Source of the DNA: Thelephora terrestris
Taxonomy: Eukaryota > Basidiomycota > Agaricomycetes > Thelephorales > Thelephoraceae
Assembly: GCA_015956445.1 (NCBI GenBank)
Contig: WIUZ02000003.1
Location: forward strand, 930,001 to 994,000
Length of the DNA: 64,000 nucleotides
Reading direction: 5' to 3'
Part shown: piece by piece, positions 1 through 64,000 of the stretch
How the letters are laid out: each line of letters opens with the position of its first letter
Numbering within the stretch: position 1 is the stretch's first letter
The notes under the pieces: generated by a model
Database searches by the model: none
What the model was told of the DNA's origin: nothing
What the model saw: only the letters and a program-made list of their open reading frames with translations
Made by a program: the position numbers and the translations under genes

Positions 1-2152
1 TAAGGCACATTGCAGTCAAGAGAATAGCGTTCTTGACACCCCAACGTCAACGCTCAGTAATCTGGCAAGGCGGAAAGTGCCGGTGGCAAGATTGGTGACC
101 CAAACAGTCCTTCCCCCGCAATTTCTTGACAAAGGAAGCGTCATTCTTCAATGATTCATTGAGACCTTGACCACATGCTGACAAGTGCATATGTGCGCTA
201 CACCCTACTTTTGTATCGCTTAGCTTTCGGCAATCGCAAAATTGCAACCCATACGTTCGGGTGTGCAGTGCTGTAGCCTCGCCTTTTCTCACCCACCCTG
301 ATGCGGGAGTCCACTGTGCGGGACCCCGTGTCCATGATGAATCGGGGGAAGACTAAACTTGCCGGGTAATTCATTAAATTAAGGCGACGCGGGATTCCGT
401 CAGCTGAACCCTACATCATCGCGAAAACTACCTCGGTCAACCTTTCCGAGGTGCGACACTTTAGCTGACGTCAGACTATTCTTGAGCCCAAGGGCTTTAC
501 GCAAAGAATACAACATTCCATGGGTCTTGGGAACGCGTCCTCCTATTATCTATACCAATCTGTCAGATCAAAATTGAACACGGAAAGCACGAAGAACATG
601 CGGAGGTCGAGTGTGGGTATATCCGACATATTGGCTCGGCAGCGAGGATGAGCAAGGCCCTTGAGCACATAGCCACACACAGTGCACGCCCAATGCCGTT
701 ACGAGAAACGTCCTCCCACCCTCTCGTACCCAAGTCACAAGTTGATTTGTGGTATGGCTGAGGTGGGTGAACACGACCCCACATGACGCAACGCACAGTC
801 CCTTGACAGATTGCGGCGCAGTGAAGTAACGCTATTCGGCTCCTAGAAATTTCAGATACGGCCTGACAGGTGAAAAATGGAAGGAGTGCCAACTCGAAGC
901 GGGAGTCTCAGGCTTGATCACAGACCAACAGGGATGCAGGCCGATAGAGCAGCCGCGGGGGGAGCACAACAGGCGGGAGCACAACAGGCGGGAGGCAAGA
1001 AATGAAGGACCATCTCAGAGCATTCCTGGGTAGCGGAGTCCGAGTGGCTACAAAACTGTGCATACCAGTGACGGCATCCACAGTCGACAAAGACAGGGGG
1101 AGACCATTGGGGGGCACGGTCTAGCAGGGAGTAAATGAAATCACCGACCCGGGTCAACTCAAGATAGCTTACCAAGGATCAAGAGGCGGAAGATCCACTC
1201 ATCCCATTGGCCTGGAGTCCGCATGTCTCGGTAATGACCGCGGACGACCATCTCCTCGTCTATCAAATCTCCAACGTTCTGAACCCTGAGGACACCCCAA
1301 AAAGCTAGCACACGGCACACCCAGCAAGCCTGCACTCGTGCACGCAAATGATTGAAAACCCCACATATGGGTGACAAAATTGGGGGCTCACCCCTTTTTG
1401 GCTTTCCTGGCAAATTTCCTGCCTACGGTTTATGAGATGTTCATAATTGTAGACAGAAACTTGGTGATCTCGACGGTGACCTCAGGTAAGCGTTCCCTTC
1501 ACGTACGTGTGTTGTTCCGTGTGTTTGTCACGGACGGACCCGAAGCCGATTTGGGGGTTCCCCGAGCGGCTGACCAAATAAGTCTTCTGCAAACCGCAGG
1601 TTGAGGGCTGTGCGAGGCCAAACCGAGAAAAATTACACCGGGTCATCAGTTTCCTCAGGCAGACCACGTATATCGGTGACGATCACCGATAAGGGACTTC
1701 CGTGGGTGAGGATGGTCCGCATGAGCGCTCTGTGGTGCTCACCCGGCGATTTTCCCATTCTCGGGCGCTGAACGAGGTCCATCTGCGAATACGAGCGCCT
1801 CATCCAAGGCTAGACCTCCGCGTCCCGGCTTACAGCATATGGACTGTAACCCGAAAAGCCACCTTTCTCCGCGACCTACACCGTCCGATGCCGTCCTGCG
1901 GAGCATGCGCGGCCCATCGCCTCCGGCACACTCTGCGCCTTACGAGGCTCGTAGGTTGCCAAAGCCATTTAACGAGGTTCCAGGGCAACCCTACCGTCCG
2001 TCTCATCTTCCGACGATAGCCATTTCGTCGATCAATAAGAAGCGTGGGATCCAAGCACGTTCGGCCCGTGCCACGATCTGGGCGCCAACAAAGCGCTGCT
2101 GGCGGTCGATGTCCTGTCTCACACCTCCATTCAACCCGAAGGTCTTCCTCCC
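1..2152. other. Intergenic, no gene recognised
   Basis: Open frames here are short, overlap on both strands and show no domain or exon pattern I recognise. A tiny direct repeat (unit GGGAGCACAACAGGC, two copies near 960-990) is the only local structure I noticed. The last few hundred bases should hold the promoter of the gene that starts at 2,153. Confidence 0.5.
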
Positions 2153-4595
2153 ATGAGCAGCTCTAAAGCGGAATCGATTCCTCCCGACCCCGGGACCAGC
2201 CATCACAGTTCCCTCTCCCTCCGCCACGGCCAGACTAAATCTCTCCTCACCTCCTCACCGCCTCATGGCAGCGCGAGCTCCAGTTCGACGGCGATTCACG
2301 ACCATTTGGGAAGATTGGAGCCTACCTGGACTGTCAAGAGATACGAGCGGACGACGAAGCTTGAGCCTCCGTATATTCGGGAATACTTGTTGGATCCGTT
2401 CACAATATCTTTTGAAGACGGGTGAGGGTCTATAGAAAATACCCGAATTCTGTGACGTTGACCATTCTTTCCAGCAATGAACCACAAGATTGGACTCGAC
2501 TCGCCCACCCGGAGGTCAGCCCGCCAGATTCCCACACGGATGTTCATCTACTGAAGCTGATAGCACAGGGCGCCCTCTACTGGGCTTACAAACATCAACA
2601 CAAAGGCCAGATGATGGTACCTCCAGCCCACTATAACCCCACGAATGCATGATCTGACTTCTCCGTCAGCCGGTTTACACAGACGCATTCCTTTGCGACC
2701 CAAAGGTTCTTGAAGTAGTCGAGGGATTTCGAGATGCGATCTTGGGTAAGATCGACGCAGCCCGTATGCCGGACGAGTGGGAGTTGGTGTTGGATCTGGG
2801 CGAAGGCCACCCCCACGAATGCGTGTGCTACTATTACTTCGTCAACTGCTCGAACCGCACATTGTTCTGGCTCCATCAATTTGATGTACGGCATATTCTG
2901 GGTGGCCTGTATGAGTTCAAATCCAAGTTGCGCATCCGTGAGTCAGAATTGCTCAAGTGATTGTTTCAATTAGTGATGCTTGACCGCAGAACAAGCATTG
3001 GAAGGGCATTATTGGTGAGTTCATCCCAGACAACCCAGCTCTTGGAGGTTGACCGCCACCAGGAATCACTGGGAAATGTTCCCTCACGATCGAGAGATCT
3101 CTAAGGAGCTCCTGAAACAACTCGTAGGAATCATGATGCACTCCGGGATAGGTGAGTCACCAACGCCTGCGACTGGCCCACAATTTGTCTTATCAACTGT
3201 TCAGACGACATGACATCACACGGTTCGACATCCGTATATACCGGGGACGAGTTGGAGAAGTACATTTCCTATGTGAAGGAGATCGAGTTTGTCGGTGGAG
3301 CTGACGGGTACTCTCCTTGTGTGGTCGGTCAGTCTCGTTTCTCGCTTCTCTTCCAAGGCCGTTTTGACCGGCTCTTAGGTCGTCTGATGAAGTTTTTCGG
3401 TGATTACCCTGTGTTACCTCTTTCACCATCCCGAGGTTGCTGACAATAGGTCACAGCGTATGGGAGATACGTCAACTTCTACGGTCAACGCGAGGCTCGC
3501 CTCAGTCACGATCAGTCCATCTTTCGTGGCAGAGACAAGAAGCGAACGTGGTTGATTACGCTGATGTCCTTCTGGTTGTTTTTCGCGCCGGAGGTACACC
3601 TCAAAGGTTCCGTCCTGTCCCACTTCTGCTAACGTGAAGACACTGACTCCCTTTCTAGCGCTGGATACCGTGTACACGGATTTCGTCGTCTGCCAACACA
3701 AGTGAGAGTTCACCCCTCCCTCCTGGGATAAGCGCTGAAAGGACCCATTTCTCGGTCGCAGGTGGGGCAAGTTCATTCTCAAAGTGCAAAACGAATGGCG
3801 TGAACTCGTCCGAATTGTACGTCCCTCCACAGTACTCTCACGATCACTGTTGACACAGCTTTCTCCAGGGAACTGTGCTATTGACCGCGAACGTCGCATT
3901 CCTAGCTATCCCTAGCGTCGACAACTCTGTTCCTGGCACAGGCTCAGGAAGTTTTCACCGGAACCCAGCCCAAGTCACCAGCTTTATGTCTATCGTCTTC
4001 AGCATGGGATGTATGGTAATCGGACAACTGCTGCTTCGGCATCATCTGATTCGGCCACATGACTCCGCAGAACGAGTTGTAAGTCTCGAGCGTCCTGGCA
4101 TGCTCTGGGTTTCAGACGTCAGCTAACCACCCTTCAAGGACAGATACCTGCGCAGCTATCATGATGCACATCGGGGATTGGAAACTCTCGCTATTCTGTA
4201 CAGCCTTCCACAATCCTTACTTCTGTGGGCGTAAGATCATCTCTCGCAGCACCAGTTCGTTCGTGGATCTAATTTATCATCATCTTGACAGGATCACCTC
4301 GTTCTTTGTCGCTTTCGTCTTTGTGGCGTTGGTAGATTCGGAGGGTAAATGGCAGAGATATCCCACTGCTGCTGTGATGTTTATCTTGATCGCCCTCCTA
4401 CTTTGGTGTCTCTGGGCGACTTGGGAGGCGAGGATCGAATGGGTGGGGCGCATACGTCGGTTGCTGAAAATCGCGCCTCAGGGCCGTCCACGCTCTCGGA
4501 GTAAGAGGGATCGTTCCGAGCGACACGATGGCCAAGAAACCACACCGCTTGGGTCGGTTAGCGTCGACCCAAATGTCGTGAACAATGACCGCTGA
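2153..4595 (+). CDS. Multi-exon membrane protein of an uncharacterised Agaricomycete family (WW-like N-terminus, C-terminal TM helices)
   Basis: About a dozen exons separated by introns near 50 bp. Clear ones are 2422-2474, 2515-2568, 2617-2669, 2938-2989, 3015-3062 and 3152-3204; all are GT-AG and keep frame. The Ser-rich N-terminus is followed by a WW-like stretch (DWTRLAHPEG, then ALYWAY). Next come VYTDAFL, CYYYFVNCSNRTLFWL and QALEGHYWNHWEMFP, a conserved block order I recall from many mushroom proteins of unknown function. The C-terminal third has hydrophobic segments: TWLITLMSFWLFFAPE near 3,550-3,592, one near 3,870-3,910, one near 3,985-4,030, then two between about 4,295 and 4,430. 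It ends in a basic tail. The motif HRGLETLAILYSLP near 4,170-4,205 supports the assignment. The start at 2,153 is the first ATG in frame with the Ser-rich exon. It looks intact. Its function is unknown; an integral membrane protein is inferred from hydrophobicity only. Confidence 0.8.
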
Positions 4596-6931
4596 GGCTC
4601 GCGTATTCACTGTATGTTTCGTGTAGTTTGAAATACCCATGTATCATGTCCTATGTATCGCTGAGTAAAGTGTTCCAGGCTCGTTGAGGTCCTCGTATTT
4701 GGTACTGCTTTCATAGAATAATGACACCGCCTTGGCACATCGAGTTTGGAGTTGGTAAACGGGTAAGATGCCCCATAATCCACCTCGTTGGACCTATATA
4801 CACTTACAAGTATATCAAGCAGGGCGCGGCCACTTACACGCTGTTAATCCCAGAGGTCATCAGCTCCGAGCTCGGACTCTCGGAGTGATCTCGCTCTCAC
4901 CCTCGCAATATCGGACCCAACAATCATAAAACCGATAGTTGTCCAAAGCATCCGGGCTGTGGAATGATTTTCCAGGGCGAGCGCTCTCAGGAGCTGCGGT
5001 GGCCATGTAAAAAAACGGACATCAATCTAGTTGCCGACAGTGGGGGGCGATACAATCGTTGGGTTTGGAATCTGGACGGTGACCCGCCCTCCGCGGCCGG
5101 AGATAATTGCGTTCTGCAGGGTCGTGTACTTCGGAAATACATGTCTGGCCTTGATGGATCTCTCGGGCTTGAGGACCCCGGGGTCTGGGAATACGTCTTC
5201 AACACAACATAGCCCTAGGAAAGGGGGTGCGATTTATTTGTTGTAAGTCGAAAATCGGCAAACAATGTGTGGTTTGTATCCTCACCAGATTCCGTTCTCT
5301 ATCACCGTGGTTCCCGCGGGAATGGTGCACTTGTCTGCGTCACTTTGGTGGGGTCTGTGCGGGACGTCCATACGTTTGGGTGTGGGTGACACCGTGGCAT
5401 GATACCATTCAACGGTCTATGGCAACTAGCCAACCTAGGAGATGCCAAAAACTCACTGCATCAACGCCAACGTGCACTCGGGTCTCGGGCCATGTGTGTT
5501 CAGTTGCCTCTCTGATCTGTCTTCCCCACGTAACTCGCTTCCACGCTCTCTCCAATGTGGTTGAACGGTAGCGTCAACTAGTTCCCAACCAGTTCCCCCT
5601 ATGTAACATCGCACCCTCGTGACATCTGGTTCCAGATATCCGGGAAGCAAGGAGCTTGACAACTCAGTGCGATATCAGAATGGATTGGCGCGAAAAACTC
5701 AGATGAACGCATGCGGTGCGGTACCCGACCCGTGAGGAAAGTAGAACCGAACAGGGAGGGCCGTCTGCTGTGCATTTTTGAGGTACTGGTTTCTCTGCCA
5801 GAGTCAACTCTGAGGCTGTGTGCGAGGCTCGGAGAGTAGAGGCGGCTCCCGACCCTTCGACCGATCGTCAGAGTTTAAGCCAGCAGTGATCGAAACCTAC
5901 TAGTGCAACGCAGTACGCGCAGACTGGGGTGAGCCACCCAAAAACTGCATTTACCATTGGAGAGCCGAGAGTCGTACCTGCAGGAGTGACTGCGCCGGAA
6001 GATTATCACCGATTCATTAGCCAAGGGAGAAGCGACGAGCATGCAACTCGACGGACATAGTTCCTTCAAGTTGGATCTCGGTAACTTTTGTCAGCAAGCA
6101 CGCTCGAGGGCGCTTTGCAGCACTCCACTATTCGGATCCAGCGCTGAGCGTTCATCGAAGAGATCCAAACGGGCTCAAAGTTGCTTAGCACAGGCATATG
6201 TACTATGCGAATCAAGAATCTCGAAGTAGAGTACGCCAGTTTCTAGGGAACCCATAAAGGTGGCTTGTTGGAGCAAGTATGAATGTTTTACTCACCACGC
6301 TCTTTGGCGGGTTTGGTAAACACTTATCGTATTTTTTATTACGACCGACCGACGCATTTCCAACAGCGGGTCGCACCCTTAGCCCAGGCGGGTGGAGCGC
6401 TGAGTGTTCCTCTTGCCCCACAAGACAGGTGCACTGACAGCTCCGAAAGCGTAAGGGTCACAGCTAAGCAAGTCAAATAAACCCGTATAGTCTAGGCGGG
6501 AGTAGCCCGAGGACACCGCCGAGCATGAGGTGGCGGCTGATACGCCACCAACAGCTCCGTCGGAATCACAATGTAGAATGAACGTCAGTTGAGTATATGA
6601 GCTAGTGGTGGGTGGAAAAAGCTCAAGCATCATCGGGGTCGCTTGCGGAGATAGCCTACATAGGATTCCCATCACTCATCATCGCGATTGCAGTTGGCGG
6701 GCTGGAGCAATGAAACACCGCACGATAGTTTGAACTTGATGGCTGGATTCCAGCCTACCCGAGGACACAATACCAATAATTCATTTTATACAACAAAGAA
6801 CAAAGCATACACGATAAATCTTATTATTTACTACCTTCTTCTGACCCACGCTAGGTTGACTTAAATATATCATGCAACATTTGTCTGAAAGGTGAAGGGG
6901 ATCGCTGTTCTTCACCTATTCCGATTGACAG
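4596..6931. other. Intergenic, no gene recognised
   Basis: About 2.3 kb between the membrane protein gene and the first kinase. Frames are short and on both strands, with no recognisable motif, no clear tandem repeat and no terminal inverted repeat that I could see. An AT-rich patch near 6,770-6,870 probably lies just downstream of the minus-strand kinase that ends at 6,932. Confidence 0.45.
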
Positions 6932-8402
6932 TCAAATCAACTCCCATGGCGAACATGTACATGCTTTGTGGTTGCACACACCAGGGTTCGCGATCTTCTC
7001 GAGATCTCGGAGGACTTCCTTGGCCTCCGGTCGCCTCTCCGCTTTCTTATGCCAACACGTCTTTGCGACCTTCCAGACCGCTGGTGAAATTCCTGGGGCA
7101 TCGAATTGACGAGGCTTTGGCGGTCTTTCGCCTCTTGAGACCATGACGGTGACGGTTGGATCCGAAATACCGCGGAAGGGCATCTCTCCGATCACCAGCT
7201 GAGGAGCTGATCAGGGACTGAAGTACTGATGACCTTCTTTTGAAATGTAGACTCACCTCGACGACGACCATTGACAAGGAATATACGTCCGACTTGTTCG
7301 TAGGTTTCTTCTTCTCAGGCCTCGCGGTCCCATCGGCGTCGAGAAGCTCCGGTGCACAGTAACGAACCGTGCAGCCGTGGTTTGGGGTCGAGGCATTAAC
7401 TGTATCGATATTCTTCGTGATTGAACAGAGGCCGAAGTCGGAAAGGCGGGGAATGCCTCCCTTATCGATGAGGATGTTCGGCTGCAAAGATGGCAAGTTA
7501 GTTGATGAAAAGAAAGCACGATCTCCACTCACACTCTTGAGATCCCCATGGACAACTTCGCTGAGGTGTAAATAGTCGAGGCCACGGGTGACCCCAATCA
7601 GCTACGTTCACTCTCGTCAGCTCAGATTCGGATGGCTGATACATCGGACGCACCAAATCCAGGCGGTTTACACCTGGATATCTCCTTACGTATGCTAGGA
7701 TATCTCCATGCTCCATCCACCGAGATACCATGCAGAATTCGAATGCTTTTGGGGCCACTCCTTCAATGGACAAAATATTTGGATGGCTCGCCCGCTTGCA
7801 GACAACCACTTCCTTGCAATATTTCTACATCGAAGGTCGCAAGTCAAATCCTCGATCTGGTCACATCTGGAAGGAACTGAGTCGCACCTTGTTGATCTTA
7901 TCAGCTGGATCTTGCTCATACACACGAAGGGTCTTGACCGCGAATACCACGCTGTCATCTCTTGTGTCGGTGAGTTTCCAGACATCAGAGAAGCCCCCAG
8001 ATGCGAACGCTCGTGGACCAGGCTTGCTGAGCGGGCGGGTGACTTCGTATGAACTGGGGAGGATTCCGTGCAGTCCACATGTCTTTCTCAGCGCTCGTAT
8101 GCATCGCCGTTGCAGAGCTGGGTCAGCTGAAAGACTGTCGATAATCTATTTCAAGGTTGTTAAGATTGGGCCCGTCGTGTTGAGCTCGAGGGTACACAGA
8201 CCTTGTCTAAAATGTTGATGTACGATAGTGGCTTGATACCTCGCTCCTTGAGATTTTTTATCCAGTCCAGATAGTTTGCGTCTACAAATGCGGTGTTCAA
8301 TACCCGGCTGATATCTGACTTCCCATCCCAGCTGAGCATATCAGTCAGCCAGGTCGGAAGGGGGAATGCCCTAGGAGCCATCGTCGCTGGAAGGGAGGAC
8401 AT
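6932..8402 (-). CDS. TKL-like protein kinase, first of four
   Basis: Read on the minus strand from the ATG at 8,402. A first exon (MSSLPATMAPRAF onward) encodes a roughly 65-residue N-terminal region without a known domain. The kinase domain follows in several exons. Glycine loop: FASGGFSDVWK. Lysine: FAVKTLRV. The N-lobe helix region reads CKEVVVCKRASHPNIL. Catalytic loop: HGDLKSPNILI, with HGD in place of HRD. Metal-binding motif: LSDFGL. Activation-segment end: YCAPELL. C-lobe: SDVYSLSMVVVE and CWHKKAERRP. An intron splits the gene right after HGDLKS, as in its neighbours. All key residues are present, so activity is plausible. HGD in place of HRD is normal in these mushroom TKL-like kinases. 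A cytoplasmic signalling kinase is inferred; the substrate is unknown. Confidence 0.85.
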
Positions 8403-9086
8403 TTTGCTTGCAAGTGGTCTGAAGGAGAGGTGACCTGAGAGCTTATATGAGTAGCCCGATGCCCATGCGGCCGACCCGTGTCCCGACCCGTTCTACGCCA
8501 AACCTCGCACTTACAATGAGGCCGCTGCGTGTGCACTAAGATTTTCACGACAGCAGGCCGCGTCGATCCCCCGTGCCCGAATGTGGTATGAAACGCAGGT
8601 ACGACGGTGTACCGTGTCGTTCTTGCTCAGAAAGCTGGAGCTCGGATCTCTGCAACGAAAGGTGTGAGTCGTTATCTTGTCGCCTGCTGATTTTCTGAAT
8701 TGAACACGTGCGAGGACTCATGGACAGAGCCAGCCAACTAGCTCTTCATCATTCGCCACAGCCTACTTGTAATTGAAACATCGGTCTACGATGTGAAGTG
8801 GATTATCGGTGGCCGTTTCGAGTCACGGTTACACAGAAGATGATCATCAGCCGGAAGAAGAACCTGCCAGCGTCAATCAATCATGGGACTGATAGTGCTT
8901 CGCACAAGCCCGGGATGCCGACATATTGGTGTGACTTTATGAATGGAGGATCAAATCGATCACGGGCCAACTTAGACTTGAGCGTAGCGGTCTTCAGAAC
9001 GAATAGGTATCCGAACACACGGCCAAAGGTACGACATGACCGGTACGCGTAGCTACATCCGACCTTCCTGTAATTTGGAAGTTTAT
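8403..9086. other. Spacer between two minus-strand kinase genes
   Basis: About 680 bp. It contains the upstream region of the first kinase (start 8,402) and the downstream region of the second (stop 9,087). I see no gene, RNA or repeat in it. Confidence 0.5.
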
Positions 9087-10646
9087 TCAGAAAGCGAAGA
9101 ATGCGCTCACTGAAGCCGCAATTAGTCCATATATGTTCCTTCCTGCACGCCTCTTGAGCAAGCGAAAAATACGAATAAGAAATGAGAATATACCAGTCCG
9201 ATCCCCAGCCTCAAGTTCCCTCAGAACCTCTATTATGTTGGGTCGCCTCTTAGGGTTCTTCGCCCAGCACTTGTTCGTGAGGGACCACAGTTTGGGGGTA
9301 AATTGGGGGTGGACTGGCTTATCTGGTCGCTTGTCCTCCGCGAGCAGGAGAATTACCTGGTGTTCATGGTACTCGTCGAACGGAAGCCTCCCCGTGAATA
9401 TCTGAGAATTTTGTAAGGTCGGGAAACCGGACTCTGGGAAAGAAACTGGGGGCGTTACCTCTATCGTTACCATAGCCAATGAGTAAGTGTCCGACTTAAA
9501 TGTGACCCGAAGGGACTTGGTTTTCTCCCTACCCTTTGTTTTTGTTGACAATTCAAGGAGCTCTGGCGCAAACCAGCGTGTGGACCCTTTCCCATTTGGT
9601 GTAGAAGCATTTGCAGAAATGTTGTTCATCGTGATCGATGAAAATCCGAAATCTGTTAGACGAGGGTTCTCGTCGGAGTCGATGAGAATATTCGACTGTG
9701 TTTCTTGCTCAGCCATGCGGAGGGCGAGGGCGGGCGGGTGGAAGAGGATGCTTACACTTTTGAGATCCCCGTGAACTACCTGGATGGAGTGCAAGTAATT
9801 AAGACCCCTTGTCACGCCGAGTAACTAAGCCAGAACGAGTCAGAGACGGTGTATCCACGGAGATTGAGACTAACCAATTTGACGCGGTCGAGACCCTCGC
9901 CATCGGTGCTTCTGAGGTATGTGCTCATGTTCCCGTTGTCCATCCACGGAGACACGATACAAAGGTTAGGGGGATCCGAGGGATCTGACATTTGAACGCC
10001 CACGATTGCCAGGACGTTGGGATCCGTGACATGTTTGGCAACCAGCACCTCCTTACAGAATCTCTGAGAGTCACATAAGGCAACGCAGAGCGGATGCGCA
10101 TAAGGATTTACATACCTTCCTCATCTCGGAGATGTCATCCGCCTGGGTGACGCGAATGATCTTGAGGGCAAGGGCGGTACCGGATGGGGAGGTTGCTTTC
10201 CATACGTCTGAGAACCCGCCAGCGGCGTTAGCCAACGCATCTTGCCTGCTGGGTTCATACGAAAGTCTGTAACTGGATGGAAGAAACCCAGTTTCTGACC
10301 CTGCCTTCCTGAGTGCTCGAAAGCACCGTCCGCGCATCTCAACCGGAAGAGCCACGGTACAATAAATCTGACGGGAGCTAGGTAAAGGAACTTTCACAAA
10401 ATAGGGGTGATGTACCTGATACAAGCCATCGACATACCGCTGGGGTTCAGGGTAGCGACGCAGGGTGTCCAAGTAGTCCCCCGCGTCGAAAATGACCTTC
10501 AAAAGCTGCGATGTTTGGTCTGGAACTTGTGCTCCCTTCCCCTGGGCAATAAACGCGATCCTCTCCCGGGTGGTGTTTGGAGGTTCCTCCATTTCTTGTC
10601 CGAGGTAAGATGTGAATTTGCGCTCGAACCGACAAGACGGGTTCAA
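9087..10646 (-). CDS. TKL-like protein kinase, second of four, with hydrophobic C-terminal tail
   Basis: Minus strand. The first in-frame ATG is at 10,646; an internal ATG near 10,592 (MEEPPNTTRERIAF) is an alternative start. The N-terminal region includes DAGDYLDTLRRYPEPQRYV. The kinase domain is spread over several exons. Glycine loop: AAGGFSDVWK. Lysine: LALKIIRV. Then KEVLVAKHVTDPNVLAIVG, a catalytic loop with VVHGDLKS, an intron, and SNILIDSDENPRLTDFGFSS. Activation-segment end: WFAPELLE. C-lobe: DTYSLAMVTIE and CWAKNPKRRPNI. The HGDLKS/intron/NILID junction matches the first kinase, so the two minus-strand genes are paralogues. The C-terminus is unusual: after a basic patch (FRLLKRRAGRN) the last ~15 residues are hydrophobic (YGLIAASVSAFFAF), which could be a tail anchor. 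All catalytic residues are present. Confidence 0.83.
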
Positions 10647-11114
10647 AGTTATATATGGAGATCAAAGCTCCCGCACGAGATCTACACGCGGAGGCCTCGC
10701 GAAACCCATACGATCTTCGGTATCCCAGACGGAGACGTCAGTGATGGTAAGCCGCCAGGTGGCATCTCACCGCGCAACATTGCAGTGCACTGTGCGGGTT
10801 GCACCACGGCATTGCCCGACGCTACCGTTCCCCGGGTCACGTGTTGACAAGGCACAGCCCGGGCATGGGGCCCTGAGGTGGCTGGGCTCAAGCCAAATAA
10901 ATATGTCCACCGCCAACTACCAAACCAAATGTCGGTTATGGCGAATCAAAGGACCAAGGTTTGGTGGAAACCGTTTACTTAGTGTCCCACTACCAGGAAT
11001 GTGCGGTGTCGAGATTCGGAATAAAGCCAATGCATATCTCTACTATATACCGCAAGATCACGCTTCCTCGACGGCCAACCTTGACGTATACCATTCCTCG
11101 AAAGTACTCCACCG
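10647..11114. promoter_or_regulatory. Divergent intergenic region between two kinase genes
   Basis: A 468-bp gap from which the second kinase is read leftwards and the third rightwards. It must hold both promoters, possibly shared. I see no TATA box I would defend; the assignment rests only on the head-to-head layout. Confidence 0.45.
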
Positions 11115-12495
11115 ATGGTCAACAGCTCACAAAAGTCGAAATGCGATACCGCCCAACTATTGGACGTCATTCACCACCCCCATGACAAGGAACAGACCCT
11201 AGAGGTACTCACGACCTTCATTTCCAACAAGAGCTACGTCGGGGTTGCGCGGAAGTTGGATGAGGGGGATGTGGTCAAACTGGTAGATGTTATCGATCAG
11301 GTCTGTCGTATTCTGCTCAAGGGAACCCTCTTGACGACGACCTCTGTAACTAGGCCATCGGAACCGACGATTGGGACAAATCCCGAAAGTCGTCATTGTT
11401 ACGGGCACTGGGCTCGATATGCGGTGCCACCGCGATACTTCCTCACACGACGATTCTATCCGATGGGCTGACTAAATCTGGAGAAATCGCTGTTGCCTCC
11501 GGAGGGTTCACCGATACGTGGCGGGGGCAGCTCAAAACGATACCAGTTTCCCTCAAAGCTTTTCGGACATACCCCTCCCAGGATCTGAAAGAAGTCAAAA
11601 AGGCAAGGGACACGATCCGTGCAAGCATGACATCTGTTAACTAACGACCCCTGTAGATATTGTGGAAGGAAGTGGTCACTTGGAAGCGTTTGTCTCATAA
11701 AAACGTTTTACGGTTCTACGGTGTCGATAGGACGATTTTCCAACTCGCCCTCGTATACGACTGGGCGCGCTCAGGAAATATTACCCAATACCTGGGTTCG
11801 CACCCAAACGCCTCCCGGACACGCTTGGTAATCGTCGCCACCCTTTAACTCCACCGCGCCTGATAACTGACCCTAACTGAATTCGAAGCTCCGCGAAGTG
11901 GCAGAAGGGCTGTGTTATCTCCACTCATATGGAGTTGTGCATGGGGACCTCAAGGGGGTAAGTCCATACTCAAAAATCTTCAATTCACCGCCGCTCTATT
12001 CGATTGTGGAAACCCTAGAAAGTTCTGATGGAACGGCCCACATAGACAAATGTGTTGATCTCTCCACAAGGCGAAGCATGTCTATCCGACTACGGTTTGA
12101 TGCCTATCCAGTCAAATCACGCGTTTATGGAGGCGGCCACGCCCGGTGTTGTGGGAATTTCCAGGTGGCTAGCCCCGGAACTCATCGATCCACCCCGCAA
12201 GAAGGGGTACCGGCAACCAGCGGCAACAGAACAGGCAGACATCTTTGCGTTCGCGATGTTGGTCATTGAAATTTTCACTGGGGAACTTCCATTCGGTAAA
12301 GTAAGGCACGAAACTGCCATCTTGATGATCGTCCGTGGGCAGAGACCAGAAAAACCGCACGACGTCGAAAGCCGCGGGCTTACACCCGAAATATGGAAAT
12401 TCAATCAGAAGTGTTGGCACCAAAGCCCTACGAAGCGTCCCAATATTCAGTCCGTGTTGAATGCCTGGGAAGGATTCGATTCTACAGAGAGGTAG
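11115..12495 (+). CDS. TKL-like protein kinase, third of four, DYG variant
   Basis: Five exons by eye: 11115-11300, 11390-11602, 11657-11827, 11889-11957 and 12046-12495. Exon 1 encodes a helical N-terminal region ending LVDVIDQ. Exon 2 carries the glycine loop ASGGFTDTWRG and the lysine (VSLKAFRTYP). Exon 3 begins ILWKEVVTWKRLSHKNVL. Exon 4 (69 nt) holds VVHGDLKG. Exon 5 has TNVLISPQGEACLSDYGLMP, WLAPELI, DIFAFAMLVIEIFTG and CWHQSPTKRPNI. DFG is DYG here, a conservative change that keeps the metal-binding Asp, so the enzyme may be active. The second intron fits best with a GC donor (AAAAAG/GCAAGG), because the nearby GT site breaks the frame. Exons 3 and 4 match those of the fourth kinase in length, which shows duplication. 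Confidence 0.82.
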
Positions 12496-15400
12496 GCTGG
12501 CCATACGCAAGGATGGTGCTGCATCCTAACTTGTCTACGCTTGTAGGCTACGCTCGACTGCGTCAGATGCACACGTGAACTACCGCGAGAAGCACTATTT
12601 ACCTCCCAGTAAACGTACATCGCTTCCATTCCATCTCGCATCTAACAGTCATCTAGGCAAGCCAAAGCGAGGCAGGTTCTGCGGGCTGTTTTGAGCCTAC
12701 AATTGAACTAGCTTTGACTGGTACAATTTTCCCACGTTCCATATATGCCACGTTCTCTCCTCTAGCCTCCTACACCTATTCTTTCAGGTTTTCTCTTTAT
12801 GCCGTTCTTCCCATATGCTTAACTCAACATTACTTGCTGTACGTATATATAGCCACCTGAGTCGCACGCTCGGAGGGATGTAATTATTCTCACAGATTTT
12901 CGCGGATCTCGAAACCCTCGGTGGATCCCATAAGCCCACAAGGTGCTATCATTGGGCGACTTCCATAGCTGGCGAAATTCCGTACGGTTCTTGGTTTGTG
13001 ATTCTCATGTACGTCTTGATCACCATCGGCGCGGGTAGGTATTCGTCCTCACCTTCACCATGGGAGAGATCCTCTCCCCATAACGCCCACCCACCGCACG
13101 GTCGCACCGTTCGATTTCCACTTTTCCAGACTGCTTTCTCCACAACATAGACGCTTGTGTCACTCACTCTTCCCGTGCGAGTCGGAGGGCGCTTAGACAG
13201 CTTGGGTATTCGTATTCACTACGCTGATCTGGTCAAGGTCCGTTCAAGCAGAGAATAACACACTGATAACTGATCCCACGAGTAACCGCCTACATCCAGT
13301 CCGCGCAGAGGCGTGGGTCCGGTGAGTACGATCACCGTGGAAACCAGGTGTATTGAGCGTGTTGTGCCTCGCGAACGAGTGAAGCATATACTGAGCGCAT
13401 TTGCGGTCAAAGCGGGGTGCGAGAAGGCTCACCATGACACCCGGCCTGACCCCTGGCAAACGGAGGTTCCCAACGTCGGCCTGAAAATATTTAAATTCTT
13501 ACGAGATAAGCCTGTGGATTTCTGGATTGCAGTTAACCAAACGTCAACGTGTACCCCAGGGCAAGGGTGAGGGGTCCTTGCGGTTTTCCTTTTCCAGTCA
13601 AGATGATACGAGATGATACGCGACCTTATGAGAGCTTTGAACGTGGTGAAAAAGTAAGCACTCATTTTGGCACAAAGAGCAAGAGCAATTACGTGGCGGT
13701 ATGTAATCGCATCATGAACAAGTTAAGCAGTCGCCAATATGCGCCTGCAAAACTTTTCATCTGATATGAGATTTAAGGTGTGTCGCTTCCACGCAACTAA
13801 GTATGAAATTCTCATAGTATATCGTACTTTGAAGAGCCCACCACGCAAAAGTGAGAAAAAGGAGACCGGCCGGAATGCGAGAGTTCCGGCCGCTCGTCAA
13901 CAAGCTTGCCGTCACGTCGAGACAGGGGCGAGACAGCGACGGATTGGTAGGACGACTAAGGCTGTGAAGACTGGCAGTCGAAATTAAATAAGTAAGTGGT
14001 TTTATGACACAGTTCATGTAGGTGCCCTGGCCAAATTTTACGGAATTCAATGTGTCGGATCGTTCATGGTGTGCTGAGACCTACGTAAGTGACTCTGAGC
14101 TAGTGTTTCCGTGGGCTGAGGTTTCTCAGATCTCAACTCGAACTGCGGAGATTGCTGAAAACTCGTTTCCAATCAGGGTGGGGGGCGAAAAAAAAAACGC
14201 CGACGGGGCGAGTTCTTATTACTTTTGCAAGTGGCTACCAGTCTGCCCAGTGCAAGCATGGGTTCAGGAAAAGCTCGTTATAGCTGTTCATGTAACCGAC
14301 GTTATGTGGGGGTTCTTAATCAGGGGAGCGAAGAGGTGCATCCACGTAAATGATGCGCTTAGTATTTCAACGTTGCACGGCTGGGTAGGTATTTCGAAAC
14401 TCGGGTCACCCGAGGATCAGTAGGCTCGTACCAAGCCCTGGAAGTTCTCCTCGAGGAGGCAGCCTCCCGGGCCGGCCATCTGCATCGATGATCGAAACTC
14501 CTAGGCCTCTGCCCTGCTTGAGGTGAATCCCTTCGAAATCCGCAGTCTTGCGTCGAGACTGAAGAAATCAGTGGGTTTTCACGATCGAGCTTAGATTTTT
14601 GGATGTGAGTAAATTGCTCGACTCAGCTTATCCCAGCCCACGGACACTTGTCTCAACTTCTCGTAGTACATGATCTTTGGCGGTGTGACGCGGTGTGACT
14701 CTGGGCCGCCGGGCCTACTCTCGTTGATCGCGATGTTTCACAAGTCACTACCTCACTGCATTCAAGCTCAGGTCGTTTGCAGTTTGCCTACCAGGTTGCA
14801 CGTGGCGGTTGATCCTGATTACTAGGGCGCTCGGCTAATATGTCGGAGCCGCAGTGTGACTGCGCTCGCAAGCGTTCGCTGTGAATTATTTTGGGATGAA
14901 AGTACCAGCTCTTGGCTTCTTGAGGTACAGGCTTCATGTTACAAACCCAGGTGTGTGGCGCAAGGGGATCTTTCCGAAGTGGTGATTATATCTGTTACTT
15001 CCTCTGCCTGCATAGTAGTATTAAGTACGTTCCAAGTAAGTCAGAACCGCCATCGCTTTCTGACAGCGCCGGCATTGCATACTCACTGTTTATGGCCAAC
15101 CACGTTGAAGCTGCACGTTTTGGAGCTTGTCCGAGTCGCGACTTCCACGCGAGCGTTTCCTGCCAACACTTTTTACGAACGTCCCCCAATGGGATGTCGG
15201 AGGAGGCCGCGGCCTCTGCTTCTGGCACCAGCGTTGAGCTGCTTCACTCACAGCGAGACGGTGTCTTTTTCTTGGAAGATCTCCCGAAAGTCCTATCCCC
15301 CACGAGCACTCTAGGTTGCTGAGCCCTGGGAGCTTAAAGGCATACCATTAACGTAACCTTTCTAAGTAGCGTGTTGCTGATTAGGTGCGTGGTTGCCTGC

Positions 15401-16252
15401 ATGTAGAAACGTTTTCGCGCCTCGTGCAGGTCCCGTGGTGATATATCCGAGCAGTCCGAGAGTTGAATTCAAAGCAAGGCTATTTGTTTTCCGGACATCG
15501 GGAATTTCGTCCACGACTGGTTCTCAGGCTCATTCGCACATCAATGAAACCGACTCCCCCACGCAAATGAGCTTGAGAGAACCTTGAAGCTAACGCTACA
15601 ATTAGAGTTTGACAGCTGTACATGAGGAATCTATTCCCCTTGACGCGACTTCTGCTTCCTGGGAGTTTGCCTTCGAATTCGGGATTGCCCGAGATTCCCG
15701 GGACGTGAGTACCGGGTCTTGGAGTTTTTGGTTCTCCAAGTCGTCACAGGTCACATCAGTGACGTCGTCCTTTTCAATTAAGTATGATTCTCGCTTATCC
15801 CGCACCCTCCTCCGCCCCTTCCCTGTCTACCAGCAGGACGAGCACTAAGGGTGACTGTTGATATCGATTGGCTCACGCCATGACGTCCAATTCTCCTGGA
15901 TGGGCAATTTTTTGCAACGTACCATGTCACATTTGCCAAGATCTACCGATCATTTCTGCGAGAGTATCGTTGTGCCACCGGTTTGGACTCATCCCCACGA
16001 CTTTATTGTGGAATCGATAATAAACGCCCAGAGGCATTGAAACCCTACATAAGTTGAACGAAGGTGTGACGCCGTCGTGAAACGTCACGGGCTCTGCCGC
16101 TCGCCGGCCCTATGCCTGATGTACATCACAGATCCCGACCCTTGCAGCGTGTCATAACAGCCAATTGAGAAAGTAATTGCACATAGGACGGACGCCGGCA
16201 TGTCCTGGCCCTGGTTCTTCACTTTTCAACTCCCATATTCATACCTTTCACC
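12496..16252. other. Intergenic between the two plus-strand kinases, mostly featureless
   Basis: About 3.75 kb. Short frames occur on both strands, but none has recognisable motifs or splice-consistent continuation. The only structure I can defend is a roughly 145-bp block at 15,178-15,322 that recurs at 22,118-22,256. A decayed gene or transposon remnant is possible but I cannot show one. Confidence 0.45.
15178..15322 (+). repeat. Dispersed repeat, copy 1 of 2
   Basis: Begins GAACGTCCCCCAATGGG and ends TATCCCCCACGAGCACTC. It shares GAACGTCCCCCAA, GGAGGAGGCCGC, TCACAGCGAGACGGTGT and ATCCCCCACGAGCACTC, in the same order and orientation, with 22,118-22,256. Spacing differs by a few bases, so the copies are old. 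I see no terminal inverted repeats. It may be a fragment of an interspersed element or of an old gene family. Confidence 0.7.
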
Positions 16253-18085
16253 ATGTCCAAGAAGAGCAGAGCAGCGACGGCGACCACATCTCACAAAGAA
16301 CTTCTGGAGCTCGCAAACGGCGATTTGTCACCCGAAGCGTTGACACAAAAAGCCGTTATTTTGCTTACTACCAAGGACCTGCCACAGAGTATTCTAGGAC
16401 TTACTCCAGATGATCAGGAGAAGTTTGTCGACAAGGTCGATCAGGTATGTCAAGACGTTCTTCTCTTTGAAATCTTGTGTTTTACTTCTGTGGAGGCTTT
16501 CCGTCCTCTAGACTTGAATAACTTGAAGTATGTAGACGCCCTGGGAAACGTGTGCAGTGCAATCCAGCGGCTTCCTACCTCAGCTGTCCTCTCCAAGGGT
16601 CTCGAAAAGCGCGGGAACATCGCTGTGGCGTCAGGAGGTTTTACAGATATTTGGCGAGGAGATTTGGGCGGGGATCGGGTTGCCATTAAAGCTTTCCGTA
16701 TATACCCTGCGCAGAACTTGAAAGAGGCCAAGGATGTGAGCATACAGTCAACACGTGAAGTCTGCTCATATAAAAAAATCACAGGTCCTTTGGAAACGGG
16801 TACCGGTGTGGATGAGACTATCCCACCCGAACATTTTGCAGTTCCGTGGCGTCAACATGACGCTCTTTCAGCTTTCCCTCGTCTACGACTGGGGCATCCA
16901 CGGCAACATTACGCAGTACATAGCCGCAAATCCCCGCGCGTCTAGGCCGCCTCTAGTGGGTAAAACCTTCGTTACAGTGGCGGCCAAAGATATTCACAAA
17001 TCACTTTGTGCAGTTGTTTGGCGTTGCGAAGGGGCTAAAATACCTTCATAGCCTGGGTATACCGCATGGTGATCTGAAGGGGGTGGGTTCTTTCCCGATC
17101 ACTCGGAGGTGAATATGCAATCGTGCTAATTCTGTGCTCACAGGCGAACGTCGTCATTGACAGGAAGGGGAACGCTCGTTTGACAGAATTTGGGTTGGCG
17201 CCCATCAACTCCGACCCGAATTTTACCGTTGCTGCCACGCCAGGATCCGTCGGCACATCCAGGTGGCTGGCCCCGGAAATCATAGCACCCGGCGCTCGCA
17301 AAGGAGGAAACATGCCGGTCATGGAGTCTACAGCTGCTGACGTTTTTGCCTTTGCGATGATCTCATTGGAGGTATTCACAGGTAAGATACCGTTCGGTGA
17401 ACAGAAGAACGAAACGGTGGTGCTTCGCATTTCGCAAGGAGGCAGACCAGAGATGCCTAAAGACGCCCAAGCGATAGGGCTTACAGCCGGGATGTGGACT
17501 CTGTTGGAGAGTTGCTGGCAGCAGAGTCCCAAGAAACGACCTCAGATGGAAGAGGTCGTAGAGAGATGGGGGCAGTTTGTTGGAGAAGAAGACACCTTTA
17601 CTACATTCCCCGGGTGCGCACAAACTACTCTGGTGATTTCAACCTCGTCTGCAGGCCCGTTCTTGACCTCCAGTGATTGGTCTAGGGGACAAGAATATTC
17701 GAGCGAAAAGGGAGAGGGCACCAGCAGACGTCGGGTCAAGACAATGGCTCCCCAATACACGAGGACCTCGGAGAACACTCGACCCCGGACGATGTCTGAA
17801 CTTCCAGGAAGCAGAAGCAGGAATCAGTCCGAATCCAGTCGACGTAGAACAAGCTCCGTAGCTGTAAAATCCAGGGCTGCGACAATCGCGCAAAGCTCAA
17901 TTACAGAACGCTCCCAACAAACCCCCTGGTCCGAGGCACAGCTCTCGACGGTCGCAACTTCTCAGCAAGGAGCACATTCTTACCCCCCCGCAGAGAGTAA
18001 GTTTTTCATTTCAATCCTTCACCAGTTCAATGCTCAATTACATACACAAAAGCACCAAAGGCGAAGAAAGGCTCGTGCTGTGTGA
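16253..18085 (+). CDS. TKL-like protein kinase, fourth of four, EFG variant with long Ser/Arg-rich tail
   Basis: Five exons by eye: 16253-16444, 16529-16735, 16785-16955, 17014-17082 and 17144-18085. The N-terminal region ends FVDKVDQ, like LVDVIDQ in the third kinase. Glycine loop: ASGGFTDIWRG. Lysine: RVAIKAFRIYP. Exon 3 begins VLWKRVPVWMRLSHPNIL. Exon 4 holds IPHGDLKG. Exon 5 has ANVVIDRKGNARLTEFGLAP, WLAPEIIAP, DVFAFAMISLEVFTG and CWQQSPKKRPQM. The DFG Asp is replaced by Glu, which usually weakens metal binding, so reduced or lost activity is possible. HGD and the VAIK Lys remain. After the kinase domain, about 180 residues rich in Ser, Thr and Arg look disordered and could be a phosphorylation or docking tail. 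Exons 3 and 4 (171 and 69 nt) equal those of the third kinase. Confidence 0.84.
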
Positions 18086-20008
18086 TCATGTAGTCTCCCG
18101 GGCTGGCCGTTTACCGTATGCATGTCCCGGTTTTATCTTATGTGAATCTACCGTTTTGGTAACCCCTCGGACAGATGGGACTGCATGCAGGCCAACAGTG
18201 GGTGGAAGCAGGGTCGGACATCTGTGTGGTATAACGCTAACCTTGTGGGATGAATCTATTATTTTGCTTCTATGCGCATTATCACAGGTGACACGACCTT
18301 GAACTACCCAATACCAAACCCCCGGGGCGAGGTTTCACTAGAATGAGCCAACCTTTCATGAATAAGGAGACCTGACCAACCGCAATGCATTTTCGTGACG
18401 GATAGGAGGGAACGTGGTTGCATCGCGCGCGGTCAATTTATTTCTACCCCACCCCACGTTGTTCCCACGCGCGTCGATTGAATCTTTGAAGCTCACATCT
18501 GGCCTACTTTAGCCGTCGCCCTCCATGTCCAGTCAAGCTCAGCTGCTGCAACATCTCTGTACACCAGATTTCTCGCGCTCGCTCTACGGCGCATTCATCT
18601 GTCTCGGCGAGAAGGGCGAACACTCTCACAGTTTACAACGATCTGACTCGGCCAGGCTAGTCGATTTCTTGGATCGGGCATAACTGAATAGTTTTGTAAC
18701 GTCATTCCACTCTCACCGTCGACCGCCTTAGGAGCTAGACGCCATAACAGTGACCAATCCGCTGTTTCGACGATGCCTCCGCCTCTCTGAATTGCACCGT
18801 GGACACGATTCTCATTCACATGGACAACTTCCACTCCTGGTGTACGATTTTTGACGGAGTTCGCGAACGTCATGCAAGATTAGGTGCAGAGTGGATATCG
18901 AGTCACCCCAGATCTCCCAAGGAGGGTGTGCAATGATTGCGAGGGAGGGGTGATTGTTGGGATACTGCAGCCATTACGCCGGGGAGGCAAACACCGCAGT
19001 GGAGGACGGCTGGCCAGATACAGGGGGAAGGCGTGCCAGGTGGAATCGCAAGGTCTACAACGCCCCATCGCTGCCCCAGCCCACATAGCAAGAAGAGATT
19101 AGCAGACCGTGGATGCACGCGCGCCTCAGGGTCGGGTATTTTCCCCGTGTTTCAATAAGGGGACCACCTTTCGCGGAGGGAACGGAACACTGATCCAATG
19201 CGCGTTTGATCTCGGTCTCCATGCGAGATTTTGCGGGAGTCCCCATTTACTCACCCTGGCGAACGCATACAAGGCAATGAACCGACGCGATGGTCTCACC
19301 TGCATTACGATCCACAAGAAGATGAGGTTAGCCCTTGATAGTATCTTGTCGCGTCCACCCCCATGATACGTGGTTCGTATACCGCATCGAACGTCCCCTC
19401 AGAGCAGAGCTAGCCATTGGACTCTGCAAAATGTTTGGAATAGCAATTCCTTTGCACCGAGACACTCCATACAAGAGGCGGAGGCCCTATCACCGCAAAA
19501 TACAGCGATTGTCAGGGTTGGCATTCGTCCGCAATCCTTGGAGATAGCATGAGTTTCCGGTGACCTTGTACTCACTGGTGTCCGTGAGTATCGACGGTTT
19601 CTCGGGACGGGAATTAACCATTGACTTCCAACCGTGCAGTCTTGCTTCATACGAGTAACGAAATTCCTGCGATGCTGAAGGACAGCCAGGTCGATTGCGC
19701 ACAGGTCTGCGCCTTGAAGAGAGCGGTAGAGAATGTATATTTCAGTATAGCATGTATGATTTACTCTACTGGACGTATATCAGCAGACAACCTTAGCCAT
19801 AACAGCGGCTTCGTGGGGTCCACCGCCTGTCTTCATGGTCCGATACCGAAAGTGCACGGTTGAGGAGTCTAATAGGGGAAAATGACATCACTCGCCACAG
19901 AGGAACATCGTCCCGCCGAGATTGACGAACTTCGGGAGTGATTGGACTCGGTTTTCCGATGTGATTTTGATGAATCACATCGAATCGGATCGCATCGGGG
20001 CAACACTA
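18086..20008. other. Intergenic, no gene recognised
   Basis: About 1.9 kb downstream of the fourth kinase. Frames are short and scattered on both strands with no motif or splice pattern I recognise. It ends at the TA target of the MITE that starts at 20,009. Confidence 0.45.
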
Positions 20009-20279
20009 CAGCGAGTTGCAAAACGATAGACGTGTTTTTAGAAAAAACAGGACGATTTTTTTGTTTACATTGTGACACATAAACAAATGTTTTTGAGCCC
20101 AAGGGCCACTCAACTGAATGCTCTCCACGGTTTGCCGTCTCACGGCACCGTCGGTAGACACCCGGGTTTGATCTCTGTCCAATTTTGAATTCAAACATCT
20201 TTGTTTATATGTCACGGTGTAAACAAAAGAAAACCATCCTGTTTTTTCAAAAACACGTCTATCGTTTTGCAACTCGCTG
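20009..20279. mobile_element. Tc1/mariner-type MITE
   Basis: 271 bp flanked by TA on both sides (20,007-20,008 and 20,280-20,281). The termini are CAGCGAGTTGCAAAACGATA and its inverse. The inverted repeats continue for about 85-90 bp with few mismatches (for example ACGTGTTTTT, then AAAAAACAGG, then a TTTGTTTA block). The TA target and CAG start fit a non-autonomous Tc1/mariner (Stowaway-like) element. The ~90-bp middle encodes nothing I recognise. High similarity of the arms suggests a fairly recent insertion. Confidence 0.9.
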
Positions 20280-21828
20280 TAAAACTACTTTCACGGTTCG
20301 AATCCAGTAAAAGTCCGTTCACTGGCATAAACCGGTAGCGGTTATGGTTGTTTGCATTGACCCCTGGCGACTCCCTGTGAGGATTTCCATCGACGGTGAT
20401 AAATAGTTTCCCCGGGTTGCCCAAAATCTAGGAGAGTCGATCTGTCAGCGGGTGTCAACACCGACAATCGCTTGGACCCCCACGCACACGCACTGGCTTC
20501 CATAGTTGTGGGCTGTTTTGAAGGAGGGGATTTCTTGATGATTGATCTTGTTGGAGGTTTGCTATTGAGCGGGGGTGGTGACTTCAGCTAGGGGAACCGG
20601 GGATGACCTTGACCAACCAGATGCTAGTGTGGATATGGCAGGCCCTCGCACTGAACATCGGAACGGACTCCCTGGAAGAAACAATGGTTGTGATAAGAGT
20701 GGAGGCCGTGTAAGAGGAGGAAGTCACATACCTGGCAACTACTTGTCGCAACTAGTGAAAGGGGGCACGGTGTCGTGACCATATTTCGGACAGTATCTGG
20801 AATCGCGATCCTCTCTCGACTATTGGCAACCGCTGCTCGAGGTCTATAAGACTTCCCTCAGCATTCCCGACTGTCCTGACAAGGACTCGCCTGTTCCTTT
20901 GCTTTGCTACACTTCCCTCTCTCCTTATCCCCTTCGCGACGTCCCAATGTTTTCCCTCGTGATGTCCCGACATTTTCCCCTTTCAACCTGCGACCTGTGA
21001 CTTAGACCTGCAACCTGCGCCCTTCGACCTGCGTTCTCCAGTATTTAGTTTCCCTCAGACTTTGTTTCCCTCACGTTCCCTCCCGATCACGTCCCGATCA
21101 GTCCCGATCGTGTCCCGACTTTTCAGTACATTTTATATCTTTAGTTTTAATCTCCCTATTTCCATTCCCTGCGTCCCGATCACATCTCAATCAATCACCC
21201 CACTTGCGACTCCAGACCTCCCTCTGGTTCGTTTCTCAACCACATTCCTTTCCTTCATCTTTCCCTTTGATCCCCCGCCTTCCCTATGTCATAGACTCGT
21301 CATTAGGTCTTTTGACATCATTTTGGTTCGTTCCCTTTGGTTCCCTTTGGTTCCCTTCGTTCTCAGAGTCCCCAGCATGTTATATAAAGACTCCTGTATT
21401 CGATAGACCAAGAAATCAATCAGCAGCATTCTCCCTCTCTCTCTTTCTCTCTCTGAGGCCTAGCAGCATCGCTACGGTCCTCCCTTCGGTTCCCTCGTTG
21501 TCTTGATCTCGTCCAAGTCGTCCCTCTGGTCTCTCGTGTCCCGCTGGTGTCCCGCTTTTTGGCCTTGTTATCCCGATGTTTCCCAATGTTTCCTTTAGTC
21601 TGTTATCAGTAGTTTCATTCCTTGGCTTCCCTGTTGTCTTCCACTTCATTCTCCCGACTTTCATCGCGACTTTCTCTCTCATCGTTTATTCCCTTCCCGC
21701 AGATTCCCCAGAGGCTCGCGCCTCTAAACCGAAGACCCGACCTTCTAACTGCCATCTCTGCCCTCTCGGACTCCGAAGGCTTTGTGGCTAGTTCAACAGA
21801 GGTACCATATGAGATTCCCTGAGAGAGT

Positions 21829-21953
21829 TCTTGTAATTGGAACCAGGGGTGAACGCATTGCTGGATTGGACCAGGTGTTCGTCACGCATGCTGTTGGTGG
21901 GGTAGCGAGGGACCGAAAGAATACTGGGAACAAAAAGAGGGTTCCAATTACAA
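21829..21953. repeat. Short hairpin with perfect 15-bp arms
   Basis: CTTGTAATTGGAACC near 21,829 and its exact inverse GGTTCCAATTACAAG near 21,939 enclose about 95 bp. This could be a very small TIR element or a chance hairpin. I see no clear target duplication. Confidence 0.5.
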
Positions 21954-22117
21954 GTCGAAATTCTCACGTAGGCTACCCGGAATTATAATAGGCTCCAAAT
22001 GGCCGCCGCACAGCACCCAGCACCCCAGCTTCCGCAGCACTGCTGGTACTGTAATGTTCTCAGTTGGTTTTTCTGACAACCCGGACGCGATTAGGGTCAT
22101 CGTTGCCTCCTCGTTGT

Positions 22118-22256
22118 ATGAACGTCCCCCAACGGGAGGAGGCCGCAGCCACTTCTTCTGCACACGCCACCAGTGTCGAGCCCCAATCACAGCGAGACGG
22201 TGTTGATATCCCCCAAGCCCTCCGTTCTATCCCCCACGAGCACTCTCGGTTGCCGT
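22118..22256 (+). repeat. Dispersed repeat, copy 2 of 2
   Basis: Same-orientation partner of 15,178-15,322, sharing GAACGTCCCCCAA, GGAGGAGGCCGC, TCACAGCGAGACGGTGT and TATCCCCCACGAGCACTC. The copies are nearly 7 kb apart with the fourth kinase gene between them. Confidence 0.7.
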
Positions 22257-22922
22257 GCACTCGGAGCCAGTGTTGGACAAGCTGGAAGCAGCGGCCAGCT
22301 CACAGCTATTCACTAGTAGCCACGGCTGACAGTCTGGCAGGTGGCTGCTTTGGGGCCTATCACTCTATGGTATGCCAGGTCACGTTGTCAGACCCCAGGA
22401 TTATCATTATTTATTTACAATTTTACACACAATTTATAGTCAACAAGTTGAACAATGGATTATTTAAATGATTAAAGAATTATTTAAGCCAGATAAGATT
22501 AGATAACAGAAAGTCTAATTATAATCCATTCTAGATAAGATAAGATAAGGATCCTAGAGATTAGATCAAGAGATCAGATACACGGCCAATCAGATCGGGT
22601 ATCTCCAGACGTCAGCCGAGGTGTCGGTGGGTATCCATGGCTCGAGCCTGCTCGAACTCAAGAAGAGATCCCGTCGATATTGATTATATGTCATTGCTTA
22701 CTAATTAAGACTTATTATTTTCCCCATCTGCGGTGCATGCCCCTGATTCCATCTTATGTTTCTTCCGGTCCCTTGTTACCTTTGCCTTTGCCACTGCTTC
22801 ACCACATTTTCCGGGGTTTTCCTTCTGCAACTTCTTAGCCATCCTATCATGCAATTCTTGACGATCTTGGGTCCACGGCACTGGCGCAATCAAATTTCTG
22901 GGGAGGACTTTTCGCAGGTATG

Positions 22923-25316
22923 TGTGATGATTTCGCCGTTTACCCCCTTTCATTTCCTTTATTTAACGCCTCATCACCACTAAGTCAGTTGGTGCCCTGC
23001 CCTAAACATAGGCGGTAAACTGTTTATTATGCCATATGCCCTATGCCTAACGATCCAAAGTCCAATACGTGGAACGTGCTACTAGTCAAGATACCCCAGA
23101 AGACCCGAGGTATAATACGTGAACATGTACCGGCGAACCTTCATACGAAGATTCCCCCTACCTGGCCCTCCGTTGCCCCTGGACGACTAGTAGATATTCA
23201 GGCTACCGACAACAAGGGATGTATTAATAAGTGTCGCGCGTTGACCTCTCGCAGAAGTCAACCGGCTTATTAATCTGACCCTTGGATTGGACTTACGAAA
23301 ACCATTATGTTTTATGACTCATGGATCATATGCAATAAACAAGAAGAATAAATTCCAAGGAGACAAAGTACAAAAGAGTTATCTAATCAATATCTCTGCG
23401 GATCCTTTGTACAGTCTCCAAGGCGGCCCTCACCAACTCCTCATTCGCCCAATTCTGCTCCCTGATCTCGTTCGGGTCCACGTCCGACAGGTCCTCGTAA
23501 TCTGGAAGTTCCGTGTCAGAGTTCGGTTCGCTATCAGGAACGAACTCGGCGTACGGGTCGTACTCCAGGGCGGGCCATTGACGACGAGCACCCCAAGGAG
23601 TAGACACAAATTCAGGACGAGGAGCAGGAGTATCCCTACGGACAACTCCGACGTTCCTATAGAACTCCTCCTCCTGAATCTCCACAACCTCGTCATCGAT
23701 GGGAACCAACCTGTTCTCATACTGGACCACAAGACGAGCAGGCGGAGACTCGGCCCGCTCCGGAATTTCCAACTCCTCCCCTTCAACTCGGACCTCCGGC
23801 TCATTGCACCTCCTCTGGAGATCCCGGACTTCTCCGGTCAACTCGGAGATACGACGATTAAGGCGAACCTAAAACGAATAAGGTTAGAAGACATTAAAAA
23901 CCTTCAACCCCTACCCGTTACCTTATCGTCCTCCAACTCTCCGGTTTTGGTAACCAGAGCCCGGACCAAGTCCTTTAAAGTGGTCACCTCTCCCTAAAAG
24001 GAAATGTTGGGTTAGAGAAATCAATTATCTCCCGACCCCACATTTACCTTCAACGAATCGATATCGGCCCCATGCCGAACAATGATATCTTCCTGTCCAT
24101 GGATAACCCCCTGCATATCTTCCTTCCAAGTCTCCAATGCTTCTATCTCCTCACGACGAACATCAACACGTTCATTGACGTGAGCTACTTCGTCCATTAA
24201 CATGGACCCAACGTTCCCCGTATGGAGAACGCTGGCCTCCAACACGGAGTTGAAGGTCTCGTTAGACTCAGTCACGAACTCCACACCCCTATTGAGGAGT
24301 TCGTTCGCATAAGGATTGGTCTCTATGCGCGCCAACTTGCGCCGAGACACCCTACGAGCGGCCTGGAGGAAGTCCCTGAAACCTAAAAGGAGTTAGCTTG
24401 GTTTCCTAAACCGGAATGCGCAAGCAGGGCCCCCACCTAAATCAGAGAACCCCTCATTAGGGTCGGCGATGGCAGTCCGGTCCATGATAGCTCCCAAAGT
24501 GGGATAAGGGCGGGATGGATCCCGACGGGCATGGGAGAAGCGGTCGATGTTGTAATTACTCTCCTGAACAGGAGAGTAGGAGGTAGAACGACGAGTGGGA
24601 ATGCGAGTTTGAGCACGAGGCATGTTGGCTATGTGTAACAAAGGGTGGTTTGTTGGAAGACCAGTCATCCAACCCCCTTTGGTTATATACCAAATGCCAC
24701 GCCCCTTCCACGACTCAGGAGTTGAGTCATCCTTTCTATTGTTTACTGCGCATGACCCACATGACATCATATGCCCCTATCTTTAGTCATATGCTCCCCT
24801 TTTGCTATTGGCTGTTAGTCAGCCATACCCACATTCCTTCCGAACATTCTCAGGATACGTCATGCTTTGTAACTGCTTTGTAATGCTCTCAAATTACTAT
24901 TGGCCGCCACATTTTCGTTTATCAGCTGATAATTTGTAGCATTAGTCACCACGTAACGCACAGACCATGCAGTGCTGTGCACGGACCATGTTTGTCTGTG
25001 TTTGTATCATTAGTGTAGTTACATGTCACTGTCACGTCACAAATCTAAGTAGTATATATACTCAGAGTAGTTTAGCCTGTACTCCTTAGATTTGTTATCA
25101 TCAGACTCTCCGTGACCTCTACTGCTGTGTGCTTAGAGCAAGAGTGCCTGAAGACCCTTGTCTCCTTCTTTCTCCTCTCTTTCAATCTAGTCTGTGAAGA
25201 GACTTCCGATATCCCTGGGTTTGCAACAGGGTTATAACTGTGTGTTTGACCCCTGAGTGTGATAGGTTTGAATAACAAGAGTGTTATTGAACTGTAGAGG
25301 TCGCGTCGGCCTGACA
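22923..25316 (+). mobile_element. Solo LTR A (about 2.4 kb) with antisense gene
   Basis: Runs TGTGATGATTTC...GGCCTGACA and is flanked by a perfect 5-bp duplication, GTATG (22,918-22,922 and 25,317-25,321). TG...CA ends and a 5-bp duplication indicate an LTR retrotransposon remnant; no internal region is present. A sense promoter (TATATATA near 25,053) lies about 260 bp from the 3' end, as expected for U3-R-U5. Most of the U3 is filled by an antisense, apparently spliced gene (23,383-24,623). A second copy in inverse orientation lies at 57,213-59,734, roughly 90% similar by eye, so the family is moderately old. The superfamily is not provable from an LTR alone; Ty3/gypsy is a guess. Confidence 0.82.
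23383..24623 (-). CDS. Antisense coiled-coil protein gene inside LTR A
   Basis: Reading-frame blocks on the minus strand inside the LTR, separated by intron-like gaps. The first begins MPRAQTR at 24,623. The middle block (about 24,021-24,350) is Glu/Lys-rich with heptad-like spacing (RREEIEALETWKEDMQG), suggesting a coiled coil. The last block (23,383-23,841) is acidic (SEPNSDTELPDYEDLSDVDP) and ends RIRRDID. A TATATAA box lies upstream of the start. The same blocks occur in the second copy at 57,910-59,270. No enzyme motif is visible. A structural or Gag-like accessory role is a guess. Confidence 0.6.
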
Positions 25317-26892
25317 GTATGCACAATTGTGAAGTGCGTGGAGGTTGATGAAGTAACGCTCGTAATCGGTGTGGGCGACGGCCGATACCGTCTTCAATGT
25401 TTCTTCGCGCTCCTGGATGGCATCAACCTCGTGCAACGTACAACCTCCACCTTCGCAATCATGTTGGGTGTTGAACACAAAGTAGATATCCTAAACGAAG
25501 TAGAGCCAATTTGAGAGGTAGGGCAGTCAACAAGACATACCTTTGGTGGAACTGCAAAGTATGATTCCGTGTGATCGCGATGCAGCACAGGCATTCCATA
25601 TTGGTCGTCCCTCGAAACCAACACGTCCCAGGGCTCAAGGATGACGAACGTTCTGCACACATCAATTCCACCAATGATAATCTTGGAAACCCGGGCAGCC
25701 TTGGAGGGGGACTCCTCCTGTGGAAGTGAACACAAGTAGGAGCAATCGTGACACACATGATGAGTGTTGTAAAATACCCAGGATCCATTGAAACACACGT
25801 CGCCTGACATTGAAGTTGCTGATTTTCCAACCTCCAACTGTGTTTGTTTGCTAACTCCTGGTGGATGTATTGGAGGGATGTCAAAAAGTGAATCCCAGGT
25901 ACAAGCGGCTGGCCATTTGCCTTTTGGGATCCGAGCGATCGAGCCTGGTGTGGCGAGAGTTTGAGTACAATATTCACCCACCAGGACAGATACACGGCAC
26001 CTGGAGTTGATGTGTTCTCTGGGCTCCAACCAAGATGCCGCCGAATCATAGGATGTGATTCAAAATACCCGAGTACGCTTCTCCCAGCTTAGGTATACCT
26101 CTTCAAGGCATCATCCCACCACCAGCCACCGCTCACAATGTGCTTGAACCTCTCCATGTCACCAGTAGCAATGGCAATATCACGGCTGGGTGCGTGATGA
26201 TTCGAGAGCACGCTGCATGTGCGAAAAATTTGATTCCAGCCTTCAAATCCTTCGACTTGGTACAACACGGGAGGCCCAAATCGACAAACATTGTCTGCAA
26301 GGTGGGTGAGGATGTGGAGCTTTGGCTTGACAATGATATGGTTGGGGTCAATCAAGGCCCAGATATCGAGAACGTTGGCAACCGTAGTTTCGAGATCTGC
26401 CTATAAAACCAAGTCAGCACTGGAAGCCTACACTTCATTCATAACATCACTGTGTACTGTGCCATGTCCTGTATCTCAGGGTACCACAGCAACACGTTTA
26501 ATTCCCCAGTCGATTTCCAGAGATCAAATGAAAGTTGGTCCAATTTCACCCAGTGTAAGTGAAAAATAGCCAGTTGGGTGATGATCTTGAAATGCTGCCC
26601 GATGAGGTTATTCTTGTAGGTTACAAGATATTCCGAATCGACCGGTGGAAGCCTCAAGCCATCAACTGATGACGACCAGAGTCCTGCTGCAAACTGGGTG
26701 TCCTTGGACTCGTTCCATGGGCTGGAAGTATAAAACCACTCGTATTTGTCCAATCCCAACGAGACAAGGTGAAGAAGGTCCCCAGGTGAGTCTTGATGAG
26801 CGTTCAGCCCTTAGACACAACATCAGATCAACAACATAGCGTGAGAAGAGATCAATTAACCTGGGAACCCAAGAAGTGCATTGAAATGATCA

Positions 26893-27393
26893 CACTGGGG
26901 GCAGAGGCACCTGGAATTGGTGATTACATCTTGATTTCATGGTGAGTTCATGTGTAATTTTCAATGATTGTAATCGCCAATTCCAGGTTGATTACATTTC
27001 AAATGTTACCTTGACATGTAATTCAACTGTGCCCATGAACTCCATCTGGAATTTCCTCAAAATGTTGCCAAGCAATGTTTCCTGAATGTGCCCACTGGGC
27101 ACATTGTGAAAACATCTCATGTTTTTGAGCGCATTTAGATTACATCTCGGACAATTGAAGAACATGTTGACTACATTGCAGTATCATTTTTGCCGACAGG
27201 TAAAAAACATCCCAGAAACATTTGTAGAGAACATTTCAAATGTAATTGGTGGACATTGGCTGGATTACATGTCAAGATAACATTTGAAATGTAATCAACC
27301 TGGAATTGGCGATTACAACCACTGAAAAGTGCACATGAACTCACCATGTAATCAAGATGTAATCACTGATTCCAGGTGCCCTTGCCCCCAGTG
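26893..27393. mobile_element. CACTG-ended MITE, family 1 (501 bp)
   Basis: Termini CACTGGGGGCAGAGGCACC and the inverse of CACTGGGGGCAAGGGCACC. The outer ~60 bp of the arms match well and inner parts match again (CATTTCAAATGT region). TCA is duplicated on both sides (26,890-26,892 and 27,394-27,396). The CACTG start and 3-bp duplication fit the CMC/EnSpm (CACTA) group. It sits inside the minus-strand transposase-like gene and so is younger than that gene. It has no coding capacity. Confidence 0.87.
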
Positions 27394-29373
27394 TCACCTG
27401 GGCGGAGTTGATTTCAAAGGGCTGTGAAATGTGGTAGTCATAAGTCGGAAGTCTTCGGGTGGAATTTGTAACGCTGATTAGCACGTACGAGAGTTTTCAG
27501 GCAACTTCTCCCATCTCTCACTTGGCTGAGATGTCAACCAGGCAAATGTCTGCTCCTTGATCTTCTGCACGAGCTCTTTCCTAATCGTTTTCTTCTGCTC
27601 TGTTGGGCAATGGCTATTGTTAAGGCGGGGATCTCGTGTCTGACTATTCTTGATGCGAGCAGCCACTAATTCCGAAGAATGTTTCAACGCCTGCTCGATC
27701 CAGAATTGTTACGTCTTGTCCTTGATGCCGGTCACTTTCTGCAAGTCTGACACATGCTGTGCCACACCACAACAAGCAAGAGTAAGCTGTTTCTTGATGG
27801 TAGTAACGGTGTCCTCCACAGTCCGCTCCTCAGTATCTGGCTACCAGAAACAATCAGTCCTGATACTGGTACCTTCTTGGCATGGGTTACCAAAAACAAT
27901 GCGTGATAACCCTCATCACTCTCCTTCTCGTCCTTACTGCCTCCCAACTTGCCACGGATGCAGTTGTAATTACCACCACAACCAATTCCAGAAGACGACT
28001 CTGCTTGCTGCGGCCCATTGGCAGGAAGGCAGTGCGGGAAGATTCGAAAAAGGATCTCCCGCTTCAGCTTGCAATTATATGCTCCTAGGTATTTTTCCTG
28101 TCCACTGTGAAAAGGTTACTTCATCGCCGGGTCGCACCAAAGAAGAAACAAGCTCACCATTCCTCCAGATATGCCCGAAATTGCTCATTTGATGTTGCGT
28201 GCTTGGAAGTGGAACAAAAGCGGACGAAATACTGTTGTTTCCGCAGCTCGTGAGGTATGTTAATGTTTTGCATGTAGATGTTGATGTGAGGGTTGTATTG
28301 TTTGCTTCGGTTGCCGGATACATCGTCCGCCCATGGCATAACCCGGAGACTGAATACTGGCCGCCCAGAAGCAATAGCCCGTGTTGGATGCAGTGATGAA
28401 CCTACATTATTTTCAGTAAGGAATGTGGTCAAACCGAGAGATAGAACAACCAGGGAACGTGGCCTGGTACCCGAGGCATTCTAGTTCTGGGAATGTCACC
28501 ACCAAGTCTATCGCGGGAATTCTGTCAACGGCGCCTCTGATCACCGAAAAGACTTGTGCCTACACCAACACCGGTTATACCACATGTGCAGGACCATTAG
28601 TTTTTAAGACACACCGTTTCATTGAAGTTCACCTTACAAACTTCTGCATGCTCCTCACCATTGAACGTTACCCACCGTGTGGGAATTACATATTCACCAC
28701 TCCTTGTACGTGCGATTTCACCAACGTAAAAGTGCCGATCAGGGTCCCGCTCCCAATCCGCCCACATTGGGGTCAGTTCCTCAGGCGGAACTTTATCTAC
28801 CCACTTGCCTGCCTGCCAAAACTCCGTGACCTTCGGAGTGACCTCAGGGTATACCCTGATCTTATCATGGACAAGTGGATTGGCCCAATCCTGGGTGAGC
28901 GTGAGATGAGCCAAAAAATTGAACGAAGGGTTTTGCTGACAAATGCTAAGAGTGTTCCAGGGGAGTTCTGGTAGAAGTGGTTTCCCATTGCTGAAACATG
29001 ATGGTGGGGAGCCACGTTAATTTGTTCAGCAAGTGTTTTCTGCATCCCCTGAAATCGCTTGAGGCTTGGTATGTCAGTGACACCGAGCTCCGTCAGTGCC
29101 CATAGAATCGACTTCATGTGTTTGTCTGACAGCTGCAATCGTGGTTTGTTGTCAAGGAGATCTAATACAAACATCTGAAGATAAGTGTCAGAGAGAATAA
29201 ATGATGCGTTTGTGCAAAGGTGTTTTTGACGTACAGTTTTCGAGACTATGGTGAATATTCCATCGCCTCTGATGCAGAGTAACCACCGGGCATCAACACC
29301 TCGGGTTCATCGTCACTCATGTCGGTGCACGCAAACAGGGACTTGGGATCAACAAAATCTTCACCAGACATGG

Positions 29374-30760
29374 TGTCAGGGCCACTCTTCGCCCTTCAGG
29401 TACCAGTGCTGTTGGTGAGTCGCAACTCCAACCAACAAGAGTCAATGGGGCAAAGGGGGAATGACTTCCCTATATCCACCCAAAGTCTATGTGGTCCAAA
29501 ACGCGATGGACGAGCGTTCTCCGGTAGGTTGTCCGAATTCACAGCAGGAGTGCCGAGCCTCTATCTGACAAATCCCTATCGTCATCGGAGGGCAGATGTA
29601 AGAGCCCGAGGATGGCGCCTCAAACTGATGCTTGATCAAGAGAGCGACGAGGAACTCCTTTTCGTAAGCGCGTTCACCGATTCTTGACACAAGGCAGAGA
29701 GAGAGAGGAGAGCGAACGTGTTCAAAGAGGTACTCGATAAGCTCTTCAGTGGCCTACAGCAAATACACCGATGCTGCAAGGAGAAGAGGACTTCCTGAGA
29801 TATCAAAGATGGGGAATCCTCAGCTACTCTACTGGTACCTATATAGGAGAGCGGCCGGGACAGAGATAACCCTATCTAATAATAACTCGGAGCAAAGAAG
29901 GGCCGAGAGTAAGCCAGAACAGTAAGCGGCCCGGAACATAGAATAGAAATAACAAAAGAATGACTAACACTGGGTCCAGGATAGGATAGGTTTCTGGGGA
30001 TTATTCTGAATAATATTCAGAATATAATTAGAATAATAAACATGTCTTATTTTAAACATATTCTAGCCATATCCTAGGATTATTTTATTCAAATCTGATG
30101 CCCAGAGCCAACTCTGCTGAGAGTTCATTTGCATTTGCATATTCCTTGAATGTGGGCAGAATCTGTTTTGAAAATAACATATTTATTATTTTAATTATAT
30201 TTAGAATATTGTTTAGAATAATCCCCCAAAACCTATTCTACCCTGGACCCAGTGTAATGGGTCAGGGTTCGTGAGAAAACAAGAGAGGGGTCATGACGTC
30301 GTGTGGGAAAGGAATGACAAAGAACAATATCACATGTGCGGACTGACCAATAGGAGGACGACGTGTCAGCTCGTCCGATTGGGATAACAAAAGACCGAGT
30401 GGGGCTTGAAATGTCGATGCGAATGTATGGGGAGTCTAGACCGGTGAAACGATGGACCGGTCCAATGGCAATTAGGGCGTGAGCGCTGTCGGTGGTCGGA
30501 TAAAGCATAGCGCGAACCAGCCGTTGGATCCATCAAACTCCCTTCTTCCCAAATCAACATTCCCACCAACCAACTACTCATCCTACCATGCCCATGATCT
30601 CGGATCGTGTCTTCCGTGCTGAGAACAGCACCGCTACCATTGAGTCCGTGGATCCACGATCCATAGGGAACAAGGGATACTTCCTTTCCGCTCCCAGTGT
30701 GGCGTACCCCAGTTATCGAGAGGCGCGTTGTCACGCACTGAACTGCTACTATCCGGGTGG
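29374..30760 (-). mobile_element. Partial LTR G, related at its end to LTR B
   Basis: On the minus strand its 3' end is GAGTGGCCCTGACA (29,374-29,387), the same end as LTR B. It has a TATATA promoter near 29,842 and shares CGGACAACCTACCGG with LTR B. It abuts the 5' edge of the transposase-like gene and carries a CACTG MITE (29,968-30,254). A plus-strand reading frame starts at 30,588 (MPMISDRVFRAENS), antisense to the LTR, and is cut near 30,760 where another LTR-like sequence begins. The far boundary is not defined. It is a fossil fragment. Confidence 0.55.
29968..30254. mobile_element. CACTG-ended MITE, family 2 (287 bp)
   Basis: Termini CACTGGGTCCAGGATAGGAT and the inverse of CACTGGGTCCAGGGTAGAAT, with arms of about 85 bp. 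The interior is very AT-rich. TAA is duplicated on both sides (29,965-29,967 and 30,255-30,257). The CACTG end suits CMC/CACTA; a TAA duplication would also suit PIF/Harbinger, so the superfamily stays open. It is inserted in LTR G. Confidence 0.85.
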
Positions 30761-31440
30761 AGTCGGGACACGACCAGAATAGCAGAAGTGGGGGTGAGGG
30801 GTCGCCGGTTGTGCAGAGGTCGGGAAGGGGAGAGAAACTAGACAGAGGAGAGGAAACCACGGTAGGTCGCGACATTGTCGGGACGAGAGGGGAGAACTCC
30901 GTACTAGCAAACTCCTGCTAGACAATGACGATAGGCTAGGGGGCTAGTGGACGATGGGCTAGTAGGCTAGGGGACTATTGGAACTATGGGGCTAGTGGAA
31001 TCGATGTCAGAGTGAGGAGCTGGAGGTTTTCAATGATCAGGTCGTTCAGGCAGAAGGGAGAAGAGGTGTGAAGAGGCCCAGGGGTTTCTTGTTGGTTCAA
31101 CTAGCTAGTACAGGGTATTTATAGGTAAAGACAGTGCGATCTACGCAAAAGAGATGGGAAAAGTAGCGAACAAATGGAGAAATGGTGGGAAAATAAGAAC
31201 AGGTAGATAGAAGGGGATAAACGAGAGTCCGACGCAGGGTAGAGAGACAAACGATTCATCGGGAGGCCGGAACGAGGCTGGGACAGGTCTTACCGAGAGG
31301 ATGGAGCGATCGTGAGAAACAGAACTGAAAGGGGAAGTCTACGGGTTCGAGATCAAAAGATCGTAACCGGGCGGGAGAGCGGGAGCAGTCGAAGATGATT
31401 GGCGAGCGAGAGGGAACGAGTCGACACGTGTCTAGACTGA
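30760..31440 (-). mobile_element. Partial LTR E, minus orientation
   Basis: Pyrimidine-rich on the minus strand, with a TATAAATA promoter at 31,116-31,123. CCCGACA at 30,876-30,882 is followed at once by an ATG (30,875) opening a short Ser/Pro-rich frame (MSRPTVVSSPLSSFSPLPD). The far end is cut at 31,440 by the MITE that starts at 31,441, and the near end meets LTR G around 30,760. It is a truncated fossil of an LTR element of unclear family. Confidence 0.5.
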
Positions 31441-31861
31441 CACTGGGGACAAACCCCAGTTTCCCGGCCCGGGACATCGTAAATACATTGTAAGGAAATG
31501 GAAAATGTGCCTGGCAATGACCCACCTGGTACATCATAAATACATTCAAAATATCCAGGCCAATTTCCTTGGGGTGTTGCCAGCACAGGAAATGCTCAGT
31601 ACATTCACGGTGTTCCTGGTCATGTGATCTCAGTGTTCCCATTAGGTAATCCATGGGAACATCATGAATTTTCCCAAAGAAATACCCATGATGTCCCTGA
31701 GTGGCTCATTGAAAGAAAACCCTGAGTGAACCCACAGTTTCCCAGGTCATGTGACCTTGATGTCCTGATTAGGTAATCTGAGGGTAAACCATGAATTTTC
31801 CCAAAGAAAGTAACCATGGTGTTCCTGAGTGGCTCATTCACAGTGTTCTTTCCAGTGTTCC
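31441..31861. mobile_element. MITE C, split copy, outer left part
   Basis: Starts CACTGGGGACAAACCCCAG and follows the left arm of the complete copy at 61,658-62,856 for 421 bp, ending at CAGTGTTCC. The matching remainder resumes at 51,668 (GTTCCCAGTGG). The five bases GTTCC occur on both sides, so this copy was opened by one insertion now spanning 31,862-51,667. Confidence 0.9.
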
Positions 31862-33230
31862 TGTCACGAACGCGTGACATAGTAGCCCAAATCGCACAAA
31901 TAATCCAAGACATTGGTCTTATTGGCAAGAGTAAAAGTACAAGAGGAACTAGTAGATGTTACAAACTCAAACCAAGACAAAGGGATCTACATCACAAGCG
32001 CAATCTTGTGCAAACGGACAACGGTGCGCGAAGTGATGAGGGTTATGCACACTCTGAGGGCAGTACGAATATACTCGAGTCACTGGATCTACCCAGCACT
32101 CCCTGCATCCCAATACGTCATGAAAAGGCTCTCACAATAGCTGCAGCCCAAAAAATAGATTGATTCATGTCTGCAATCGTCACAACCTTTTTAAATGGTC
32201 ATGTACAATCTCACAAATAGATATATGGCCCGTTCTCCAGATAATATTTATAAATGTGGCCCTTCTGGCCTATCGTCCTACCCATTGTCTTGGACCAGTG
32301 GACCATTGTCTCGGACCAGTGGCCCACTATCTCGGACCAATACAAATGATGGTTTGATGGGATGGGCCCACTGTCTTGGGATAATCAGGATTACATCTGG
32401 GTGCCACAACCGTGTGAAATATCAATCACCTGCCTTGACTGGCCTTCTCTGTATATTCCCCTCCCATCAAAATATATCAGAGAATGACCAAGCGTGGGAA
32501 ATGACCCCTCAGCACCTGCTCCCTGGATATCCGTCCAAGCGGCCCCGCCACTTATGTTTCCCCATATGTTTTATTTAGCTTACATAATCAAAATTTATTT
32601 ACTGGTTCGGAACAGCTGGCCAAAAACAATCGAAAATTAAAACAATGTAAAAATACCACCCTATAGAAATAATCAATAGCAATTGATCCCGCTAAAAACC
32701 GTGCTAAACAGATGATAAACGAGTGAGAAATACTTGGTTTTTGCCCGGCTTGCATCAAGGACCGGATTGATCGGGTTTCCATTTTGGGAACAGGCGGCTT
32801 CCAGTTTCCTCGCAGCCGCCTTCCATAGAAGAGATTCGCAGACACTGTAGAATAGATTCATGGTACCCACCATATAATGCACATTGTTATTGCCATGCCA
32901 AACACGACCACGCCAAACGCGAACACAACAGGTGTGATATCGGGTTCAACGCGACGAACCCTTCCAAATAAGGCAGGTGTGAGCTTCTGGCCATGGTCAC
33001 GCCCATCACAACATGAGCGCTTGCCACTGGAAGGTCAAGTTGTACGAAACTCCCCTACCCAAGACACGACTCACCCATATTAGTCACTGCAACCCCCGTG
33101 TACTAGATGTAGAACTAAATGAAACATTTCCCCCAAACTTTCACATTCACTGGATCTCAAGGCATGTGCTTCACGTAGCGAACAGAGCAGAGTAGTTCAA
33201 TTCAAGACAGACACATTTCGAGCACATGAA
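31862..33230. other. Left part of the 19.8-kb unit, no gene recognised
   Basis: About 1.4 kb. It opens with the palindromic terminus TGTCACG-AACG-CGTGACA. Around 32,290-32,340 a ~23-bp word (CTCGGACCAGTGG and variants) occurs three times. The word ATTTATAAATGT near 32,247 recurs at about 49,590 at the other end of the unit. No coding sequence is convincing. Confidence 0.5.
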
Positions 33231-35945
33231 CTAGTTAGATAGCTTGGAAAGGACCCATGCAACATCCGCAGCAAAGAACTCAAAATCAGCGCGTAAGCCG
33301 TCCTCTGGCTTGCACTCTTCAAGTATTCTAATCCACCAATATGCAAGTATGACAACGTTGAGGAGACCATTAATGCGAGGAGAATAGAGAGCTTCCCATC
33401 CTCCCTTAACTTTGCGAGAAGTAGTGCTACGGCTAAACTTTCTCCAGGGGGGCTGGATGGAAGTCCACCATCCAAAGGCCGAGTCCACGAAGTTCGTGAA
33501 AGTCCGGCCACCTGTCGTGTAGTCAGGGATGCCGGCGGGGTGGGCTTTGGATGTCCATAGAGCAATCTCAATGGGTCGATTAGCGGTGGAAAGCGAACCG
33601 CCCATCTGGGATTTGTCGTTCATCTCGAAGCGGAGGTAGCGGAACAAGACTTGCTGGAAATGGGAATCCTCAACTTCTCCGAGGTACTTGAATATATTAA
33701 CTTGCCGCCTGCCTTTCCCATGGCGAATGAGGAAAGAAGGGACGTTCGCCTCATCGATGTCGCCTGACGACACCGGGGAGGAAGGGGAGTGGAGAGTGGT
33801 TTCTGTGGCAGTAGAAACCTTGACATTGGTTCCAGTAGGATCCCCAACGTTGGTCGTGGTATGGTTTATTGCGTTGGTCATAGTGGGAACTTCCGCGTCA
33901 GCCGTATTGGCATCTTTCACAGCAGACGCGATGGAATCGTCGGAGTTGATTGCAACCGGATCCTTGGCATTGATAGCGGTAGTGAACTCGATGCTGGTAG
34001 GAGCAAGATCCTTAATTGCCATGGTAACAAGGTCCCCAGTATCAGTAGGAACAGGGCCCTTGACACCGGCGTTGTGGGAAGCACCAGTTTTGATAACGAT
34101 GGGGTCTCCGGTCTCTGGGAGGGGGGTGACATCCGTGTCCATATCATCCCCGAATGCATCCGCAGAGCAGAGATCAGGAGAGCCAACAGGCGTGGTAACG
34201 GCAAGTGTGGTGATCCTCAAGTCACAATTGGGAGTTCTGGTAACCGGGTTGGCTGTGGACAATCCTCTCATCGTGGGGGCTGGAGAGGTTGGATCCAAGG
34301 CTACTCCCATGTCAGACGTTCGAGCAGAAGACCGGGTGGTGATCCGGGACACTCGCGGGCGTTTTGGGAGTGTTGGTATGTTGGGCAACGAGTCACCCGA
34401 TGACGACCCATCGCCACTATTATTGCCTGCATCATCACCCCTCGAGTCCTCAGAGCAGTGAACGGAGGGTGACACCTTCGGTGTGTACTTCCGCTTCTTG
34501 GAAGCTTCTGCTACTTTTGGCAACGGGGTTGGGCGTGGTCGAGATTTCACTTGACCACGGGTGGTCGTTTGTCGGATGCGAGCAGGAGTGCCGTTGGGGG
34601 GTGATGGGACGACAGCTATGTCGTTCGGGAGTGTGAGAGACGTGGAAACCTGGGGTCCTTTGACAGTGGACGAGGGGCTTTTTTCACCTGTGGCGCCCAA
34701 TAAATGATCTAGGGATGAGAAACGTAAGTCTATACATCTCATATCTCACCCAGCAATGCAACGTACTGGTATCACGTGCATATTTCAAGAACGGACCCGC
34801 TACTCCAGTATTAAACCCCCTCTCATCCCATTGAGTCCAATCACCAGTTGAAGAACGATCCCCGGGCCACCAATGAACCCTTTTCTGGGGCGTTAGCAAA
34901 CAAGTGGGCCAAAGGTAGTGAATCCGCACTCACGCAGTCAAAAATCCATCACTAGGGGAGTTATTGTTTCCGGTGTTTCCAGCGATGAGGGACACGTAGC
35001 AGCCAGCATAAGTGCCAATCGCCTGAAGAAGGGGGTAAACAGCGTCGAAGAGGGAGTCCCGAGCCCTACAGACGAAACATACATCAACAAGGTCAAGAAA
35101 CAGAAATAAGAACAAATACACATACTTGGCAACATCTTCCGCGGCAGAGATATCGTCTAGTATTAACTTCCACTCTTTCTCCCCAACAGCGTGCTCAGCC
35201 TTTGCCTTGGCCTCAAGTCCACTGATGAGGCCAACATTCTCCTCATAAAGCAATGTTTTCGCCACGCTGTGTTGAAAGTTCATCCGGTCGGCCTTGCTCA
35301 AGGCCTTTCCATCGCCATACTTGGTCGCGAAAGCAGTTTTCACCTCAGTGGGGTAATCCCGCATGAATTGCTGGACAGGAGTGCGCTGACGAGGATGGGT
35401 GTTCCGAATCTGGTGGAGTCGCTCGAGAAGCGGAGTCCAGGCAAGGTTGTCGCGGCGATTCCCGCTGTTTGCTGCCGAGGCGCGGTTTACATACCACTGC
35501 TTAACACGCTGAGCACAACTCTATCAGGATCGATCAGCACAGATGACAAACTGTCTGTACCGCCATGAGTCTCTTCTCAACAACCTCCTTCTCAGGAATC
35601 TCGCCGGATCCAACTGACTTGAGGTTCACCATTTCCACAGGGTCCGTTGGTGGCTCCTGGCTGTCGTCGAGCTTCCAGGGGTACTGTCGCCACCAGCTGC
35701 TGAACAAGCTGTGCCAGAAGTTCTGGCGGCTTCCTTTCTGGCTAGCGAGATAGGCTGGAAGGTTGTTCTCGAGCAAATCCCTCCGTGAACCCCGGAAGTA
35801 GCCTTTGGGACCCCTGCGCTGGGCAGAGGCATCATCTGATAAGTGGGTGAGCACGTTGGATTGCCGCAACGTCCGGTGAACTCTCACCTTTCTTTCCTAG
35901 GCCTGCATCAACCTCGTCAAGATTGCAGTTCTTGTCTTGAGACAT
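33231..35945 (-). CDS. Uncharacterised Agaricomycete-family protein
   Basis: Minus strand, from the ATG at 35,945 (MSQDKNCNLDEVDAG) to the stop at 33,231. Exons by eye include 35888-35945 and 35561-35835, several middle ones, and a long last exon near 33,231-34,710. The N-terminal part (YFRGSRRDLLENNLPAYLAS, then FWHSLFSSWWRQYPW) and a middle block (LSKADRMNFQHSVAKTLLYE) fit a large mushroom family I recall, with no known function. The central ~250 residues are low-complexity, Ser/Thr/Asp-rich, with basic patches (KKRKYTPK). The C-terminal block is conserved-looking: GGRTFTNFVDSAFGWW, GGWEALYSPRINGLLNVVIL, WVLSKL. It looks intact although it lies between transposons and inside the 19.8-kb unit. 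No catalytic motif is visible; a nuclear role is only suggested by basic and acidic patches. Confidence 0.72.
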
Positions 35946-36109
35946 GCTGGGACTTGGTGTACAGGAGAAGTCAAAGCGTGCAGCAAAAGAACCCTTCCGA
36001 TTTTATTTATATATTTTGCACATACGACTCCCGCCCTCGGCGGCCACCTGCGCATCGGCCTTGTTTGCCAATTACCAATTAGACTCCCGGCCCTTCTATT
36101 TGGTAACTC

Positions 36110-36880
36110 GTGACAGAGGTACAGTTGGCTTCGTCTGACCGCTCTTGAACCCAGTAGTGGAGGTCGTAGTTCGACGAGCAAGTGGTACTCTAATCTTTTT
36201 TCTGTAGTTTATCACCCCCTCGTTGTTGGAAAACAATCCCAGCAGGGCTTGCAAGCGGGCAATTCACAGCACGGCATTGCAACCTCCGTGTCGACCCTCC
36301 ATAGGATTCAATCGGGGCGCGCTAAGTTAGACTCCTGATTGCTTGGGTACAGCCAGCTTCGGCTACCCATGACAGGTGTGCATTTGGATCCATCCGACCG
36401 CTGTTACGGCCACTCCGGAAACCCAGTGGTGAGTTGTGGTTCGACACGTAGGTGGCCCTCTCATCTCTTTTCTGCATAGTTAGCTGCCACCTTGTTGTTG
36501 TTGGAAACAATCCCAGCAGGACTTGCAAGAGGGAATTTCTCAGCGCAGCGTTGCAATATCCGTGTCGTTCCTCTGTATGATTCATTCAGGGCGCTACATT
36601 AGAATCTGACCATTGCATGCAGACAGCTCCGGCTACCCATGACAGGGGTGCATTTGTCTCTGTCCGACCGCTTTTGAATCTGTGGTGGGCTGTGATACAA
36701 CGGGTAAGTGATCCTCGCATCTCTTTTCTGCATGATTGGCTAAGCCCTTGTCGTTGGAAAGCAGACCAAACAGGACTTGCAAACGGGCAAAATCTCAGTG
36801 CGACGTTACAACCTCCACGTCCACCTTCCATACGATTCGATCAGGACGCGGCGACGTGCTAAGACCTGTCTGATACGTAT
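36110..36880. repeat. Tandem array, three units of about 265 bp
   Basis: Units share, in order, CCGACCGCT, GTGG, a CATCTCTTTTCTGCAT-like word, GTTGTTGGAAA, AGCAGGACTTGCAA, GGGC/GGGAA, TTGCAACCTCCGTGTC and a GATTCATTCAGGG-like word. Equivalent points fall near 36,111, 36,371 and 36,641. Units differ at many positions, so the array is old. It lies between two host-like genes, upstream of the one starting at 37,163. No long frame runs through it. Confidence 0.8.
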
Positions 36881-37162
36881 CCACTTAGGTCTGGCCACCC
36901 CAACGGGCTCAAAACCCTTTGGCTGATCACATGGTCACTTGGAAACGCCGTCATAAAGCCTGCCCCAGTTACCACGGCGGGAGTGGCACCTTCTGCGAAC
37001 GCACATCCCTTTTCTTCCCTTTTTCTGATTGGACAAGCTGAATGGAATAAACTGACATGGACCGTGCACGAACTTGTCACGGTTTGCCCGTTATTTTGTT
37101 GTCGTGTGACTAATAGTATGCGATCCTCATAAATAGAGGGTTCCAAAGAATGTGTCACCAGT

Positions 37163-38457
37163 ATGGCTGGTAAAACTCGTTCCTTTGTTCTGCCCCTCGA
37201 GCAGATGTCGTCTTTCTCCCCACCGATCTCAGCAGTTTGTCCCCACCCCTTAGCTACTGGGAAGTTGAAGAGGCTCGAAGCTATCTCAATAGAGTCCTCC
37301 CCCACCAGTTCTTCACCACGCTTCTCCTTCACCCAGTCCAATGCATCCACTCCTGAGCCGGATCTTTTCGAGGAGTTCAATTACAGCGATGCCATGGATG
37401 GCGATCTCCACAGGATCGATACTACTGCCATTGCAATACTGGGAAATACCCAGCAGAACAATCCGGCTGTTGCGGAAGACGACGGAGCTCACCTCGATCC
37501 TGCGCCTCCCCAAAAGACGTGGGTCGTCTTTCATGGCAGGGGTCCAGGTGTCTATGAGGATTGGTATGGTGCTTTATTTCTTACGGAATGACCTACAGTG
37601 CTCACCCATTTATCCCAGGCAACCTGCAATACTTCAAACCCAATGCTTCCCCGACGCTTTTCAGAGAGCCTTTCCCAATCGCGGGGCCGCTGAAGCCGCT
37701 TGGCTCGCTTTCATGCGAGACGGAACATTCCCCGACTATGGTAGAAGCCCGTGGGTAGTTTACTTTGGGCGTCGGCCTGGAGTATTTACTAGAGTGTGAG
37801 TGCCGTTGATCGGTGGATGGTTAGCGTGCTTTACATCTAACACAATTCTCAAGCACCGAAATCGAAGGCTCCATCAAAAATTACACTGGTGCACTATACC
37901 AGTCTTGCTCCTCAATCACAGAGGGGAAAATTCGGCTCCAGCTTTTTGCTCAACGAGCTGCTCACATGTTCTGCGGGCGGGATCCATTTTCCAGCGTGGC
38001 AGATTTGATGTCTCTGTCAGACGATGGTGATGGCAACAGTGATGACGACGGCAACGGCGAACAGGAGATTGGCATGGCTGCGCGATCCTGCACCCCTGTT
38101 TTAGTAATGCCGACTATATCCTTGGCGCCCGAACCCGCAAATCCGTCAGGCCCAGCGTCAAACGATATTGCGGAGTCTTCGAAGTCCACTTCAGACCCCA
38201 AAGGCGCCGGATCTTCCCATCCCGGTGAAGGTTGGTATGTTGTCTATCACGGCGCTCTCCCGGGTGTATGCTTTGGGGTGTAAGTACATTGCTCTTTACA
38301 GATTCAATACCTCACTAAAACGTACCCCAGGGAAGCACTGAAGAACGCGGCACCGAAGCCAGGCGGCTTCTGGTGTGCGATTGACAAGGAATCGGCCGAT
38401 TTACTGTTTCTTAAGTTGTCTCTCGGCGGGGAGGTTGTCTGGGCAAAGGGCGGGTAG
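37163..38457 (+). CDS. Protein with three RNase H1 N-terminal (viroplasmin-like) domains
   Basis: Four exons: 37163-37563, 37619-37795, 37854-38279 and 38331-38457; all three GT-AG introns keep frame. Three copies of the hybrid-binding RNase H1 N-domain signature follow one another: WVVFHGRGPGVYEDW (about 37,520-37,563), WVVYFGRRPGVF (about 37,755-37,790) and WYVVYHGALPGVCFGV (about 38,235-38,279). Each is split by an intron right after the PGV(Y/F/C) motif, which implies domain duplication with its intron. The domain is about 40 residues and binds RNA/DNA hybrids or dsRNA in RNase H1. No RNase H catalytic domain follows, so a nucleic-acid-binding protein is inferred. An acidic Ser-rich linker (SDDGDGNSDDDGNG) precedes the third copy, which is the most divergent. 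The start is the first ATG of exon 1. Confidence 0.8.
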
Positions 38458-40219
38458 TAGGGAAGTCAACCTGTTCACCTAGTTTGCCGTATCTCCATGT
38501 GGTGTAAAATCAATGTCTTGTCACAATCATTACTACGTGTCTGCCCTGTCGCGTGACAGGATTCCCCATTATTTCATCTGTCGTCAATCCGATTGGCAAA
38601 TACAGTGAATTTAAGTCCTTGTTGGCGCTTTAGTTCGGCGTCCGTGCTAATTCAAAAGGCCTGACATATGGAAGGTCATATGCCCCACGCTATGGCATTG
38701 TCTGTACACTACTTCGATTGGTCCGTTGTTATGATACTTTTGTTTTAATTGTTGCACTCACGTTGAATGACCAGGTGGCTGTCCATAAGGCTACGCCGCG
38801 AATACATGGATAGACGTGTATGTCGGAAGCCCTTGAAAGTGTCGAGAAATATTCTTGGATACGCCTAGTCTTAGGAATTATCACCCGTTCTCTATGTGAT
38901 TTGTGATTATTAGACTTTTCATCTAATCTAGACATTCATTATCGTAGGCAATCTCCGCACGCTCACTATCTGATCCAGCACCAGTCAAGCCACGCCTGGC
39001 TACCAACGAGACAAATAGGTGATTGTGGTCAGAGGATTTTTTGTTGAGATGATCATCCCACTACTGCGAATGAGGATGGTTTCATGTGCGCTGGGTGCGG
39101 AGGTGACCGAAGTCATAAATTACGCTCCAGCGAGTTACCAATTGACACAAGGTTGTGGGCACGCCCAGAGCATTCTAGGAAAAATGTCGAAGAGAGAAAC
39201 GATGACATAGGAATTCAACAGGATCAGTCGCGTCCATTCGAGAGATCTCCAAGTGAACGATCTTACCCAATTCATGACCCTAGCGTGTGTTGGTCACGGT
39301 AATCAGTGAGTTCAGCTTGCAGGTAGCCAGCGTGAGCATCAGCCGTTGTTGTTGCTGCTCGTAGCCCTTAGTGAAGGGCTAGCCTTGGGCTTGAGCCTCG
39401 TAGATATGTATCCTTGTAAATCCCGCTGAGCCTGAAGTCAAATGTCACAATTGGCAATCAACGGCCTGCAAATCGTAGGATCAGAGCACCTTCTTGGCTC
39501 CCAGTCCCCTATCTTCTGTGCCTTGCAAGGGTTGAGTACCCTCACCGGCGTAAACGATACTGGAGGCAGAGGTATTATGCCCGCCATCGAGATTTGTTCC
39601 TCCCACCGCATTTCGTGCATTGTCTGACAACTTTCTAGCTCGATGAGATGAATACCAGGAACGAATCATACATCTGTTTTCGAAGGAAAGAAACAAAGAC
39701 ATTCTGCAAGACTCAGGCTTCCCACGTCACTTTCTCACACGGACACGCCTATTTGCCTCCAAAGCAAGCTTGCAACTGTCCTTGAGATCACAAATAAAGG
39801 ATCACAGTACGGGTTGCATTGCCCAGAGGTTCAACGAGGGTGAAGCAGTTGAAGACCATTGCGAGATGGGCGTAAACTACAAGGTGATGAAAATCGACTT
39901 GTGCAAAGGACAGAGAGATCCTAAACTCCAAAACACAGGGTGATGTAAAGGGGATGGGTGTCTTTGTGCGCAACTCGTCAGATTGGTCGGGAATATGTGT
40001 TGCGGCAAAGGCCTTTGGGACCACCCACCTAGAAAACATGTTCTAATGAAAGGATCTGTTGGATGCGCTTGGACAGATAAGTTGAACGGAAGGGAGGTTA
40101 GGATCCAGTTGTTATCGACACCGCCAATCAGAAGGTGCCACAGTCATCGATGATCAACGATCAGCCTCGGCGTCTTTAGCCAGCCCATCCCTTTCGCCAA
40201 CTCGGTCAAGTCCCTGAGG
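38458..40219. other. Intergenic, no gene recognised
   Basis: About 1.75 kb between the RNase H1-N-like gene and the KDZ gene. Short frames only, with no repeats or terminal inverted repeats that I could identify. It probably holds the upstream end of the KDZ element, but I could not define that end. Confidence 0.45.
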
Positions 40220-43200
40220 ATGGTGAGACGTAAGACAAAAACTCTAACAAAAATCGACCTCACTGCCCTCGAACCCAAGCCCGTTGTTCTTTCTCAACAT
40301 GCAGCTTCAAACGGAGCACGTGTAACCACGACCATCGACCCCGTTTGTCCACCTCCACTTCCCCCAGTTGACCCGCTCGCCTTCGACTTAGACCCAGCAC
40401 TCTTCGAGGAGGAACATCCTGAGGATGATGATTGCGAGGAAAAGGACTCCAGAGGGTACTATGTAGGCCGAGCGCACCCTCATGCATGTGTACCATTTCG
40501 ACTGACTCTTGTCAGGATAATCCGCTCCTTGTATGTGTCAGGAACATGGTATTTTTAAAAAATTTTATAACACGCTCTTTCTTCGAATTCTTCTTATCAC
40601 TTCTTATGTTTTGAACGCTTCACACTCCTTATCCTTCACACCATTTATTCAAAACACACAAAACGCGCATACATTCACGGCAATACGGAACAACATGGCT
40701 ATACTAATGCTTATACAACGTCCTCAAAAGTCGACTCTATCTACGGCAGGCCTGAAGGTCATCAACTGGTCATCTCGGAGATCGTAGTGTTGGCCTCTCC
40801 TCGCAAGGACCTCCCCGAACATGGCGTCACCGTCTTCGGCACTCAGCTGAACGACGAGCTCAAGTCGATAGGAAGAGATACCTTCGAGCGGACCGATCAG
40901 CCTCCCAGATGTCACCGAACTGCTGAACACCTGGTCCCACATCTCCATCACTGGGTGACTGCTCGACAGTACTGTCGACGTAGTCGACAAGCGACCCTCC
41001 GTCTCCCTCGTCGGACCCCTGGGTGGGATCCTGGATTGCGAGTCGACGCTGGTGGCGAAGCTGGATCTCCGACTCGACCTGTCGGTAGGGACGGTTGACC
41101 CGATAGCGGAACTCTCGTCCCCCACCTCGACCAGGCTGGTCACCATCCGACTCAACTGGACGAGGATAGGGATTAGCCGATGGAGCCATGCGATGAGCAG
41201 GACGGCGTCGAGAGCGTTTGCATCGTTGCCCCTTAGTCACCGGACGTACCTCGGCGACCCTCGGAGCATCTTCGGCTCGGTCAACCTCCATGACCTCATC
41301 CTCGATCTTCACCAACTGATGGATCGGCTGCAAGGCGCAGCACCCACAGTTCTCTTTGTCGGAAGCGGCCAAGGTGGAAGCCGGACCTGGAGTCGGAACG
41401 GGAACCGCGTTCTCGATCGGAGGCGTCGCATAGGACGACGGGTTAGGCGATGGGAGTACCACCTCGTCGGCGTACTCCAACTCGAACGGAACATCGGCTG
41501 TCCCCTGACCAACCAGTTTGGGACCCTCCTTACAGTTGCAGGTCTTGTCCTGCAAGGACTCGACCTGTGCTGTCAACACAGCCACTACGTTCTCGAGTTC
41601 TTCGGTCTAGGAAATGTCAGCTTCCATCATTCTAAGCAATGATGAAAGCGGCATTACCTTTTCATCCCTCCTGGCCAACGCCCCCTTAATGTTGTTATCC
41701 CTAACCTTCAACCCGGCGATCAACTCTTGATGGTTGGCGACCATTGCCTCCAACGCCTCGTTCGTCCCCTGCTGGAAGGATGCCAGAGTCTCCTTCATTT
41801 GAAGACCTTCTGCCGACAGACGAAGGACGTCTGCCTTTGCCTCCTTCACCTCGCGCTCCAATCGTTCAACCTAGGCAGTTTGATTAGTCGAGAGTCATAC
41901 TCGAATATTCAAACGGAGAACCTACCTTGCTCTCCCCCTCCCGAACGAGCGACCACAACAACGATGTGGCGGCAGTGGCATGGCGGACCGCCCGAGGAAC
42001 AGTCGCTCCGTGCTCCAACAGGTCCTGATCGTAGATTCCCCTCTGCAGGGTGTACCAGAGCTCCTTCTTGATCGGATGCTCCAGCTCCCCGAACCTACCC
42101 CTCATCCGGAAGGCCACTTTCTCGGCAATGATCGTTCGGACCCAAAGCTCATCATCCCAGGTCAACCCCATCAAGTGAGGCATCGTCTCTCTGAGACGTT
42201 CGGCGTCCACCTCCGTGACGACCTCCAAGATCTAGAAGACGTTAGTTTGACATCAACACCAAAAGAACGTTCCTCTACCTAGAGGAAGGCGTTAGTGCGA
42301 ACACACGAAGCTCTAGGTCTCCCCCATACCTGGTCATCCGTGGTATAGGGAGTCCCAGCCGCACAGGCGTAGGACTTGCGAGCGGCGGCACAACGGTCGA
42401 TACGAGAGATGGTGGAGATACCATTGGCGACTTGGTAGGTATGGTTGTTGGGGAAGGACATGTTTGGTAAGATGATGGGGAAGTTGCTGGTGTTGCTGAT
42501 CAAGGATGGCTCCAAGAAGACGTCCTTCTTATAGCTTAGATCAGTGATCCTTCACGTGACCTACCTCGACAAACCTCATTGGTCCGGGTCACATCAACTT
42601 CCGCCCCTGTACCATCATCGTCGGCTTACTACATCAAGCTGACACCTCGGCCCGCGGGACGGCCTTGGAAGAACTTCGTTCCGGAACGCCTAGAACGCGC
42701 GCGCACTAAAAATAGGTCTCAAGACCCTGATGACCCCTTTATGACATCACGAACCCCTTTTACGACCCCTCATGACTTTACGATTACGATCAACCCTGGA
42801 CCCTGATCACACACGTGGACAGTCACATCACAGTCTCCTAACCGGAGGAAGGACTCGCCGCTATTCGGAAGCATCGCCCTAGGATTTTTCCGGTTAGCCC
42901 AGCGCATGTGGAGTAGCCGTTAGCGTGAAACGCCGGCGAATCTGTAATCCCTCATGTCCCATGAGTCTAGGCCCGACCTCCTCATGTTCGGACGTACGTT
43001 GAGGTTGCCACCTGTCCGTGATGCTGTTACCGCCTACAGACAACAAGGGATGTTGAATGTCTCTACTCCCGAATCCAGCTGGCAGAGGCCATGTAAAGGG
43101 AGATTGACACCTGGCCCTTGGGTGAGATCCCCAGGTACGAACTTTCACGACCCCATGCTCCTATTTCCATTTGGACTAGTGTTATCTTTACCCCTATGTT

Positions 43201-46200
43201 TCATGCGGACATTCCTTATCTTTTATGCAATCCTTCACACGCTAGTAAGGCCCTTTGTCTTTTATTCTCCCACGCGTCACCTTTGTTCGCTTCCCTTACT
43301 TAGCGTTCTCACACTCCTTATCTCCCTTTGTTCTGGACTTGATAAGGGTATATTAGGGTATTGACGTCATGGCCACTCCTTTAGTATAAGTAGCAACTGT
43401 GGCTGTATCGTAGTACCTTAGTTTTGTTACCTCAGGAAATCCTCTGCCCTTCTCAGCCCAGTTGCAGTTAAGGACAAGTCAGAGTTTCTTGTTTGATCCA
43501 AGACATCCCCATCTGCTCTCCCTCCCGCTCTGCGCGTCAACTGCGCCTCGTAACTATAGACTCCCAGCAGTCATATTAGAACACCTCGAGCGTCCAGTCG
43601 ATCAACTGGTGGAGTCATCAATCCTGCTGTAGGGATCAACCCTTGCTTGTTAAACCGAACAAAGTACGGTTTAGGTTGGGTTTCTCTTTAGGATTTCGAC
43701 CTGACTTGTAGTGACCTCGGACAACCTACCGGAAGAATAGAGACGTGATCGTTCTCTCACAAGCTAGTTGGACTAGTGAGTACTCTGCGGAGTCGGCTCA
43801 GTGCACTGGTAGTAGTTGGGGTAGAGTGGCCCTGACAGAGTTAAAAATACCATGTTCCTGACAGTATGGAGGGATGACCGTGACCTGTTTCTTCAAGAGT
43901 TTATCCGGCTCGAAGGTCGGGGAGTCTTCACTGAGGACTGTTGCGAGCTCTGCCACAATAAAGGCGAGTTCCGTTGTATCGATTGTGTCGCGGTTCAGTT
44001 CCTCTGCGGAGGCTGTATCAGTCGAGTGCACTCGTTCAACCCTTTCCATACACTAGAGGTGCGTATCATTTGAGTCGTTTCACACCGTTCTGACCTTGGT
44101 CAAAGTAGAAGTGGACTGGCTCATATTTTCACCGGTCCTCGCTCCGGGAAGCTGGTCACGTCCTCCAACTTGGTCATCACCCCTCCGATCAGTGCACAAG
44201 TCCCCAGTGGAGCACCAAAACCTTCACCATCGTCCACATCAATGGAGTCCACCTCATAGACCTCGCATTCTGTGGATGTAACCATGCCGGTGACCATGGA
44301 ACTCGAGTTCAACAGCTCCTTCGTCGACGCCTCTTCCCCGCGACATCAACCGATCCACAAACCGCATGCACATTTCTATTACTCAAGTCTGCTCAGTTGC
44401 TGAGCCTTCAATCAAAGCTTTCACTGTACGACTACTACCTCGCCATAGAACAGCTAACGGACGCAACTGGCACAAGTAATGTGAATGTGTGTCACGCTTC
44501 TAACAATTTCAGGTTAACACGTCTAATATTTTCAAAGGTCCGGTATAAAGCATTCCTGCGATGCCTTCGTATGTGGCGCCACATCAGGATGGCGAAACGT
44601 GGTGGTCGGGCGTACGACCCAACAGGGATCCCAGGCACCTCACCAGGGGAACTCGCTGTCCTTTGCCCAGCTTGTCCCATCCCTTCTGTTAATCTACCTT
44701 CCAACTGGCGCTCAGTTGGAAAGGATCTCGAGTATGCTACACATCGAATCCTATCTTGTTGTTGCTAACACTGTCTATCACAGGTATTTATACTATCAGG
44801 CCTTTGGCATCGACACTTGTTTCCGGTTCAAAAGGAGGCAGGTTTCCAGCTATGAAAGGGATCCTGAACTGGGTCCTGGATTCGCGTACCTCGTTGCGTG
44901 GGACTCGTACAGCGAATACCTCCGGCGCTTCACTAACCAGCAAGAGGTTTGTTGTATCAGTCTCCAGGACCACAACCTTAACTAACATACTTGGTGAAAG
45001 ATGAGCACATGCAGCGGCCTCTCAGCCCTCGACCATGCCAATAGCAAATTCACGAGAGGATACGCAACGACTGGAATTGTGTGTACCACTTGCCGTCATG
45101 AATTCATCCTCCCAGAAGGGGCGGGACCCCTCCAAAAGGGCGAGCGGTTGGTATTCAGCCTTACCTCAGTTTTTTCTACCACTGATTCCTACTCACAGGT
45201 ATGCTAATACAGACTATGTGGTTGCTAGAAGCACATCTCACAACCCTGAAACAAAGAAGATCGCGTCCTACGATATAATGTGTCAATGGAGCATCAACCT
45301 TCGAGACCGCCTTAAGGGCATTCCCCTCGAAAACGCGGAGTCCCTCGATGATCAAATCATTGCCCGTGTTGTCCCCAAGTTTCATTTGGCCGCTCACAAG
45401 GAAGATTGTCGGATCAGTTTCTCCCTCAACTATGAGCCCGGTGTTGGGCGCAGCGATATGGAGGGGCCTGAAAGGACGTGGTTTGGCCTTCAAGGAGGAG
45501 GTTCAACAAAAGATCAGGGACCGGGCTATTGGAGCGATGCAATGGATGATAAATTTGGCCACTGGAACTGGCTAAAACTCGTCCGCCTTGGTGGGTTAAC
45601 TTTGTTTCTCCTTCTGCGCAATAACATAATTCCCCCTTTCAGGTACTCTCCTTGCAAAGAAGTACAGGAATGCCCTCACGCAATCCGTCACTCATACAGA
45701 TGAATTTACTGCCCTCTGCGTTGACATCCCTCTGGAGACTGTTGACTCGTGGACCAACAGGATTCTTGACTGGGAGAATGATCGGAGTCAGCCTAACCCA
45801 TACTTCAACCCATCTTCTGGTACGTCCAATGATGTATATCCTGTAGTCGCTTTTAACCCTGATTGACAGGTCCCTCGGAGCTGGAAATCCGTCGGCGTCT
45901 GACTTTAGAGGAGGAGAAGGACGAGGCTGCTTCTACTGTGGTCAACTCCATCAACGAAGTCACTGAAACTAAGTACCTCCTATATGGGTTGGAACTTGAG
46001 GATCGACAGTGTGTACTTCCCCAGCTCACATTGTGTTTGTGAAACTGATTGCACGCTAGATGCAAATTGAATGTTTTACTCGCATCAGCAACCTCGGACC
46101 TGCTTCCCACCTCAATTGTCGAACTTCGAACTACCTTCCGTCGCCGTCTACTCAGGTTTCGTCAACTACAGGTGCAATATCAGCCAGAAACTATCTCATT

Positions 46201-47163
46201 GCTCGCTCAACTGTCTCCCACTGGTGAAAACCCTGATTGTATCCATGAAACACCACTCCTCCTCCCGTCCTCCTTACCTCCTGGTACCTTGAAAGAATGC
46301 TCGAAACATCTGGTTTCGATGGAGAACCAGCTGCGGGTCGGTCAATGTCGTGACTCCCTTGTTCAACTACGCACGAAACTCACCGCTCAAGCGCGACTCC
46401 TCAAACACAAATACGTTCATGTACGCCACCAGGGTCCAAACACTCGATCCCAGAGCCTCCTCAACCGCAACATGAAGAAGATCCAGGCCATCAGTGCCAA
46501 ATACCGGCATGCATTCACGGCACTGCAGGTCCTTGATCCACATGACGGATCTGAGTGGCGTTCGGAGTTCCTTGAACTCCGAACACAAGATGTGCGGTAT
46601 TTTTCCGAGGTTGAGTTGCCCAACGCCCCGACCCAGGAACGTGCAGAAGAACTCCGGGCAAGGACTCTTCTCAACGGTGGTGCTATGCCTGAAGGAAACC
46701 GAACTATTTCTTGGATCTGGAGGGGCTCACTCAAGGACAATTCCGAGGATCAGGGTGAAGGTTAGTGGACGTTTTTCTACCACGTGTAATGTCGCTGATT
46801 ACTGCTGCAAACAGAGTTTCGACTGGAGTGGTCAAAAGCCTATGCACGAAGCGCCCGGTGGAACGAAGAGGTTCTGTTGCTCAGGGAAGAAATGAGGCGT
46901 GTCCTCGAGTTTTTAAAGTGGAGGTCGAAGGGTTGGCTTCAAAAAGGCGACATTGAGCTCATTTCCCCACTCTCAACCTGCCCTTTCCAGCTTGAGGGCC
47001 TCCGTGCTTATGCAGACAGGCAAGCACACATCTTCGGCGACCTTCACAACCACTTTTTAGGTATTTGGACAGGTCTCGAGCTACCTTGGCAGCACCTGAG
47101 TGAACCATTTTACCCCACTGATCTTTGTTTGGACGCCATGGAGCTAGATGGTGAAGATGTTTG
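40220..47163 (+). CDS. KDZ-type transposase with CxC2 cysteine cluster, interrupted by solo LTR B
   Basis: KDZ transposases move DNA transposons of mushroom fungi. The N-terminus (MVRRKTKTLTKIDL, then a Pro/Asp-rich stretch) lies at 40,220-40,535. The coding sequence is then cut by an LTR (40,536-43,863) and resumes with WRDDRDLFLQEFIRLEGRG. The CxC2 zinc cluster is CCELCHNKGEFRCIDC, then LCGGC and HSFNPFH (43,940-44,050). Later blocks follow the family order: YDYYLAIEQLTDATG, the first acidic site GIDTCFRFKRRQVSS (Asp near 44,812), ALDHANSKFTRGYATTG, LQKGERYANTDYV, SYDIMCQW, FHLAAHKEDC, SDMEGPERTW (Glu) and FGHWNWLKLVRLG. The C-terminal region is helical and ends ELDGEDV at 47,163. Apart from the LTR the gene looks largely intact, with short introns. 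I could not find its terminal inverted repeats. Confidence 0.85.
40536..43863 (+). mobile_element. Solo LTR B (about 3.3 kb) with antisense gene
   Basis: Starts TGTCAGGAACATGGTATTTT and ends with the inverse of that sequence. It is flanked by GTATG on both sides (40,531-40,535 and 43,864-43,868). Sense promoter signals (AGTATAAG near 43,383) lie about 450 bp from GGCCCTGACA, which ends at 43,837; a further 26 bp complete the right end. An antisense, apparently spliced gene fills much of it (40,724-42,461). No internal region of a retrotransposon is present. An inverse copy lies at 53,858-57,159, with roughly 90% protein-level similarity by eye. It sits inside the KDZ coding sequence and is younger than it. 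Confidence 0.8.
40724..42461 (-). CDS. Antisense coiled-coil protein gene inside LTR B
   Basis: Frame blocks on the minus strand, beginning MSFPNNHTYQVANG at 42,461 and separated by intron-like gaps. One block (41,884-42,228) has ERLRETMPHLMGLTWDDELW and ELEHPIKKELWYTLQ. The next (41,607-41,861) is coiled-coil-like (LEREVKEAKADVLRLSAEGL). Then comes a Pro-rich and basic part (GQRCKRSRRRPAHRM) with a short Cys cluster (CNCKEG, later CGCC). I do not recognise a known domain. The same order of blocks occurs in the inverse copy at 55,234-56,972. The design resembles the gene in LTR A: N-terminal head, coiled coil, acidic/basic tail. Confidence 0.58.
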
Positions 47164-47875
47164 ATGCTCAGATCCTACATTTTTGTGCCCTCACGACAGC
47201 CGCATGGCTCCCTCTTGTGTGCTCTCGCCTGACGTTGCGTCCTCATTAGTTGATTTTTGTTGCCCATTCTACCCCGCTGTACTTCGCGTTTCCATCGATA
47301 GCAATTAGACATGTCCTGCGTTTACGGCGTGACACGCGTTGAGAGTCTGTCGGGATTTCCCGCTTCATGACACAACTTCCATTCCCATGGTCCGAGCGAT
47401 TGAGCCGAAGGTTGCGCGTCATTGGGGATCAAGCTTCAAGCGCTGATTTCAGCCATTCTAATGTCATGCTGGTCTCGAGTGTAAGACAACATGACAACGT
47501 TACCCTTGCATGAGACCGGTGAACATAATCAAATAAATTAAACACGTGGGAATTGAAATGATATGAGTGCACACTAAAATTGTCCAAAAGGAAGGTGCGA
47601 TAAGAATGAAAGGTTCTGCTCTATTCGCAACGCTCGAGATGCCAAGTACGGGTGTGAAGCCTTGACAGCTGGTGTTAATCCATATCATACTGATGATGTT
47701 CTGTGGGTGGGTACCTACGTGAGATCTATGCGAAATTGCTTGCTGGTACTTAGAGAGGCATTTATCTATTCTAAGTGTTACCCAATAGGCTTGGCCTAGG
47801 GGCGGGTGATCAGGATATACCGAGGATTTTTGTGCCTGAGGTGAGCAACGTGAGATGTGAGTTGAATCAACTGGC
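47164..47875. other. Intergenic, no gene recognised
   Basis: About 700 bp between the KDZ stop and the 290-bp tandem array. Only short frames. It may contain the right end of the KDZ element, which I could not define. Confidence 0.45.
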
Positions 47876-49270
47876 TAGGGTGGCGTTAGAGAGGTAAATA
47901 CCTGTAATAAATACCCCTGAAAGGGCTTGCAGTGAAAAGCAAGCGATCAGGGGATATTGCAATTTTTTACCCAGGCCGGCTCGGGGTGAGCACCACGGGA
48001 ACACGGCAGAATGCAACGGGAAGGGTGGGATCTGAAAGAGATATGTGAGCATGTGAAACTTACCTAAGGAAAAAGGGCTGGACGCCAACCGTTGCGTGCT
48101 ATTCGCAACTTTTGGACAGCTATTCCGCAGGCTGGGTGGGTGAGATCTTCGTCAAACCGGATACCTGGGGTGGCGTTGGAGAGATGGATGACTGTAATAA
48201 ATACCCCCGAAAGGTCTTGCAGTGAAAAGCAAGTGATTGGGGGATATCACGATTTTTAACCCAGGTCAGCTCCGAGTGAGCACCATGGGAACAAGGTAAA
48301 ATGCAACAGGAAGGGTGGCGTTCGAAAGAGATATATGCGCATGTAAGACTCACCAGAGGAGAAAGGGCCAAACGCTGACCGCTGCTTGCTATTCGCAATT
48401 TTTGGACGGCTATTCCGCAGACTGGGTGGGTGAGATCTTCGTTAAACCGGATATCTGGGGTGTCGTTAGAGAGGTAAATACCTGTAATAAATGCCCCCAA
48501 AAGGGCTTGCAGTGAAAAGCAAGCGATCGGGGGATATCACAATTTTTAACCCAGGTCAGCTCCGAGTGAGCACCACAGGAACACGGCAGAATGCAACGGG
48601 AAGGGTGGGATCTGAAAGAGATATGTGAGCATGTGAAACTCACCAGAGGAGAAAGGGCCAAACGCTGACCGCTGCTTGCTATTCGCAATTTTTGGACGGC
48701 TATTCCGCAGACTGGGTGGGTAAGATCTTCGTCAAACCGGATACCTGGGGTGGCGTTGGAGAGATGGATGACTGTAATAAATACCCCCGAAAGGGCTTGC
48801 AGTGAAAAGCAAGCGATCAGGGGATATCGCAATTTTTCACCCAGGTCAGCTCCGAGTGAGCACCACGGGAACAGGGCGAAGATCAGCGGGAAGAGTGGGA
48901 TTCAAAAGGAATAGGTGCGCATATAAGACTCACCAAAGGGGAAAGGGCCGGATGCCGACCACCGCTTGCTATTCGCAATTTTTGTATGGCTATTCCGCAG
49001 ACTGGGTAAGTGAGATCTTTGTCAAATCGAATGCCTGGGGTGGCGTTAGAGAGGTAAATACCTGTAATAAACACCCCCGAAAGGGCCTGCAGTAAAAAGC
49101 AAGCGATCGGGGGATATCGCGATTTTTCACCCAGGTCAGCTCGGGGCGAGCACCACGGGAACAGGGAAAAATCGGGTGGGAAGAGTGGTGTTTGAAAGAG
49201 AAACATGAGGTATACAAACCTCCGAAAGAAGGAACGGTCGGAAAGCAGCGGTCGCGTGCGGTCAACAATT
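47876..49270. repeat. Tandem array, five units of 290 bp
   Basis: The word TGTAATAAA recurs near 47,903, 48,193, 48,483, 48,773 and 49,063, giving a period of 290 bp. Each unit contains a hairpin: a CCCC(C/T)GA arm, then CTTGC-AGTGAAAA-GCAAG, then TC(A/G)GGGG. In unit 1 both sides of one pair change together (CTGA with TCAG), while other units are mixed. Other shared words are ACCCAGGTCAGCTC, GAGCACCA and GCTATTCCGCAG. 290 is not a multiple of 3, so no protein repeat is maintained although minus-strand frames happen to be open. Confidence 0.88.
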
Positions 49271-49621
49271 TTCCGCTGCTGGTGTCCTGGGGGATGTCAG
49301 CAAAACCTAGAATAACGGGGATGGAAAAGGTAAGAGATGGAGCCCATGACGTCTGTGGTTAATATATCCAAATATCGCCTGGCCAAACGTGGCCTACAAC
49401 GAGCAATGAAGGTTTGTTTGAGGCCCCGAGGGAATGGGCCAGCTGCCCGATCAGGAAGAGGAATCAACCGTGGGAATTCTACCTTAACTTTGGTTCAGTG
49501 ATGGGTTGATGGCCCAAACACTTGGAACCAAGGACAATTATATTTATCAATGCATATCTACAGCATAAATAGAATTGTGGACTCAATCAAGGGAATTTAT
49601 AAATGTAGGTTTGGTTAATTA

Positions 49622-50403
49622 CATGAAATTTATAAAGACTGGGCTGCAGCTGCTGGCTCTCATGCATCTCTCGCTTCACGTCCGACAAGGCCTCGCTCAC
49701 TAATGCGAACCCATACCGGTCTTGGAGACCCGCCACTTCCACCTTCAACTTCATCCGTACTTGCCGTGACTTGTCGGAGGGACGACAACGTTGACCAGAA
49801 CGAGTCATCGGACTCTTGCGGGTCTTCTTCCTCTGGGACCTCTCCACCATCTGGCGAACTGGGGCAGGACTCCAGGGAGGGGATGGAGGGAGAGGAACGC
49901 CCTGATCCTGGCGGTGGCGAAGGGATGACTGGGGACTTGCAAGGGGGGTCGGTGCAATAAGCCCCGCGACATTGGTGTCCGAAATATCAGAAGAGAGATG
50001 CCTGGAAAGGACCCCAATGTTCCAAAGCAAAGTGAGAGAAATCCTCGTTCAAGCTGTTCATGATGACGTACATGAGGTCCACACGCTTCTCCAATTTCGC
50101 AATCCTATCCTCCCTCTCCCTCTCCATCCTATCCAACAGAAGGACGGCTCCGGGATGCTTAGCTTCAGGGAGAGACATAGAAGACCTGATATCTTCATAT
50201 CCAGCTTGCTCCCAGAATTCGGTAGGAGCGTTGTGGGCGGTGAGGAAGTCGATAGCGACCTGGTTGTCATGAGCGATGTTGGCGGGAGTATCGTACAAGT
50301 GTTGCTCCACGTCGTAGGGAGCATCCGTCTCAAAGGACGGGGTGAAATCAAAGGGGGTGGCAACAGCGTTGAGCACGGCGTTGTTGGCAACAAAGGCAGA
50401 CAT
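49622..50403 (-). CDS. Antisense gene inside LTR D
   Basis: The first block (49,987-50,403) encodes about 138 residues, with an acidic head (YDVEQHLYDTPANIAHDNQ) and a short coiled-coil-like stretch (DRMEREREDRIAKLEKRVDL). A second block to about 49,622 is basic and Ser/Pro-rich (RSQRKKTRKSPMTRSG), then helical (KLKVEVAGLQDRYGFALVSE). The sequence is unlike those in LTRs A and B, but layout and position match: antisense, in U3, own TATA-like box. Confidence 0.5.
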
Positions 50404-51023
50404 AGTAGTAAAAGATGTGAGAGAAGGGAGTAGTAGTGGTGATTGTGGGAAGGGAAAAGAGACGATGAGAGGAAAAGACCAATAATTCCCCGGATTATAT
50501 ACGACTGACTCAATAAGATACCCGAAAGGGAAGACAATGAATCGTTATCCATTCAAACCCTGATTAGGATAAACGAACCCTCAACCCCAATCACGATCCC
50601 ATCAAATCCAGAGAAATCCCCATCGATCACGAGAAATCCCCATCACGCTTCTATTACCACCATGAAACGAGAGAAATCCCCACCGATCAAGAGAAATCCC
50701 CATCAGACTCCTAAATAACTCACTCGCTATTGTTCCCCTATTTCGTACTCGATATCGGTTGTTCTAAGTTCCACTTCTCTGACTCATTTATCCTACCCTA
50801 AAGTACGCACAGACCATGTTGACCTTGTTTGGTTCGATGTAGAATTATGACTCCTGTAGAGGATTGGGTATATAAGGAAGAGTGTTCGCTCCTTTCTTTT
50901 CCCCACTCTCAATCTCTTCTGTACTCCTCTACCCACAACTTGAATAAACAAAGTAAGCTGAGGAATTCTCCTCACGTCTTATTCTTTCCTAACTCATTCT
51001 AGCAGGAATCCTCCTGCCAGTGT

Positions 51024-51647
51024 ATGTTCAGCGCCCCCAACCCTTTCCCCTCTACTAGTCCAGTTCAAAGACCCGTCATTCCCGACGCCAGAAGGTCTAT
51101 CTGGGAGTATAAGCTCATCAGAAGCCTTCAAGTAAACCGAACCGCCGGCTTACTTACTCATTTCCCCTACTACCGACCCTTCGCAGCCCTCGACGCCGGA
51201 GTCACCACTCCCCCCTTTCTATTAGGAGCCGATCATCAGTTCCTTTGGAACTCTGACTTTACTGAAAGTGTCCTAGCGACTGTCTATTTCAGTATAAGTC
51301 CAGCCTTCTACTTCCCCAATCCTCACGTTCATCTCACCACTAACGTCCACACCCATTCCCCTGCTATTATTGTTCTTTGGTGGGAAATACCAGCTGAACT
51401 ACCTTATTCGGTTATAGAATATCTCGTTAACTTCGAACGCCTTAGCGATCAAGACTTCGAACCGTTTGTACAGCAACTAACTCAGTTCTGTCAGGATTAT
51501 CACTCGCCCGTCCACCCCTATCAAACAGAGTCTCCACTCTCGCTTGATACTCCTCCTCCCCTCACTTCCACACCCGGTACACCCTTCAAGACCCGACCCG
51601 ACACCCCTCACCCATCCGCTAATCCTCTAGCGCCCCACAAACAGTAA
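51024..51647 (+). CDS. Sense 207-residue frame next to LTR D promoter
   Basis: An open frame starting about 150 bp downstream of the LTR D TATA box. Residues: Pro-rich N-terminus, then WEYKLIRSLQVNRTAGLLTH, VLATVYFSISPAFYFPNPHV, LPYSVIEYLVNFERLSDQDF and a Pro/Thr-rich tail. It has no motif I know. Its position suggests the beginning of an element's own coding region or an LTR-internal gene. It ends 20 bp before the CCTGACA terminus. Confidence 0.5.
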   Translation: MFSAPNPFPSTSPVQRPVIPDARRSIWEYKLIRSLQVNRTAGLLTHFPYYRPFAALDAGVTTPPFLLGADHQFLWNSDFTESVLATVYFSISPAFYFPNPHVHLTTNVHTHSPAIIVLWWEIPAELPYSVIEYLVNFERLSDQDFEPFVQQLTQFCQDYHSPVHPYQTESPLSLDTPPPLTSTPGTPFKTRPDTPHPSANPLAPHKQ

Positions 51648-51667
51648 GCAGGCCCACAACCCTGACA

Positions 51668-52477
51668 GTTCCCAGTGGTGTGATCACAGTGTTCTGAGTC
51701 AGTAAAATTCAAATTGAGCCTTAACAGTGCGCCGGAAGTGTACCAGTGTGGTATATCCTGAAAGTACTAAGGCCTTCGACCATGATGTACCAAAATTTGG
51801 CAAACCATCAGGAAACTGTGGGAACACTGGGAGGAAACTGGGGACACTGGGAACATCATAAACGCATTCAAAATGTTCCCAGTGTCCCCAGTTTCCTTTC
51901 AGTGTTCCCACAGTTTCCTGATGGTTTGCCAAATTTTGGTACATCATGGTCGAAGGCCTTAGTACTTTCAGGATATACCACACTGGTACACTTCCTGCGC
52001 ACTGTTAAGGCTCAATTTGAATTTTACTGACTCGGAACACTGTAATCACACCACTGGGAACACTGGAAAGAACACTGTGAATGAGCCACTCAGGAACACC
52101 ATGGTTACTTTCTTTGGGAAAATTCATGGTTTACCCTCAGATTACCTAATCAGGACATCAAGGTCACATGACCTGGGAAACTGTGGGTTCACTCAGGGTT
52201 TTCTTTCAATGAGCCACTCAGGGACATCATGGATATTTCTTTGGGAAAATTCATGATGTTCCCATGGATTACCTAATGGGAACACTGAGACCACATGACC
52301 AGGAACACCAAGAATGTACTGAGCATTTCCTGTGCTGGCAACACTCTAAGGAAACTGGCCTGGACATTTTGAATGTATTTATGATGTACCAGGTGGGTTA
52401 TTGCCAGGTACATTTTCCATTTCCTTACAATGTATTTACAATGTCCTGGGCCGGGAAACTGGGGTTTGTCCCCAGTG
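51668..52477. mobile_element. MITE C, split copy, remaining part
   Basis: Resumes the MITE consensus at GTTCCCAGTGG, runs through the centre of the palindrome (near 51,880) and the complete right arm, and ends CCCCAGTG at 52,477. It complements 31,441-31,861, and together they make one element of about 1.2 kb. The next base begins the Plavaka-type fragment. The outer flanks (TGA left, TCC right) do not form a target duplication, so one flank has been rearranged. Confidence 0.88.
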
Positions 52478-53857
52478 TCCCCAGCTCCAGTATTCGGTGA
52501 GCTCGCCTCGGCTAAAGTTTTCGTGGGTCCCGCTCACATAATCAGCCTCGTCCGCCATCGATATCAATCTCTGTGGACGAGATGGACACCGATCCCCTCG
52601 ACATCGACAATGAGGGTGATGGCATGGAATGCGAACATGGCTCAGATGCCAATTCTCAAGATGCGGATGACACAAGCAGCTTGGATGGTGATATCAGGGT
52701 TGAATACCATCCGAACAGTGGCCGCAAGCACAAGACATTCACATTGGAAGAATTTCAACGTGCCTGCTCTGACGTACAACACACTCATCCAGCAGATCCT
52801 GAACCCTGGTTACCATTTAACACCAGAGAGGATTTTGAGTTTGCTGAAATCGCACAGCAATCAAGGTTGTCAAAAGGCCAAATCAATGCATTGATTCGCC
52901 TTTTCCGGAAGTGCATCGATATTGGAAAGGAGGCTTTCACCTTCTCAAACTTTAATGACATGCAGAAGACCCTGACACTTGCCTCGGAGCGACTTCCCAA
53001 GGTAGCTTCATAACTCTTCTATCTGTATTTCATATTCTCTGACTATATTTCTCAAGTTTGAAAAGGAGACTGCCTCTGCAACCTATAAGGGAAAATTACA
53101 GGAATTTGATGTTTATGTGCGGCCAGTATGGGAATGGATTGAGGGTATGCTGCAGGACCCAGACCTCATCCAACATTTCAAGTGGGACGCTTGCCATACA
53201 TCAAAGTTTGATGCACAATCAAACTCTTGGGTTCGGTTTTATGATGAACCATGGACAGGAGACCAATTTTGGAATATCCAGGTATGTGGTATCTACCCTT
53301 TATTCCCCTCTATGTTGTTGATATGTGGGTGAAAAGTCAGACCTTCCACCAGGAGCAAAGCCACTGTTGCTCAGTCTATATGCAGACAAGTCAAAATTGT
53401 CAACATTTGGCACCAAGAAGGGTTACCCGGTCATTGCACGGTGTGCTAATCTCCCTGTTGAGATACGAAATGGAAAGGGCCTTGGAGGTGGTCGTGTTGT
53501 TGGGTGGCTGCCAGTTGTATGTTCCTATCTTTTTTATGGTCTCTCACGTTGTTCCTTTTCTAACAATACATTCAAGATTGAGGAGGATGGAGCTGAGTCT
53601 GGAAAAACAAACTATGTCAACTTCAAACGTGTTGTTTGGCATGACTCATTCCGCCAGGTGCTGGCATCAATCCACCAGCGCTCTAAGTTTGGACATTCCA
53701 TTGAATGTGCTGATGGAATTACACGTCACATCTATCCAGCTATCCTCATACTTTCAGCAGACTATGAAGAACAGTAAGGTTATTACACATCTTGCAACTC
53801 AATCTGACACTGTACTAGATCTACTATGGCTCTTATCCGGGGTACAACCTGTGATTT
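52478..53857 (+). pseudogene. Plavaka-type transposase fragment
   Basis: Plavaka transposases are a fungal branch of the CACTA-like group. Exon blocks in family order: PEPWLPFNTREDFEFAEIAQ (52,800-52,860), FTFSNFNDMQKTL, YVRPVWEWIEGMLQDPDLIQ, HFKWDACHTSKFDAQ, VRFYDEPWTGDQFW (near 53,235-53,275), LLLSLYADKSKLSTFGTKKG (near 53,350-53,410), VIARCANLPVEIRNG, GGGRVVGWLPV, VWHDSFRQVLASI and IYPAILILSADYEEQ (to 53,776), then MALIRG. The N-terminus is cut at the MITE end (52,477), and the C-terminal half is lost at the LTR B copy (53,858). Introns are short. It cannot be functional as it stands. Confidence 0.8.
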
Positions 53858-56800
53858 TGTCAGGGCCACTCTACCCCAACAACTACCAGTGCACTGAGCC
53901 GACTCCGCGGAGTGCTCACTAGTCCAACTAGCTTGTGAGAGAACGTTCACGTCTCTATTCTTCCGGTAGGTTGTCCGAGGTCACTACAAGTCAGGTCGAA
54001 ATCCTAAAGAGAAACCCAACCTAAACCGTACTTTGTTTGGTTTAATGCGCAAAGGTTTATCTCTACAACAGGATTGATGACTCCACCAGGTGATCGACTG
54101 GACGCTCGAGGTGTTCTAATATGAACGCTGGGGTTCTATAGTTACGAGGCGCAGCCGACGCGCAGAGTGGGAGGGAGAGCAGATGGGGGATGTCTTGGAT
54201 CAAACAAGAAACTCTGACTTGTCCTTAACTGCAACTGGGCTGAGAAGGGCAGAGGATTTCCTGAGGTAACAAAACTAAGGTACTACGATACAGCCACAGT
54301 TGCTACTTATACTAAAGGAGTGGCCATGACGTCAATACCCTAATATACCCTTATCAAGTCCAGAACAAAGGGAGATAAGGAGTGTGAGAACGCTAAGTAA
54401 GGGAAGCGAACAAAGGTGACGCGTGGGAGAATAAAAGACAAAGGGCCTTACTAGCGTGTGAAGGATTGCATAAAAGATAACAAATGTCCGCATGAAACAT
54501 AGGGGTAAAGATAACACTAGTCCTAAAAGAAAAAGGGGCATGGGGTCGTGAAAGTCGTACCTGGGGATCTCACCCAAGGGCCAGGTGTCAATCTCCCTTT
54601 ACATGGCCTCTGCCAGCTGGATTCGGGAGTAGAGACATTCAACATCCCTTGTTGTCTGTAGGCGGTAACAGCATCACGGACTAGTGGCAACCTCAACGTA
54701 CGTCCGAACATGAGGAGGTCGGGCCTAGACTCATGGGACATGAGGGATTACAGATTCGCCGGTGTTTCACGCTAACAGCTACTCCACATGCGCTGAGCTA
54801 ACCAGAAGGATCCTAAGGCGATGCTTCCGAATAGCGGCGAGTCCTTCCTCCGGTTAGGAGACTGTGATGTGACTGTCCACGTGTGTGATTAGGGTCCAGG
54901 GTTGATCGTAATCGTAAAGTCATGAGGGGTCGTAAAAAGGGGTTCGTGATGTCATAAAGGGGTCATCAGGGTCTTGAGACCTATTTTTAGTGCGCGCGCG
55001 TTCTAGGCGTTCCGGAACGAAGTTCTTCCAAGGCCGTCCCGCGGGCCGAGGTGTCAGCTTGATGTAGTAAGCCAACGATGATGGTACAGGGGCGGAAGTT
55101 GATGTGACCCGGACCAATGAGGTTCGTCGAGGTAAGTCACGTGAAGGATCACCGATCTAGGCTATAAGAAGGACGTCTTCTTGGAGCCATCCTTGATCAG
55201 CAACACCAGCAACTTCCCCATCATCTTACCATCATGTCTTTCCCAAACAACCACACCTACAAAGTCGCCAACGGCATCTCTACCATCTCCCGTATCGACC
55301 GTCGTGCCGCCAACCGCAAGACCTACGCCAGTGAGGCGGGGACTCCCTATACCACTGATGACCAGGTATGGGGGAGATCTAGTGCCTTTCGTGCTTGCGC
55401 TAACGTCTTCCTCTAGGTAGAGGTCGTACGTTCTTTTGGCGTTGATGTCAAGCTAACGGCTTCTAGATCTTGGAGGTCGTAAAGAAGGTGGACGCCGAAC
55501 GTCTCAGGGAGACGATCCCTCATTTGATGGGGTTGACCTGGGACGATGAGCTCTGGGTCCGGTCCATGATCGCCGAGAAGGTGATCTTCCAGATGCGGGG
55601 TAGGTTCGGAGAACTGGAGCATCCGATCAAGAAGGAGCTCTGGTACACCCTGCAGAGAGGGATCTACGATCAGGACCTGTTGGAGCACGGAGCGACCGTT
55701 CCTCGGGCCGTCCGCCATGCCACCGCTTCCACGACGCTGTTGTGGTCGCTCGTTCGGGAGGGAGAGAGCCGGGTAGGTTCTCTGTTTGAATATTCGAGTA
55801 TGACTCTCGACTAATCAAACTGCCTAGGTTGAACGTCTGGAGCGCGAGGTGAAGGAGGCGAAAGCAGACGTCCTTTGTCTGTCGGCGGAGAGTCTTCAGA
55901 TGAAGGAGACTCTGGCTGCCTTCCAGCAAGGAACGAACGAGGCGTTGGAGGCGATGGTTGCCAACCATCAAGAGTTGATCGCCGGGCTGAAGGTCAGGGA
56001 CAACAACATCAAGGGGGCGTTGGCCAGAAGGGATGAAAAGGTGCTTTCAGCCTTTGCAGGTTTATGCAATGACTGAGAGGTTCCCCTTAGACCGAACAGC
56101 TCGAGGACGTGGTAGCTGTGTTGACGGCGCAGGTCGTGTCCTTGCAGGATAAGACCTGCAACTGCAAGGAGGGTCCAAAGTTGGTTGGTCAGGGGACTGC
56201 CGATGTTCCATTCGAGCTGGAGTACGCCGATGAGGTGGTACTCCCATCGCCTAACCCGTCGTCCTATGCGACACCTCCGATCGAGAACGCAGTTCCCGTT
56301 CCTACTCCGGCTCCGGCTTCCACGTTGGCTGAGTCCGACAAGGAGAACTGTGGGCGTTGCCCACTGCAGCCGATCAGTCAGCTGGTCAAGATTGAGGATG
56401 AGGTCATGGAAGTCGACCGGGCCGAAGATGTTCCGAGGGCCATTGAGGTACGTCTGGTGACGACAGGGCAGCGTTGCAAACGCTCTCGACGCCGTGTTGC
56501 TCATCGCATGGCTCCATCGGCTAATCCTTACCCGCGTCCAGTTGAGTCGGATGGTGACCAGTCTGATCGAGGTGGAGGTCGAGAGTTCCGCTATCGGGTC
56601 AACCGTCCCTACCGACAGGTCGAGTCGGAGATCCAGCTTCGCCACCAGCTTCGACTCGCAAGACAGGATCCCACCCAGGGGTCCGACGAGGGAGACGGAG
56701 GGTCGCTCGTCGACTACGTCGATAGTGCTGCCGAGCAGTCACCCGGTGATGGAGATGTGGGACCAGGTGTTCCAGAGTTCGGTGACATCTGGGCGGCTGA

Positions 56801-57159
56801 TCGGTCCGCTCGAAGGCATCTCTTCCTATCGGCTTGAACTAGTCGTTCAGCTGAGTGCCGAGGATGGTGACGCCATGTTCGGGGAGGTCCTTGCGAGGAG
56901 GGGCCAACACTACGATCTCTGGGATGGACGCTTGATGACCATGAGGCCTGCCGTAGATAGAGTTGATTTCTGATGGGACGTTGATAGCACTTTGTATAGC
57001 CAGTAGTTCCGTATTGCCGTGAATGTATGCGCGTTTGTGTGTTTTGAATGATGGGTGTGAAGGATAAGGAGTGGGAAGCATTCAAAACATAAGAAATGGT
57101 AAGAAGAGTTCGAAGAAAGAGCGTGTTATAAAAAGTTTAAAAATACCATGTTCCTGACA
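53858..57159 (-). mobile_element. LTR B, second copy, inverse orientation
   Basis: On the minus strand it starts TGTCAGGAACATGGTATTTT (57,159) and ends GAGTGGCCCTGACA (53,858). It lacks the extra 26 bp seen at the right end of the first copy. The flanks (GATTT left, GGAGC right) are not a duplication, so one side has been rearranged. It carries the same antisense gene (plus strand, 55,234-56,972). It truncates the Plavaka-type transposase. Confidence 0.8.
55234..56972 (+). CDS. Antisense coiled-coil protein gene inside second LTR B
   Basis: Begins MSFPNNHTYKVANGISTI at 55,234, about 70 bp downstream of a CTATAAGA box. The blocks match those in the first copy: ERLRETIPHLMGLTWDDELW, LEREVKEAKADVLCLSAESL and GQRCKRSRRRVAHRM. 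Conservation of the blocks and of intron-like gaps between the two copies suggests this was a real gene of the element family. Confidence 0.58.
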
Positions 57160-57909
57160 GGAGCCCTTCCAGGCTGGTACATCGTGACGCCATGACGTAT
57201 GGGGACTCAGTGTGTCAGGCCGACGCGACCTCTACAGTTCAATAGCACTCTTGCTATCCAAACCTATCACACACAGGGGTCAAACACACAGTTATAATCC
57301 TGTTGCAAACCCAGGGATATCGGAAGTCTCTTCACAGACTAGATTGGAGAGAAGGAGAAAGAAGGAGACAAGGGTCTTCAGATACTCTTGCTCTAAGCAC
57401 ACAGCAGTAGAGGTCACGGAGAGTCTGATGATAACAAATCTAAGGAGTACAGGCCAAACTACTCTGAGTATATATACTACTTAGATTTGTGATGTGACAG
57501 TGACATGTAACTACACTAATGATACAAACACAGACAAACATGGTCCGTGCACAGCACTGCATAGTCTGTGCGTTTCGTGGTGACTAATGCTACAAATTAT
57601 CAGCTGATAAACGAAAGTGTGGCGGCCAATAGCAATTTGAGAGCATTACAAAGCATTTACAAAGCATGACGTATCGTGAGAATGTTCGGAATGAATGTGG
57701 GTATGGCTGACTAACAACCAATGGCAAAAGGGGAGCATATGACTAAGAAATAGGGGCATATGATGTCATGTGGGTCATGCGCAGTAAACAATAGAAAAGA
57801 TGACTCAACTCCTGAATCGTGGAAGGGGCGTGGCATTTGGTATATAACCAAAGGGGGTTGGATGACTGGGTCTCTCAACAAACCTCCCTTTGTTATTCAC
57901 ACAGCCAAC

Positions 57910-59270
57910 ATGCCTCGTGCTCAAACTCGTAATCCCACCCGTGGCTCTTCCTCTTACTCTCCTGTTCAGGAGAACAACTACAATATTGATTGTTTCTCCC
58001 ATGCCCGTTGTGATCCGTCTCGTCCTTATCCCACTTTGGGAGCCGTTATGGACCGCACCACCACCGCCGACCCTCAGGAAGGGTTCTCTGATCTAGGTGG
58101 GGGGTCTGGTTGCGCATTCCGATTTAGGAAAGCAAACTAACTCCTTTTTAGGTTTCAGGGACTTTCTCCAGGCTGCTCGAAGGGTGTCTCGGCGCAAGTT
58201 GGCGCGCATTGAGACCAACCCTTATGCGAACGAACTCCTCAATAGGGGTGTTGAGTTCGTGACTGAGGCCAATGAGACCTTCAACTCCGTGTTGGAGGCC
58301 AGCGTTCTCCATATGGGGAATGTTGGGTCCATGTTAATGGACGAAGTGGCTCATGTCAATGAGCACATTGATGGTCGTCGCGAGGAGATAGAAGCTTTGG
58401 AGAGTTGGAAAGACAATATGCAAGGTGTTATTCATGGACAGGAAGATAGTATCGTTCGGCAGGGCGCCGACATTGATTTGCTGAAGGGAGAGTTGACCAC
58501 TCTCAAGGACTTGGTTTGGGCTCTGGTTACCAAGACCGGAGAATTGGAGGACGATAAGGTATGGGGACTGGGATTGAAGATAATGATTTCTTCTAACCCT
58601 CATCAGAAAAGGTGGCATTGTGTTATTTGGCGATTATCTCACCTTATTTCGATTATTTTGTGATTATTTGATCCAGGTGGCGGGACCTGTCACAAATAAG
58701 ATCAAATAAGCGTGAATAAGCCAAATAAGCTGGTGTCACCTTTGCTGATGCTGTTCCTTTTAGGTTTGCCTTTCTCGTCGTGTCTCCGAGTTGTCCAGAG
58801 AAGTCCGGGATCTCCAGAGGAGGTGTAACGAACCGGAGGTCCGAGTTGAAGATGAGGAGCCGGAGGTTCCGCATCGGGCCGGGTCGCCGATAGTTCCTAA
58901 TTGGGCTGAGTCCCCGCCCGCTTGTTTGTTGGTCCGTCACGAGAACAGGTTAGTTTCTGTTGACGATGAGGTCATTGAGATTGGGAGCGACGAATTCTAC
59001 CAGAACATGGGAGTCGTCCGTAGGGACACTCCTCGTCCTGAGTTCGTGTCTATTCCTTGGGGTAGTCGTTGTCAATGGCCTGCCTTGGAGTATGACCCGT
59101 ACGCCGAGTTCGTTCCCGATAGTGAACCGAACTCTGATACGGAACTTCCAGATTACGATGATTTGTCGGACATAGACCCAAACAAGATTAGGGAGCAGAA
59201 CTGGGCGAATGAGGAGTTGGTAAGATCGGCCTTGGAGGTAGTACAGAGGATTCGCAGAGATATTGATTAA
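57910..59270 (+). CDS. Antisense coiled-coil protein gene inside second LTR A
   Basis: Begins MPRAQTRNPTRGSS at 57,910, 63 bp after a TATATAA box (57,841-57,847). Middle block: RRKLARIETNPYANELLNRG and RREEIEALESWKDNMQG. The last block is acidic (SEPNSDTELPDYDDLSDIDP) and ends RIRRDID at 59,270. It corresponds block by block to the first copy at 23,383-24,623. Confidence 0.6.
58608..58738. mobile_element. Small TIR-like insertion in LTR A copy
   Basis: AGGTGGCATTGTGTTATTTGG on the left and an imperfect inverse on the right (CCAAATAAGCTGGTGTCACC), with TTATTTG words repeated inside. Absent from the first LTR A copy at the equivalent place. Probably a small non-autonomous DNA element; boundaries are approximate. 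Confidence 0.5.
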
Positions 59271-59734
59271 ATAACTCTTTTGTACTATGGCCTCCTCGGA
59301 ATTAATCTTCTTTCTTGTCTTTTTGCACATGATCCATGAGTCGTAAAACATGATGGCTTTCGTAAGTCCAATCCAAGGGTCAGATTAATAAGCCAGTTGA
59401 CTTCTGCGAGAGGTCAACGTGCGACACTTATTAATACATCCCTTGTTGTTGGTAGTCTGAATATCTACTAGTCGTCCAGGGGCAACGGAGGGCCAGGTAG
59501 GGGGGATCTTCGTGTGAAGGTCCGCTGGTACATGTTCACGTATTATACCTCGGGTCTTCTGGGGTATCTTGACTAGTAGCACATTCCACGTATTGGACTT
59601 TGAATCGTTAAGCATAGAGCATGTGGCATAATAAACAGTTTACCGCCGTGTTTAAGGCAGGGCACCAACTGACTTAGTGGTGATGAGGCATTAAATAAAG
59701 GAAATAAAAGGGGGTAAATGGCGAAATCATCACA

Positions 59735-61090
59735 ATCTCAAAAACCCCAAGCCCAAATACATTGACAGCATCATCTGGAAAAACCTCTTCAGCTAGCCAA
59801 CGCTATGTGAAGCTATGACAAGCTAACCGCACTAGCCATCAACTAGCCATCACTATGCAAAGTTAACCAAGGCTATCCGAGAGTATCCGAGCTTATCTGA
59901 GGGATGTTAAGTAAAGTGTTGCACGAGAAACCACGTGGTTCACTTCCTTTGACCAAAGCTCCCATGTACATGGCTTTGACCATTCCTCCTTCTGCCGGGA
60001 CCATCAAGTGAAACAGTAAGTCCGTTACCTCATGCCCCTCACCACCTTCCGTGCCACCCTGCTTGGGGTTCCGTTTGGTGAGCATTTTACCCCTCAAATC
60101 CCAGCGGTGACTCGGCTCAATACGACGTACCTACCAGAGCTACGACAGGGCCCGTGCCGTTTGTATCGTCAACGTTCAACCCTTGCGTTGGCTCTCGTTC
60201 CAATCTTGTTCCTGACTCCCGCGTGTGGTCGGCGGGAAAATGCCAACATGTTGACTGAGGGAGGTGCCGCTGGATCAACTGCCGAGTTCTTCACATCGCT
60301 TGCCCCGCCAGGCGGTTTATGGTCAGGACTGCTGGTCTCAATTCCGACGCTCACATATTTATGGCGTCCATCCAGGCCAATGTTTCCGCCACGCTATGGG
60401 ATCCTTCCACCTTACATGATACCTGCTCCCCCAGTGGCAGTATTCGAGTCCACCCTGCCTCTGGAGATGCCGCCATGCTTCCATTGACCCTGGCGAATAA
60501 CAACCACCTTGAAATGCTCTTCTTTGGTGGCAGGGGCATGTCAAATTATGGCTGAGGTAACCGTTCTGGCCTTCTGTCGATAACTAGCTCATTCCCACTT
60601 TCAGCAACTGCCGACACATCACCCCTGAGCCACTCGATCGGCTCAATCCCACTTTGCAGCAGGATGATGACCCGTTTGAGTCCAACATGTATGTTGAGCT
60701 CTATCGGCATGCCACATTTAATAGTTGGATTGCGACCATACACTTGTTTGGCCACATATATGATGGAGCGTATCACCTTTTTATGCAGGGGTTACGTTAC
60801 ACCCACCCTATATTATGTTTTATATACGTATATTTCCTTTGTACATTACATGAGTTCCCCCTTTCAAATATACTAGTTTTAAAATTTAAAACTCATCTGG
60901 ATTGCAATCACGAGAGCAAGTTTACCTATGACCATGCTAGTGGGGTCTAAGAGACGCTACAAGTGCTCTATGGGATAGCTATCGGCTCGCTATCAAATAA
61001 TGATGGGCTAGGAGGACCGCTATGCTATAGCTATGGACCCGGGATCACATAGTTTCGCCTAGTGTTGTGTAGCCTCAGAGGTTTTTCCTG
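59735..61090. other. Region upstream of the Helitron helicase block, unassigned
   Basis: About 1.35 kb with open frames on the plus strand that may be degraded Helitron N-terminal sequence or another element (for example LEMLFFGGRGMSNYG near 60,510 and NMYVELYRHATFNSWIATIH near 60,690). I could not identify the HUH replication motifs. Short phrases GCTAACCGCACTAGCCATC and variants recur near 59,795-59,890. Confidence 0.4.
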
Positions 61091-64000
61091 ATGATTCGGG
61101 ACCAGCAACGCCTCCTCCTCTTCCGCCTTGTACACTCAATCAACCGGGAGCAAGAGCTTGCCAGACCGATGGTCATCTCGTACCTGATGGGGTGGGGTGA
61201 TGTCTATCGCTCTCACACCTACTCACCAATCTACTGGAGCGCCTTGACAAGTTCCCTGTATACAGCATTCCCTGAACTCTCAAGGAGAGCCCAGTAAGTT
61301 ATTTTGAAGACACGGCAAAACAATTTTGTGACTGATTTTGCGCATCAGGCCTTCACCTTTGCCACCTGAAAATGCTGCAGAAAGTACACCAAATGCCTGT
61401 GGAGACGAGGCTGTTGCTCAGGCGGTATGCTACTCTCACCATTTTACTCTTGTGAGGTCATACTGAATGACGCCCAGGTTGACAATGTGATCATGCTGGA
61501 GCTATCTAGTTCCAGGAAGATGATTGTCAAGTCTCAAGTCGTTGACTACCAACATCGCGGGGCTGAGTTAGAGGGTGCCAGTGTCCTTGATTTTTTCGTG
61601 GATACATATGAAACAGAAATAACGAAGGCCGACCGTGAAGCAGAGCTATTCAGTGAACACTGGGGACAAACCCCAGTTTCCCAGCCCGGGACATCGTAAA
61701 TACATTGTAAGGAAATGGAAAATGTGCCTGGCAATGACCCACCTGGTACATCATAAATACATTCAAAATGTCCAGGCCAATTTCCTCAGTGTTGCCAGCA
61801 CAGGAAATGCTCAGTACATTCATGGTGTTCCTGGTCATGTGATCTCAGTGTTCCCATTAGGTAATCCATGGGAACATCATGAATTTTCCCAAAGAAATAC
61901 CCATGATGTCCCTGAGTGGCTCATTGAAAGAAAACCCTGAGTGAACCCACAGTTTCCCAGGTCATGTGACCTTGATGTCCTGATTAGGTAATCTGAGGGT
62001 AAACCATGAATTTTCCCAAAGAAAGTAACCATGGTGTTCCTGAGTGGCTCATTCACAGTGTTCTTTCCAGTGTTCCCAGTGGTGCCATCATGGTGTTCCC
62101 AGTCAGTAAAATTCAAATTGAGCCTTAACGGTGCGCCGGAAGTGTACCAGTGTGGTATATCCTGAAAGTACCAAGGCCTTCGACCATGATGTACCAAAAT
62201 TCGGCAAACCATCAGGAAACTGTGGGAACACTGAGAGGAAACTGAGAAATTGGGAACATTTTGAATGAGTTTATGATGTTCCCAGTGTCCCCAGTTTCCT
62301 GATGGTTTGCCGAATTTTGGTACATCATGGTCGAAGGCCTTAGTACTTTCAGGATATACCACACTGGTACACTTCCGGCGCACCGTTAAGGCTCAATTTG
62401 AATTTTACTGACTGGGAACACCATGATGGCACCACTGGGAACACTGGAAAGAACACTGTGAATGAGCCACTCAGGAACACCATGGTTACTTTCTTTGGGA
62501 AAATTCATGGTTTACCCTCAGATTACCTAATCAGGACATCAAGGTCACATGACCTGGGAAACTGTGGGTTCACTCAGGGTTTTCTTTCAATGAGCCACTC
62601 AGGGACATCATGGGTATTTCTTTGGGAAAATTCATGATGTTCCCATGGATTACCTAATGGGAACACTGAGATCACATGACCAGGAACACCATGAATGTAC
62701 TGAGCATTTCCTGTGCTGGCAACACTGAGGAAATTGGCCTGGACATTTTGAATGTATTTATGATGTACCAGGTGGGTCATTGCCAGGCACATTTTCCATT
62801 TCCTTACAATGTATTTACGATGTCCCGGGCTGGGAAACTGGGGTTTGTCCCCAGTGGAAGATGCTCAACGGGGTCCTGGCCGACGCAATACTTGAGTCCA
62901 GTACCTCACAAGCCACCCGAATTCTGGGAGCGTTCACCGAGTCATATGCTCACCAGGACACCGCAACCTCCCCAACTTCCTCAGCTGGTGGTTCCCACGA
63001 AATGACGATGAGACGATCTATGACTTCTATTGTTCGTGTATGCTCGCATTGCTTAAACCATGGCGAGACCTCACGACCGACCTCAAATCACCAACCGAGA
63101 GCTGGGCATCGGCATTTGAGACTTTCTGCACTTCAGCCACTCCAAGAGTGCAACGAGTGTTATCTGGAATCCAGTACTTCCATGAATGCGAGTCTGTCGC
63201 CCAGAAAGACACCACGGATCAACGTCAAAATTCATTGCAGGTTCTCGCCGAAACTCGGATTCTTGATGATGAGTCCGACGCAGATTACACCCCCTTTTCG
63301 AAGAAGTTCTCTGAGGAGGGTTTGGCTCTCTTAAAGGAATCCAATGTATCTCTACGCGAAGAACTCCATGGCCATATGGTGATCGAACTTGCAAGACACC
63401 TCGGCATCTTTGGCAATGAGCAGCATGACTGGCCTGTCGACCACCACTCCATCCCATTGAACGCAACTCAAGACGACTTAGGACGGATCTCCATGTGGCA
63501 CAACCTCCTCCAGTCTGCCGTCAACAAGAGAGCGGGTGTATCTAATCCAGTCCCACCTGGGAGCGCTGACACCGCGACCATCAAATGTTTGATCCCCACA
63601 GGCAACCCCTCACCCGATGCTCCTGCCGCCATCCTCCTCCAGTCCACTGCATCTGAACAAGCCCTGCCGGCCGTGGATCCAGGTTGCCTCAAACCTGACC
63701 AACTTCGCGCATACCACATCGTCACGTGGCATCTCAGCGAGATGTTGCGCGGTGGCGATGTTCCTCCTCTCCACATGGTTCTCTATGGTGAAGGAGGAAC
63801 AGGGAAGTCCCGGGTCATTCAAACGATCACAGAGGCATTCGCTGCCCAGGGAGCAAGTCATATGCTCATGAAGGCTGTGTATACAGGGGTTGCCGCTTCG
63901 CTGGTGGATGGAAAAACGACCCACATCATTGGTTCCATGTCTTTGCGTTCAAAGGATGATATTAGTGATGCCGCGAAGAAGAAACTCCAGGACTTTTGGA
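61091..64000 (+). CDS. Helitron RepHel fragment with Pif1-type helicase, runs off the window
   Basis: Helitrons are rolling-circle transposons whose protein ends in a Pif1-like helicase. Block 1 (61,091-61,300) has REQELARPMVISYLMGWGDV and TYSPIYWSALTSSLY, typical of fungal Helitrons. Block 2 (61,470-61,657) has VKSQVVDYQHRG and SVLDFFVDTYETEITKAD. A complete MITE then interrupts the coding sequence (61,658-62,856). After one TGA at 62,893, one frame stays open from 62,896 to the window end (about 368 codons): HRNLPNFLSWWFPRNDDE, CSCMLALLKPWRDL, LSGIQYFHECESVAQ, then the helicase start with Walker A LYGEGGTGKS (63,781-63,810), YTGVAASLVDGKTTHIIGS and SLRSKDDISDAAKKKL. With the MITE inside it, this copy is unlikely to work. 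The N-terminal Rep domain was not identified. Confidence 0.78.
61658..62856. mobile_element. MITE C, complete copy (1,199 bp, near-perfect palindrome)
   Basis: Termini CACTGGGGACAAACCCCAG and its exact inverse; the two arms match almost base for base over about 575 bp each, with a small centre near 62,235-62,285. GAA is duplicated on both sides (61,655-61,657 and 62,857-62,859). The CACTG ends and 3-bp duplication fit the CMC/EnSpm (CACTA) group, to which fungal Plavaka elements belong. It is inserted in the Helitron coding sequence. It has no gene of its own, although long palindromic frames are open by chance. Confidence 0.92.

Follow-up and report, generated by a model that had tools for sequence, protein, structure and literature searches.

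A copy of a palindromic MITE in Thelephora terrestris is split by a 19,806-bp block that carries genes, and the question raised by this locus is whether the block arrived as one large mobile unit or accumulated through successive insertions. Within the window analyzed, a stretch of 64,000 nucleotides, the arrangement of repeat ends and target duplications gives us high confidence in the second answer: the block very probably consists of nested insertions, with an element that we call E1 in the MITE, a KDZ transposon in E1, and a further element, B, in the KDZ transposase gene.

The interrupted MITE, M1, is palindromic; its left part (31441..31861) starts with CACTGGGG, and its right part (51668..52477) ends with CCCCAGTG. 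As the original prediction had it, the five bases GTTCC occur at both junctions (31857..31861 and 51668..51672), and the block between them begins with TGTCACG at 31862, ends with CCTGACA at 51667, and yields no long direct repeats between its ends on self-comparison. When the M1 flanks are joined without the block they read CCAGTGTTCCCAGTGG, and the same reading, with a single GTTCC, is found in all three uninterrupted arms in the window, namely the M1 right arm and the two arms of M2, a second copy at 61658-62856. The prediction had named MITE copies with GTTCC twice at this site as evidence against it; no such arm was found among these three. GTTCC is frequent in the MITE generally (five per M2 arm), and therefore only a comparison of the aligned site is informative.

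For a same-copy test, the four MITE arms were aligned over their outer 421 bp, which gave 16 variable columns. In three of these, both M1 arms have a common state that is absent in both M2 arms; the remainder comprise 12 singletons and one complex column, and none pairs the arms in any other way. These private variants indicate that both M1 halves belong to one MITE copy.

Once a 17,521-bp KDZ segment is removed, what is left of the block is E1, a 2,278-bp element with TG..CA ends, made up of 273 bp on the left (31862..32134) and 2,005 bp on the right (49663..51667). It is placed on the minus strand, an orientation chosen after its minus-strand ORFs, two of which (49987-50544 and 49587-50048) overlap in different frames in the right part; a plus-strand ORF lies at 51003-51647. 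By eye, the two minus-strand ORFs have a coiled-coil appearance, and the one at 49587-50048 crosses the border between E1 and the KDZ segment. None of the three E1 ORFs tested matched a Pfam family above the curated cut-off, including reverse transcriptase and integrase. Structure prediction for the plus-strand ORF was uninformative (mean pLDDT 34), and the reading frame across the E1 join continues for 12 codons only, a result that does not discriminate.

TG..CA ends with a 5-bp duplication are the usual outcome of retroviral-type integrases, and solo LTRs show these same features with no partner repeat. Both LTR-type hallmarks are present in E1, and it is from these two only that the outer layer may be labeled an 'LTR element'. 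No direct LTR pair was found in E1, and a solo LTR would likewise show none; the absence of reverse transcriptase and integrase from the E1 ORFs is equally expected of a solo LTR.

Inside E1 lies a second footprint, with GCTCTCA at 32128..32134 and again at 49656..49662, enclosing a putative KDZ DNA transposon (32135..49655, plus strand). For its ends, we searched an interval with limits set at the ends of E1 and at the KDZ gene. Twelve pairs in this interval combine CA..TG ends with a 7-bp duplication; in the best of them, 14 of the 20 terminal bases agree with the inverted opposite end, against no more than 9 in any of the other 11. The same pair also comes first when the end sequence is left free, among all 2,523 interval pairs with a 7-bp duplication (runner-up, 13). 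Among 400 simulated intervals none reached 14 for CA..TG, and 9 of 20,000 random CA..TG pairs aligned with a score as high as that of the real ends; when the whole window was simulated with no interval limit, 14 of 20 was attained in 7 of 60 windows. An 8-bp duplication would be expected of the Zisupton or Dileera lineages. Of 628 interval pairs with such a duplication and unrestricted ends, one (33385/48645) also had 14 of 20 bases alike, and we consider it probably a chance match because its ends are T..A, its start falls in the last exon of a neighboring gene (gene 1, below), and its stop falls within a tandem array unit. An element with both an 8-bp duplication and CA..TG ends was rejected: a single interval pair qualified, with ends alike at 5 of 20 positions. 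A point against the preferred ends is that the 12 bases at the heart of their match include a palindrome. The 7-bp duplication would hold given 32135 and 49655 as the true ends, and the inner footprints are read from one copy each. Features of the Kyakuja group of KDZ elements, namely a 7-bp duplication and CA..TG ends, are present, yet there is an imperfect 16-nt inverted repeat too.

Membership of the KDZ superfamily follows from the transposase domain (PF18758; 45005-45700, E 8.1e-29), which is preceded by a CxC2 domain (44112-44768, E 1.6e-36) in a plus-strand gene spanning 40220..47164. This gene is split by B, a 3,328-bp minus-strand element (40536..43863) with a perfect 23-bp terminal inverted repeat and a 5-bp duplication, GTATG. 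B is located in a coding exon; joining its flanks restores the exon frame, and the unjoined frame reaches a stop 76 bp into B, so that no intact transposase is expected unless B is spliced out. Comparison of the B ORF with copy Zb gave a dN/dS of 0.195, indicative of purifying selection.

Besides the KDZ gene, the block contains the two non-transposase genes and two tandem arrays that had been predicted in it; the predicted 'other LTRs' hold only in part, as B has a 5-bp duplication and ends of TG..CA form but lacks paired LTRs. Gene 1 (33231..35896, minus strand) has several exons by eye, in an approximate structure, and no Pfam family among its ORFs tested. Gene 2 (37394..38457, plus strand) has three introns, with borders picked by hand from the reading frames and then checked, and an uncertain start codon; its predicted product of 299 amino acids carries ribonuclease H1 N-terminal (Cauli_VI) domains. 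The spliced product matched this domain in two stretches (E 1.6e-13); single exons gave weak Pfam matches only, and a Pfam read-through of the three plus-strand frames across 31862-41862 recovered no families, missing gene 2 as well. Against solved structures gene 2 had a single weak match, to an uncharacterized protein (E 0.015). Relatives of two proteins were sought in viral contigs and none was confirmed, and in a literature search on viroplasmin the word was absent among the best 10 of 117 matches. One array has about three units of 260 bp (36148..36849) and the other five units of 290 bp, close to the KDZ right end (47850..49309); a common origin of the two was rejected, since they share matches of 11 and 16 bases only (E 0.44). 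Pfam coverage comprised 22 of the 52 ORFs of at least 100 aa in 31000-52600, plus spliced gene 2, and in this set there was no mobility enzyme besides KDZ and no tyrosine recombinase; TET/JBP was not found in the ORFs tested.

The window holds one more element of similar plan, neighbor A (22923-25316; 2,394 bp), with TGT..TGACA ends and the duplication GTATG; E1 is close to it in size. At the DNA level A and B share one 20-base match (E 0.002). Homology of their ORFs was rejected (E 0.56). A and B were also considered as two pieces of a single split element, and this too was discarded, because each has ends and a duplication of its own. A BLAST comparison of the Z copies with A and B, run with different settings, came back empty, and a literature search for ORFs inside LTRs found no papers.

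The footprints and their nesting order are read directly from the sequence. On the preferred reading, the palindromic MITE M1 would already have been in place when E1 inserted into its left arm through a 5-bp staggered cut that duplicated GTTCC. A Kyakuja-like KDZ transposon would then have entered E1 near its left end through a 7-bp staggered cut, duplicating GCTCTCA and bringing the CxC2/KDZ transposase gene and, most likely, the ribonuclease H1 N-terminal-domain gene, the second gene and both tandem arrays. The fourth layer would be B, which would have entered a coding exon of this gene and left GTATG on both sides. The kinds of enzyme that made these cuts we infer from duplication length and end sequence.

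The original prediction had left two options, a TG..CA insertion that a gene-carrying element afterwards enlarged or a single large cargo unit. The first of these fits, with the KDZ transposon as the gene-carrying element. The second, a 19.8-kb unit of Starship-like logic with TGTCA/TGACA ends that integrated whole into the MITE, had as its sole basis the outer footprint; it would account for that footprint, the TG..CA ends and the genes within, but we reject it as very unlikely because a second, inner footprint was found, and this surrounds all of the genes. The remainder outside the KDZ transposon is moreover the size of the neighboring TG..CA element, and no other mobility enzyme appeared in the 22 of 52 ORFs, plus spliced gene 2, that were run against Pfam. 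Even less credible is an assembly join or the bringing together of two separate MITE copies. Such an event could explain why M1 lacks the 3-bp duplication of M2 (TGA/TCC versus GAA/GAA) and why its left half is slightly more like M2 (98.3%) than like the right arm of M1 itself (97.2%), a difference that arises because 8 of the 12 singletons lie in the M1 right arm; against it stand the exact 5-bp duplication at one MITE base and the three variant columns private to both M1 arms.

It is unlikely, though less so than either of these, that the KDZ element is smaller or has other ends (such as 33385/48645, with its 8-bp duplication) and that the left array or the host-like genes came into E1 on their own. 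Genes 1 and 2 both lie left of the transposase gene, their presumed co-travel is read from one KDZ copy, and the 8-bp pair has equal end similarity; the best 7-bp pair, however, has the CA..TG ends expected of Kyakuja and encloses both genes. We give not quite an even chance to the outer layer being the solo LTR of an LTR retrotransposon and not its own kind of element. The shared ends and 5-bp duplication, and the like plan of A and B, are in keeping with this, whereas E1, A and B hold ORFs, those of E1 lie on opposite strands, purifying selection on the B ORF would be unusual in an LTR, the ends of B form an inverted repeat of 23 bp, and no full-length LTR element was seen within the window. 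A solo LTR would only rename the second layer and leave the nest unchanged, and its odds are not exclusive of those of the nested reading.

With the inner footprint recognized, what looked like one cargo unit of 19.8 kb can be resolved into a nest of insertions. The exact ends proposed for the gene-carrying KDZ element make copies with or without both genes searchable in fungal genomes, and TG..CA elements with ORFs but no recognized enzyme merit separate attention. A broader proposal, which we regard as speculative and rather improbable, is that KDZ transposons of mushrooms are vehicles for genes beyond TET/JBP, here gene 2, with its ribonuclease H1 N-terminal domains, together with gene 1. 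Under the same proposal E1, A and B would represent a separate class of TG..CA unit, 2 to 3 kb long and flanked by a 5-bp duplication, that encodes a selected protein of coiled-coil appearance by eye and borrows its integrase.

Starship giant transposons, like the system proposed here, are gene-carrying fungal mobile units, but in the portions of the literature available they come from Pezizomycotina and are classed by a tyrosine recombinase, which was not found in the 22 of 52 ORFs tested. KDZ1, KDZ2 and KDZ3 of Cryptococcus neoformans are KDZ transposons too, of about 9 to 11 kb and with movement shown; in the available part of that report (PMC12810828) they have longer inverted repeats (139 to 241 bp), a CxC1 domain in place of the CxC2 found here, and duplications of 8 bp (KDZ1) or 4 to 8 bp (KDZ2 and KDZ3). 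The Kyakuja elements, likewise of Agaricomycetes, are described in the accessible text of PMC12730594 as having 7-bp duplications, CA..TG ends and no inverted repeat, and Kyakuja-1_LB and -2_LB, of Laccaria bicolor, carry a TET/JBP gene. Our element resembles them in its KDZ transposase, 7-bp duplication, CA..TG ends and possession of genes besides the transposase, and differs in its short imperfect inverted repeat and its other genes, with no TET/JBP in the ORFs tested. In Pleurotus ostreatus, the part of the account at hand states that every intact KDZ gene is preceded by CxC2 (PMC7641404), and on gene layout alone the transposase gene described here is alike, with a CxC2 region ahead of the KDZ core.

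A long palindromic MITE, starting CACTGGGG and ending CCCCAGTG, occurs twice in the window. M2 (61658-62856) is whole and has GAA on either side as a 3-bp duplication; M1 is interrupted at 31861/51668 by a block of 19,806 bp (31862-51667). The footprint of this block is real: GTTCC is present at both junctions, as originally predicted, it is single at that site in the three uninterrupted MITE arms, and the block's flanks, when joined, give the same sequence as those arms. Alternatively, M1 might not be a single copy, given that its left half shares 98.3% identity with M2 versus 97.2% with its own right arm, and that no 3-bp duplication flanks it (TGA at 31438-31440 versus TCC at 52478-52480, compared with GAA on both sides of M2). 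However, among the 16 variable alignment columns in the outer 421 bp of the four arms, three carry a state that both M1 arms have and M2 lacks; a further 12 are singletons and one is complex. Of 38 variable columns in the inner part of the MITE, 13 set M1 apart from M2 and one pairs the arms crosswise, although these columns are uninformative on the left half, since both M1 arms there lie right of the block. We hold that M1 is one MITE copy and that the block is flanked by a true 5-bp duplication.

The cause of the block is largely ordinary, namely nested insertions, the largest of which is most likely a gene-carrying KDZ transposon. The original prediction had offered two options; nested footprints and the KDZ ends favor an LTR-like insertion expanded by a gene-carrying element over a single large cargo unit. 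Kyakuja elements are reported to have a 7-bp duplication and CA..TG ends, and Zisupton and the single Dileera element described an 8-bp duplication (PMC12730594). Within the interval between the ends of the outer element (E1) and the KDZ gene, 12 pairs combine a 7-bp duplication with CA..TG, and one is outstanding: GCTCTCA at 32128-32134 and 49656-49662, whose ends, CAATAGCTGCAGCCCA and, inverted, CAGCAGCTGCAGCCCA, are alike at 14 of 20 bases (at most 9 of 20 in the remaining 11). With the ends left free, this pair was also the best of 2,523 flanked by a 7-bp duplication (next, 13), and none of 400 simulated intervals reached 14 of 20. Of 20,000 random CA..TG pairs, 9 aligned at least as well as the real ends, which, multiplied by 12 candidates, is by our own reckoning about half a percent. 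Support for the pair is weakened because 14 of 20 was also reached in 7 of 60 simulated windows, when the whole window replaced the interval, and by one of 628 pairs with an 8-bp duplication and unrestricted ends (33385/48645). We think the latter arose by chance; it has T..A ends, of which the left falls in the final exon of gene 1 and the right inside an array unit.

The KDZ element (32135-49655) leaves 273 + 2,005 bp of E1 outside its ends (31862-32134 and 49663-51667; 2,278 bp). The minus-strand ORFs of E1 have a coiled-coil appearance on visual inspection; neither they nor its plus-strand ORF passed the cut-off for any Pfam family. The KDZ element contains two tandem arrays that do not notably resemble each other, a transposase gene whose product carries CxC2 and KDZ domains, and two further genes that may be regular cargo. 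None of the ORFs tested from gene 1 (minus strand) matched a Pfam family; this gene presumably belongs to a large, unnamed agaricomycete family, and the KDZ/CxC2 gene together with the small introns suggests a host of that class. Gene 2 encodes ribonuclease-H1 N-terminal domains (E 1.6e-13 for a product spliced by hand, with intron borders checked). No TET/JBP domain was found by Pfam among 22 of the 52 ORFs of at least 100 aa and spliced gene 2, the set covered.

A further element, B (40536-43863; perfect 23-bp inverted repeat, duplication GTATG), lies within a coding exon of the transposase gene: the frame runs on when the flanks are joined, and read into B it meets a stop after 76 bp. Because B sits in this exon, the present KDZ copy is probably incapable of moving itself. 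A copy of B (Zb, 53858-57159) is 92% identical but lacks B's right-hand 26 bp (43838-43863), the last 23 of which are the inverted copy of B's other end. The ORF of B (40860-41606, minus strand; 248 aa) and that of Zb (56091-56837, plus strand) have no Pfam family; some 44 synonymous and 30 non-synonymous changes separate them, and the resulting dN/dS of 0.195 indicates a protein that is or was under purifying selection. Fifteen bases at the end of B-type elements, TGTCAGGGCCACTCT, recur at 29374.

Element A (22923-25316; TGT..TGACA ends) is a different TG..CA element from B, with an oddly identical 5-bp duplication, GTATG. Copies of B (92%) and A (~90%) also adjoin at 53858-59734, 53 bp apart, in the opposite orientation and without matching duplications. 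The shared plan of E1, A and B suggests that they are mobilized in the same way; no homology among the three emerged from sequence comparison, the best DNA match between A and B being 20 bases (E 0.002) and their proteins giving E 0.56. ORFs at 25394-26810 (minus strand) and 52516-53922 (plus strand) resemble pieces of Plavaka-type transposases; the four of them compared with Pfam had no family.

Because every inner element lies entirely within the outer one, the order is M1, E1, KDZ element, B. TG..CA ends with a 5-bp duplication are the mark of a retroviral-type integrase, and such an enzyme may have made the cut for E1. For the KDZ element, a Kyakuja transposase would fit the CA..TG ends and 7-bp duplication, as judged from sequence.

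The element belongs to the KDZ superfamily. No claim is made that members of this superfamily carrying genes are new to the literature. It resembles Kyakuja in its duplication and ends, but its short inverted repeat is unlike the published description. Its transposase has CxC2 ahead of KDZ, as do intact KDZ genes of Pleurotus ostreatus (PMC7641404). Conversely, the KDZ elements of Cryptococcus (PMC12810828) have long inverted repeats and CxC1, in contrast to the short repeat and CxC2 found here.
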